From contig NC_135248.1 of assembly GCF_947623445.1 (NCBI RefSeq), positions 12,719,820 to 12,783,819 of the forward strand: a stretch of DNA of 64,000 bases, in the 5' to 3' direction. This document shows positions 1 through 64,000 of this stretch, in pieces; position 1 is the first letter of the stretch; each line of letters opens with the position of its first letter. Under the pieces are notes generated by a model. That model was not told the DNA's origin and searched no databases. It was given only the letters and a program-made list of their open reading frames with translations. This stretch comes from Clavelina lepadiformis. Its lineage: Eukaryota; Chordata; Ascidiacea; Aplousobranchia; Clavelinidae. Both the position numbers and the translations under genes were made by a program.

Positions 1-679
1 AGGCAAAAACAGTTGAACTTGAAACTACATTCCGCTGTTATTTATATTGATGAATATTTCATGCATTGTGTATTTTTATCGCAGGGGGAAATGAGAAAGC
101 GATTGTTAAAACTGATATTTTCAAGATAAGCAATCTCTGAAGAACCACAAAGCGCGAATAGTAAACATTTTAAGGAGACTTTTTCTCTAATCCCTGCATT
201 GTGTTTTACGAAGAGTTTTACTTTTATCGTACATTAGACTCGGGGAGTCTCTCTTATACAATTTAAGCATTTTTGTGCGGATGCGTATATGTTAATATGA
301 AGGCGTTGCACGAAATGTTCAAAATGAATACAACGCTTTTGCCATAGCAAGTTGTTTCGTTCGCATAACTTTTCATCAAGTTCAATTACAGAGTTTTGAC
401 AAAAGTTTTCGCAGAACTCGTTATTTAATTACCAGTTTCACGGCAACTTGGCTCAGGATTTTACCAAACGGAAGCTTAAATTTGACGTTTAGGTTTCTAC
501 AAACTATAGGTATATAAATGTAAGTGTGTAGGCCACTCCCACTAACTGCTGGCTGGAAATTTGCCGCTTTGTCGAATCCAGACATGATTTCAACATGACA
601 TATTTGTTTATATACAGTTACCACTCTTGGTGATTTCGTTAAGTAGAAAGAGTTTGAAAATTCCCTCTATCAAACAGCT
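1..679. other. Intergenic, nothing recognised
   Basis: AT-rich sequence with frequent stops in all frames. I see no domain, exon signal pair, repeat or RNA gene here. Confidence 0.5.
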
Positions 680-865
680 GTGTCACATCGGCTCAAGTGT
701 CCGTGTGGTGCGCAGTATATATCAGACCAACAAGCAAGAAGCTCTATCCTGCCAAGGATGAACAAACACAAACCCCGCAAATTTCTAACCACTAATCTAA
801 AGCTGCCAAACAACTCCGCGAACACTTTAACCACATAATAGGTTTTCTTTTCGTCTTGTCAAGAT
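680..865 (+). mobile_element. Possible Penelope-like retroelement remnant (GIY-YIG part)
   Basis: A short stretch reads KCPCGAQYI and, a little further on, AKQLREHFNH. Spacing and residues resemble the start of the GIY-YIG endonuclease of Penelope-like elements, where a CPCG.QY motif is followed by an arginine/histidine-rich helix and a ..HFN.H motif. The copy is short, degenerate and not readable as one frame. No reverse transcriptase is seen upstream inside the window. It is best treated as an old fossil; chance similarity is possible. Confidence 0.33.
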
Positions 866-1913
866 AGGAAACTCAAGATAAAAGAAACTTAACAAATTCT
901 TCAGCCGTCGGATAACGCAAACATCCAGTCCTTGGTCCATTTCTTCGGCCCTTTTTGTCTGATGTTTGTCGCTTCTTACAATTTCTGTTTTCTCTTCAGT
1001 TTCAAATGTCAGTCTCTTTAGGTGCTGACCAACACGTTTTGCATTTTTACACTTTTATATAGTTTTATGTGTTCGTGATTTTCACGTTTTGTACTGTCAA
1101 TTGCATATAGTTTATTTGTCGGACAATCACACACGCCTATGCTTGCTACATATCTGCTTGTTGCTGCAAACCAAGTCATGTATAATTCACTTCACGAAAG
1201 GTAAATCTGTGATTTCACCTTCTGCACTGTGCCTTTTGGTACCGATATGAACATGCGCATTTTATTATTTGTTTTAATCGCGGGTTTAATCAAATTTTGA
1301 CTGAACGGTTCACGTTTTATCATTCGTGTAATCAGTGCAATGTGAGGAATTGTCTCAAACCTCGTTCACTCCTTCCCTCCTCGAGGCAAAGAACGGTGTT
1401 CACGACAAAATCTAGTTAGCTTGTTGGGCTGTGTGCTGGGTTTGGTTTTCATTCCTGTGATGATGGCGACTGCGACAAATGACTTTAGATGAAAATGTGC
1501 CCCAGGTACACAAATTTTATGTGAATTTAGCGTTGCATTTGTTCTGTCGATAATAATCGGAAGCATTTGCGAAACTGTAGGTTTCCCTTCAGTGTCTAAC
1601 CGTAAGAGCGGGAAAATTCCTGGACTGAAGAGTTTAACGTGACAATTGGATCTCTTATGTTGCAGCTGTACAGCGGCAGAGGAACTAAAATCGCACTACT
1701 TCGAAACTTTTCCGACCTTTAGAAGGCGCCAGTGAGTTAATGTTTATCTTTCTAGAAAGCTATTGCTATTTGATACGATACTGCTAATCAGTAACTTCTC
1801 CGACTGTGGTCAATATAGCGGCTTCTAACGGAAATATTGAAATGAGGTAAATGCAGAAGTTATCATTTTAATAAACAAGATTTTCTTGAAACAGTGGTTA
1901 CAGAAATTCACAC
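866..1913. other. Intergenic, nothing recognised
   Basis: No gene, repeat or RNA could be supported. Short frames on either strand have no recognisable motif and no coding-like flanking signals. Confidence 0.5.
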
Positions 1914-2732
1914 TTGTGCAGGGCGGAAAAAAGGACGGATTATAAAGCACATACAAAGCAAATTGGTTATTTTGACCTTACTGACTCACATACATCAGTA
2001 TATCCCGAATACGACCTAGGGGCTAACTGGATCACAAATTTTTACCGGGAACATGTAAGGGCCCCAAAAAAACTAGTATTTAAGCAAAGATTTTGCATTA
2101 GACAAATTGCGTTATTTGACAGCAAGCTTTCCGCGTCCAGCGCTTGTTGGACATTGATATTAGCCAAAACATTGTGGCTTCCTTGTGCTATTTTGCTGCA
2201 CTATTGTATTCTTAAACTCGTTGAAGTAGATGATGACATTATGTTTCTTCAGTTGAAAATGTGGTGCGTGATTTCGAAAATTCTCGATAAACCTCACAAA
2301 CTGCCGCACGATCAACTTTGTTTTCAGCCTCCGCTGTTATCAAATTTCAATTTAAGCTATTTTCGGATGTTACATTTACAGCATAAAATCAATGACGATC
2401 CGGATCAAACAAAAACTTAGACAATTTTGGTAGTTGGTTGAACCGAGATTAAGCTTGCAAGTTGTATTCTTACGGTGAGGACTGGTGGCATGTCGAATTT
2501 CAGAAGAATTTTGCCTGAATGTCACTTCAGCAAAGTCCCAGACAAACTTCTGGAACACGAAGAGGTTGCAAAGTATGATTTAGAGTTTAGACACACAAAT
2601 CCAACGTACTTTGGATTTGTCAAAATGACGTCGAGGCAACGTGTTTGTCTCTGGTTGAGGATGTTGCGACCAACCTTGACAAACAACGTTGTCTACTGCC
2701 TGCCGGGTCGTCTTAAAATCTGTAGACTTTGA
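1914..2732 (+). other. Unassigned open stretch, two blocks in one frame
   Basis: One forward frame stays open from 1914 to 2420 and again from 2475 to 2732, with only two stops in about 270 codons (TAG at 2418 and TGA between the blocks). At this AT content that is longer than expected by chance. There is no ATG at the head of the first block; it follows a possible splice acceptor (..tgtgcag) at about 1919. The reading contains no motif I recognise. It could be an old transposon coding relic, an exon of an unknown gene, or luck. I do not assign a function. Confidence 0.25.
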
Positions 2733-4028
2733 GTAACTTAGTTCATCATGCACCAACTTTAAAAATGCTACAATGAGTTTGATATGTTCCAACAGCTTTA
2801 AAACGCGTCGAAATGTAATGTATATTCTCATATTTACAATAGCTGCCAATTTATAGTTTACGATTTTGAAACGCCGTGTACTCGACTATGAACATGTTTT
2901 CCTGTAAAGGTTGTAGCCAATAAACAGTCGCAAATAGGAAAATGGGATGAAAAAAGAACAAAAATCGTAAAAATACTGATGACCTCAAAGTATTAGGTCT
3001 GGGAGGGGGCCCATGGCCCTGTGCTAACTGAGCGTATTGTTGAGGTTGTGAACAGTTGTTAATTATTGTTTGATCGATTGTTCGCTGATCTGACTCTATA
3101 GATAGCGCATTCATTAACCCCTGATAGCCAGTTAAGCATCTCAGTACCTGAACAAAACTGTCAGTGTCTTTGAATCATTATTTATTGTAGGTTCTTTACG
3201 AAACGGTTACTGTTTTCAGAGCACTGAATAAAGTTGCGTTCGGTAGACTGTAATTTACCAACCATGCGTATCAGACGAGTTGAACGCATGGTTGTTCAAC
3301 GACATGTTGAACGCTGAATTTAGAATGACGTAATTCGGAAGTAATCAAAACGGGGTCGCGCATACTAAACACAGCCAAAATACAGTACAGCGCTTATGGT
3401 TAAACATTGGAAATTTTGCACTTAATTGGCAAAGGCAGAACCAAGGAATACTTAATTTTGATTCGCAGTTGGGCTCAATTTAGCATTTGATAGAATGAGA
3501 GAATGTCGATGGTATCGCAAACAAATAAAATATGACAAGCTGAACCAAACTAGTGCTGTAGGCCTAATCATCCTTTTTTGCACTGTTTGCTTTTCTACCA
3601 AACAGCGAACTGTGTAAATAAGAAAAGCAAATCATTGGGAGAGATTACATTGCTGTGATGCGGTAATCAGAAAGGTTTGCTTTACGGCTTACCAGTAATT
3701 CCAGAGGAATTGTTGAGTTGGTGTTCACATTTTCGCCATTTTTTTACATTCGTTATAATAAAAATTTAAGAAACGTATGAAGAGAAAAACCTGTTTCAGA
3801 CTTGTAACAAAGTGGAGCATAAAAAGCAGAAACGTGGTTGTAAGTATTTGAGGTGAAATGAACCAATGAACTAGTTAAGCAACACAGCTTGTGCTGTGCT
3901 CTTGCGGCTTAGAATAAATGTGGGTTTGAAAGTTTCATTATGATTTTAAAGCTATACAGTAACACACAGTAACATATTCAGGCACAAGACTGTTTAAGGT
4001 TTATAACGTAAGTCAAAATTTTTGAAAA
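2733..4028. other. Intergenic, upstream of first GST
   Basis: No gene is supported here. The last few hundred bases before 4029 would be the promoter of the first GST copy, but I see no convincing TATA box. The upstream sequence does not match the conserved promoter block shared by the three nearly identical GST copies. Confidence 0.45.
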
Positions 4029-4709
4029 ATGTCAAAGATAATTCTCGGTTACTGGAACTAAAGAGGTCGAGCCGAGCCAATACGTCATCTGCTGGAATAT
4101 GCTGGCGTGGCGTTTGAGGAAAGGAGATACAAGCTATCCGGGGCGCCACCCAACATTGACGGCAAAGAATGGTTTGACGTCAAGCCTATGATGGGCCTTG
4201 ACTTGCCAAATATTTCTTACATCATCGACGGTGACGTCAAAATGACGCAAGGTTTTGCGATTATGAAATATCTAGGGAAAAAATTCGGGCTCTTTCCAAC
4301 AACGGCGGAAGAGATTCGTCGGTGTGACGTTGTCGAAGGAGTAACTCGCGATTTATGGATTGCCTTTGGCGTGATGTGTTATGACCTCAAGAACTTCGAG
4401 GTTTCAAAGAAGAAATTTTTAGAAGAAACAAATCCGGCTTTTCTTGAGGCTTTTCGGAATTTTCTCGGGGATTTCAAGTGGGTTGCTGGAGATAAGATGA
4501 CATACGTGGATTTTATGCTCTGTGAGGTACTGGATTGTGTCGTAACAATGGATCCAGGTAACTTGGATCAAAATCCCGCGGTCAAGAAGTACTTGGAACG
4601 ATTTCTTGCTCTCGACAAGATAGCAGCATACCGGGAATCAAAAAGATTTATGAAAATGTCGGTTTATGGCCCCTGGGCTGCCTGGGACGGCAAAAAAAGT
4701 GTACAGTAA
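4029..4709 (+). pseudogene. Mu-class glutathione S-transferase with early in-frame stop
   Basis: Read from the ATG at 4029 the sequence starts MSKIILGYWN, then TAA at 4059-4061, then RGRAEPIRHLLEY and a full mu-class GST to the stop at 4707, 226 codons in all. The length and frame equal those of the intact copies in the window. The family transfers glutathione to electrophiles in the cytosol. The N-terminal thioredoxin-like fold (catalytic Tyr in LGYW, the cis-proline segment LPN, then DGDVKMTQ) and the C-terminal helical domain are otherwise intact, with no frameshift. It is the most diverged member (DGKKSVQ end, FGVMCYD loop). A single nonsense change in codon 11 suggests a young null allele, a recent pseudogene or a sequence error. 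The first in-frame ATG after the stop would remove much of the glutathione-binding domain, so internal initiation is unlikely to rescue it. Confidence 0.8.
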
Positions 4710-5224
4710 ATCAGTTACAGTGCTTGAAAACAATTCCTGTATTGCCTTTGTGTATATTGGGCTTATAAGTATCACGTTACTGCGTTAGCAAAAAGACTGT
4801 ACCCTGATTTATAGTGGAAGTTATTGAGGTGATTCAAATTTTATTTTTATCAGTTGGACAATTACATATTTCAACCTGGTATTGTATTTATTACTGTTAG
4901 TTATTGATCTCTGAATAGTCTTATGCTATAAAAAAACCCGAAAAAAGTTGCAAACTGAATTGAGTGTCTGTCACATTCGAATAAAAACATTTTCCGGGCA
5001 TTTGCTGCTTGCTTTTGACAGTTACCATGACGTGAACTTGCAATCAATGCTAAAAATGTAACAAACCAAACTAACTGAGTAAAGGAAAGTTTATTTGGCA
5101 AAGCACTCATCGTTTAACAGCCGATGGAATCTCTCGAGAATTGAAGTGAGTTGAAACTAATTTGCATAACGCTAGATGTGATGAACGTTAAATGAATCAC
5201 CAAGGCTTTCATTGGGATTCGGGA

Positions 5225-5318
5225 CTTTTTTCCAAAAGTACCGACGGTACCGGTATCCGTACTGAAAAAGTACCACGGTACAGTAATTCCGTACTATAGT
5301 ACTGCGGTACTGCCCACC
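5225..5318. repeat. GTAC/GGTACC-rich self-complementary segment
   Basis: About nine GTAC or GGTACC words, on both strands by their palindromic nature, occur in under 100 bp (ggtaccggta, cggtac, gtactgcggtac). Such blocks occur inside some non-autonomous DNA transposons. I could not find flanking terminal repeats or a target duplication. Confidence 0.4.
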
Positions 5319-5449
5319 TATGTCAAAAACTATCTTTCGGTTTTTTACAGTTTATTGTAATGTTTAGTTGTCAAGGTACCAGAAGTCTGGTCTCAATAAC
5401 ATAGACTAATCTCGGTACAAGTCTATTGTTTGACAGTATTTATGTCCAA

Positions 5450-5505
5450 AGAGAACGAGAGAGAGAGGAGAAAGAAAGAAAGAAAAAGGAAAACAAAAGA
5501 AACAA
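5450..5505 (+). repeat. Purine tract (GA/GAAA)n
   Basis: An almost pure A/G run: gagagagagagg followed by several gaaa units. It is simple sequence. Confidence 0.7.
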
Positions 5506-6290
5506 GGTTTTATCATGAGGACGATGAGCAATGTCATAAATGATTTCACTATCCATATTTCGTCAATGTAGACTCCTAGACCAATATGTGAATGGTACAG
5601 TAACTGATTAAATATTTCTATTATGTTTTTATTTTCCCATAGCGATACAAATGCAATCATTTTAACAAAGGAATGGTCGGCCATACAACCAACTTGTCTT
5701 GCTTGCAGTTCAAACGAGACGAAAGCTCGATTTCGTGTATTATTTTCCTCGAAGTCTCGCTACTACTGGAAATCAAATATTAACCCTACACCTCCAGCTA
5801 GACCAGATAATAGGTAGGAGGCCTATTGGGTGTATTGTACATGACGTTATAGGTGTTTTTGAAAATTGAATGTGATGTGAGTAGTTTTAATCTTTAATCT
5901 TTTAATCTTTTTGATCTTAGTTTTAATTGTTTGACGCCTCCTTAAAACCGGCGATCATTCCTCATCACTCCATCATTAAAAATTTTACAACCAAAGCTTT
6001 TATTTTTTTGCTAATTTTAAGCTTATATCATTCGAAATTACCTGCCCGCTCAAGTAAAAATGTTCGAAAGAAGGAAGCCGCATGAGTCCAGTTCAGAAAG
6101 TTGGGTCACTTCATCATTTTATCTCAGCTTAATGGTCCAGGTCGATCCAAACCCGGCAATTAAACCCAGGAAAACCAAAATTTCTGGGTATTGGAAATAA
6201 TCCGGGAAATATGAACTCGTATGACGTATTCACAAAAGTCCTGAATGACAATTTCGCAGTGATTAATCGCGAAGACGTTTGATTGGTTAG

Positions 6291-6411
6291 TTGAAAACAT
6301 CTGTAATTAGCGCGCGACGCGTGGAATGTAAGTTGACGTCACAAGTGAATAAAGAAGCTTGTGATCATTTCAGTTTGACGGTAGCTGAGAAGGTCGCAGT
6401 TGAGAGAACTT
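6291..6411 (+). promoter_or_regulatory. Putative promoter with CCAAT and CRE motifs
   Basis: Just upstream of the small gene at 6412 are an inverted CCAAT box (gattggtt, about 6281-6288), a CpG-rich word (gcgcgcgacgcg) and a consensus cAMP-response element TGACGTCA at 6334-6341. No TATA box is seen at the usual distance. The motifs are visible; the promoter role is inferred from position only. Confidence 0.3.
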
Positions 6412-6903
6412 ATGCGTTGGCTTGGTGAGCTCAACATTACAGCGCAGAGTGAAAGCTTTCCTTGGTACGTTGGTGAGTTGAATGTTCAACATTTTGTTAA
6501 TAGTGATGAATATGTTAATGATAAAAATAATTCAAACATAATCTTTATGTGTACAGATGCAGTATATACATATAGTATACGTATTAACATTATTAGGTCT
6601 TAGACGATTAGGAAGTTTTTAAAGCTTTCCCTTTGATATTTCTATTTGATTGTAAACAATTTCTGTTGACTTGTATTTAAACTGGTGTGAAGTTACCCCA
6701 TTTTATTTTTGTAACAAAGCCAGCTCGTAAATTAACTTTATTTTGTAAGAAATTATTAGTTTAGCTTTTTACGTTAACTTTACGAAACTTTAAAATTTTT
6801 TATTTAAAATATGTTTACAGGTTCAGGCGATGTACCTCCGATCAATTCTCAACATTTCGACAATGACGTAGACTTTCTGGAAAAGTTCAGTTACTTTTAT
6901 TGA
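6412..6903 (+). CDS. Possible two-exon microprotein gene (47 aa), unknown function
   Basis: Exon 1 (6412-6472) starts ATG after an in-frame upstream stop and ends at a strong donor (GTTG|gtgagt) in phase 1. Exon 2 (6821-6903) follows a good acceptor (tttacag) and completes the same phase, running to TGA. The product would read MRWLGELNITAQSESFPWYV, then G, then SGDVPPINSQHFDNDVDFLE and KFSYFY. It is acidic and aromatic at the C-terminus, with no signal peptide or membrane segment. The intron is 348 bp and very AT-rich, unlike the exons. A CRE and CCAAT motif lie just upstream. I recognise no family. It could also be two exons of a longer gene, or chance; the phase match and exon/intron base contrast argue for a real gene. 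Confidence 0.38.
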
Positions 6904-7393
6904 CGTGAGCGAATTTAGCAAAACTTTGATCGATAAACAACTCGCAAAATTAAATTCTTTTAATTGTTGCGGATCATGTGTTCAGTGGAATAGTTCAATC
7001 GTAATGTTCTCTTTGAATTTTATGTCTTTAAATTCTTTTACGCTGTCACTATTTTGCCGAAAAATCCATAATTTCAAAGCTAAATTCTCCTTGACCTAAC
7101 TTAGCTGGTATACAACATAGTTAGTTTATTAATCTTAATGCGTAGATCTAATTCCTTAAGCTTTCATTAAATAGCTTTAACGGAAAGTTGCGTAAACTAT
7201 TTAAGGTAAAAAGCATCTGTTTAATAAAATGTGAAATATTGATTAATTAATTATCGTATTTAGGTATTAGTGATTTTTATTGTTTCCTCGTGGACATTGA
7301 TTTATAAAAAGTTTCAGCACTAAACGGTGCTAATGATCAAACTCCAGCTGAGCTTTCAACCACGATGCAAGAAAAAATTTTCTCTGCAGATGC
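6904..7393. other. AT-rich, nothing recognised
   Basis: Very AT-rich sequence following the small gene. The first AATAAA-like word is at about 7218 and could be its polyadenylation signal. No other feature is supported. Confidence 0.4.
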
Positions 7394-7466
7394 TGCATGG
7401 CCGGGAATCGAACCCGCTACCTTCATGCTATTAGGCAAAACCTTTACCACCATGCTAAACCACCGA
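7394..7466 (-). mobile_element. tRNA-derived SINE-like head
   Basis: On the minus strand an A-box-like TTTAGCATGGTGG is followed about 40 nt later by a B box, GGGTTCGATTCCC. The spacing is that of a tRNA gene (internal Pol III promoter). The acceptor arms do not pair and the T stem is imperfect, so it is not a functional tRNA. It is best read as the head of a tRNA-derived SINE or a tRNA pseudogene. Confidence 0.5.
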
Positions 7467-7685
7467 TTTTATTTTGATTCAATTTTTAAATATATATCAT
7501 TCGGAATCGTCTTGCCAAGTAAAAACATCTTCCCACTAATGTTGCCACTTCACCCGCGTCCCCGGCCGGCGCCTCAGTCCCAGACATTGTTAGGTGGCTT
7601 AAGGCCGTTAACTTACTGATGGGGTTGGAGATAGGGAAGGGATTAGGAAGGGAGGGGTGGGGTTGGGGTGGGGTTTAAAGGGGTT

Positions 7686-7876
7686 AGAGTGGCCCAAGGC
7701 CGAGGGATAGGACACAAAGCGGCTTAAGGCCATGGACTGTTTAAGAGTGGCTTATGGCCTTTGTTGGGTTAAGAGTGGCTTACGGCCGGGGTTTAATCTA
7801 TCGCGGCTTACGGCCGTAATTACAGCTTAAGCGGCTTATGGCCGTGAATTGGGCTAGAATGGCTTATGGCCGGGGT
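7686..7876 (+). repeat. 28-bp minisatellite built on GGCTTAtGGCC
   Basis: The core GGCTTAYGGCC (first copy GGCCCAAGGCC) starts at 7691, 7721, 7749, 7777, 7805, 7833 and 7861. The spacings are 30, 28, 28, 28, 28, 28. A further core lies at 7595, outside the phased array. The units share a preceding AAGAGT or similar word and a following CGKKG. The core is nearly palindromic. The array runs straight into the tRNA-like segment at 7869, so it may be the internal repeat of a composite SINE. Confidence 0.85.
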
Positions 7877-7934
7877 TCGAACCTGGAACCTATCGCACCG
7901 AGTGCAGTGTCGAAGAATACGAGCTAAGAAGTGG
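7869..7934 (-). mobile_element. tRNA-derived SINE-like head abutting the minisatellite
   Basis: The minus strand reads an A-box-like TTAGCTCGTAT and, about 40 nt on, the B box GGTTCGAACCCC with a T stem pairing at four of five positions. The acceptor ends do not pair. It overlaps the last minisatellite unit, which suggests one composite element. Confidence 0.45.
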
Positions 7935-8010
7935 CAACTGTGGACAGAGGTAAATTCACGTATTTAACCTGGCATCAGGTGATGGTTCTAGAAAAAAGGA
8001 AAAGTATCAT

Positions 8011-8075
8011 CTGGGGATTCGAACCCTGAACTCTTAAAGCCGAATGAACGTCACCTGTAGCCGAGCTATGAAGCG
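8011..8075 (-). mobile_element. tRNA-derived SINE-like head
   Basis: The minus strand reads TAGCTCGGCTAC (A box) and GGGTTCGAATCCCC (B box) at tRNA spacing. The acceptor arms do not pair well. It is the third tRNA-like segment in the same orientation within about 700 bp. Confidence 0.45.
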
Positions 8076-8300
8076 ATATCTTTCAGCGAAGTTGGATTAA
8101 TACATGACCATCAACTGTTTTTTTTTTATCAAAAAATGGTTCGTAAGCAATCTATATTGCTCAAATCGATAAGAAAAGCAGGACTGTATGCTTACGCTTC
8201 AATTTGCGCTTGTACAAGATTTGTGCCAGTATCTAACATTTCAATGAAAGGTATACAATTACACATGCAATGCCTTGCACTTGCTATGGATAACCGTTGA

Positions 8301-8432
8301 CCTAATTTGTAGACAAATCCTAAAAGTAGGGGAAGCACCTAATTTGTGGAAAATTGCTAAAATAGGGAAAACACCTAATTTGTAGAAAATTGCTAAAAGT
8401 AGGGGAAGCACCTAAATTCTAGACAAGTATTA
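8301..8432 (+). repeat. 36-37 bp tandem repeat, about 3.5 copies
   Basis: Units beginning cctaatttgt start at 8301, 8338, 8374 and 8411 and share gaaaattgctaaaagtaggg and a gcac junction. The last copy is truncated and diverged. It is non-coding. Confidence 0.8.
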
Positions 8433-9518
8433 GAACCCCTGGAAATAATCAATAGGAAATAATTTTAATTGATCCCGCGACAACAGCACGAAATAGTGAT
8501 AGGAAATAACCTACCATGATATTTGTTTAAGTGTAAAGGTACTTAAGTTATGTTATTTAATTGTTCCAATTGTCACACAACTTGCCCGAAATTATGCCTG
8601 TTCACTGAACAGAAGCCGGAATCGGCCAGGATACATCCATTTGCAGCGATTTGTGAAAAGTTAAGGCACACCAAAATAATTATTTACACAAAAAATTAGA
8701 CGAATGCAGTTCGTATGTATTCTTCATAAAGCATACTTCAGTTGGTTAATTTTGTCAAACCCTGCAGCAGCGCTGTGCATTATCTACATGTTTTACAACT
8801 GAACTTAGTTCAACTGAAACTAATGAAAACAGTGATACAAACAATGAAATTTCCTCTAGTTCACACATTTTTATTAATTACTGGTTGATATTAATTAATA
8901 ATTAATTAATTAATTGATTAATAGTATTAATAATTATTAATTACTCATAATAATTCATAATCACAAAATAACAATAATCACAATAATTCATAACTCATAC
9001 ATTTTTGGTAAAGTACGAATACGGCGAACGACACGGACAGGCTTAAGTGCATTTGTCTGGTTCAACTAGACTTAGAACATTCGGGGCTATGCTATGCTGG
9101 TCCGTGTTCATTTATTTCAGCAAAAATTTCGAGCAGAAAACACAGGAAAAAGAGAAATTGCGGGCAGCAGTATAGAAAGAGGGCATAGATGATGTCTTCT
9201 ACTGCTTTTACATACTAGACAAGTCCTCAGGTTCAATATCCTCATGATCATGATGCACTTGTAGCGTTTATCAACAAAAATTAACGGCCGACTCAGCATA
9301 CAACGTTTTCTTCAGAATATTTATGCTCGGATTGGGAAAGTCTTTGCAAGAGTTAAACTGGGAGACAATTCTCTCGTCGTTTGAGTCCAAGGCTGTGCGT
9401 GAACGGTATCAGATGGTTGGCGTATTTATTTTCAATTTTTTATTTGTGGTTTTGCCCGAACCTGAGTCTCTTCATCATGATCAAAGCTTAATTCTTACCT
9501 TGCTTTAAAGCATTACTA
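8433..9518. other. Intergenic; AT-rich low complexity at 8870-9000
   Basis: No gene is supported. From about 8870 to 9000 the sequence is almost entirely TTAATTAA/ATAATT words (low-complexity, self-complementary). Confidence 0.45.
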
Positions 9519-9576
9519 CGGTGGCACAGCTGGGTATCGAACTCGAGTTGCATCATCGTGAGCGCCCTCGACCACA
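9519..9576 (-). mobile_element. tRNA-derived SINE-like head
   Basis: The minus strand reads TGGTCGAGGGCG (A-box-like) and GAGTTCGATACCC (B-box-like) at tRNA spacing, with poor acceptor pairing. It is likely a SINE remnant. Confidence 0.4.
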
Positions 9577-10077
9577 TTAAATGCTGTACACGGTATACAC
9601 GTGCACTAGGATTTTTTATATTTAGGTCGTGTTTAAAAAGTTTTCAAGTTAAATAAACTATCATACTGTATCAACCATTCTATCCCATTCTGTATCAACC
9701 GAAACCAAGTTTGCGAAAAAAAATTCTTTTGTATTTTAATTTTCTGACCCCGCTAATGAGCCCAAATGTTTTCACAAAATTTCATCAAAAAGTTGTCAAA
9801 TCTTGCTTGTAACGTGATATAATTGTCCAAATGATCAAAAGTTCATTTGAAAAGTAAAACCCTTAAGTAAATGACCTTCAGTAACAAATGTTGACTCTAG
9901 TTTACATTAGTCAGGAAAATATATCAATATTTTTTAAACTAAGTTGAGACATTTGTAAGTGAGAAACAAAAAATGTTTTAGGTTTTTCGCAGCGCTGTTA
10001 TAATCTGTTTTTCAACATTTTCGGTTAGGGGGAATTCCCAAATTTAGCATTTTTTTTTTTTAAGTAAGAATTTGAGG
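9577..10077. other. Intergenic, nothing recognised
   Basis: AT-rich and without gene or repeat evidence up to the target duplication of the next element. Confidence 0.45.
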
Positions 10078-10085
10078 CTTATGAG

Positions 10086-10343
10086 CTATGTTCCCTCTAA
10101 GCTGCGCGCGTGCGCAAATGCGCACTGCTGATACGGTCTCCGCGCACAGAAAATCTGTGCTGCGCACAGAAAATCTGTGCTGCGCACAAGAAAATAATCC
10201 AATCTGAATTGAAAATAGAATAAACGCATAATAATGGCCACAGTGCGCACGTGGCACGTCTGATGTTGCTCACGGTGGTCCAAGGGACCGCTCAGGGAGT
10301 TAGTGTGTTTGCTCAGACTCGTAAAAAATTAGAGGGAACATTG
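10086..10343. mobile_element. hAT-type MITE with 8-bp target duplication
   Basis: A 258-bp non-autonomous element. The left end is CTATGTTCCCTCTAA; the reverse complement of the right end is CAATGTTCCCTCTAA (14 of 15 bases match). The element is bracketed by identical 8-bp direct repeats CTTATGAG at 10078-10085 and 10344-10351. An 8-bp duplication plus ends starting C-A/T is the hAT signature. The interior is GC-rich and CpG-rich (tgcgcgcgtgcgca), contrasting with the AT-rich host sequence. It holds two tandem copies of a cagaaaatctgtgctgcgca unit that is itself a small palindrome. There is no transposase; mobility would need one supplied in trans. Small open frames inside it are by-products of the CpG-rich sequence. 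Confidence 0.85.
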
Positions 10344-10351
10344 CTTATGAG

Positions 10352-11782
10352 TGAGGTCAGAAAGCTGAATTTTTTTGCAAATTTGGTTTTGATTGATAGA
10401 GAATGTGATTAGTCTATTTAACATAACCTCAATACGACGAACCCTAACGTGCACAAGTGTGCTTTGAAGGTAAAGTACCTTTTCAAGTCTCTGTTCGCCT
10501 CATCGAGAGAGCAGAGATTAGTAAATGCTGCCTTTTTGAGAACATCTTCCCTTTTCATCAACGGACTTAAATTGGAATCAAGGAAAATTCTTGCGGTGTG
10601 TTTAAGATTATTCTGCAAAGAATCCAACGAAAATCATTAGAAATTTAAAGTTATTGACTTACAATAGAAAAGTAGCTGCGCTTACGTCAAAGAGTGTTTA
10701 ACATATGTGTGTTTAACATATATTTTGGGAAAGACGTGACTGAAATTGTTGAGATGTCAAGAAAGAGTTTAATCTTAAAGGATTCCAGCAAATTAAAACT
10801 ACAAATTTATGAATTATTTGCCTTTCATATAAATACAATGACGGCACAGGAACTTGACACTCGATAATATTGTATAAATCTTCCAGTGTCTCCAATATGA
10901 ATAAATAACCCCCTGAAGTAGGGACATTTTAAACACAGTTCAGGGTGAAATTAAGCAATACAATCGAAAGCTGCATGAAAAATAGTCATTTACTGAATAT
11001 TTAGCTGGCGTAGTTTTGCTACACACTGAACCTATTGTCAATTTTACACTAAACAAAATACAAAGTTGGGGAAGCACATCTGTTTTACTTGTCTGTAACT
11101 CGTCTGTAACTTGTTGTTTTCTGGGAACAAGACTTTGACATCGTGAAGCTAATTGAAGTTTTCCGAATTTTTCTCTGCTCATCCTTGAGCAATGCTTTTT
11201 CTTCATATGTTATTCCTGACAATAGATGGCACATGTATAAATACCAGAGCATAGAAAGTTTATTTCATGTGACAACTTAACTGCAAAAAAATGGCTAATT
11301 GAGCATATAAGTTTTCATGTTTCAAGTCTATAGTACAAACACTTTTCGAACGTAATTGAAAGTCACGTCAAACAGCCATTTGTTTCTGCTTGGTGTTCTA
11401 GAAGCAATAAAACAATAAAGTTTGTTACCAATTTAGTTGACCACTTGATTTTTATGAAGCTAGGAAACTGTGTCTGCCAGAACGTTTCTGCAACATTGAT
11501 GCAGGTAACAAAACCTTAAACAGCTAACTTAATCGACCATTTAAGCACGTACCCATTCTCCTAACTTAATCGCCTATGTTTTTGACAACAGGCTGCGTTA
11601 CCTACACACAGTGAAATAGTCACTTCGAAATTAAGCTTATTTTAGCTATGCTGCTTATCAATTTACGTGGTTCTATGTATAGCTGTATATAGGCTACCTT
11701 TTCAGTGCAAACCAAACGCTTTCGGGTCTAATATATAATTGCACAACCAGATGATGCCACAGTTTGAGTAGCTGGAGTCTAG
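10352..11782. other. Intergenic, no supported gene
   Basis: Both strands hold short frames around 10418-10640 without motifs. I see no splice-consistent gene. Otherwise AT-rich unique sequence. Confidence 0.4.
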
Positions 11783-11819
11783 TATAAAAAGACATCCTGT
11801 GGTTGTGCACTTGTATACA

Positions 11820-12023
11820 ATGCGGCGTTTCATACTTAAGACCAGCAAACTACACAGATCTTGTCAGCCAATCAAGCAGAAGAAAACAGCAGTTTTAAGA
11901 AAGGCTGTTGCTTCACTAACCTTCCCAACCGAACTGACGTTCTTCGCAAAGAATTTCAGGATGAAACGGCGGGAACTTAATACAATTAGCAGAATAAGCC
12001 GGCGGCATCACTGGTCCGCGTGA
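11820..12023 (+). CDS. Doubtful small basic ORF behind a TATA box
   Basis: A 67-codon frame starts at the ATG at 11820, about 30 bp after a TATA-like TATAAAA at 11783-11789. The product would begin MRRFILKTSKLH and is strongly basic (about 17 Arg/Lys), ending RRHHWSA. No family, signal peptide or domain is recognised. A TATA box this close to the ATG would leave almost no 5' leader, which weakens the case. It may be chance. Confidence 0.18.
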   Translation: MRRFILKTSKLHRSCQPIKQKKTAVLRKAVASLTFPTELTFFAKNFRMKRRELNTISRISRRHHWSA

Positions 12024-12875
12024 CAAAAAGAACGAATCAGTGTTGAAGCGAATGTAGCAAAACTGAAAATTCGTCGAGTGTTTGAGTAATAACCGGGAAA
12101 GTGCTATACGGAGAAATGCTAAAAACAAAAAAATACAATCTTACAGGCAAATGTCATTTATACTACAGTCATTATCTTACTCTTGCTACAGTCATTATTA
12201 TGTCATTTATCTTAAAGGCAAATGTCAGGCATGTATTACACATAGCCACTACTATACGAGAAAACGTTTAAACGCGAACATTGTTCTGTTGGAAAAGATA
12301 TGAACCAACGTCTCAAGCGTCATATGCAACGATTAGCCTATGCATGTGCAATTGTTAGTTTTAGGTTTTAGCAGCAGTTAGTCACAGGTTTTAGCGCAAA
12401 AAGAAACAAATTAAATATATAACCTACAACAATCATGGACGCATGACCAGGATAAAGAATCATCCAGAAGAATCCTCGAACGGCCCCATCAATCATCATG
12501 CATAGAGAGTGTTGTGGATAGAGATACTTGCTTTGTGGATTGTTTCCAATTACATGAGTACAACATGTTGCGATTATTACCGCCACTTATCACTTTAACA
12601 AAAGTAAATAGAGACGTTATGCAATAAGTACAAGCCGATGACGTCACGACTTCAGCTTCAAAGTTCGCAACCAGCCAATTTGGTTCCAAAGTTCTACACG
12701 TTTGACGCTAAACTTATGGGAAGTTACAGTATAGCTTTAATGTATTGAAAATGTTGTTTGCTTTGTAGCATGTGGTGTTAGTTAAGTTCAATAAACTTGG
12801 CTTGTTCTCCCTTATGCAAACACAGCCGTAAAAAATATTTGCTTAATTGACAATCTGCAAACATTTGACGTTTTG
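12024..12875. other. Intergenic before the palindrome
   Basis: Nothing recognised; short non-homologous frames only. It ends where homology to the right palindrome arm begins. Confidence 0.4.
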
Positions 12876-13273
12876 ACCTTGTGCCCAACCACACACAAGT
12901 GTCGCGCAAATGTTTTTCTGTTTCAATTAATATACGCAAGACAAGAATGCACGCAAGAATTACAAAACCAATCCGTGTCTTTCATTCTCTTGAGAAACTC
13001 AAGTTTATTGAATTCTTTAAAATGGTATTGATCTGCTCTCTACTGACAGCGTACGACAATGTTATGTAGAATCGAAAGTCACAAGACGGCATAATCGAGA
13101 CAAAAGTAAAAGAGATGTTGAAAAGACACTCATCACTTGAAGCGATGATTGGATCCTGTAACGGTTATGAGAGCAAATAATGACTTGACAAAAACGGCGT
13201 CGATCGACGTTCTTCAAGTGAACAGCGAATTCAGTTATGGTAGTCAATTATTAACTATTGATGGAGGATTGCT

Positions 13274-13281
13274 TATATAAG
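13274..13281 (+). promoter_or_regulatory. Conserved TATA box of the GST units
   Basis: CTTATATAAGG lies about 170 bp upstream of the GST start. The same position in the other two units carries TTTTATAAGG (about 17091-17098, minus) and CTTATATAAGG (about 20387-20396, minus). The surrounding 250 bp, including a gtcgatcgac palindrome at about 13200, is conserved in all three units, as expected for a shared core promoter. Confidence 0.6.
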
Positions 13282-13448
13282 GTCGTTTTAGAAACCCTTG
13301 GTGCGGCTTTGCAGTTAGTGAGTGTGTTCAATTGTGGCACTATACGTAAGCGGTTTTATTTAGGAGAGATTTTGCTAAATATTAAATCAGGAATTTAATA
13401 TTTCATTGCACGCGTAGGATCGGATAAAGTTAATAAAACTCAATAAAA

Positions 13449-14129
13449 ATGCCTAAGATTACTCTTGGTTACTGGGATATCAGGGCTTTGGCTGAATCAA
13501 TTCGCACCATATTGGAATATTGCGGAGCTGATTACGAAGACAAAAGATATCAACTAAGAGGAGAACTACCTAATATTGACAGAAGTGATTGGTTTGACGT
13601 CAAATTTAAGCTTGGATTAGATTTTCCGAATTTACCTTACCTTATCGATGGTGACGTCAAGATGACGCAACAATGGGCGATTTTGAAGTACGTTGCCAGG
13701 AAGTTCGGAAATCTCGTCCCAAAGACTGAGGAAGAAACGAGAAGATGCGACATGGCACAAGAAGTGAGCAAGGATATCTGGTCTGGTTTTCATCGTGTGA
13801 TTTTTGACTTCGCCAATTACGAAGCCTCGAAGAAGACTTTTCTGGAAGAAACTCTGCCGAAAATACTGGAAGCTATGGAAGCATTTCTTCAGAACTCTGA
13901 TTGGATGGCCGGTGCCACTCTCACCTACGTTGATTTCGAGATCTGTGAACGCCTCGACGTGTTGACTGAGATGAAGTCGGATTGCCTGGATAAATATCCG
14001 AATGTGAAGAAGTACAAGGAAAGGTTTTTTGCACTCGACAAGATAGCAGCATATCGTCGCTCTGAGAGGTTCAAGGAATACCCGATTATTGTACATTTTG
14101 CAAAGTGGGGATACAAGAAGGAAAATTAA
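13449..14129 (+). CDS. Mu-class glutathione S-transferase, unit A
   Basis: A single-exon, 226-residue cytosolic GST; start at MPKITLGYWDIRAL. Glutathione conjugation to electrophiles is the family reaction; some mu/sigma-like members also isomerise prostaglandins. Visible signatures are the catalytic Tyr8 followed by Trp9 (mu Tyr6-Trp7), DRSDWFDVKFKLGLDFPNLPY, which holds the Trp/Lys and cis-Pro glutathione contacts, DGDVKMTQQ with the Gln contact, and the C-terminal domain ending YPNVKKYKERFFALDKIAAY. Length matches vertebrate GSTM enzymes, which have several introns; this copy has none. It is convergent with unit B and is the only intact + strand copy. Upstream are the conserved TATA block and a short AT-rich leader. 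About 95% of residues look shared with the copies at 16.2 and 19.5 kb. Confidence 0.95.
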   Translation: MPKITLGYWDIRALAESIRTILEYCGADYEDKRYQLRGELPNIDRSDWFDVKFKLGLDFPNLPYLIDGDVKMTQQWAILKYVARKFGNLVPKTEEETRRCDMAQEVSKDIWSGFHRVIFDFANYEASKKTFLEETLPKILEAMEAFLQNSDWMAGATLTYVDFEICERLDVLTEMKSDCLDKYPNVKKYKERFFALDKIAAYRRSERFKEYPIIVHFAKWGYKKEN

Positions 14130-14405
14130 ACGAAATAAATGTCTTTCTTCGTTTTGATCCCTAACCACAGCGTATAATCAAACCAATTGTTTGCTTACGT
14201 GAGTTATAGTAATTACGTAATTAAATACAGTAATTTAAACCAAAATACTGCTAAGAGACATAATACGTAAACTGTATGTAGCCTAATCCAATTATGATCG
14301 TGCATATTGTGCGTAGAATTTATTTATATTATCTTTTGTGAAATCACACAGCTAGAATGTAATTGAAATTTTTATATAGTTAACTACAAAGCTTGGTTTA
14401 TGCAT

Positions 14406-14690
14406 TTATGGTGTTGATGTAGCAAACACAGAGCATTTACTTCTGCGAAACATATTTAACCATTGCAATTGTAATTGCGCACAATTATCTGCTGGAATTA
14501 AACACGTTGCAATCGTCATTTCATGCGATTGCAAACTTTTCGGAACGTCATAGCCAGTTTCAGCGATCTGTTGTTTCATTGAAATTTGATTTACAGCATT
14601 CAAGCAGAAAGCGGAACTCATATAAGTTGCAATTGTGATGTTAACAATACGCAAAGTACCATCAACAGAATCAATACGGTTGCTGCCATG
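14406..14690 (-). pseudogene. Companion ORF, broken copy A
   Basis: This is the inverted counterpart of the 94-residue ORF at 15686-15970. The reading from about 14654 to 14406 is conserved (..NAVNQISMKQQIAETGYD..), but the start region is one T short (attgattctg versus attgatttctg) and shifts frame. It may be a decayed gene or a non-coding segment whose open frame in copy B is accidental. No family is recognised. Confidence 0.35.
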
Positions 14691-14984
14691 CCGGCTCCTT
14701 CATTGAATGGTTAAAGCAAACATAGACCAGCGTAAATCTTTACCAGTAAATGTTCAGCGGATTTCTGGATTTCTTTATTAACGACTTTATAAGTCAAACA
14801 ATGACAGGCGTATTTTCTGAATGATTGCTTCCCAAACGCAATATGTCGATTTCGCGGCTAAGAATTATCGGCCTTAGCTTTGATTGGATATTTTACGCGC
14901 AAATAACTCAGACCAATTCGAAATAGCAACTTTGTTTAAACATCTTTGGACATTGTGCACGCAATAATAAATTGTGAGAATTTA

Positions 14985-15443
14985 AGTTTGAATCTGGGAG
15001 AGGCCTAGTGCTGAAGGCTGTGTGGGCAGGGCAGGGTTCATTTCGTATTGAGTTGAGTTAGCCTGCAAGAAAAACAGGCAACTAAAAATTGGGATTATTA
15101 ACTGCAAATATACGATGGTCCACGCTAAAGCTTTTTTAGGTTAGCCGCACCCCCACATTTAATTTAGGTTCCGTTAAGCTTTAAAAGATAACTCAAAAGC
15201 TAACTAACTAACTAAAAAGCTAACTCGTTAAAAGTTTTCATAAAGCTTTGTAGAGAAAAGTTTCAAAAGGAACTTTGATTATTCAAAACAAATCATGAAC
15301 ATGAGCTCTTGCAAAATTTCCTGCTGACGCCACTACTGGTAAAGTTGCAAAAACTTGTCTTGGGCTCTTAAATAATTGCTCTGTTCTGACACCATGCGGC
15401 AATCCTACAACAAAATAAAAGTTACAAGAAGTGGAATTAACTG
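14985..15443 (+). repeat. Repeat block R, inverted partner of 17258-17644
   Basis: From gaatctgggagaggcc to aagtggaattaac this block reappears in reverse complement at 17258-17644. Together with unit A it makes the left palindrome arm. A minus frame inside it (..FKSPRQVFATLP..) is partly conserved in the partner but ends nowhere meaningful, so I do not call a gene. Its middle holds the left arm of the small foldback listed next. Confidence 0.75.
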
Positions 15444-15577
15444 TGAAATGGAAAACGTAAGGAAGGTTAATGACATCTACCACTTTGCTGTCAATTGATT
15501 TGTCAATATCAGTTACTTATTACTCGACCATGAAAACTTTTAACGAGTTGGCTTTTTAGTTAGTTAGCTTTTGAGTT
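15188..15577. repeat. Foldback: about 50-bp inverted arms around a 285-bp loop
   Basis: The arm at about 15188-15240 (aactcaaaagctaactaac .. ttaaaagttttcat) is repeated in reverse complement at about 15528-15577, with one GTTA unit missing and one mismatch. The loop holds the rest of block R. This gives a third level of inverted symmetry inside the GST palindrome. Confidence 0.75.
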
Positions 15578-15685
15578 TGACTTGTAAAGTCGACAACAAA
15601 AAAAATGAAGAAATCCGCTGAACATTTACTGGTAAAGATTTACGCTGGTCTATGTTTGCTTTAACCATTCAATGAAGGAGCCGAC

Positions 15686-15970
15686 ATGGCAGCAACCGTA
15701 TTGATTTCTGTTGATGGTGCTTTGCGTATTGTTAACATCACGACAGCAACCTATATGAGCTCCGCTTTCTGCTTGAATGCTGTAAATCAAATTTCAATGA
15801 AACAACAGATCGTTGAATCTGGCTATGACGTTCCAAAGAGTTTGCAATCGCATGAAATGACGATTGCAACTTTTTTAATACCGGCAGATAATTGTGCGCA
15901 ATTACAATTGCAATGGTTAAATATGTTTCGCAGAAGTAAATGCTATGTGGTTGCTACGTTACCTCCATAA
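15686..15970 (+). CDS. Companion ORF, open copy B (94 aa), unknown
   Basis: Open from ATG (MAATVLISVDGALRIVNITT) to TAA at 15968, 260 bp beyond the 3' end of the convergent GST at 16231. A shared leader (ccattcaatgaaggagccgac) precedes the ATG in all three units. No signal peptide, membrane helix or known domain is seen. The other two copies carry frame-shifting indels, and copy C has an extra duplicated segment, so either this gene is under relaxed constraint or the frame is open by chance. The proposed product has five Cys/His and no obvious metal motif. I do not assign a function. Confidence 0.3.
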   Translation: MAATVLISVDGALRIVNITTATYMSSAFCLNAVNQISMKQQIVESGYDVPKSLQSHEMTIATFLIPADNCAQLQLQWLNMFRRSKCYVVATLPP

Positions 15971-16230
15971 AGCAAGCTTTGTAGTTAACTATATAAAAAT
16001 TTCAATTACATTCTAGCTGTGTGATTTCACAAAAGATAATATAAATAAATTCTACGCACAATATGCATGATCATATTTCGATTAGGCTACATACAGTTTA
16101 CGTATTACGTTTATTAGCAGTATTTTGGTTTAAATTACTGTATTTAATTACTATAACTCACGTAAGCAAACAATTGGTTTGATTATACGCTGTTGTTAGA
16201 GATAAAAACGAAGAAAGCCATTTATTTCAT

Positions 16231-16911
16231 TTAGTTTTCCTTCTTGTAACCCCACTTTGCAAAATGTACAACAATCGGATATTCCTTGAACCTCTCAGAA
16301 CGACGATATGCTGCTATCTTGTCGAGTGCAAAGAACCTTTCCTTGTACTTCTTCACATTTGGATATTTATCCAGACAACTGGATTTAAATTCAGTCAACA
16401 CGTCGAGGCGTTCACAGATCTCGAAATCAACGTAGGTGAGAGTGGCACCGGCCATCCAATCAGAGTTCTGAAGAAATGCTTCCATAGCTTCCAGTATTTT
16501 CGGCAGAGTTTCTTCCAGAAAAGTCTTCTTCGAGGTTTCGTAATTGGCGAAGTCAAAAATCACACGAAAAAACCCAGACAAGATATCCTTGCTCACTTCT
16601 TGTGCCATGTCGCATCTTCTCGTTTCTTCCTTAGTCTTTGGGACGAGATTTCCGAACTTCCTGGCAACGTACTTCAAAATCGCCCATTGTTGCGTCATCT
16701 TGACGTCACCATCGATAAGGTAGGGTACATTCGGTAAATCCAATCCAAGTTTAAATTTGACGTCAAGCCAATCACTTCTATCAACATTAGGTGGTTCCCC
16801 TCTTAATTGATATATTTTGTCTTCGTAATCAGCTCCACAATATTCCAATATGGTTCGAATTGATTCAGCCAAAGCCCTGACATCGTAATAACCAAGAGTA
16901 ATCTTAGACAT
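16231..16911 (-). CDS. Mu-class glutathione S-transferase, unit B
   Basis: A single-exon, 226-residue cytosolic GST starting MSKITLGYYDVRAL and ending WGYKKEN. It has the same fold and family reaction as the unit A enzyme and is nearly identical over most of its length. The notable difference is Tyr in place of the Trp that follows the catalytic Tyr (GYYDVR versus GYWDIR); in mu-class enzymes that Trp contacts glutathione. The remaining contacts (RSDW, LPNVPY, DGDVKMTQQ) are kept. It is transcribed toward unit A (convergent, about 2.1 kb between stops) from its own copy of the conserved TATA region at about 17091. Confidence 0.94.
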   Translation of the reverse strand: MSKITLGYYDVRALAESIRTILEYCGADYEDKIYQLRGEPPNVDRSDWLDVKFKLGLDLPNVPYLIDGDVKMTQQWAILKYVARKFGNLVPKTKEETRRCDMAQEVSKDILSGFFRVIFDFANYETSKKTFLEETLPKILEAMEAFLQNSDWMAGATLTYVDFEICERLDVLTEFKSSCLDKYPNVKKYKERFFALDKIAAYRRSERFKEYPIVVHFAKWGYKKEN

Positions 16912-17257
16912 TTTTACTGAGTTTTACTACCTTTATCCAATCCTACACATGCAATGAAATATTAAATTCCTGATCTTAAATGGTCAAATATTTTGCAAAA
17001 TCTCTCCTGAATTAAACCGCTTAAGGATGGTGTCACAATTAAACACACTCACAAACTGCAAAGTCGCACCAAGCGTTTCTAAAACGACCTTATAAAAGCA
17101 ATCCTCCATCAATAATTGACTACCATAACTGAATTCGCTGTTCACTTGAAGAACGTTGATCGACGCCGTTTTTATCAAGTAATTATTTGCTCTTATAACT
17201 GTTTCAGGATCCATTCATCGCTTCAAGTGATGAGGTCTTTTCAACATCTCTTTTACT

Positions 17258-17644
17258 TTGGTTAATTCCATTTCTTGAAACTTTTATTTTGGTGTAGGAT
17301 TGCCGCACGATGTCAGAAAAGGGCAATTATTTAAGAGCCCAAGACAAGTTTTTGCAACTTTACCACTAGTGGCGCCAGCAGGAAATTTTGCAAGGGCTTA
17401 TGTTCATGATTTGTTTTGATTAATCAAAGTTACTTTTGAAACTTTCCTCTACAAGGCTCTATGAAAACTTTTAACCAGTTAGTTAGTAGTTAGTTAGTTG
17501 GTTGGTTGGTTGGTTGGTTGGTTGGTTGGTTGGTTGGTTGGTTAGTTGGTTAGTTAGTTAGCAGGCTAACTCAACTCAATACGAAATGAACCCTGCCCTG
17601 CCTTGCCCACACAACCTTGGCCTAAGCCTCTCCCAGGTTCATTG
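17258..17644 (-). repeat. Repeat block R' with GGTT microsatellite
   Basis: Reverse complement of 14985-15443, forming the inner part of the right palindrome arm. Where R has a few GTTA/TTAG words, R' has expanded into a run of about fifteen GGTT/GTTA units (about 17478-17560), a younger microsatellite expansion. Confidence 0.75.
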
Positions 17645-18060
17645 CCTTAGTCTAGCGGTCTCGCCTATTGCGTCTTTAAAACGACCGTTAAAACGATCCT
17701 AGCCTACAAGTGAAAGGTCCTGTTGCAGTAGCAAGTAGGTAAGTCATCCAGTACCAGCGCAGCAGCGTTGACCTGCCAGCAATGTTAACTTGTTTAAGAT
17801 CAGCAGGAATCCAGTGCGTGCTGCGCAGTTTTGTACAATTTCAGACTGCTACTCCTGCTGACCAAACCACCAACTATGTTGCTTACAACTTGCTAACAGG
17901 GAATTTTCCTTCTGTGAGTCGAAGAAGAACAACAAGCCAAAATACTGTAGGGCGCAGCCCAGTAATTGGTTTCAATTAAAAAAAAATTTCAAAAAAAATA
18001 TCGAAAAAAGATAATAATAAAAAAATATTAAAAAAAACAATGAAAAATATTTAACACTTT
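17645..18060 (+). mobile_element. SINE-like insertion in the right palindrome arm
   Basis: The right arm is interrupted between R' and unit C; unit A and R are contiguous in the left arm. The inserted sequence starts with an A-box-like TTAGTCTAGCGGTCTCGCC and after about 340 bp reaches a run of A-rich repeats (17978-18050: aaaaaaaaa, tttcaaaaaaaa, ataataataaaaaa). A Pol III-like head plus A-rich tail is SINE architecture, but I see no good B box. The full interruption extends to about 18662. Confidence 0.4.
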
Positions 18061-18662
18061 GAAAGAAAAATAGAACGTGAGCGTTTTGCTTCATTTCAAG
18101 TTGAAAAAGTTAAAGGAGGGGTTGCAGCCCTGCAGCTGGGCATCAACGAGTTTCAAATTTAGCCGATATGTTGTCCATTGTGTGGAAAGAATGAAGAAGC
18201 ATCACTTTGATTACTTCTCACATACTCGAAGCGTTTTTCACACTGTCCAATAATGAACGCAGTAAATAAATAATTAATAGAGTATTAGATTCGGAAATCA
18301 TTTGAATTGATTGGTTGCTTTTTAATTGATGGATTGTGTCTATGCACATTGTAGCGTGACATTGCAATTACATCACAGCCAGTGATCACTGTTTGTATGA
18401 TGTATGACGTGTCGATGACGTGTCGATGACGATTGATGTCGTTGTGCGCCATGTGGGAAACTTAACGACATAATATTGAAAGAAAGCATCTAGAAAACCT
18501 AAGAAAGCTAGATGGATGTAAAATTCGCTCAATAACCGGAACCTTATCTTTCCAAATAAATTTGTCAAGGTGGTAAGCACGAAATAAACGAGCTTGGGCC
18601 ATTTACGCGGGGAACTGACTGGTTGTTATGATTTGATGGATTTTGAAGAGATCGACGCGTGA
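18061..18662. other. Rest of the arm interruption, nothing recognised
   Basis: Unique sequence without left-arm counterpart. It includes a short direct repeat gacgtgtcgat at 18406-18430. No gene is supported. Confidence 0.4.
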
Positions 18663-18960
18663 AAAATTAAATTTTCACAATTTATTATTGCGTGCACAAT
18701 GTCCATAGATTTTTAAACAAAGTTGCTGTTTCGAATTGGTCTGAGTTAGTTGCGCGTAAAATATCCAATCAAAGCTAAGGCCGATTCTTAGCCGCGAAAT
18801 CGACACATTGCGTTTGGGAAGCAATCATTCAGAAAATACGCCTGTCATTGTTTGACTTATAAAGTCGTCAATAAAGAAATCCAGAAATCCGCTGAACATT
18901 TACTGGTAAAGATTTACGCTGGTCTATGTTTGCTTTAACCATTCAATGAAGGAGCCGACA

Positions 18961-19260
18961 TGGCAGCAACCGTATTGATTTCTGTTGATGGTACTTTGCG
19001 TATTGTTAACATTACGACAGCGACTTATGTGAGTTACCTACCTATATGAGTTCCGCTTTCTGCTTGAATGCTGTAAATCAAATTTCAATGAAACAACAGA
19101 TCGCTGAATCTGGCTATGACGTTCCGAAGAGTTTGCAATCGCATGAATGACGATTGCAACGTGTTTAATTCCAGCAGATAATTGTGCGCAATTACAATTG
19201 CAATGGTTAAATATGTTTCGCAGAAGTAAATGCTATGTGGTTGCTACGTTACCTCCATAA
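18961..19260 (+). pseudogene. Companion ORF, broken copy C
   Basis: The start MAATVLISVDGTLRIVN matches copy B, but about 17 bases are duplicated near 19025-19045 and one A is missing at about 19147, both of which break the frame. The sequence is otherwise closely similar to copy B. It supports either gene decay or lack of coding constraint. Confidence 0.4.
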
Positions 19261-19528
19261 ACCAAGGTTTGTAGATAACTATATAAAAATTTCAATTACA
19301 TTCTAGCTGTGTGATTTCACAAAAGATAATATACATAAATTCAACGCACAATATGCATGATCATAATTCGATTAGGCTACATACAGTTTACGTATTACGT
19401 CTCTTAGCAGTATTTTGGTTTAAATTACTGTATTTAATTACGTAATTACTATAACTCAGGAAAGCAAACAATTTGTTTGATTATACGCTGTGGTTAGAGA
19501 TAAAAACGAAGAAAGCCATTTATTTCAT

Positions 19529-20209
19529 TTATTTTTCCTTCTTGTAACCCCACTTTGCAAAATGTACAACAATGGGATATTCCTTGAACCTCTCAGAACG
19601 ACGATATGCTGCTATCTTGTCGAGTGCAAAGAACCTTTCCTTGTATTTCTTCACATTCGGATATTTATCCAGACAACTGGATTTAAATTCAGTCAACACG
19701 TCGAGGCGTTCACAGATCTCAAAATCAACGTAGGTGAGAGTGGAACCGGCCATCCAATCAGAGTTCTGAAGAAATGCGTCCATGGCTTCCAGTATTTTCG
19801 GCAGAGTTTCTTCCAAAAAAGTCTTCTTCGAGGTTTCGTAATTGGCGAAGTCAAAAATCACACGAAAAAACCCAGACAAGATGTCTTTGCTCACTTCTTG
19901 TGCCATGTCGCATCTTCTCGTTTCTTCCTCAGTCTTTGGGACGAGATTTCCGAACTTCCTGGCAACGTACTTCAAAATCGCCCATTGTTGCGTCATCTTG
20001 ACGTCACCATCGATAAGGTAGGGTACATTCGGTAAATCTAATCCAAGCTTAAATTTGACGCCAAGCCAATCACTTCTATCAACATTAGGTGGTTCCCCTC
20101 TTAATTGATATATTTTGTCTTCATAATCAGCTCCACAATATTCCAATATGGTTCGAATTGATTCAGCCAAAGCCCTGACATCGTAATAACCAAGAATAAT
20201 CTTAGGCAT
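19529..20209 (-). CDS. Mu-class glutathione S-transferase, unit C
   Basis: A single-exon, 226-residue cytosolic GST starting MPKIILGYYDVRAL and ending WGYKKEK. It is closest to the unit B protein, with only a few substitutions such as Gly for Asp in DWLGVKFK and Ser for Ala in WMAGS. It shares GYYDVR, so the Trp-to-Tyr change predates the B/C split or was spread by gene conversion. DWLGVK alters the segment just after the glutathione-contacting Trp. Its promoter copy carries CTTATATAAGG at about 20390. Confidence 0.94.
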   Translation of the reverse strand: MPKIILGYYDVRALAESIRTILEYCGADYEDKIYQLRGEPPNVDRSDWLGVKFKLGLDLPNVPYLIDGDVKMTQQWAILKYVARKFGNLVPKTEEETRRCDMAQEVSKDILSGFFRVIFDFANYETSKKTFLEETLPKILEAMDAFLQNSDWMAGSTLTYVDFEICERLDVLTEFKSSCLDKYPNVKKYKERFFALDKIAAYRRSERFKEYPIVVHFAKWGYKKEK

Positions 20210-20812
20210 TTTTATTGAGTTTTATTAACTTTATCCGATCCTACACGTGCAATGAAATATTAAATTCCTGATCTTAAATGATCAAATATTTTTCCAAATC
20301 CCTCCTGAATAAAACCGCTTATGGATGGTGCTGCAATTAAACACACTCACAAACTTCAAAGTCACACCAAGCGTTTCTAAAACGACCTTATATAAGCAAT
20401 CCCCCATTAATAATAATTGACTACCATAACTGAATTCGCTGTTCACTTGAAGAACGTCGATCGACGCCGTTTTTATCAAGTCATTATTTGCTCTTATAAC
20501 CGTTACAGGATTCATTCATCGCTTCAAGTGATCAATGTCTTTTCAACATCTCTTTTACTGTCGTCTCGATTATGCCCTCTTGTGACTTTCTATTCTACAT
20601 CACATTGTCAAACGGTGTCAGTAGAGAGCAGATCAATACCATTTTAAAGAATTCAATAAACTTGAGTTTCTCAAGAGAATGAAAGACACGGAGTGGTTTT
20701 GTGATTCCTGCGCGTTTGACGTCACGCGTTTCTTGCGTGCATTCTTGTCTTGCCTCTATTTATTGAAACAGAAAAACATTTGCGCGACACTTGTGTGTGG
20801 TTGGGCACAAGA

Positions 20813-21320
20813 TCAATGCTTTAGCAGTGGATCCACTGATTTTCGAAAATCGTATCTACGAAAATAATTTTTTGGTTGTCATTGGAACCAAGAAAGGAAA
20901 ACGTACCGTTAAAAAGTGTTTTTGACGAAAATTTTCCCAAAATCTCAAAATAACTTTACAGGAAAACTAGTCTTGAACTATTTCGCTCAGATCATTTTCT
21001 GTGTTCTCCTTGAAAATTAGGTATAAATTTTGCTGCTGTAATTTTCTGCTTACTTGATTTTCGTCTGAAAAGTCACGCAGTTATAGTTGTTTCTTTCTGT
21101 TTAAAACTGCGTCATTTACATTCCCTATTTGCACAAGAACACAAAACATTGCATTGGCTTAAATTTCAGCTGCATCAGCTGCATCGGCCTGGACTGAAAT
21201 ATACCAAGTCAATTTATTTTTATTTTTCAAGTCACTTGATCTACACATAACAAACAGACTCATCAAGATAGTAATATGAGTAATATGGGATTACATAAAG
21301 CGCATAGATAACTGGTTTCC
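20813..21320. other. Intergenic between GST copies
   Basis: AT-rich unique sequence beyond the palindrome. It includes a direct gctgcatcagctgcatcg repeat at about 21170. No gene is supported. Confidence 0.45.
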
Positions 21321-21998
21321 TTAAGATTCCTTTTTAAATCCCCAGTTTGCAATATGAACTATTATCGGGTATTCCTTGAACCTCTCAGAGCGACGATATG
21401 CTGCTATCTTGTCGAGTGCAAAGAACCTTTCCTTGTAATTCTTCACATTCGGATATTTATCCAAGCAACTGGATTTAAGTTCAATCATTTCGTCGAGTCT
21501 TTCGCAGATCTCGAAATCAACGTAGGTGAGAGCGGCACCGGACATCCAATCTTTGTCTGAGAGAAACTTCTCCAGGCTTTCAAGATGCTTGGGCAAAACC
21601 TCCTTTTCGAAATTCTTTCTTGCATCTTGGTAGTCCTTGCCGAATAAGACCTGCTTGAAACCCAAGAGTAAATCCCTAATTGTTTCTTGTGCCATATCGC
21701 ATCTCCTCATCTCTTCATCAGTTTTCGGAAGAAGTTTTCCGTATTTTCTGGAGAGGTATTTCATAATCGCCCACTGTTGCGTCATCTTGACGTCACCGTC
21801 GATGATGTAAGGTAAATTTGGAAAGTCCAATCCGAGCTTAAATTTGACGTCAAGCCAATCACTTCTGTTCACGTTTGGGGGTTCCCCTGTCATTTCATAT
21901 CTTTTGTCCTCGTAATCAACCCCACAAAATTCCAACATTAAACGAATGGATTCACCCCTAGCCCGAATACCCCAATAGCCAAGAATTATTTTAGACAT
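21321..21998 (-). CDS. Mu-class glutathione S-transferase, diverged copy
   Basis: A single-exon, 225-residue GST starting MSKIILGYWGIRARGESIRL and ending ANWGFKKES. It is clearly in the same clade as the palindromic copies but more diverged in the C-terminal domain (LLLGFKQVLFGKDYQDARKN), which shapes the hydrophobic substrate site, so a different substrate range is likely. The catalytic Tyr and following Trp are kept, as are RSDW, LPYIIDGDVKMTQQ and the KIAAYRRSERF helix. It lies outside the palindrome and has no copy of the conserved TATA block. The C-terminal third is much closer to the other copies than the middle, which hints at gene conversion. Confidence 0.94.
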   Translation of the reverse strand: MSKIILGYWGIRARGESIRLMLEFCGVDYEDKRYEMTGEPPNVNRSDWLDVKFKLGLDFPNLPYIIDGDVKMTQQWAIMKYLSRKYGKLLPKTDEEMRRCDMAQETIRDLLLGFKQVLFGKDYQDARKNFEKEVLPKHLESLEKFLSDKDWMSGAALTYVDFEICERLDEMIELKSSCLDKYPNVKNYKERFFALDKIAAYRRSERFKEYPIIVHIANWGFKKES

Positions 21999-24965
21999 TT
22001 TTGTTATACGTTTTCAGGCCAGTCAACATGCACCTGTCAATACATATCAAATATAATCACAAATGATCGCAAACATACAAACTTGAAACAACTGCTTGAT
22101 ACATCTCCAAGTGTTATTTAAGAAGCGTTTGCTGCCACAACGCTTATAACTCCGCTCCATTCCATCACAAGGGAATTGATGAACGTGCTAGCACATTGCG
22201 CATGCTGATTTTGAAATGCAAGAGATAGTTGCCGTCATAAATCGCACCTAACTTTGCAAACGCGCCGTTTTACTCTACCAGCAGACTTGGCGTCGTGTTA
22301 CTCGTTTGGGAGCAGGAACTAGTAATGTGCATTCAAGCGAGACGTTACGTCAGAACTATTCAATACCCACATCAATATTGCATGGTGGGACAACGCACAA
22401 TCTGCTTATCTATTTAAAGCGGTAACGGAGATATTTCCTACTCATTGACATGAACGATTGTCTTTCGCCTGAAGCTGATACACTGAACTGTTCAGGCTGT
22501 TGTACTGAGAGCATACTTTATGGCGTGTTTGCTCAGATATTCTTACTCTGAGAAAGTTAAACAATTCTTACAAACCATAACATGTCGGTTACTGAAGAAA
22601 ATAAGGGCCTTTCTGGATGATATTAATCGTAAAGTGAGTTAATTATTAATCTCGAGCTCTGTGTTTTCGTTTGTACAAAGCACACAACCTATTTTCGATT
22701 GATGTACCGCATCCCATCCATAAGCATTTCCAAATCGACATTAGGCTATTGCCACAGTTCAACAGACCAAGCCATATGGCCAATCAATAAGCATTAAATC
22801 GTTTGTTTCTTGACTTTCAAAGTATCTTTCGTTTGTACAATAAAAAGTGATTTAAACATCATATAATATATGTACAATGAAGATACACAAGCTCCAAGCC
22901 ATCGAGAAAAAGCAAGTATTACGACTATCCTCTTTGGTTGATGTTTGTGTGATTTTGTCACGCTTTTGCCAATTAACCACACAGAGAGTTAACGAGTATT
23001 TTTAAGTTCGTAATAGGCAAAATGCTAATTTACAACGATACGTTGTAAAACATCGCACAAAACTTTGGCCCATTCTTTTAAATGAAGATTTTCTTGCAAA
23101 GCTGTAACCCATGTTAGCTTGACTGAAATTCAAGACTTCTGTCTATAATACGAATTCGCACTTAAAAGCGAAAAACATGTAGAACGTAATCAACCGCTAT
23201 GTCTTACTTGTCATTAAGACATAACCTATCTCGGTTTCTTCAGGGCGGCTTTGTATATGACGCCCGCTAAATCGCAACCACACGGAAGAACACCGCATGT
23301 AGAATGGACTTGTATTTAGGTCCTCGTGCATCACCTTGTGATCATTTTTCGTGTTTAGTATTACCGGCCTGTGTCAGTACATAGCAAACACGGTAAGCTT
23401 TTAACCATGCGTCCTTGTTTGAAACTATTAACTATTTTAACAAACTACTGCAAAAATACCAAACACTGCAAACAGAATATCTTGTAAATAATTTTATACC
23501 AATTAATTAATATACCAATTTTTTTAAATAAACTTGCCCAAAAATGTCTAAACAAAGTTTAACCCAAACAAAAGAAGTCGATCAATGCAATAAAGCAATT
23601 ACTGTTAATTACTAATCAAAAATCCTGACTAGCAAGAAAAGAGTTGTCAAAAGAGGAAATGTAGTTTTAATTAGTTTGCCGATAGAAGACAAACTTGACA
23701 AAATGACTGCACGATGTTATTGTGGCGTGTGTAGTCAAGGCGGCGCCAAACTTGTTACAGGAGACCATTGTCAAAGACTTGCCACAGCGCACAAACAAAA
23801 TAAACGAAGGGACAGGATTTCAAAGACAAGTGCACCAAGTTATGCCGCCGACGGAAGCTAAGTTTGTCGGAAGGGATTAACAAAAGGCAGGATTGTTCTG
23901 CAGTAAATGGGAATCGGATTGGGAACGTTCCTACAACAAAGTATCCAACACTTCCTTTCGTCAAGTGCTTTAAAAACAAAGACGAAAAGTAAAATGTAAA
24001 TTTTTCCGTGAAAATGCATAAATTAACTTACAGACTTAGGAAGCCTAACACCGCAAAATGTACATCAGCTTGAGGTTATAAGTTTAGCAAAAGCTGTAAT
24101 ATCGCGACTCATCGCATCTGTTATTGAAGAAATATCTCTTCTGAATTTTAAATTCGTTTCCTCGCTTGTCATTTTACCACAAGGGCAAATGAAGCTAAAT
24201 TCCGTTCGTCGGCAGCAAAGACAATAATCATGGGAAACCTGTCACAAGAAAACATTATTTAAGTGGTTTTAATAGCGAACGACGTCACCCGTTTTCCTAT
24301 GACTTTGTTTACGTCACTCGAGGTGAGGCCCAATACGCCATCGAGCTTTTTTCAGCTCTCGAGAACTCGGCTAAAGTCGCGAAATCGCTTTTCGCTTTTT
24401 CACATAAAAAGTGCACCGAGTGGAACGCATCGCGCGTGTCTCTAAAATCTTACGTCGTTTATTTCCCAATGAGATGGAATATTCTCGGTATGATGATAGA
24501 AGATGCTTTGAGTGCTACGAAATGCTTAAAATTGCACAGAGTAAGAATCAGTACTAAATTGTTAGTAGTACGGCCAAAGTGTAGCGTATGATAAAAGTTA
24601 AAGTTTCCATTGAAAGAATTTTTATTTATGAGCGTGTAGTAGTGCCTAGGATAGTTTACCACAGATCCCCAGAGGTTTAAAATTTTAAAGTCAACAACGT
24701 ATTTTTGTCTCCTTTGTACTAACGTTTTTATCTTTTTATTTTTTTAATGCAAGGTTTTAATTATACAATATACAAGTCCAGACGTGTATAAAAAAATTTC
24801 AGGAAAGTTTTCGCAGTCTTACAGCTTTTAAAAGTTTATATCGCAACTAAAAATTGTGATTTTTTGGACTTTTTGATCAGTGATCAGCTACTTGGTAATC
24901 TTTGTAGTCAAGTGTAGCTTGTCGTTTGGAGAAAGTTTGTAAATTTGGATCGTCGCCCCTATAAT
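21999..24965. other. Intergenic between GST cluster and Pax gene
   Basis: No gene is supported. A TATA-like TATAAAAAAA near 24788 is about 180 bp upstream of the proposed first Pax exon and could be its core promoter. CRE-like half-sites (gacgtcac) occur near 24290-24315. Short frames on either strand carry no motif. Confidence 0.4.
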
Positions 24966-25068
24966 ATGAATTGGGGTCCGGCCATGACTGTTGGACCGAG
25001 CCCGATGGGGCATCATTTTGCCACCGGAGGGTCCCCGAACCCGATGAACTTGACCCCGACAAGATCAG
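24966..25068 (+). other. Candidate first coding exon of Pax2/5/8
   Basis: The ATG at 24966 follows an in-frame TAA (24939) and opens [20 protein letters not shown], ending ..NLTPTRS plus one base at a strong donor (TCAG|gtaaga). Phase 1 fits the acceptor at 31584, so the joint reads TRS-GHGGINQ. The GC-rich, Pro/Gly/Met-rich reading stands out from AT-rich flanks. A TATA-like sequence lies about 180 bp upstream. The competitor is an ATG at 30896 (MATSADLQ) that also reaches phase 1 but only through a weak donor (CAAG|gtctta). Confidence 0.45.
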
Positions 25069-28000
25069 GTAAGATTTTTTAAAAATATTTCAGGTTAGGA
25101 TTTTGAGTTATTTAACGCTAATTATATCCAGTTGAATTCATAATGAAATATTTGAAGCAAATTGTAACTGTATTTGAAGTTCTTGATTCTAATTATTTGT
25201 GTCAAGTGAGTTAGGTGTGTGTGTTTTGTACAGAATCTATTAATACTAAGATACTAAGTATACAACTAAGGTAATGTAAATGCTGCTGTAAATACCAGCA
25301 AGCTGATTTATTTCGGACTGAATGAAATAACTGGAATAACTAAGTTTTGTTGCTTAAAAGTATACCGACGCAAACCAGGTTTCAAAGAGAAGGTTTCAAA
25401 AAGCGTCGAAATGCAATTCCCTTTGACTAAAACATCAGTAATTGCCTTTTATCAGGTCGCGGCAGAAATAATCGTTTCCCCCCGATCACTCCGCAGGGAG
25501 CTATCAGGCGAAGGTCGCCAACTTTGAAAAAACATCGACCCCGGTCGCCATTTTCTGACATCACCGGTAACTTCCTAAAGAAGTTACGGCAGGAAACTTG
25601 CAAGCGCCCTGCTGGTTTCATAACTTTAATATAACACTCAGTAATCGTCACATTTATATAGCGTTAAGACTAATTTGAAGAAGATTTAGGCAAATTCATA
25701 AAGAAATATTTACAACCTCAGATAGATCTGCTGCCAGATTTAATGAAATTCTACACTTGGCTTGAACCGGAGCTAAATTAAACTTTTAAACAGACAAATC
25801 TCCAACCGCTGTTGTTCCTCACACCGTCAAGTCAGTATTTTGGTTTAAGGGTTGATGCCCAAACCAATTTTCGTATGTCAGTTTGTTAATTGGCTGTCCA
25901 TCAAGGCATTGAAATCTTATACCCAAGGGACGACGTTTGCAATTTGACGGTTTGAGATGTCGATGGCTGATGTCTGTCCAAGGAATTGCCATTGAGTGAG
26001 TTTTAGTCGCTCTTTCATTGACGTTCGGACGTTTTAAAAAGTCAACATTTCTGATTCATGCATGTCCTGCATTTTATGATTAGTTTATGATGTTTATGGT
26101 GTTCTTTGTGGTCACCGGTATAACTCTCAACATTGTATTTCGCATAATTCAACAAAAACTTTTTATACACAGGCTCAGCACATAAGCCGTTTTCGTCTAT
26201 TCAAATAGATAATGTGCGTACGAAATGTCTTGTATTAATAAAACAGAGCATGTATGACTTTAAGTATCATTACAATACACCGCACCCGTACTTAGGTGAA
26301 ATACTCTCCTTTGTTATGGTCTAAGCCACTGCGTTCATAATCGCTTGTAGTTCATATTAGCGCTCGTCCTGAGTCCGCTGTGTCACCAACGGGTATTTTC
26401 TAACACATGATTGTCGGTTTTTATCCTTGTTTCGTTGCATATTGACAAATGGAAATTGAATTAAAGTAGTAGCCTTTTGGCATCCAGCACGGAATAGACT
26501 CCTGCTAGGATGACCACACGCTGGGGCTCAATTCCTTTTTGTAAGTCGGCAACATTATGTAGTTGTGATTAATAACGGGCAAAAACGTTGTCTTGTTTTA
26601 AATTTATACTGACTTTGGAATGTCATTGCCGCAGAGCGTACGTTCTTGTAACTTAAACAGAGGAAATCTCTTTGCGGCGCTGATGAAGGGTTTTGTGATG
26701 GGTTTTGTTTAAAGGTGTTTGATTTTCAAGATTACATCGCTTTCATTTCGACGTCACGTACGTATCACATGACGTCATTACGGCAATAAACCTGTGAAGT
26801 GGGAGGTTGTTTTTTGCAGCGCACATCAAGACGATATGCAGGAAGACGTGATTGCTTTTCCCTCGTAATTACGCCGAAGATTGTGCGTTAGGTTTTGTTT
26901 CTTAGTTGTAACACAAAATACGTTTCACCTCGATTATGAAGACGAAACATTTTCGTTGTTGTCCGTTTATTTGAACTCTCTAACGCGTTCAGCTGTCACC
27001 ACCAGATCCCGTAGCGAAATTTTGTCGAAAATGCGTGACTACAATTTCAAATTATTTGGTGCAAAAGTATCAGTAACAACTTTCTTCGTCTTACCAACAT
27101 CAAAGCTACTTTCGAGTATGTTTGTCGTAAAAACAAAGCGCATAGAAAGGACGGATATATGGTAGGAAATACAATCTCGAGGTTGAAAAGAAGAAGAAAA
27201 TGTGCTGTTGCCAAACCATCCATTTATGAGAATTTTATAACGTCGTTAAGACATGTTATGGATCACATTCCGTTCATCGCTCCACCGCGTGTTCTGTGGA
27301 CATCTGCTAGTGGACATGCAAATTGCCAACAGCACCCATGCACTTCTGCTAGTACACAACAGTGAGTTGACGGTTCGATTAAAACCTGAGGTGTATGGCA
27401 CTGCATATCGGTTGAATGTCTTGTTATGTACAAGAGCCAGCAACGTATAATAACGAGATCAACGGGACTAATTAGAATGGTCCTTGGACATATTTGCTCT
27501 TCCTTGGTATAAACAAAGACATTTCAAACGTCAAGTGTCGTTTTGAAAGTGTAACAAAAGCGCTTTCAGAAATGGAAAAGATAACGTCGTTTATTCACTT
27601 TGCCACATACGAGCAGCGCTGGAGTAGGCTTGATGGTAAAAGGGCGATTTTCTACATTCACATTTGACCTGTGCCCGGCTCATCATTTTCTACAATTCGT
27701 TAAATGTTGTCGAAATCTGCTCTGTTTCCAGTGCTTTCAGTACCATGCATTCCTTTATTGTATAGCAGTCGGAGTCATACGCTAGCGATGCGTTCCTTCG
27801 GTTCAAATTCTAATCTTTATAAGGATCAGTTATCGTTACACGATCATTATTATCAATTAAAAGTAACATGGAATTAACCTCGCTTATTACAAATAGGTTT
27901 ATATCAATAGGTTAAACCAATCGGGCCGCGATTGCGTGAAGCAAAGATTACTTCAACCGAAAGTGATAAATAACCCTGGCTGAGGCGCTCAGGCTTTGGT

Positions 28001-31000
28001 GTGGGTAAAACTACAAATCCAAAGCAATCTGGATTGACTTGATGTAATTGCTTCACATTGGAACCGATGTTACGACATACCTATGTGAATGTTTTGAGTT
28101 GTTCTGAACTTGTATCAGTTGGTTCCGCTGAGAATTGGAATATTTTCATTAAAACTTGTTCATGGACATTATCTTGCGGCAAGAAATTTCTCCGAAAGTT
28201 GATATTTCAAAAAGCAATGTGTCTGTGTGCGCAAACTAATGCCATTTATAAGCGCGGGTGTATTGCGGCATTTAAGTTATCTATGACGTCATTCTTCCTT
28301 TTTTTGGTAGTGAAAGTATTGGGTTTTTATTTTGGTGTTATATTCATTTCCGCTCTTAAAATTATTACATCCTGTTTCCAGATTAATCACATTTCCTCCA
28401 ATTAAGATGCCAATTCGTGGCCGGCTGTTGTCATAGTTTGCTTTGCTTAATTCAGTTTCGAGCAATTTTATAGCACCATCAACTTGCGTGTGTGTTATTA
28501 CTGCTGATCACCAAAAACCTCTTATGTAGATAGGAAAATTCTCGGATGAAATTTAGGCTCTCGAACAACGTAGCTTTACTTTCAATTGCCCATCAAGACC
28601 CCGCAATTTACAGCCGTTCGTTTTCTTTACGCGCTTTCAGCGAGAGACAAAACTCAGCTGTAAGGTTCGTACGCTTTCTGTGTCGCCCTCATTTGCTATT
28701 CCTTCTCCCGCGCAGGTGGCGCAAATACTCGACGCTCCACGTCTTATACCAACTTGTTTTGACAATGAGCGGTTAAAGAGTTGGTCTTCGCGATGAAAGT
28801 TGGATTCGAAATAATGTGTTGTTTTATTGGAGGTTTAATTCGTTTGCTAAAGTTGGTGTGATAGAAGAGATTCTGTGCTATTTTTCTTAGAATTTAAGGT
28901 AAAATTGACAATTATCAACCAATTTTTTCTACCCCAAAGCAATTCTTTCAAAGTAACATTTCACAAAATTGTAAAATGTAGTTATATAACATAACCACAC
29001 TAAACCTATATGATAAGCACGTTTATAATGAAATGACTCATAGGTAATAATAGGAAAACAATAACGAGCGAGAAATTTTAATTCTTTCTCAAACGAAGAC
29101 AACTTTGCTGTTATAAAAACTATTCAGTGGAACACTTCTCAACGATAATTCATTCTCATCAATTTGACGGTGGATGGATGATGGGTGAAAGTTGGATGTT
29201 CTTGTTACTTTAAACTTCCACAGCTTACACAGGGCTCTGTTTTCATACAGCATGTAAGCTCTTGCGTGTTCTCTCCGAAGTGAGTCTTTGTCATTATGCG
29301 AGTGACGCTGATTTTAATTGAACATTTCTCACTATATTAGTGGTTGTTAATGTTTTAGGTTTATTCTGACACAAATGTCATCTGGTTTTACACTTGTCAA
29401 AAAACCTTTTTCGTTTAATTCGTATCGAAGCTTAGCTTTAACCATAAAAGACAACTCAGGTTTTTCTAGAAATATTGAAAACATTTTGAAGAAAATACGA
29501 CCGTCATTCCAATGCATTGCTTAAACAAACACACACTAAACATGGAGCGGTCTTCTGCCGGTCAACTGACCAATCGCGCTCAATAATCGTGAAGAATGAA
29601 GTGGTTTTGCCAATCACTCGGAAGCACTCAGTGTTACCTTCCAACCAGATATGAAACCTCTCTAAGTTACTGAAAACTTTGTCAAAATATAAGTATTCGG
29701 AGATTCTGTACAGGACAGGAAGTATTCCTTTGAGCAAAATAACAATCCAGGTAAAGGCAATTATTTCCTCGTCTCCACAGTTCTTGATTTATAACGGAAA
29801 TACTACATATTTCTTGTTATGTACAGTAAAATGTCGTGTTTCGCCGTATTTTAGATTTCGTACTTCTGCCAGTGTTCAGCAGAAGGGAACGACGTCGTCA
29901 TGAAATAAAAGACTTTCCATAATGCAACGGTCTGATTAAGTCAAATTGCGTCCACTAATTTGATTGGTCTATGCAGACCAATCGCAGGGAAGCTACAAAA
30001 TTTTTGCCTCATGCATTTCAACACGGGGTAAAGCGGAGTTGACTTAGATCTAAAGAACTGCGTGGCTGCTGGCACCAGGCACCGGCAAGCTCTGGCCTGC
30101 TTGTAACCTATCTAACTCGTTACAAAAACTTTCACACTTTTGTAGGTGTTTAAGCACCTTGACGGTTTACTATGGCACCAAAAATATGTGTAAAGTCCGT
30201 GTAAAAGTTCTATCCGGCGCACGTTCTGCGGCTTGGTATAGTTTATCGTAGATGTACAGTTGACTGACTGCTTATTCAAGAAGGGTGACCGTCTGAATCG
30301 GGTTGGAAAGTATGGCCAATAGTAACAGGGTTGCCGAATCAATGGCGTGTTTGATTGGTAAAGAAAAGCACCGCATTATAATCGTATTATTCCATTCAAA
30401 TCCACCGCCTTTCAACACCCCCCGTTGACCTGGACGCGAACCCGTCAGCGACCACTTTGTCGCTAGCAGTCGCGTCAGCCTGATTGATTGAGATTTGTTT
30501 CAAATTATTGACACTTGGCACAATCTATTTTCTTTGGAAGTAAGCCCGCACATAAGAGAACAAGCGATAAAGAGTATTATTAATAAGGTGCTAAACGAAC
30601 CGGCAAAAACTTTGGGCAACCATGTGAAACGGAAGGCGAGAAAGCGTGTAGCGGAAAAGGACAAAATGAATGAATGAATGATGGCTAATGCTTTCTTATG
30701 CTTTCAACCGGTACCCTGCTTTAGTTAAATCTTTTTTGCCACAAGCACATCCTAAGCCTCCAGCGGTGTATCGTTTGTTTTTGAAGCTAGTTTTTTCTGT
30801 TTGGGCAAATTAAATTGGGCGGAGCAAGGAACACGCGAGGATTTTACGGCTTGTCAGTTCCTGGACGGCGTGGGAGAATCCTACTGACTGCTGTTATGGC
30901 GACATCCGCCGATTTACAAGGTCTTAAACTTAAAGAAGTATTTCCGGGGAGAAAAATCAACGTTATGAATTATTACGACATTGTTGATACGTAAGATGAG

Positions 31001-34000
31001 AATATGCAGAGTCGTCTCTTAAAATATTATTGAGCTGAATTTCGTTAAATTTCATATAATATTTTTAACTTCATTTGTTGGACCTATCAAACGTTAGTTT
31101 CCGTACATATAGAGTTGTCTGTTGTCTAAAGGTGAATGACTCGATCGTATCATATTTAAATGTTGTCTAAGTTACCGCTATTTTGTGATGTCTCCGTTTT
31201 GTTACTATAAAAAGACTATTTACACCATTGTTAGCTACATTTTCAGTTTTAAGCGGAAATCTATCCATTTTAAAGTGTCACACATATCGCCTTTATCTTT
31301 AATAATTTCGTATTGATTTTCTCTTTTCAAAATTTTCAAGAAAATCAAAATTCACATTCATCGTCTTTAAATTCTAGACTCAGTGTCGGCAGCATAGCAG
31401 TGACTGAGGGGTATTAACCGTTCCGCTGCTATTTATACTCATTGAGGGTTCTAACCCTGTCATGTAGTAGTTAGGGCTTAAATCAATTACAATTACATAT
31501 ACCCAGGGTTGTACGTCGGACAGGTGCAGATTAGGCAATATGTGCCGTGTAATAATTAACGATTTTGTTTTCGTATTTCATAGGCCACGGAGGTATTAAT
31601 CAGCTGGGAGGTGTTTACGTCAACGGGCGTCCACTTCCAGATAGGATTCGTCAGCAGATTGTCGACCAGGCTCATCACGGAGTGCGCCCTTGCGACATCG
31701 CGCGGCAGCTTCGCGTCTCTCACGGATGCGTGAGCAAGATCCTGGCCAGGTTAGTGGTTCCAAATATCGAAATAGCGACGGAGTTTTAAGCTCGCAACAT
31801 AAAACGTTTTTGTACTGATTTAAACGGATTTCCAAAATAGACAATTTATTTTAGTCTGGCGTTAAATTAACCGTAAACTTCAAAGCATGTCATTCACTGT
31901 TTGAACTTTCAACTGATCCGATAAATAGCAGTTTTAAAAAAAGAGCTGCTTCGTCATGTACACAAAATATTTGAACTAAAACTTGCGAATTTACGCCGTT
32001 TACACTAAAAATCATTTACCAAGCTTTCTCAAAAAGGTGAAATGAAATCACCTTTTGCAAAATACAGTATTTAGGAAGAGTCTATATATATTGATTAATG
32101 AGTGTACTTTGACATTTAGTATTGTACAGTATCGAAGTGATTATCGCTTAGTTTTAAGGGTTACCTTGCTTCAGACCTAGTTCTAAACTTTTTGTTTCGG
32201 TTTTTATGCCACAAAATCGTAGAAAAGCAAGACAATTCCCACATTTGTACCACAACTGTTAAATAAATAATATCTAATAAAACTTGAGGTCATATAAATA
32301 TGTTATTGTTTCGGCAGCTTAAACTGCTTATCATTAATCATTCGCGATATTTACAAAATTTATAGATTACAGGCTCGGTCGGCATAAGGGACCGGCTCAA
32401 AATTATATTTCTTACCCAGGTATTACGAAACTGGCAGCATAAGACCCGGAGTGATAGGGGGCAGCAAACCCAAAGTGGCTACCCCAAGGGTTGTGGAAAA
32501 AATCTGCGAATACAAGCGACAGAACCCGACCATGTTCGCCTGGGAGATAAGGGACAGGCTGCTGAACGAAACGATATGTGACCAAGACAATGTGCCAAGT
32601 GTTAGCTCCATTAACAGGTGAGTACACATACGTGTAAGCTCTTGTGGTGCAAGAGTTATGACCATGAAATTACTATTTGCTGCTGTTCAACACTCCGACC
32701 TATTGGGGAAAGTTAAAAGTAGTTTTCCAACATAAGCATCTCATAAAGACTGAAAATATTTCGCTTTCTGTCAAATAACAGACAATGTATCGCATAACAA
32801 AATGGGAGATTGTTAAAGTGCAAGATGCTTTGTAACATTTGAGACCCCAAATGGCACCCTCAGGTTCGGTTGTAAGATGTTTATTGCTATTGCACGTTGC
32901 ATGTGGAGAAATAAAGAAGACATTTATGAACGATTTATGACGAACTGGAAACCTAAATTGGGTAAAACGAGAAACATTAAGTAATAAACAGCCATTTTCC
33001 GTCAAGTCGTGAGAACACCATTAACTTAAACGTATTTTACCCCTTTATATTTTACATTTCAGGGTAAACTCATATCGTTAAAGGGGTAACATAGCAGACC
33101 ACCCAGAAAATTTTCCGCAGATTACAGTAGTTAAAACCAGTGGACGTTTTGCCTAAAGTCGAAATTGCTTTACAGGTCTATTTCAAACCGGTTCTGCTTA
33201 AATCCAAGCTGGTTAAAATCGACTTATCGTGAAATTTCCTGACTCGGAACAAAATGGCGTTAAAGCATAAAAATCTCTTGGTCGACAAAAACGGGAGAGA
33301 TTAGACAAAGACCCGCTTCTAAGCCTAACCCTTTGTATGACGTGTACGGGTTGCTTTGAAGACGTAATGGCGCGTTAGTCGACGTCATGATTAACATAAT
33401 GCGTTTTGTGATCGTTCTAAGAATAAAGGAAGGGAGAGATTTAGAGCTGAAATATTTTGAAATATAACCCAAATAAATGGAGGCCTTTGGTCATGTGATA
33501 GAATTATAGGCACAAGGGCACCAAGGTGTCATCATCAGCTTATACCTTGGATATATGTAGACATGAATTACGCTGATGTAAGTTGCGTCTTATGTTAGTC
33601 ACAATTGTTTGTACATGTTGGGGTATAGTGTTGGTCTGCTTCCTGCTTTGTGATTAGTTTTTACTTTACCCACGGTCTTTAGTGGAGATTATTATACCAA
33701 AATTTATTTTAACGTCTTTTTAGCAGCAATGAGATATTTTTTCTACTCCATTGTTTTCAGAATTGTGCGCAACAAAGCGGCGGAGAACGCCAAGCATCAT
33801 CACCATCAGTTAGCTCACGTCGTTGGCATGCCTCCCTCCCCCTCACTGGGTAAGTTTATTTTGCTTTCTTGGGGCAAATAAGCTCGAAGCTCGGAGCCAA
33901 ATTCCTTGAAAAATTTAATACGATGGAATGTCTACGCTAAGTGTACCCATGTCTACACCTAAAACACCTCGCACTCGAAGTGAAGAATTTGAAAATTCGA

Positions 34001-37000
34001 TTTGAGAAACGTTTTGCTTTCAACGCTCTTTAAACTGGCAAAGGAATTTTTTATTAGGGCAAAGGAATTTACGAGCATATTTTGACATCAACCTGATCTT
34101 AGAATATAATATCCTGAACTTTAAGTTATATCAAACCCATTGATTTCGGTGATATGAACAAAAATCTTATGACAGTGACACTCTTACGACCGTCTATAAA
34201 AAACATAACCAGTACAGAAGATACGACTTTCTTTCCTGGTTTTTAGAATCACCTAAAAATACCAATTTAATAGAAAAACATTTTAACTCCAGGTATGCCT
34301 TCCACTTGCATACCGTCCATGACTGCAGACCACGATATAAGATCTTCGTATACTATCAACGGGATACTCGGGATTCCTCCATCCAATCCTCATCTTCTTC
34401 CACATCATGTCCACGGCTCTTCTACGGAGACAAATCCCGCAATGTACAATTACCCGAAAGGGGCCCACCTCACCCCTCCTGGCGGTGTCTCCGTTCCGAG
34501 GATGCAGATTTATCCTCCTCACCAAACACAAGGTACGATATGTTTTCCATCACTCTATCTGCGTTTCATTTTGCCTTTTTATCATCCATCTTTATTGGTT
34601 TTATGGCATTTTATTCGTTACGTGAATCAAAAAGTCGTTTACATTTACAAAGAAACGTAGTAGGTCTAAAGCAGACGAATTATGAAAAAAAACGATTTTA
34701 TTGCTAAATTTATGCTAAATTTTATTGCTTAATTTATTTTATTAAGCAAAAAAATCACACCACCCTACCCAAAAAAATCATTCTGGCCTCATGATTGATC
34801 GATCACACATACCCGCGCAAATGCGGCTACGTGTTAAATATTTTAAGACTTTAAGTTTGAAATGATGGAGCGTTAGTTGTCGACAAGCTGTTCATTATCC
34901 CGTACAGTTGTAGGCCTAATAACAGCCGCTTTTTACATGTTCGAGAGCCGTTCGTTTTCCTGTGGTAATTTCCTGTGACACCAAACGATTACAGAAAAGC
35001 GACTGGAAGAGGTCACGAAGGTATAGAAAGGAAGCAATAACCCGGTGTCTAACCCATTTCGAAAATTGCCCCGGGATAAAAGCGATCCGGGCGTGTTTTA
35101 GTCTAAACAGGGCAACGTTTAGACTGTCACATGATGCAAATTAACTCCAGGGCAGACCTATTTAAGTTCGGGTAATTGAATGAGACCAGTTGAATCACGT
35201 ATCGAAAATTGTTTTCTGAAAACACCAGCGGCAATGGGAACAGTAACTAGTTAGCCGGTACGCTATGAATCAAACGAGCGATTAAGTCAAGATAGACGGC
35301 CCTTCTCATTGTGGGTTGTTTACGGTGTGACGTCGATGGGTAACATCATACCATGGTGTTTTGGTCCCGCTATTAGCGTAATCAACATCACCCAATAAAA
35401 AACGCAGAAAGCAAACGTCGCGTCAATTTCTCAAAACTGTTCAACACCTACGTAATGTTCAACGAAGTAATAAGAAGAAAGGAGAACTGATTCACCGGCC
35501 AAAGAAATGGTAACGTTAAAATAATGTCCAACTGGGCATAGACGGTCGTTGTGTTCTTTCTTCCCATGAAAGTATAAAGCACCAACGCCCAAATCAGTCG
35601 CTTAATTATTTGATCCAATTATACGTGCCCGAGTAAAGACACGTGTTTTTGATTGTGTTTGGACAAGCTTTTTAAGGCTCGTTAGCGAAGGTCGAGGAGT
35701 GAGTAATGTTTGAATTCCTCACTCAAGTCATGCAATGGGCTATGATTGATGCCACCATAAATGAACGTCTTCTGCCATTAGCAGGTAAAAAACTTGAAGT
35801 TTGTGTATTGGGAGAGTTACTTCGGAAACTTTATTGGTCAATTTTACTTGGGCTTTCGTTTTAACCATATACGATAATTTTAAACTGATAATAAATTTTT
35901 AACTTAAAACTAAAGCTTTTTTACATGAGCGTTTATAAATGCAAAAATACCGAAAAAATTAGCCCATCTAAATTACCAAATACTTTACATAAGTTAAGCA
36001 ATTTCTTTGGAAACCTGGTACCTTCGACAGAACAAACAATATCGTCAAAATATCCTGACCATTTCGCTTTATGATAAAGTCTGAATCCTAACGCTTAAGC
36101 CTAGCATTAGTGGGTCTTAACCGTTTGGTCTTTAACAACCCGTTTGACTGCAGCATTACGTTGGCGGTACCTGACTATTCAGAAAAGGGATTTCAAGGCG
36201 ACATGTAATAATTGGTTTTACTTTCAATGATCTACGAAGGAAACGATAGTAAGGATCAAAGGGTGCCACTAGGCATCATGGGTCGTATTCAACTGGCGCC
36301 TACGGGATTGCTGGATTTCAGTCAGTCTAAAACACGTGAAAAGTTCGTGCCTTGTTCTTCTTGTAGCACCTTTGTACGAATCGGTGTAGACGCTTAATTA
36401 CAGCGTTCAATACACATCTTAACCGGGGCTTTAGCAAGACTTAATTTCATTAAAACAGACCGACATTAAAATTTACCGTGGCCTACTACATCATTTGGAC
36501 AACCACAAAATCTTGGACATCCCTTCAATATTTCCCAGGGGCTGCGAAGTCATTTTTCAGAATTTCAAACTTTATTAGCTCAAGGGTTCCAAGAAAGCAG
36601 CTGACAACAGCTTTACACGTAACGACTCCTCCTTTTAAGAATCTTCTGCTGTAGTAAAATCACCATCATCATCTTACTTGAATTATATGTCATGCGTCGT
36701 ATGACGTCACTTTTCAACTATCATCTGGTTTTTGTTTAACGAACAGGAATTATTTTTGTCAACAGAAAACGGCTACCCCAGCTTAAGCGTCCCCACAGAA
36801 GGGTCGACGAGACCTATGTACCACGACCGCTTTGCCTCAGCAGCCCACTCCCCACACCAAGCTAATCACGTGATATCGAACATGCACGGTCAGAGTTTGC
36901 AGGGAACACAACGCCAGTTTGCTGCAGGAGGAATGAAAGAAACATCTTTGGACAATAAGGTGAGCTGTTCAGTGAAACTTCAGAAAAACTGCGAAAGAGT

Positions 37001-40000
37001 TTTCGAAATGTATAGGGCTGCGGATAGCTTACATCAGTGTGCTACAGGTTAGGCGTTGTGGTGCTTTCAAGCTGTGACGCGACACGGGGGTCTATTATTT
37101 GCTTGGATTTGAGCTCAAAAACAAACTTTATTGTAACTCAGTACAACAATTTCTGGACAAGTGTCATATCATAAGCATCAAAATTCTTTAGTGGAGTCAA
37201 AGCTGAATATTTCTCTACTTTGTGGTGCAGCGCGGCCGGAGTACTGTGTAAATAAAACAGACCTAAACTTAATGAGCCTCACCTTAACCTCCAACGTATA
37301 TAATGGGGTTAGTTTTGGGTGAGGGTTTGGGTGAGGATTCTAGCACGTCACGTCTGTTGTTCCAGACGGAGTTATAAACTCGTATACTTGATAAAGTTTG
37401 CAGTTTCTAGAGTTTCTATTTTAGGTGTAAATATCACGAAAATATCAAATATCACGAAAATGATCCCACAGAGGCGACTTGACCGGTTATCGAGTGCCTT
37501 TTTTGCCACCTGTGACTTTTCTGTTGAAAAATCAGACAATGTGTCACAGTAACAGTAAAAAATATGGCCAAAATGACATATTATTTAGCGCTATTTTTCT
37601 GTGGTGCGTTATTGGAAACATAAACAACGTAATATGTTGTATAGTTTGGCTATATTTTTGTTATCAAATTTCTGACTATATTTGAATACAAATTCAAACG
37701 ACAGTGTAAACGCTACAAGCGCAAACATATTAAAATGTTAGAGGAAGAAGTTTTCTATACAGACATTATATGATTTATGGCCGAGTACTTATTTACCTAC
37801 ATCCTGTTCAGGTTTTTTGAAAAGAAATTACGGGTTCCAAAAATCACTGGCTTCGGTATTTTTTTATGTATTTCTAATAGATGTGTTGAGCCCTTTTGCA
37901 AATCGAAAACAAACTTGCAAGACGAGTTAATACAGGAACCGATCGTCAATTCATATTTAATTTGTTTACTTTGGTCCCAATAGAGGAGATTCTCGGTACT
38001 AAAAATATCATAAGCGATCACGATATTTGCCGATGCTTGAAATAAAACCTCACAGTTGCGGTTTTCCAGGTTTTAAAATTGATCTTCATCGTGATCCCGC
38101 GACAGCAAAATTTTTTGATCTTACAGTAAATGCTTTTGTCTTTTTCTCCCGACTCAGTCATCTTATTTTGTCTCTCGTTGTTTTTCGTTGTGCTTGTTTC
38201 TGAGTGTTTCTTTTAGGTTTCGTGCAGTTCCATTATTGTTCCTTGAAATTCTCGAAGCCGCTTTTGAAGGAGGAAATATAAAGAAACAAAACCTTTTGTT
38301 ACTTCTTTTATCTCGATAATAAAGCCCCTTTCTTGTTTCGCGATAATCATGGGTAAATATTATCCTACTGGATGGTGCCAACAAAAGGGGGTGCGCGTTT
38401 TAGACCCTATAATTTAAGCGCGAAGACAATCTTCCTACATTCTATAAAGATCATTTTTGCGCTGAGGAAGCGACATAAGGAAAGAATTCTTTGCCAAAGC
38501 ACGAATCTTCCCTAAGACCTATTATTTTGTTTGGAATAACATATAACCGTTATGTCCGTATATTGTTTTGAAATAGTACTGGAAAATTTACGCTTCTTGT
38601 GCCTTTTCAATACAAGCAGTAGTATTGTTGTTAAATTATTTTTCATAATTACACCAACACGACTTTGCATTCAAATGAATGGTGAATGCTTGTACCTTGT
38701 ATTTCGAAATCTAGTTTATTTTATCAGGACCTAAAGTCTAAAGTGTTTCAAAGGCATAGAAACCTTAACGATTTTTTAAATATTTCAGGCGACCAACCGA
38801 AGCGAATACGATACGTTCGGACAGTGTGGGACAATGGTCCCCCGCACCACGGCACCTGCCAGTACCGCCTGCGGGAGTTTGCACCAATCTCGCCCGGAGA
38901 GCTCTTCAGCAATCTACACAGGTACAGTAGGGTGGTTTTTAATTACGTCATCCTCATTACGTCATGCCTGTGTCATGTAGACGTTGTCTGTGAAGTCACG
39001 ACAGTTATGATTGTAGTAACGTACGTTTCATGAAATGAAGTTTAGTAAGTTTCATGATGTAATGAACCCATGAGAATATTAGGGTTCCGTTGGCCTCAAG
39101 TCACCCGCTTCACCCTGTTCATCACCCACAGGTAGTAGCGGTCAAATTGGAAGTGAACGTGATCGGGTTATTAGCATTAAAGAGGAAACCGATGATTTGG
39201 GGGCAACTGTGACCCCAGCTGCAAAACACCTCAACACCAATGCAATCGATAAATTGAACCCAATCTCGCAGTACCCCCAAGTTGTTAGTTCACCCCACAC
39301 ACCCCGCCCAGCATCGCACGAACCCCAACTCACCACGATGCAACCCATCGACCCCGCAGCTAACCAACCTACCAGACCTAACCAACCTGGGGATTCCCTG
39401 CAGACTGCCCCAGGGGTACACTCCGGTACTATTGCGAGTACGGTACCAACCCAACAAGAACCTACACCAGTACAATACCAACCTCCTAAACCCGCTGCTC
39501 CAATAGAGATTTCGTCATCTTACCAACCGTTTCTTTACCCCACTTCTCAAGCTCTTCCGACGACAAACATGGGGCCCGGCTACTCTCCTTTTGCCCCTGG
39601 TTACGCACACGATCCCGCATTCGTGATGCATCCTAACCAAAACCATGCTCCCAACCAACCGTTTTTCCCCGCCTTGCCCCCGAATGATCATCGGGATCCA
39701 AACCAATCCTCTCCTTCGTGCCCCTCCCTCCCCCCGGTCCCGTCATTCCTGCACGGTTCATCTCATCCAAATTATCATCATCATGCTCACTACGCTCCAT
39801 CGACATCTTCTAATCAAACACAACTCTCAGGTAGTTCTTTCATTCGTAGTTGTCTTAAACACTAACTCTGTTCTACATACCACATGTTCCTTTATGTTGA
39901 CTGGGTAGTGTCATTTTGGTTGTGTTAATGTGCTTGATTTTTATGGTTTTAGTGGTTACGTTTATGTGACCTTTTTGACTTTTTTATTACTTCATAAATC

Positions 40001-42510
40001 ACTTTGCCTCTCTCTGTACAAAACATTTTTTTTATGGGCTGAGATCTAAGGTTGTGCGCAGACGACAACTTAAACAGCGTTATAACTGTAAAATGCAGCC
40101 AAGCGTCGGTAGAGCAATTGAGTCCAAAATTAAAAGATTTCTGAACCACTTGGGAACCTGACAGCGATTTCATGTATAGCGATAAATAAAATAATGACTG
40201 TGATCTGTAAAAAAGATAATATTTCAGCCGCACAGCAATCGTTGATTACTTCTTCTAGCTTTTTAATTTTTGTTTTAACAGATTTACACCCGACATCTTA
40301 GTTGGTTGTCAAGCTTATGATTACAGTTGAGTGGGTACCCGGTGACCCTCGCAGTAAGTCGCATGATACCAACTACACGCTTGCACCTGTTTAAGCGAAA
40401 ATTTAACCCAGAACTTACTGAATTTACTTCCGCAGTTGTGGGTGAAACATTAAGTTCTGGAAATGGTTGAAAACCGGGTTAAACTGTATAGCTGTAGTTT
40501 GCGTTTTTCATTTTTTCAACCAAATCTTGAATTCGCTCTTGTATAAGTTCTATGTTTTAGCTACAATAACATCACAATCAAAAATTTTGTAAAATCTTTC
40601 TGTGTACAGTATTTCCTATAAAAAAATTTAATAAATATTTAAATAAATTTTCTACAAAAAGGAATCCAAATTTTAAAGTAATTTTGCCAAAAACACTTTT
40701 TGTTTTGCCTTTAAACCGGCAGACTTGTTCACGGGACACTCACTTATCAATGTTTCGAAGTCGCAGCGCTTTCATTACGACTGGTGCCTATTCTGCAGAT
40801 CTAGTGCCAATAGGATGTTAGATTTGCCTAATTTTAGTATATGATAGTAATATAAGGTAACCCTAAATATGTGGAACACAAAACATAAATAAACTCATTG
40901 AGATTTTATAGCTTAATGGGTTTTGGTAAATATCAGCGTTTTTAAAATTGGGGCCACGGGACAACTTCTGCGCCCACCCCAAGGCACAAAAGGATAAGTT
41001 TCTGCCACCATTTTGGAAAAGCGAAAACTTGAAAACGAAATGGTTTTCATCTGATTAAGGCCTGATACGTCACGGCAAAGCTATGCACATTTTTTAATTT
41101 AAATTTAACATTATAAGATTAACCTTTCATGTATTTTCGGGAAATTTTGCGTGCAAGGAGAATAAGCCTGTTTTTTGTTATAAAAATAACCGTTATTTAA
41201 ATCACCTGCGATTTTCGTTTGTGGGTGACGTACTTTTGCGACGTGCTCCTACGTAAACTCTGTCTACTTTTGTGCGGGGGGAAGAACGTAATTTTTAAGC
41301 AAGGCAGCAATTTTGCGGGATTACTCAACGACCTAGCAGCACCAAAAAGAGACATTATTACGAAACAGGAGCGAGCTGTGTTATCAGGATAAACCTAATT
41401 ACGGCATTCTAAAAGAGCTTTGTGAGGTAATAAGGCGATCGTTGAGATACGACAGAAGACAATATTTAGAGTGGGACGCAAGTTAATCCCTGTGGTTGAT
41501 GGCTTCATGTTATGTATTTTTACGGGGCTTAAGGATGTTTTTGCAGAAAATCTTCATCGGTCTTGTTTTCATTTTTATTTTCCTTTGCTTGCTTTTTTTA
41601 ACTATACTCACTTACTGTTTTTTCTCTCTTTCTAAAAGTGAAGCTTTTTGTCGTATATTTTTGAACATTTTACGCAAATTTAACTCTAAATTTTCAGTCT
41701 TGCCTCACCAAGATCCGAACAGAAGCGAAGGATGTGACGTAGCAAACGGAAGTCCATCCTGCGTCCCCACTACATCACTTCCGTCAACTTGTGATAACAA
41801 TGCCTATTCTGACGTCAACAATCCAGCTTCGTATTCCGCGATAAAGACATCATCACAGAAAACACCTCTACCGCCAGCTACCGATCACTCTCTTTATGGT
41901 AAGTTGACCACAACGAACTGCTCGCAACGAATAAATTACTGTTTTCATGGACTCGCATATTAATTATTTGCTGGCTCCATTTACAATACAGAATGTTCAG
42001 TAAAGGTTTTGTAACGTCACGTAGCAAAGGTTTGAAGTAAACAGAGTTACTCTTCCCTGACAGGCAGCAATTACCCAGACCAGCGAAGCGCGAGGCACCC
42101 CTATACAGGCTACAACGAATCATGGAAAATCACTCAACCGCCCGTTTTCGGTGAGTTTTTTTTGGGCGTTGGAGAGTAATTTCAAGGTTATTTTAGTTGG
42201 TTTGGTTGGATTTATAGTTTTGTAAACAATTAGTTATACATTTACGGACAATTGACAATAGATTTACAAAGAAATATTTATAAGTCATTACTTTAATGGG
42301 AAATGTTGGTATATATAGAAAAAATTACAGCTCCAACAAACATTTAACATAAAATGACATTTAATCAAGAAAATCACAAATGTTCTTTTGTTAGATGGGG
42401 CCCCGGTACATCTGCACGATGGCGTTGCGGAGCAAGATTCGAGTTTGAACAATTTAAGATTGCGCGCAAAGGAACACACGGCAAATATGGGACTAATAAG
42501 TGCACAGTAG
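24966..42510 (+). CDS. Pax2/5/8: Pax2/5/8 paired-box transcription factor, 11 exons
   Basis: Nuclear DNA-binding regulator of the Pax2/5/8 subfamily (in chordates: CNS regionalisation, pharynx, sensory organs). Exons: 24966-25068 (tentative), 31584-31749, 32420-32617, 33761-33849, 34293-34532, 36766-36959, 38789-38921, 39132-39830, 41698-41898, 42064-42150, 42395-42510. All junctions are GT/AG and in phase, giving 741 residues. The paired domain (about 35-161) reads [20 protein letters not shown] .. [20 protein letters not shown] and [24 protein letters not shown] and the VNGRPLP words place it in Pax2/5/8. Octapeptide YTINGILG is at 205-212. No partial homeodomain is visible before [10 protein letters not shown]. 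Exon 8 adds about 230 Pro/Gln/Ser-rich residues, making the protein much longer than vertebrate members (about 400). [11 protein letters not shown] (about 686-696) matches the vertebrate transactivation-domain motif. The end [16 protein letters not shown] is OAR-like. Exons 2-11 are firm; exon 1 is inferred. Confidence 0.9.
25069..31583 (+). other. Large first intron / upstream region of Pax2/5/8
   Basis: No independent gene is supported. Noted content: a GC-richer block at 25427-25651 that reads openly on the minus strand and may be a dispersed repeat; CRE words TGACGTCA at 26770-26777 with a second gacgtcac nearby; an inverted CCAAT palindrome at 29962-29983; and the weak alternative first exon at 30896. 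The length and these motifs fit a cis-regulatory intron. Confidence 0.4.
29962..29983. repeat. Perfect 9-bp palindrome of CCAAT boxes
   Basis: GATTGGTCT and its exact reverse complement AGACCAATC flank a 4-bp loop. Each arm contains a CCAAT box, one per strand, so the site could bind NF-Y or form a small hairpin. It lies 1.6 kb upstream of the first paired-domain exon. Confidence 0.55.
34533..36765 (+). other. Pax2/5/8 intron 5, nothing further recognised
   Basis: A 2.2-kb intron with no supported gene or repeat. The segment at about 35320-35400 contains a forkhead-like gttgtttac, a gtgacgtcgat half-CRE and palindromic accatggt; any enhancer role is speculative. The other Pax introns longer than 300 bp (31750-32419, 32618-33760, 33850-34292, 36960-38788, 39831-41697) likewise show nothing I can support. 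Confidence 0.4.
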
Positions 42511-43306
42511 TTTCAGCCTTGATCAAACTGGTGCAGTATTTTTCTGAATTTGACGAAGAACTTGCTTAATATTGCCAAATGTACGACGTTTGGAATTTTG
42601 TGATTTTTTTTCTTATTGTTTATGTAATATGTGTATTTCGTTGTGATACCACCTTATTACTTCAAATTACAGTAGAATGTATAAGTTAATTGTAGATGTT
42701 ACAAACTTTGTCTGTTCGCTTGTTTTTTTCTGAAATAGCTACTCGATCGTCTAGAGTTTGTTTTTTTTGTGGCAAACATGCTTTTTGTGTGCGTCTCCCT
42801 AAAGTTTAAGCTACCTAAAATCTGCCAAAAATGTTTTATCAAACCGCTTGTAGCAGAATGGTTGTAAGTGTATAAAGCACATTAGTAAGACTGCTTATAA
42901 ACGGTTGAATACCTTCAAATTAGACCTTAGATGTGCTAAAACACTGCCAATTTAGCCATATAAGTCACTTTGTATGGAGCCAAATTTGTTTCCTTACGAA
43001 AGTTGCTGATTGGTATTTTTTATAGTGTTTGTGTGGAAAGAGTATTCTGTATCTTTTTGCTTTACTTGTACATGGTTTGTTTTCTTACATTATATCGTAC
43101 CGGTTTTATTCCAGCTTTGCGTCTCTCTATTCCATGTCAACCACATTACGTCATCCAAACGCGTTACGTCATTGAAATCTACGTCATTTTCTTATACAGT
43201 TTGCTATAAATGCAGTAGCCATGCAGAATGACTGATCTTAATAAGGTCCCTGATAGTTTTATTGACCTTGTAAGGCGCAAGTGCAAGTTTTTCGACAGAC
43301 TATTTC

Positions 43307-43312
43307 AATAAA
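43307..43312 (+). terminator. Candidate Pax2/5/8 polyadenylation signal
   Basis: This is the first AATAAA after the stop at 42510, followed at once by a GT-rich stretch (tgtttgttcg) as expected downstream of a cleavage site. It would give a 3' UTR of about 800 nt. Confidence 0.4.
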
Positions 43313-44350
43313 TGTTTGTTCGTCTTCTAACTGTACTTGTGTCATTTAATTTGGAGCGACCTTGATAGACAGAAAGCCGAAGTTGTCTTGCTTATGTACA
43401 CGCAACAAATGTTAAGAAGCATTCCTGGTTGAAAACGGTTGAAAAGTAGACGCACGCTGCGTCTGAACATACAGTTCATTTCTGAAAAATTAAACCGCGC
43501 AATTAAAGGTTAATTTCTATAACCCAAGATCAACAAATTAACTGGTCACACAAAAGTTAAAAAAACTTATGAGAAGAAATAAACCGCTTTGAAGTGTAGT
43601 CAGCTTTGATTCACCAACCATTTAGGCGCTTGGTGTCTTTCAGCGGTACTAAAAGTGTAGGTAGCTTTACCGCTAGGTTTCAGTAAAAGTTCAAAATGAC
43701 CAAATTTTCCCGCTTTTCTCACTCACACAATTAATAAAAATAGAGACAAATCTGTCGGTGAGTGCTGGCGGTAGGACGTCGTTTGTTCTTTGCTCTGACA
43801 GTGAGTTTTTAACTATATGACAACGTCTTCTTTTGTGCGTAGTTTTCAATTATAAATATCATGAACACTCAAGTGTTACCCTGGTGACGTGCCTCGCCGT
43901 GAAGCAGGCCGAGACGTTTATTCTCGTTACGCAACACACGTGACCCCAATTATCTGCTACGACGGGTCGTTCCATTTTTGATTGTGCGGTGGACAGTTGC
44001 TTTGTTTGAGAATAAATAATCGAGCTAAAGCGTACAGTCTCGTTCATTAGAAAATGCGAAAACGTATTTGTCATTTGTCTACAACAAGGGTAGGTCCTTT
44101 TTGGAAGAATGTACACTTTTGTTCACTTCACGTTCAAATGAGCTGAACATCCTGAAATATTGCTCACCAGACCCTAATTAAGCTTCGGTTCGTTCCTTTT
44201 TGGTAGATTTTCCTTTGTTTTTGTGTTGATTGTTATTTCTTTGCTGATATTCAAACGAGGTAATATTGTTTTCATTTTGCTTTTGATTGATCGACAATTA
44301 ACACTGCTCTTTAGCGCTTTGGTGTCGAAAAGTTACTGAAGAAACAACTC
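43313..44350. other. Intergenic, nothing recognised
   Basis: No gene or repeat is supported between the Pax 3' end and the first duplicated promoter segment. Confidence 0.45.
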
Positions 44351-45447
44351 AAACGATGACGCTTTTAAACTAAAGTGTGTATAAAAATAGATTTGTTACC
44401 ATCATCAAGTCAAAGCCAGCCATGCCAAATAAGTGTGGAATAAGAATGCACGGGCGAGGCAGTATTATATAACGAACGAATGCCAGATAATTTTATGTAG
44501 TTGGAAAGTCTGATGTTTGCAGCGAAATTTATCGCCTGCGAGAAAATCATAACAAATGTGATTTCTGCAAATTTCCACCAAAAACGTTTTTGATTGAAAA
44601 AGCAAAATTTATCGCTTTCTCTTGACTTAGTACGGAGCGAATTGTTCGCAGTGTATAATGATAGGGCAGCCTTATAACATTAACCAAAATATAAACAAAT
44701 ATCATAGCACCGTTGTCCAACTGCAAAAACATCTTTGCGCTCAAAGTTCTGGCCCTGGCCCATTTAACCTCAAATGAAAATAGGCATTCTAGAATCTAGA
44801 ATACAAAATCTACGAGAATCATATCATTACGCAGTCGAATCCAGAATTACGAGACTAAGTAGTTCCACGTGTCAAAATAAAACTTTCCACTCCTTTTTCT
44901 TATTTCTTTATTATCTTTACGAGCAGTCGAGCATAACGATCACGTGTATCGCGCATGATACAAGGCTGATTGCAAGAATGTCTGTCACGTGTCCAGCGCA
45001 TGATCAGTTGTTTCTTATGATGAGTATCTGGGTCATGGCATGTCAAGTCATGCGTACTTGGCGGCGTTTGTGTTTTGCATTACGTCATCATGTAAGCTCT
45101 TATAAAATATAAACAAGATATGGCTTGACACTGTGAAGGTTAACTTTAGTTTTCATTCTAAATAAGTATTCCAGGTAAGTCCTTATGTTAGAAAAAGCTT
45201 GAACATAAATGCTTACGAGAGATTGCTTTGTGCAGGATGTTCACGTCACTAGTCACAACAATTGACTCTATTATTGCATCATATGTGGTCGTTCTTCTGT
45301 TACATAAAAACTAGATCTACGTTTACCGGTTGTATCTATGTAAATAAAAAGCGACTTTAATTAAGAAAATTTTTATCAATTTTTAGAATAAACTTATTGA
45401 AAATTTATCTTAAACGACAGCTTAAGAGTACATGAGTGATGCTATAA
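44351..45447 (+). repeat. Tandem repeat unit 1 with TATA promoter
   Basis: The unit starts acgatgacgcttttaaac (44353) and the same words restart at 45448. It contains CACGTG and GCATGATAC words, then TATAAAATATAAAC at 45101 and, about 70 bp on, a donor CCAG|gtaagt (about 45173). This looks like a TATA promoter plus a short non-coding first exon. The 112-codon frame ending at the TATA box is conserved with unit 2 only as expected from duplication, so I do not call it a gene. Confidence 0.7.
45236..45304 (+). pseudogene. Relic of the transmembrane exon of the PPxY membrane-protein family
   Basis: After a tgtgcag acceptor the sequence reads MFTSLVTTIDSIIASYVVVLLLH, clearly derived from the exon that encodes TSLAVIIGSIIASFVVILLL in the two intact genes. 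It then ends in unrelated sequence after about 69 bp. No other exon of this copy is found nearby. It marks a third, largely deleted gene copy upstream of the intact one. Confidence 0.7.
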
Positions 45448-47035
45448 CGATGACGCTTTTAAACTAAAGTTTGTATAGAAAATAAATTTGATGCAATCAA
45501 CAAGTCAAAGCCACAAAGAAAGCGTCTAGCTTCTTTTGATAAGCCGTATGAGTTTTTGTACCAGGCGAAACAAGTTGAATACATGTAGTGATTTTTCAAG
45601 CTTTTTACGTATTTTTTTGCTTACGGGCGGTGTTGAAAGCATATTCTTTTCATTACTTTAACTAATTCTTGACGTTTTAAGTATTCAAATGAAATTACAT
45701 CATATCAGCGTGTATAAAGCACGCCGTAATAAAAACGCGTGCTCTCCATTTCCACTTAACTCCATTAATTTCGAATTAATTAATGGGTTTACGCGATTAA
45801 CTGGTCTACCGATTCACATGTAAACCAAGTTTAGAATACCATGCAATAAAATGTTACTTGCTTTTAACCGATTATATGAGTATTTGAGTCACAAGCACGC
45901 ATGGGCGGCGTGGCTGAGTTTTAATGGTTCAATGCTTATTTAGGTGAATTCCTTTAGGCATTTACTTTTACAAGAAAAGACTCACAGCGGGGCAGGTAAA
46001 AAACGTCGAAATTTACCCACAGTTGTGCAAAGCAGTTAAGGAGGTCAGTGCAACATTTCAAGCAGAGCCTGGTTTACAAACCAAAATCTGTCCGGGTATA
46101 ACTCTGCCAAACGTCGGATCTTGTTTAAGTTAGAAACACCGAATGTGCTGAAACAATCAAATAGTAATTGTGCGCGTAAAGCAGATGTAAACTAAGTGTG
46201 GAATAAGAATGCACGGGCGAAGCAGTATTATATAACTAACGAATGCCAGATAATGTTATGTAGTTGGAAAGTCAGATCTTTGCAGCGAAATTTATCGGCT
46301 GCGAGAAAATCATAACAAATATAATTTCTGCAAATTTCAACCAAAAACGTTTTTGATTGAAAAATGAAAATTTACCGCTTTCTCTTGACTTAGTACGGAA
46401 CGAATTGTTCGCAGTGTATAATTATAGGGCAGCCTTATAACATTAACCAAAATATAAACAAATATCATAGCACCGTTGTCCAACTGCAAAAACATCTTTG
46501 CGCTCAAAGTTCTGGCCCTGGCCCATTTAACCTCAAATGAAAATAGGCATTCTAGAATCTAGAATACAAAATCTACGAGAATCATATCATTATGCAGTCG
46601 AATCCAGAATTACGAGACCAAGTGGTTCCACGTGTCAAAATAAAACTTTCCACTCCTTTTTCTTCTCTCTTTATTATCTTTACGAGCAGTCGAGCATATC
46701 GATCATGTGTATCGCGCATGATACAAGGCTGATTGCAAGAATGTCTATCACGTGTCCAGCGCATGATCAGTTGCTTCTTACGGTGAGTATCTGTGTCATG
46801 GCATGTCAAGTCATGCGTATTTGGCGGCTTTTGTGTTTTGCATTACGTCATGAAGTAAGCTCTTATAAAATATAAACAAGATATAGCTTGGAACTGTGAA
46901 GGTTAACTTTATTTTTGATTCTAAATAAGTATTCCAGGTAAGCCCTTACGTTAGAAAAAGCTTTAACATAAGTCCTTATGAGAGATTGCTTTATCTCAAA
47001 CGACAGCTTAAGAGGACATGAGTGACATTATAGTC
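45448..47035 (+). repeat. Tandem repeat unit 2 with TATA promoter
   Basis: Direct copy of unit 1 (44351-45447). About 650 bp at 45525-46190 have no counterpart in unit 1; the segment containing the exon relic of unit 1 is missing here (gagagattgcttt joins directly to atctcaaacgacagc near 46994). TATAAAA is at 46864-46870 and a donor CCAG|gtaagc at about 46935. This is the nearest promoter to the gene at 47140. Confidence 0.7.
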
Positions 47036-47139
47036 AAATGCTGCCGTTTTTATTGCAGGATATCATAAATGTTCAGGTTTAAAAAGCGTTGTTATTTTTA
47101 AAAATCAGGACTAAAAGTAATTATTGCAATTCGTTTAAC

Positions 47140-49578
47140 ATGACCAATTCATATCTTTACCTGATGGTTATCTGCGCTTTTCCATACCAAGGTAATCCGC
47201 TTGTCTATAATTGGAACATGTTTAAGAACAAGTCTAAGCGATGACTCATGGACAAATCTGTTTTATTTAAAGTAGTTTTGAATGTACTAAATATAAGTTA
47301 ATGAATTATAACTTACAATATATAAATTTCCATTGACGACGTTGTTCCTAAAAGTAACAGCATTCTAAACGTTTCCTCATAATTTCATGTCAGGGAGTTT
47401 CGCGACGTTTCTGCAGGAAAAGAATGGAAATGCCACTGAAGCTACAACCGAGATGGAGACGGGATCTGTAAATTCGTAAGTTTTATTTTGCAGGCCACAC
47501 AAGAACCTTTACAGCAACAGCGTGTTGTCAAACAACTTGACTAATCTATGACATAACAAGAGCCTTCATCTACGTCAGAAAGAAGGCCAAAATCTTTTTG
47601 CGATTTTCTTTTTGCCGATTACTACCTAACCACTAAAACTTTCCAAAATATTTTACCAGAATGTTAAGTTAATAATATTCTTTCGTATAAGATTAACTTG
47701 TTTTTGGACTTGCCCCTCACTTTAAGCATTTATGAGAGATTGTTTGCGTAGGTCTTGGACGTCACTTGCCGTCATAATTGGCTCTATTATTGCGTCATTT
47801 GTGGTCATTCTTCTGTTACAATGGACCATTAAAAAGTTCTTGTGCAAAAACAAGTCATCGGCGAACAACGAAAATAGAGAATCTGCACAAGTCACGCATC
47901 TCACTGACGGTAAGTGACTTAGTTGTTTTACAGCTTTAGTTTCAATGAATTGCTTCTTGGGAGACCACCATTGCTGAAAAAACTCATGATTTAGAAAATT
48001 AATTATTTTTAAAAATTTAAGTACATTTTATAAATGATTGAGGAATAGATTTTGCAGATGTTTATGTATTTCTCAGTGTTAAGAAAAATTTAAAGCTAAT
48101 TATTGACTGTGACGATAGTTTCCTTAAAAACGTTTTTTAACAAAAAACTACCAACTTTTTAAATATTTATAAGTTTGTGGTTTCTTTTGTCATGATAAAT
48201 TCCTTCCTATCTGGCTCTCACCGCTTACACGACTAGTCACATAACCAACCTTTGCTTTTCGAACTGTTAACAACCTTCGTTCACTGTTGGAATTAATTCC
48301 GAACTTTCCTTTTCTTCGCTGGTGCACGATAAAAACAAATTTCCTCATCATCTGACAGAAAAACACCAGTTCTTCTTGCAAGGATCAAAACCTTAACTAA
48401 AAACCGATTTTCATCACCACCGCGCTGTCATGATTAGGAGCGAGATAAGGAATCGGGGGCAGCGCAACCTGCCTTGGGAAGGTGTTGTGTAGGGAAGAGC
48501 GTTAAACGTGTAAGGTACGTGTATCTAAAACGGACTAAAAAAAGCATTAAAAAGGATCACAAGTGGCTTAAAACCTTGATACTAAACACGAAGTCACGCA
48601 TCGTGGGTGACATATCTTTAAATCTATGTCTAAACACAAATCAATACCGGGGGTAGTAAACTAACAAACCTATCGGCATTGGTATTATGCAAACGATTAT
48701 AAAACGTGAAATTTTTGTGATACTTCTGCCTACACGCTTTTCGCTAAGTTTAAGCAAATGTAGATATAATTCTTCCTAAAATCCCCAATTAAACAGATGA
48801 ATGTAAATCTTCGCAGGTTCGTTGCAGATAACGATACCGCAGTGTTTGACCAAGCCTCCATCCTATGACGTCATCCACAAATACAAGCAACTTGACCTTG
48901 CCACCAGCACGCCGATATACTACAGTGTACCTGGCATGAAGGTGGTTCAAACTCAAATTCAAATTTGTTGTCAAATTACAGTTTGCTCTTTGTTATATAG
49001 GCCTAGTCAGTGCGGTTAGTAGGGATGTTGTTATGTTGTTAACATCAATTAAAATGCGTCGCGAATAATATTCAACTCTTTTTAGTATTATAATGCTTCT
49101 TTACAATTTGTTTTTACCTTGTGGATCGTGTTCGAGCGCCAATTTATTGACATTGCAGATTTTACTGAAATTTTACTTTATCTATGTTAAAGCATTTCAT
49201 TATATACATTACAACATGCAGCACTGCGTTTAGTTATATACTCGTACTTATAATTTACCGTTGTTAATTTCAAATAACTCAAGAGTTATTACGGAGTTTT
49301 ATCAAAATGGCCACAAGAAACGGAAGACGACATTGACGAGCAATCACCACCCCCTGCATATGAAGACAACGATGCGTTTGAAAAGTGAGTTTTAACTTCC
49401 CTTATTATGAATCAAGGAAGTTGCTAACTTTGTCGTAACCTGTACAAGTTTTAAGTAATTTTCGGTAAATGTTTACTTCCAAACGTAAATGTCATCTTTT
49501 TGTAGGGACGTGCAGTCTACGTCATCGTTGACAGAGCAACAAGCCGAAAAATTGCCAGCCAACGAGATCATAGTTTAA
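47140..49578 (+). CDS. Small type I membrane protein with two PPxY motifs, copy 1
   Basis: Six exons: 47140-47191, 47394-47475, 47752-47909, 48817-48941, 49284-49384, 49506-49578. All junctions are GT/AG and in phase, giving 196 residues. MTNSYLYLMVICAFPYQGSF is a plausible signal peptide. The mature ectodomain is only about 25 residues with N-glycosylation sequons NAT (30-32) and NSS (44-46). One membrane helix (LAVIIGSIIASFVVILLLQW, about 50-69) is followed by a basic stop-transfer IKKFLCKNK. The cytoplasmic tail of about 125 residues carries PPSY (111-114), a YKQLDL word and PPAY inside SPPPAYED (162-165). PPxY motifs bind WW domains, notably of Nedd4-type ubiquitin ligases, so regulated trafficking or adaptor recruitment is likely. 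I recognise no named family. A near-identical paralogue lies at 56566. Confidence 0.8.
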
Positions 49579-50801
49579 TGGATTTTTGTAGTATTTTTGA
49601 TGCAAAACTATTAATGATCTACTACCTTTTTCTTTGTTTTATTTCTTCATTTTTTATCGTTTTGTAAAATTAACGTGACCTCGTCGTTCATGTCGTGAGA
49701 TGAAAGCTATCTAGTACAATTTTGGGCTTATTTTATGAAACTTTTTAAGTTTTTTTTTTCATGTTTGTTTTGACACGCTTAAGATGTAAGGTAGACTCAA
49801 GATAGAATAGGCTTTTAGAGCTATTGTGATTTGTTGGTACAAGCCATTCCTCAGTCCGTCTGCCACCTTCTATACAGTGCCAATAAAATGACATTTATCA
49901 AATTGAAACTACGTAATAAAGCTTACAAAAAATCTAAAATTGTATGAAATTTTCTTTTCTAGTTTTGACAAGCACTAAACGTTGTGCAAAAATTTCAACT
50001 AAATTATCATCGAATATTTTAAAATCGCCAACACGGCGCTCTGGCTGTTACAGCAACAGCTGTAACTATAAACCTCTTAAAATAATTCAGTTGCTCAATA
50101 TGTAGCCCATATAGCTGCGTTTTGAAAATAGATTTTAGTTTTAGTTCACACGTCACTGTATTTTTTTGAACATCATCGTGTGCTATAAGTATTAGCTTTT
50201 AGTCGAGCGGGGACGCTCATGAATTTATACATCGATTCAAGTTGTCAGTCAAAAATGTTAATACCGCGAAAATGTTGTTTGCAACAACCATCTTTGTCTC
50301 ATCCATCAGTACGTTGTTAATTTTATCTTCATTAAGCTGAAAAGCTCAAACATAACAAAAACTCAGAATCTCCTGCACACGTCACAGGGGCTTTTGCTGT
50401 TTAACGGAACGACAAAATGCAGGCAACACGTGATAAAATCTAAGAAATAACTTTCCTTTTATACTCAACAAGAAGTATGATGTGATGAATATTGATCACT
50501 TCTTTCATGTACATTAACGGTTTGATGCAAACATACACATATGAGCAAGCCTTGCCAAGCCTAATAGAAACACCTTAGTCGTATAATCGGGTTCTCGATC
50601 CAAAGAAAGAGGCACATTAAGAAGAAAAGATAAACTTAAATTTCTCAATTAAACAATCGGCCAAGACCCATATAGATAATCACTGGTAATCAAAAAAGTT
50701 TTTTTTATGCTGTTTACAAAAGATGACTTCTTCTGGTTAATTTTGGGCTGTTGATTCCAAAAATAACCTCAACAATCTCCTGGTTCCTGGAACCACATAT
50801 T
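49579..50801. other. 3' flank of copy 1, part of the segmental duplication
   Basis: The part at about 50120-50260 (tagctgcgttttgaaaatag .. ttttagtcgagcgg) is repeated at about 59280-59400 behind copy 2, so the duplicated segment extends at least 700 bp past the genes. No gene is supported here. Confidence 0.5.
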
Positions 50802-50809
50802 CATTATAC

Positions 50810-52720
50810 GGTGTACCGACACTTAATCACGCGACACTTAATCACGCGACGCTTAATCACCGACACATAATCACTAGGACATTTAATCACGCGACACATA
50901 ATCACTAGGACATTTAATCACGCGACACATAATCACTAAGACATTTAATCACGCAACTTGGATACTTAATCACGCGACATTTAATCACGCGACACATAAT
51001 CACTTGGATGCGACTGCCAAAGGCTTCCTTGGTCTTTCTTTTAGAACTCCCCGACAATTGTTTTGACTCCGTTGCGCCGGCTTTCTCTATAATGTTTCTT
51101 TAAATCAACACCAGCTTCATAAAGTCTAATTGTTACATTGTCCGAAAGTATAACCTATGTAATATCTAACATTATTCTACTGTATTGTCACCGAAGCTCT
51201 TGACCAAAGTACCATCAAAACGTTACACCGTAAAATACAATGCTACTTGAAACTGTGTCAGAGCGTCGGTTTTGGAACTCTGGAACAATGCCAATGAATG
51301 AATTATTACAATTTACTATCACGACCGGTTTACAATTTACTATCACGGCTTTGGCAAGACAGGCTATCAGTCAAATGAAGGTGAATAAGGGTGAACTGTC
51401 AGCCAGTACAAGCAACGTCATCGGGTCTGTAAGCAGAGACTTGGAACCAGGTGTACTCATGGCGCTGCCAAAAAAGCAATCTTTGAAGCGGACCTTGCAG
51501 AGAAAACGTCGCGATATGCTGACTGCACACTGTACGGCCGCTCTACAGTCTCCGATGGATACTAATTTCACAATACCAGAAACATTCCAGCGCATGATTT
51601 TGCACGACTCTGGACCTGGAAACAATCGTCTGATTCTTCTTGGCAGCAGGGATCTGCTAGACGGTTTGGCCAGAGCGAAATTGTGGCTAGCTGATGGAAC
51701 GTTCAAGGTTGTACCGTCTTTGTTCTTTCAACTGTACACAGTACATTTTGAACTTGTTCCCGGTCTTATTCCTGCAGCAGTTTACTGCCTCGTTCAAAAT
51801 AAAACGCGAGCAACGTACGATCGCATCCTTGATGCAATTAAAACAATGATCCCCACTGCTGCACCGGAATGCGTTTTGCTCGATTTTGAGACTGCCGCAG
51901 TAAGTGCTTTCCGCACAGCATTTCCTACAGCAATGTTAGGAGTTGTTATTTTCACCTAACGCAAAGCGTCCTGCGCAAAGTTAATGAAATTGGCATGAAG
52001 TGTGACTACGAGTCTGATGACGAATTAAGAACAGCTGTTCGGTGTTTACCAGCCTTAGCCATGGCCCCTTCCTCTGACGTAGTCGAGTCATTTCTGATCT
52101 TAGCTGATAGCATGCCCGATCACGAGAAGATGCCTGAGCTGCTTTCGTATTTCGAACACACATATATCAGAGGCAGACGACGTCCGGGACGTGGTGAAAA
52201 TTACGGCTCAGCCATCTTTCCAATCGAAAGTTGGAATCATTACGAAGCCGGGGCAGGTTGCATTGCAAGAACCACAAATGCAGTCGAAGGTTGGCATTTT
52301 GGTCTCCAAGTGCTTTTTCAATGCCACCACCCGACATTGTGGACTTTCATACGGGGAATTGAAAAAGACATTCAAATGCAACGTGCAACGTTTCTGCAAG
52401 GAATTGCTGGTACTCAACCTTCTATTCCAATGCGGTACAAGGCACTGAAACTGCGCGTGCAAAACACAGTTGACCGTTATCTGTCAAGCGAGATTTCAGT
52501 CTATCTTCGTGCAGTTGCTTACATTTCCCATGCATAACATTGCTGTAAATTGTAAATGTAAAAAAATATTGTAAATGTGTGATTAAATGTCGCGTGATTA
52601 AATGTCCTAGTGATTATGTGTCGCGTGATAAAATGTCGCGTGATTAAATGTCCTAGTGATTATGTGTCGGTGATTAAGCGTCGCGTGATTAATTGTCGCG
52701 TGATTAAGTGTCACCAAACC
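50810..52720 (+). mobile_element. Mutator-like (MULE) DNA transposon, near full length
   Basis: A 1911-bp element bracketed by 8-bp direct repeats CATTATAC (50802-50809 and 52721-52728). The left end is GGTGTACCGACACTTAATC; the reverse complement of the right end is GGTTTGGTGACACTTAATC (15 of 19 match, perfect over the last 11). Each end continues into an array of TTAATCACGCGACA-type words (50819-51006 and, inverted, about 52578-52720), giving terminal inverted repeats made of tandem repeats. The interior encodes a MULE-family DDE transposase. An 8-10 bp duplication is typical of the superfamily. It is inserted beside an older repeat fossil, between the two membrane-protein genes. Confidence 0.88.
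51240..52537 (+). pseudogene. MULE transposase, interrupted by one frameshift
   Basis: Cut-and-paste transposase. The first block (51240-51959, 239 codons from ATG) carries LADGTFKVVPSLFFQLYTVH with catalytic Asp152 and LLDFETAAVSAF with Asp215. The second block, in another frame, continues CYFHLTQSVLRKVNEIGMKC and, from 51995, ends in ARTTNAVEGWHFGLQ with the third acidic residue (Glu). The C-x2-H motif (CYFH) sits at the junction. The single break lies near 51945, in ttaggagttgttatttt, where one or two bases shift the frame. The N-terminal FLYWCH-type zinc finger found in many animal MULE proteins is not seen; the protein starts close to the LPKKQSLKRTLQRKRR segment that normally follows it. 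One break and a clean target duplication suggest a fairly young insertion. Confidence 0.85.
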
Positions 52721-52734
52721 CATTATACAGACGA

Positions 52735-53720
52735 AGAGAGGAAGGTTTGATCCGTACTCCAGCATGGAAAATACCTTTGTGCTTTTTCATGACGTAGGTG
52801 GCCTCTTACATGCAATAAGCTATGTGTATGATTCAAAGGAATGACGTCTATTCATAGACAGCTCCAAGGCTAGTTTAAAGTGTGTGCTGTTGTACAATGA
52901 AAACAAATATGCCTCCGTACCAATTGGTCATTCAGTACATCTCAAAGAAACATATGAAAATAATAAAGTCTTAATAACTAAATGCAAATATTCTGAGCAC
53001 AACTGGTTGATATGTGGTGACTTGAAATTTTTTGGTTTGCTTCCCTGCCAACAAGGTGGCTACACTAAGTATTCATGCTTTTTATGTCTATGGGATAGTA
53101 GAGCTAAAACCGAAACATTGAGAAAAAGAGCAATGACTTGAGAGAAAAGAATTTACTCTTGGAGAAAGAAACATCTGTAACTAAGCATTAGTAGATCAAA
53201 GTAAAGTATTACAACCACCTCTGATAAGCCTGAGGCATGTTTTGTGTATATTTGCCAAAACTTTCATGCCTTGAATAAAGAAAAACAAAAAGCGGGAATA
53301 TTTGATGGGCCAAAGATAAGGCAGCTAATGAAAGACAAGGAATTTATCAAAACCTTGAACCAAGATGAAAAAGAAGGTTGGATGGCTTTTACCCAGGTTG
53401 TGAGCAAGTTTTGGGTAATACCAAATCACCTGATTACAAAGAACTTGTTTAGCACTTGCTTTGCGCATCTAAAAAACTAGGCTGTAACATGAGTGTAAAA
53501 GTGCACTTCTTGCATGGTCATTTGGATTATTTTCCAGAAAATTTAGGTGCTATGATTGAACAGCAAGGTGAACGTTTCCACCAAGATATAAAAACCATGG
53601 AAAAAAGATACCAAGATCGGTGGAACGTTAATATGATGGTCGATTACTGTTGGTGAGAGATGAGGAAACACATGAACATTGTCGAAAGACAAAAAGACAA
53701 AGCTTCTTCCATAAAATAAT
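52735..53720 (+). mobile_element. Fossil of a dispersed repetitive coding family
   Basis: Readable pieces include VPIGHSVHLKETYEN, GGYTKYSCFLCLWDSRA, GERFHQDIKTMEKRYQ and RWNVNMMVDYCW. From memory these belong to a multi-copy family found as many near-identical predicted proteins in arthropods, cnidarians and other animals, which is why I treat it as a mobile-element fossil; I cannot name the superfamily. The copy is broken in several places and lacks visible ends. The MULE inserted at its left flank. Confidence 0.6.
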
Positions 53721-54049
53721 GTTGATTTCAGTATTGTAATGCTGTTACTAATTTTTAGTGCTTTTTACACCAAGGCATAATTTACGTATTGTGAATAATG
53801 CTTAATGCTATACTTATTTGTTCTTACCGTCAAAACATCGAATTGCGTTTTGTGAAAAAAATTGACGTGATAGAACAAATCTGCGGTTATTTTTGGAATC
53901 AGCGCCCAACGATTAACCAAACACACATTTTACTTTTAATTCAGCAAAATTGATGCAGTCTGGTGTTATGGTTGCTTTGAAAAGTCCCTTTTTAATCAGT
54001 TATGAAAAGCATATTTTTGAGAATTGGCCAAACTTTTACGATTCTATTA

Positions 54050-54085
<36 letters not shown>

Positions 54086-54189
54086 GAATATAAATGTTAA
54101 CATTTATTTGCAATAAAAAAAATTTCAAAAGATTCTTCACGGTACAGGTGGAATAGAATGTTAAGATTGAGTCTTAGATATGCAAGCCA
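53721..54189. other. Intergenic with (ATT)n microsatellite
   Basis: No gene is supported. A run of ATT units (about 13) lies at 54044-54085. Confidence 0.6.
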
Positions 54190-54840
54190 TGATCTCTGCA
54201 GTAGATTAGTGACAAACGTACGAGGAGTGCCGAATGCCTGCGGTTAGACTAGCGAGGCGGTATTATACAAGCAATCGCTGATAATCTTATATAATAATAA
54301 TCGGCAGATCAAGTGTTTGCAGTGAAGCCCGCCTGCGAGAAAATCAGAACAAATAAAGTTTCAGAAAATTTTACTCAAACGTTGTTTATTTGGTTAAAAG
54401 GCTGAACATAGTGACTCTCTTTTTCATTTTAATGCCTTAGGGTGGAGCGAGGCATCAGCAAGATTAGAAAGCAAGATTAAATGAAGCAATGTGTAAAGAA
54501 GCATTGTTATGAAGCTGCAGATATCTTCGATTTTAAGATTCCTTCTCTAATATATTAAGTTTGAGATTTCGTTTAAGAACAAAATGAACTTGCTTTGACT
54601 TTGACCCTGACTTTAGTTGGTAAATATTAATTCGAAACCGAACCAAACGTCCACACGTCAACGATTATCTGTTTCCAAGTCTCGATGAATAACACCTAAA
54701 ATTTACTTTGTGAGTAAACGTCATACTTCAACAATTTGTATATCATTATGACGTAGCATACAAAATCATGACCCATTGTGACTGCAATTATAATTCCAGG
54801 TACCAGATTAAAGATATTTTTGTGTTAGTGTGTGTATAAA
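54190..54840 (+). repeat. Diverged third copy of the promoter segment
   Basis: Words such as tattataca, cgctgataatctt, gtttgcagtgaagcccgcctgcgagaaaatcagaacaaat align with 44440-44560 and 46210-46320 upstream of copy 1. A ttataattccag|gtacc donor-like site at about 54800 parallels the CCAG donor of the other units. This is the likely promoter side of copy 2. Confidence 0.55.
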
Positions 54841-56565
54841 TATCTATAAACATGAGCAATAGCTTATTTTCTTAATTGTAAAATTCCGTTCACATTTCAC
54901 AAAGTGCGGAATACAAGGAAACACAAAGCAACAAAAACAGGTTTCAAAACGATAAACGTGACGTCACCATTCCATGAATATGTTAAATCCAGATTAGAAA
55001 AACATTTTCTGAAAAGTATTAAAAGCCGTTTTCAGGTCTTGTAAAGCAAGCTTGACCACACCCGTCTCGCTTGTAATTAGCGGTCAATTAAAACCGCTAC
55101 ATCGGACACTGAGGTGTCCTTAGAGCGCTTGTATATAATCTACATTCAACTTTCTAAACGACATCAACCGAATGAGTGTGATGACGAACGGAGTGTATCA
55201 TTTACTGGCAAATGATTCAGCGAAGAAAGTTGCCCTCTTGCCGGCGTAAGGAAACCGAAAAGTGATAGCTTTGGAAACGCTTCAAGGCTGCCAGCGTTGA
55301 TGTTGAATAGAAAAGTTAAAGTTGAAGTTAAGTAATGGAACGCTGTCGAAGTACCTTTTTATTCCCCACTTCAGTTGTATGCAAATACGCTTCAAGCAAC
55401 TTCAATGCTTTATGTAGCATATGATATCTCAAGCTGTAGTGCTTGGTTGGGCATCTATCCTTGTATTAGATATTAGATGGAATTAATAAGTTATGGACAA
55501 AGATGCTTTTAATTAGATGACTTTGTAACTACGTTGCGTTAATCATACCGTGGTCAGCATTTTGGAATGTTACCGTAAAAAACTCATCAAGACTACAGGC
55601 ATGCAGCTTAATCAGCGGTGGTCAAAGTAACCAAATAAGTAATATCGCCATCAATATAATGTATAAGTTATAGACATCTATCGTTGTATCAGACGTTAGA
55701 TTACGTTTTATTCAGACAAGTACAGCATGCTACGGGCAAAGATGCTTCGATTTAAACAACTTTAAAAATTTACGCCGGTTAGGTGTTTAGCTGGTTACAG
55801 TAAAGCACGCAAGCAAGCATACAGCTGCATCTACTAGAACAGTGAAGAAAAGGTATGGTAAGCTTGAAATCATTCTTAACAGCACAACATTAGCTATTAA
55901 TTATTAGCTTCATATCAAATTAAGCCAATTATTAGCTTATATCAAAATCTTAGCTTAATATCAATATAAACGTTGTCCCTTAGACGAAGCATTTTTACCA
56001 AGCGTATACACGTAGCTGTCAGCTGCGCCTTAACGTTGAAAAGGATTGTACAAAAATGATAGTCTATTATTTTATCTGCAATCTCCGTATTGAGAATTCT
56101 TTTTGATTATGAACATACCACAGGGAGAGATGGTATCGTTTATAGAAATGTATACAAAATGTCATGTTTATTTTTAAAACATTCGATTTAAATAGAAAAT
56201 ATATTACCGGCTAACAATATATACAGTAAGAAGGAAAATAATACCAAGTAAAAAATAAAGCGTCACCTTGTAAATTGTACATCTTTTGTCCTGTGGGACT
56301 GTAGGCTACATAGATCGCATGTCAAGGCTAGATCTAAAAATTAACGAAGCTGTAACCTTACTTGAGGTTTTTGTGAAGTTTCCAACTAAACTAAAAAAAG
56401 CTATTAAAAGGAATTTCGAAAATAGAAAAGTGAAGAAATGTAAATGTATCTCACAATTAATTTTTAATGATCTAATTTTATACTTTTTTGCAGATTGTTT
56501 AACCCTTTAATAGCTATAGCAATTATTTTTAGACATCACGATCAAAATTAATTAATTCGACGAAA
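54841..56565. other. 5' flank of copy 2, nothing recognised
   Basis: AT-rich; no gene or clear repeat is supported. Some short words repeat locally (ttattagctt near 55900-55950). Confidence 0.4.
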
Positions 56566-58575
56566 ATGTCCGAACTATATCTTCACGTGGTGATTCCCTG
56601 CGCTATTTTCAACCAAGGTAATCTGCTTGTCTACAATTAAAGCCTATTTAAGAACAAGTCTAAGCGATGACTCATAGACAAACCTGTTCTAATTTAAGTA
56701 ATTCTGAATTACTGAGTATACATTGATTTAATGGTAATTTTCCATTGAGGAAGGTGTTTCCTAAAATAGATAACTTTTCAAAACTTTCCGAATCCAATTG
56801 GTCAGAATTACTATCGATACATTCGTTCATGCAACTTATAAAGTTATAAGTATCAGTCGAAAACGGTTTTACTAGAATTAATAACTTTTCAAAATTCATA
56901 ATTTTATGTCAGGAAGTTTCGCGATGTCTCTGCTGAAGGAAAATGAAAATGCTACTGAAGCTCCAACCGAGACCGAGACGAGACCTGATGTAAATTCGTA
57001 AGTTTCTTTTCTTTATAATAAAACGTGTTGGTGCGTGTTGAATCAAATGACCGGAAATTCATCACGCCAATGTAAAGCAGCCAGCACAGGTTCGACGCCT
57101 CCCACCTGCGTAAATTCTTTTCTCGGTGACTTCCAACTTAAACGATGTTAAGAAAGTAAAGCACCTCCCCCCCTTTTGCAAACTCCTGTTTGAAAACCAC
57201 TTGTCAGGTCAATATGATCTTTTCCCAATTGCATTGTTAATGTAACGGTCTTATTTGTTTCATATCACTTGTCATATACAGTATGAATTTTTTATGGCAT
57301 CATGTTTTCCGGGAAAGTATAAAAAATATCTTTTTAGATTTTCGTGTCTAACTTTTGCAGAAATTCTTCGATTTTTGACGTAATCTGTTCGGTATAATCG
57401 AAATATTTACGAACAGTTGCTTTGTGCAGGGCTTTGACGTCACTAGCCGTCATAATTGGCTCCATTATTGCGTCATTTGTGGTCATTCTTCTGTTACAAT
57501 GGGCCATTAAAAAGTTCTTGTGCAAAAACAAGTCATCGGCGAACAACGAAAATAGAGAATCTGCACAAGTCACACATCTCACTGACGGTAAGTTACTTGG
57601 TTGTTTCACAGCTTTAGTTTCAATGTATTGCTTCTTGGGAGACCATCATTGCTGAAAAAACTCACGATATGACAAAATACATTAAACAAAATAAATAAGT
57701 TTTTGAGGCAAAATAAATATAAGAAACAAAACCGGAGAACAATATCGAACTATTTTAAGTATCAAAATAGCTTCAGGACATAAGCTGATAAACATTTATA
57801 CAAAATCTCCAATTAAACAGGTGAATGTAAATCTTCGCAGGTTCGTTGCAGATAACGATACCGCAGTGTTTGACCAAGCCTCCATCCTATGACGTCATCC
57901 ACAAATACAAGCAACTTGATCTTGCCACCAGCACGCCGATATACTACAGTGTACCCGGTTTGAAGGTACGAGGAATGCGGAAAGTTGCTCAACCTTGTGC
58001 AGATAGAAATGCATAAGTCGCGAGCATTATGTCAAAGTATTTCGTTTGTTGTCAAATTACAGTCCGCTGAGTCGGTGCGACTTCTGTTGTAAACCTTGTG
58101 GCTTATTTAAACTTTGATTGTCTTTAACTTGTGAGTTTGCGGCTTGAATTGTGTGCGGCAGAACTTTAAGATAAGCTTGAAGTTTTTTAGAACATTAATA
58201 ATGTGTTAAAGAAATTAATTTCAATACACATTGCACCACGCAACCATTCGTTTCCTTGTAACTTACCGTTGTTAATTTTAATCAAATCATCAGAATTTTT
58301 ATGGAGTTTTATCAAAATGGCCGCAAGAAACGGAAGAAGACATTGACGAGCAATCACCACCACCTGCATATGAAGACAACGATGCGTTTGAAAAGTGAGT
58401 TTTAAGCCAATTTGTTACGACTAAACAAAATTGCTAGCTATACCATCATGAACTCTACTGCACAAGTTTTAGGTAATTTCCTGTAAATGCTTCCAAATTT
58501 AAAAGTCGTGTTTTTGCACTTTGCAGTGACTTGCAATCTACGTCATCGTTGCCACAGCAACAAACCGAAGAATAA
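56566..58575 (+). CDS. Small type I membrane protein with two PPxY motifs, copy 2
   Basis: Six exons: 56566-56617, 56913-56997, 57430-57587, 57841-57965, 58294-58394, 58527-58575, all in phase with GT/AG, giving 189 residues. Exon order, phases and most lengths equal copy 1. The N-terminus MSELYLHVVIPCAIFNQGSF is a weaker signal peptide. The ectodomain (..ENENATEAPTETET..) is clearly more diverged from copy 1 than the rest, keeping only the NAT sequon and the TEA/TET rhythm. The membrane helix and juxtamembrane tail (IIGSIIASFVVILLLQWAIK) differ by about one residue from copy 1. PPSY and SPPPAYED are kept. The last exon stops seven codons earlier (QQTEE-stop), losing the PANEIIV end. The intron after the helix exon is 253 bp against 907 bp in copy 1. 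Either gene conversion or strong constraint keeps the helix and tail identical. Confidence 0.8.
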
Positions 58576-61000
58576 CCAGTCAATGAGATCATAGTTTAAT
58601 AAGTTTTTTTGCGTTTTTTTTTATTTTTATTTTTACTGCAAAACTATTTATGATCCAAAATTTCTCTGTTTGTTTCGTTTTTCATTTTTTATTGTTTTCT
58701 GTCTTTTTGTTTATTTAGAAAAATATGATGATATGTATAATAATATAATAATAATTTACAATTATTTTGTTTGCGACAAAATGTTGCCATGTATGAAATC
58801 TCCATAAGTATAATAAGTCCTATGCACAAAATGAGTCAAAAATTTCAACTCTTTTATAAAGCAACTGATTTACCGCATATCATGTTTTCTATAATTCGTC
58901 CTTTTGCAGCAAACTGTAAAGTTATAACACAAGTCTTAAAACCAGCGGCTATATAGCGCTGCTAGCTATGATCAGTTTGTCCATTGGATAAAGTAATGAC
59001 ATTGACATTAACATTAACATTTTAACATTGAAACCTGCCAACAAAACGTTTGTGGTAAAGCACAAAATGAGGATTTTGTGCTTTTAACAGACAACAGAAA
59101 AATGAGGATTTTGAAACTTTATAATCGTGTATTATGATTGCGTGCTCCTTAAAATCTTTTCCCTGCAAAAGGTGTAAATTACAGCACAAAGCTTAAAAGT
59201 GCGGTGTCTGGCGGCCGCGGTGGTACCAGCGACGCCTGTAATTATAAAAGCGTTGTAAAGGCAGTACAGTCGCTTGAAATATAGCTGCGTTTTCAAAAGG
59301 CATGTTAGTCTTAGTTTACAAGTTATAATATCATCACGTGCTAAGTATTAACCTTTAGTCGAGCAGACGCTTATGTAACTAATTCAAGCTGTCAATCAAG
59401 ATTTCCAAGTTCTGAGGAAATTCGTGCCAAAATTTTCCATCGACCACCGATCGTTACGAAAATATAAAACGTACTTTCCCGCCACAGCCGCCTGAATATA
59501 TGATTAGCAGTTGACGTCATAATCGTGTATATCTTTGGTCATATCTTTGAAAAGCACAAAACCAAAGCTCATTCAATAATAATCAAGTTTTGTTTGTCGA
59601 TATACGGCATTTCTCGCTTATTGTATTCCTTGTGATGTAACTTTGACAAAAAACCCTTGAATAAAAAATGTTGAAACTTTCCCCGCACAGTTAGCTCAAT
59701 TGACAGGCGCTACAATGTCTGTTGTTAACCTATTATTATCTTTGCAGATGCTTATAGGAACTAAATTAAGTACTAAAAGTCTACAAAGTCTTACACCGAA
59801 GGAACATAAAACACGTCGTGTTATATAAGTCTAACAACAAAACTTTTTTCCTTACAGCAAAAACAAATATAACAGCGGCTTAAAATCAAGATCAAGTCCA
59901 ACCTAATATAGTCCCGCACCACTAGACTTTATTTAGAAGCTCTTGTCACGATGTGCGGAACCTTTCTCCGCATTTCAAAGCGGAGTTTGGTTTCTTAGAC
60001 TTATTTTTTGGTATTTTTCGTAAAGTTTCATTTGAATTTTTAGCCGCTATTAAACGGAAATTCGTTGGGCATTTTAATGTATTGTATGCATTACTAATCA
60101 AAGTTTGCCAATGCAACCAGAAGCATGAATATTTTGCAATTCTAACGATTTTTTCCTCCATTCAACGTTCTACAGTTGAATGGAGCCATAAAGCTGAGTA
60201 TACAAGGTGTGTTACTTCATACGATGGCTTAAATTAACTAAAATCATGTGCAAACGAAAATAGAAATATGCAATGATATTTTTCGCTGACAAAAAAATTC
60301 TGTTGTAAAACATGATAAACAATAAAACGAGAAAGCGGGGAATAGTTTTAGTGAAAAAGCAAAACATCAAAATAATAGAAATGCGGCACGTCATCAATCG
60401 TCATAAGAAGACGGATCTCAAAAGCAAAGAAACAGAACCAAAGTCACGTATACGTTTTTTGTTTCCGTTAAGCAGAATTAACGCTTCATGTTTGACCTGC
60501 GGCAATTTGGTTTAGCAAAGCATTCAATGCCGCAGCTTCAGGTATGGGTATTGTTGTTAAGTTTTCCTAGGTTCTGTAAATCCTCTCTGTTTCCGAACAA
60601 GCAGCGACTCGGATCAAACAAAATATTAAAAGTACAGTACCAGATAAAAAAACAAATGGCCGCTTTCCACTGCACCACAGGTAGAATGAACTTAAGGCAG
60701 TTACATCTTGGGTAATTACCACATAATTAAGGAAAATGAAGGCAACCCTGAGACGCAAAGCGCCGCATTATTTGCACGTAGTTTGTCTTTCTCTGTTTCA
60801 AACACACTTGACCGAGTGCTAAATCAGCAATTTTTTTGGTCAAAATGCTTTTTGTTGAAGCAAGCAATTTTGAAAGATTTGTTTCATCCCAAATTTGTTG
60901 GTTGGTAAACAATAGTTTGAAATATTTTCACTCAGTCCCAAAGTCAATGAATATTGATGTGATTCTGTGATTATGTTTAACCTTCCAGGAGATAAGTCAT
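58576..61000. other. 3' flank of copy 2 and intergenic
   Basis: The region 59280-59400 is the duplicate of about 50120-50260. A tRNA-like start (gttagctcaattgacaggcg, about 59690) has no B box. A 94-codon frame at 59953-60237 has no motif or splice context. No gene is called. Confidence 0.4.
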
Positions 61001-64000
61001 ACCGCGCTGCTTTAGTCACGCCAAGTCTCCAATTGCATCTCGTTAAACTTGTAGTAAATCGTTGCAACCACTTATAGTAAGTTGACTGACCTTATAAGGA
61101 ACATGCTATTTGGAAAACATTTTCGTAACAATAGGAAACTTGGAAAAAAGAGACACATCATTAAGAGAAGAAATACAAAAGTTCTAGGCTTTGAAAACTG
61201 CCAGAAATTACAACATTCAATCTTGTTATAGTCAAAATGGAAATACTTTACGTTTTTGTGAACCCTAATTTTGAGAAACTATTACCGTTAATTACGGGTT
61301 GCTACAAGATTACTTGATGTTTGCAAGTTATTCAACATTATTTATATCATAAAATAACCAAGTTCACTTCGTCATGAATTACGTCAAACTTGCGCTATGC
61401 AAGTGACGTAATTTGCAGGTGACCTTTTTCGGCGCCAGTTTAAAAACACGACCCAGACAATCACGTTCAGTCTATTTGTCATTTATCCTGATCATTGTAC
61501 AAATTTTTCATCATTACAAACATGCGCCATTTTATAACACCGAGGGTCAACTTTATGTATAGCTGCGCAAATGTAAATTTTATAACCGAACTTTTATGTA
61601 TATATTTATATATAATTTTATCACGCAAAAGATAAGTTGAAATGTATAACTTCACGCTTAAACATTTGGCACTGCAACCGGCAGATTTTGCCTTTTACTG
61701 CGATTGCGGTTTTACTAAAAAAAAAAAACAAACAGCAGAATCTTAACAATCGAAAACTTCTTTGTCCTTTATTCTAAGACAATTGCCACGAACTTAGAAA
61801 CGTGTTTAATGTGTACACGGCCAAAGTCACGTTCACAGAGTGCACTTAATACCAGCATCAGGTAATTATCATTTCCACGTACTTGGCTTTGCAAGCTGCT
61901 TTTCAGAAATTTTACAAAGTTGAATCAAAAACCGCTTATCTGTGTTTATTCTTTCGAAATGCAAGAAACACTTTTCTAAAACAGGCAAATTTGATGGCTT
62001 GCTTGAATTAACTTCAAAGTATTGATGAAATCAAGGTAAAATTTACCAACATAAAAACTAAAAAAATCATGATTTTCTTCGGCGCTATGCAGTGAAAGTT
62101 AAAATAATTAGTGCTAACAAATAAAAACCAACGTGTTCCATTCCCTCTAAAAAGTCTGAAACAGCTACAGGTTGAAGCTACGTGATGTAATATGATACAA
62201 TATTATATGCTAATCCCGGATGTGTTGCGATCGCGACATTCACCTCGACATTCTTTTCATTTGTACCGTTAAGAAGCTTTGATATTTTGCTTCTTAGATA
62301 AGTTGATGTTAAACAGAGACTTTCTGGAAACAGCTGTCAACCACGAAAACTTGGGAATTTCTCGTAAATATGTTTCTGTTCGTGGAACAAAACATCACAG
62401 CCTTAGGCCTTAGCTTATTATTTATAGTTGTACAAAACTTTCAATCCATCTTTGCGTCTTAAGCTACAATATGCATTTTTCATGGACCGAAAACCCACCT
62501 ATTTACAACAGATATTTTGGTTTATACTGTATACTTGAGCATATACTTACACTATGTATACAAAACACTTTTACATAAACTTAGTAATCGATGTTCATTA
62601 CGTCATACGTCTCATTGAGTTTAAACAAAGAAGCATTTTTTAGATTTTATCACGTGTATGCAGTTGTCTGCTCTTTATCGATTTGCCAAACTTCAACTCA
62701 GCGGCAACAGCTCTGTATAGAAGAGTTTTTGAGTCGATTGTGTGAAGAAATTTGTTAGGCCAGTGCACATTAATGTATTGCTTATTTGCAAAGTTTTACT
62801 GATTAACACGATCAAATGATTAACATTTACTGATTAACTCTACACACACTTTCCAAGGTAAAACCTTATATTAAAGACTCGCCTACAGCACTTTTTAAGT
62901 CTGTCAAATGTGGCGCATGTACGAAAGAGGTCGTGTGAAGTAGATTGTCGACAAAATTCAGAAATAAACGCGACTTAATCGAAGTTCGGGCCGCGATATC
63001 ATAAGAAGCGAGAGCAAAAGTGCACATACAGTAAAGGGTGTCGCGATTTACCGTGAAGACGAGTCATGACGTATCTATATACGCATGATGACCGGTACCA
63101 CTTGTTATGTTTGTGCTTTCAGCTGTATGCGTAAAGTTTAGCTTTATGTTCTTCGGAATAAGGCAAAAAAAAACTTAATTTTATTGTGGTCGATCCAGTT
63201 CCACAAAATTTAAGTAAAATGCTTTATAACAAAAAAAATGAAGAAAAATTTGAAACTAGTATTTTAACCAGCAGTCGAGTGAGTTTTCTAAAAAAACTTA
63301 TTCAATGAACTAATTTTTATATAAATTTTAGCTCACAAGAGTCGAAGTTTGAGATATTTCTTATCGATTTTTCGACAATGTTCAACCACCTCGCCACAGG
63401 TCGTCGTACTGTGGTGAACCAAAGTTGTTCAGCCATCCAGGCAACAGCTGTCGCAGGACCGAAGTCGAGCCACCACTGCAACGTCATCTAAAACACGCAG
63501 GTCATGTATTCTGTGGACACGTGATAATTAAACAGTCAGATATAACACGGTCTCTGCGGTTTGCACCTCCCCGCCACAAAACAGCGGCAAAATTTGCCAC
63601 TCCATATATTTCTTGCATTCTCAAAAGCCTCAAGTGAAGCTGATTGAGTTACTCCGTTGCTCGAACAGCAAAAAAGAGTGAATTTATTGCAGTCAATAGT
63701 TAAGGTGCCCGCAAGACCTGGGAGATTATTTACCCTGTAGGACGCAGACAATCACAGTACGCAAGATGGTGTTCACGACACTTGCGATTTGGTAGGGGTG
63801 CTGCGACGCCAGACATGTACGCCACAGACAAAGACGCCAAACATTACCTTTGATCAACAGTAACGATGAAACCATAAAAGTGACTTTAGCCCTGTACACA
63901 CCATGCACGTTTCTCTATCGCTGACACGAGAACATACTATAGAAAATGTGCTGACTATATCATTCATGCCAGTTTGAAATACATATCCTGTTGTGTTTAG
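61001..64000. other. Intergenic, no supported gene
   Basis: AT-rich throughout. A GC-richer stretch at about 63380-63640 has short frames (one starting MFNHLATGRRTVVNQ) and may be an exon or repeat of something that continues beyond the window. I could not support either. Confidence 0.35.

Follow-up and report, generated by a model that had tools for sequence, protein, structure and literature searches.

Does the last exon of a Pax2/5/8 gene in the ascidian Clavelina lepadiformis encode a true OAR motif, and if so, was that motif kept from an ancestral Pax gene, gained later, or reached by convergence? The question arose from a first-pass annotation of a 64,000-nucleotide stretch of chromosome 9 (C9:12719820-12783819, hereafter the window), which had read an OAR-like tail in a terminal exon joined in phase to the exon carrying the Pax2/5/8 signature GYNESW, and had left ancestral retention and convergence side by side. 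Among PRD-class proteins, a 2015 review credits OAR only to Pax7 and to Pax3/7 homologues such as the oyster's, with loss from most others and an ancestor that probably had it (PMC4901127). An OAR on Pax2/5/8 is unexpected on that distribution, as the annotation had remarked in assigning such a C-terminus to paired-like homeodomain proteins and Pax3/7 and not to textbook vertebrate Pax2/5/8, yet it fits the proposed ancestor. We address the question within the genome of C. lepadiformis (209,060,895 bases in 95 contigs), the sole animal genome compared; positions are those of the window unless a chromosome is named.

Structure of the Clavelina Pax2/5/8 gene

Ten exons with canonical splice sites could be located (Table 1), and, joined in order, they keep one reading frame through 707 residues to a stop codon. 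The penultimate exon ends ...TTTCG/gtgag, with one base (G, 42150) carried into the next codon; the acceptor tgttcttttgttag precedes the last exon, which completes the split codon and encodes a 38-residue tail followed by TAG. The residues, coordinates, and splice phase of the tail exon are thus as first annotated. A frame or splice artefact as the source of the tail can be ruled out at the sequence level, all ten exons being in phase with canonical sites. We were unable to locate the first coding exon upstream, where three candidates were unconvincing. The exon encoding the PAI half of the paired domain is 166 nt long, a length also reported for the exon that opens the paired domain in tunicate and cephalochordate Pax6 (PMC4488758).

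Table 1. Located features of the Clavelina Pax2/5/8 gene (window positions)
Feature	Position	Strand	Evidence
Exon, PAI half of paired domain, 166 nt	31584..31749	+	Pfam PAX 102.2 bits, residues 1-57, scored on a 68-residue piece comprising the exon and some read-through; splice sites
Exon, RED half of paired domain	32420..32617	+	Pfam PAX 118.7 bits on piece from exon
Exon, end of paired domain and basic stretch after it	33761..33849	+	In phase, canonical splice sites
Exon with octapeptide-like YTINGILG	34293..34532	+	Translation, phase; octapeptide by eye, no profile
Exon, linker region	36766..36959	+	In phase, canonical splice sites
Exon, linker region; homeodomain remnant not recognised	38789..38921	+	In phase; protein without homeodomain match
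Large Pro/Gln-rich exon with ISIKEETDD	39132..39830	+	In phase
Exon, Ser/Thr-rich C-terminal region	41698..41898	+	In phase
Penultimate exon, Pax2/5/8 signature GYNESWK, 87 nt	42064..42150	+	Weak Pax2_C match
Last coding exon: OAR tail, stop TAG 42508-42510	42395..42510	+	Pfam OAR, shuffles, predicted helix
OAR match (42439-42483) and Pax3/7-like extension NMGLI	42439..42498	+	Pfam OAR; BLASTP to Pax3/7 and Pitx-like tails
AATAAA, likely polyadenylation signal, use inferred	43307..43312	+	Pattern scan; first of several downstream

The rest of the window holds five clustered open frames that resemble glutathione S-transferases and are spread over the two strands (4062-4706 and 13437-14126 on the plus strand; 16234-16923, 19532-20221, and 21324-22013 on the minus strand), three of which were scanned and match GST_N and GST_C, the other two being alike by eye; several of the five have long open frames opposite them on the antisense strand. 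A mobile element lies downstream of the Pax gene, seen as an open frame with a MULE transposase domain (51234-51956, plus strand, 33 bits). Two open frames of 114 residues each, closely similar by eye and 1.76 kb apart (44768-45109 and 46531-46872, plus strand), are probably a repeated element; a Pfam scan of one of the two gave no match with E of 0.01 or less.

Assignment to Pax2/5/8

The first-pass assignment of the gene to Pax2/5/8 is borne out by its paired domain, which in the 707-residue model is complete (profile positions 1-125 of 125, Pfam PAX 234.7 bits), and by the Pax2/5/8 octapeptide feature YTINGILG (read by eye). GYNESWK is present as well. In a comparison made within one genome and without a tree, the subfamily names of the compared genes being given by eye, the paired domain is identical at 100 of 123 positions to that of the genome's other Pax2/5/8-like gene, and at 90 of 125, 72 of 104, and 85 of 119 positions to those of its Pax1/9, Pax3/7, and Pax6.

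With E set at 10, the matches listed for the 707-residue model include no homeodomain, and a homeodomain pattern scan of window positions 28000-44000 was negative. A partial homeodomain is described as diagnostic of the Pax2/5/8 family, yet as even less conserved among bilaterian orthologues (PMC4625944), so that an unrecognised remnant may be present here. Judged by its predicted paired domain, the gene is a Pax2/5/8 gene from which the partial-homeodomain feature is missing.

The Pax2_C profile matches short pieces from the penultimate exon weakly (14.4 bits, profile positions 61-89 of 113, and 14.5 bits, positions 63-88; cut-off 28.1). No Pax2_C match was listed for the whole 707-residue protein, and a search for Pax2_C across the genome gave no match anywhere, control genes included, and carries no weight. 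The weak match stops where the penultimate exon stops, leaving the last 24 profile positions unmatched.

An OAR match in the last exon

A search with the Pfam OAR profile (PF03826), the check proposed in the first-pass annotation, gave 21.8 bits for the 38-residue tail alone (E 1.6e-4, profile positions 5-19 of 19), above the curated cut-off of 20.1. With the penultimate exon added the score is 20.5 bits, and within the whole 707-residue model it is 16.6 bits (E 0.007), below the cut-off; we take this lower score to be the length correction for a long protein. None of 50 shuffled tails matched OAR with E set at 10, a setting at which the HMMER filters drop most matches above about 0.1, while the real tail did. 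The claim of an OAR-like tail stands, with a profile score that passes for the tail by itself and falls short in the protein taken whole.

The match covers 15 residues and leaves profile positions 1-4 unmatched. From the end of its ..EH core to the stop codon there are 10 residues, which places it at the C-terminus, as in an OAR. AlphaFold2, run on the single sequence, predicts a helix over tail residues 11-36 of 37, with pLDDT of about 92 for residues 21-30; a search for the tail in solved structures gave no matches.

In a six-frame search of the genome the tail stretch scores 21.4 bits, above the cut-off, with E of 0.092. The cut-off was passed at three of the six places listed (10 candidates scored): the tail, a Pitx-like gene on C7 (L001), and Pax3/7 on C2 (L002), the latter two genes being named by eye. 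Set against 132 listed homeobox matches, three places over the OAR cut-off may mean that OAR is rare in this lineage, or that a loose first pass missed some.

That the last exon of Clavelina Pax2/5/8 encodes a true OAR motif forms part of the reading that we prefer below, which as a whole we hold at about even strength. The motif is of OAR type; we do not claim that the protein is a homeodomain protein.

Ownership of the last exon

It is very unlikely, in our judgement, that the last exon stands outside the main Pax2/5/8 transcript, be it as the last exon of another gene, as part of a minor isoform, or as untranslated sequence. Such a reading draws on the facts that the exons are predicted from sequence and that the chain begins after an unlocated first coding exon. 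Against it, the splice phase and sites of the last exon fit the Pax2/5/8 chain, an AATAAA lies downstream at 43307, and a pattern scan of the plus strand from 42151 to 46000 found no pieces of a vertebrate-type tail. Nor does a nearby paired-like homeobox gene offer itself as owner: with 150 of 192 candidates scored, at least 132 homeobox matches were listed genome-wide with E of 0.01 or less, not one of those listed lies in the window, and the nearest listed on chromosome 9 are at 9.89 and 15.20 Mb, the closer being 2.4 Mb away, so that the exon is unlikely to be the end of such a gene.

A protein search of the genome for a second copy of the tail found none, the one match being the tail itself (1 candidate scored). 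The RED exon, used to look for stray animal DNA among bacterial and archaeal genome contigs, gave no match there.

Comparison with other OAR and Pax genes of the genome

Two other genes of the same genome carry an OAR that can be set beside the tail. Specifically, i) a single BLASTP comparison with the Pax3/7 tail gave E 3e-6, with 8 of 15 residues identical and 15 of 15 positive, and the match, to the Pax3/7 segment LRMKSREHSASLGLI, continues past the end of the OAR profile; ii) a single BLASTP comparison with the Pitx-like tail gave E 8e-7, with 10 of 13 identical; iii) within the OAR core the Pitx-like gene is the nearer of the two to the tail, with 9 of 12 residues identical against 4 of 12 for Pax3/7; and iv) over the eight residues after the core the order is reversed (Pax3/7 4 of 8, Pitx-like 1 of 8). 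Identity at four of eight positions was reached by 432 of 200,000 random 8-mers, in a test chosen after the match had been seen.

Exon structure adds a second line of comparison. The Pax3/7 gene (C2, 20.356-20.367 Mb) has a homeodomain (match at C2:20362432; exon with WFSNRRARWRKQ), and its OAR is encoded by a short terminal exon that follows a phase-1 intron (donor 20366934, exon start 20367104). The OAR of the Pitx-like gene, by contrast, is read in a single open frame together with the second half of its homeodomain. The last intron of the window gene is phase 1. So is that of the second Pax2/5/8 gene (on the minus strand at C9:1.18 Mb; the penultimate exon ends at 1181273 and the last begins at 1181185), which reads ...YNEAWKMATN and then SGQPIVAVNQTATDSSSVPSAGDNKKN. 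No OAR was found on the last exon of this second gene, and its tail matched no Pfam family. Of the two Pax2/5/8-like genes that the genome was found to contain, one therefore has OAR.

Phase 1 introns are common. A small phase-1 terminal exon in three Pax genes, with junctions that are predictions in all three (window gene, Pax3/7, and second Pax2/5/8), would be the pattern expected from a common Pax ancestor with an OAR exon, and is not proof of one.

In the second Pax2/5/8-like gene (C9:1181185-1187407, minus strand; L023, L024) a long stretch rich in Gln and Asn seems to follow the paired domain; having retained YNEAWK with OAR absent, the gene is apparently a strongly diverged duplicate. 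Urochordates are reported to have two Pax2/5/8 genes from a duplication before the ascidian/larvacean split (PMC4488758).

Origin of the OAR exon

The reading that we prefer, with confidence about evenly divided, is that OAR has been retained in the last exon of Clavelina Pax2/5/8, where it most likely restrains transactivation. We infer both homology of the terminal exons and retention over gain: the phase-1 exon that follows GYNESW would most likely be the same exon as the OAR exon of Pax3/7 and as exon 10 (CRD2) of vertebrate Pax5, with OAR kept in the window gene, missing from the second Pax2/5/8 gene through loss or overwriting, and exchanged for other sequence in vertebrates. The last intron of vertebrate PAX2/5/8 would also be phase 1 at that point. 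Because the weak Pax2_C match ends with the penultimate exon, the OAR exon would stand in the place of exon 10; and because the Pax3/7 OAR lies in a like terminal exon of the same phase, with a match that runs past the profile, retention is favoured over convergence. Of the two origins that the first-pass annotation had left side by side, the ancestral one thus gains, although the core is nearer to Pitx and the second gene lacks OAR. Those two observations, together with the whole-protein score of 16.6 bits and the genome-wide E of 0.092, count against retention.

Convergence, by which a short helical stretch in a freely varying tail drifted to an OAR-like sequence, is quite unlikely. The motif is short enough to give it some weight (15 residues matched), as do the whole-protein score and the genome-wide E, but none of the 50 shuffled tails matches OAR, the motif sits at the extreme C-terminus, where OAR is located, and its exon shares an intron phase with the Pax3/7 OAR exon. 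A gain in tunicates after the Pax2/5/8 duplication, with Pax3/7 or a paired-like gene as the donor in an exon capture or gene conversion, is unlikely: it would account for OAR in only one of the two Pax2/5/8-like genes and for a core closest to the Pitx-like OAR (9 of 12), and a phase-1 exon can move between phase-1 introns with the frame intact; yet the protein search of the genome turned up no second copy of the tail, the OAR of the Pitx-like gene does not have an exon to itself, and the exon occupies the ordinary place of a Pax2/5/8 last exon. Regain of OAR is less likely than retention.

Retention can be carried further, as a possibility that we regard as somewhat doubtful: the ancestral Pax2/5/8 would have lost its homeodomain piecemeal while keeping the OAR exon as a free-standing tail, vertebrate exon 10 would be the overwritten descendant of that exon, and OAR would work without a homeodomain partner.

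Possible role of the tail

On the retention reading, the tail is probably a short C-terminal helix, as predicted, that tunes and most likely restrains transactivation; its contact may be the activation region beside it, the paired domain, or a co-regulator. A restraining role would be in keeping with what is reported of related tails. In mouse Pax5, exons 8-9 are reported to encode the activation domain, and the adjoining last exon, exon 10, a truncated form of the inhibitory domain that transfection had defined; the C-terminal domains may contribute to moderate auto-repression (PMC10509461), an effect nearer to the autoregulatory role suggested in the first-pass annotation. OAR itself has been reported as inhibitory in Cart1 and Prx2 (PMC2093940), and the PRRX1 isoforms PRRX1a and PRRX1b are set apart by the choice of last exon, which either carries OAR or lacks it (PMC11554955).

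We wish to stress that other reports point elsewhere. Deletion of CRD2 (exon 10) in mouse Pax5 is described as having modest effects on B-cell development, with changes in 36 genes, and CRD2 as taking part in activation as well as repression (PMC10509461). With effects so modest and mixed, exon 10 of Pax5 does not act as a simple brake in vivo, which counts against a restraining tail, as does the disorder predicted for the Pax5 C-terminus where a helix is predicted here. OAR is also cited as thought to act in activation (PMC4901127). And since no homeodomain was detected in the Clavelina protein, OAR acting on its own homeodomain cannot be assumed.

Novelty and significance

We found no description of OAR on Pax2/5/8 in a partial search of the literature, limited by subscription journals and perhaps by the indexing of names with slashes. 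Vorobyov and Horst, in work of 2006 on Pax tails, may have reported it already. The observation may be new, with a real risk of being already in print.

If true, Clavelina would offer a living case of OAR on a Pax2/5/8 protein without a recognised homeodomain, lending support to a proto-Pax that combined a paired domain and octapeptide with both a homeodomain and OAR, and making testable the descent of the Pax2/5/8 C-terminal regulatory exon from OAR. PAX5 is a tumour suppressor in leukaemia. Two Pax2/5/8-like genes in one genome, one with and one without OAR, form a natural comparison.

Relation to known systems

The Clavelina tail can be placed against three known arrangements. Compared with vertebrate Pax5 exon 10 (CRD2, the end of Pax2_C), it is likewise a last exon directly after the activation region, but the two last exons are unrelated in sequence by eye, and the Pax5 C-terminus is reported as predicted to be disordered (PMC10509461) whereas the Clavelina tail is predicted to be helical; a vertebrate-type tail matches Pax2_C to its end and does not match OAR. 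Compared with the OAR of paired-like homeodomain proteins and Pax3/7 (PF03826), it differs in being carried by a Pax2/5/8 protein without a detected homeodomain, in leaving profile positions 1-4 unmatched, and in its whole-protein score under the cut-off, and it agrees in its C-terminal location, its LR.(K/R)A(K/R)EH core, its tail-alone score over the cut-off, and its predicted helix. Compared with Pax3/7 of the same genome, it belongs to a protein in which no homeodomain was detected, whereas Pax3/7 has one; the two genes are alike in carrying OAR in a small last exon, in the phase-1 intron through which that exon is entered, and in the common extension ..GLI.
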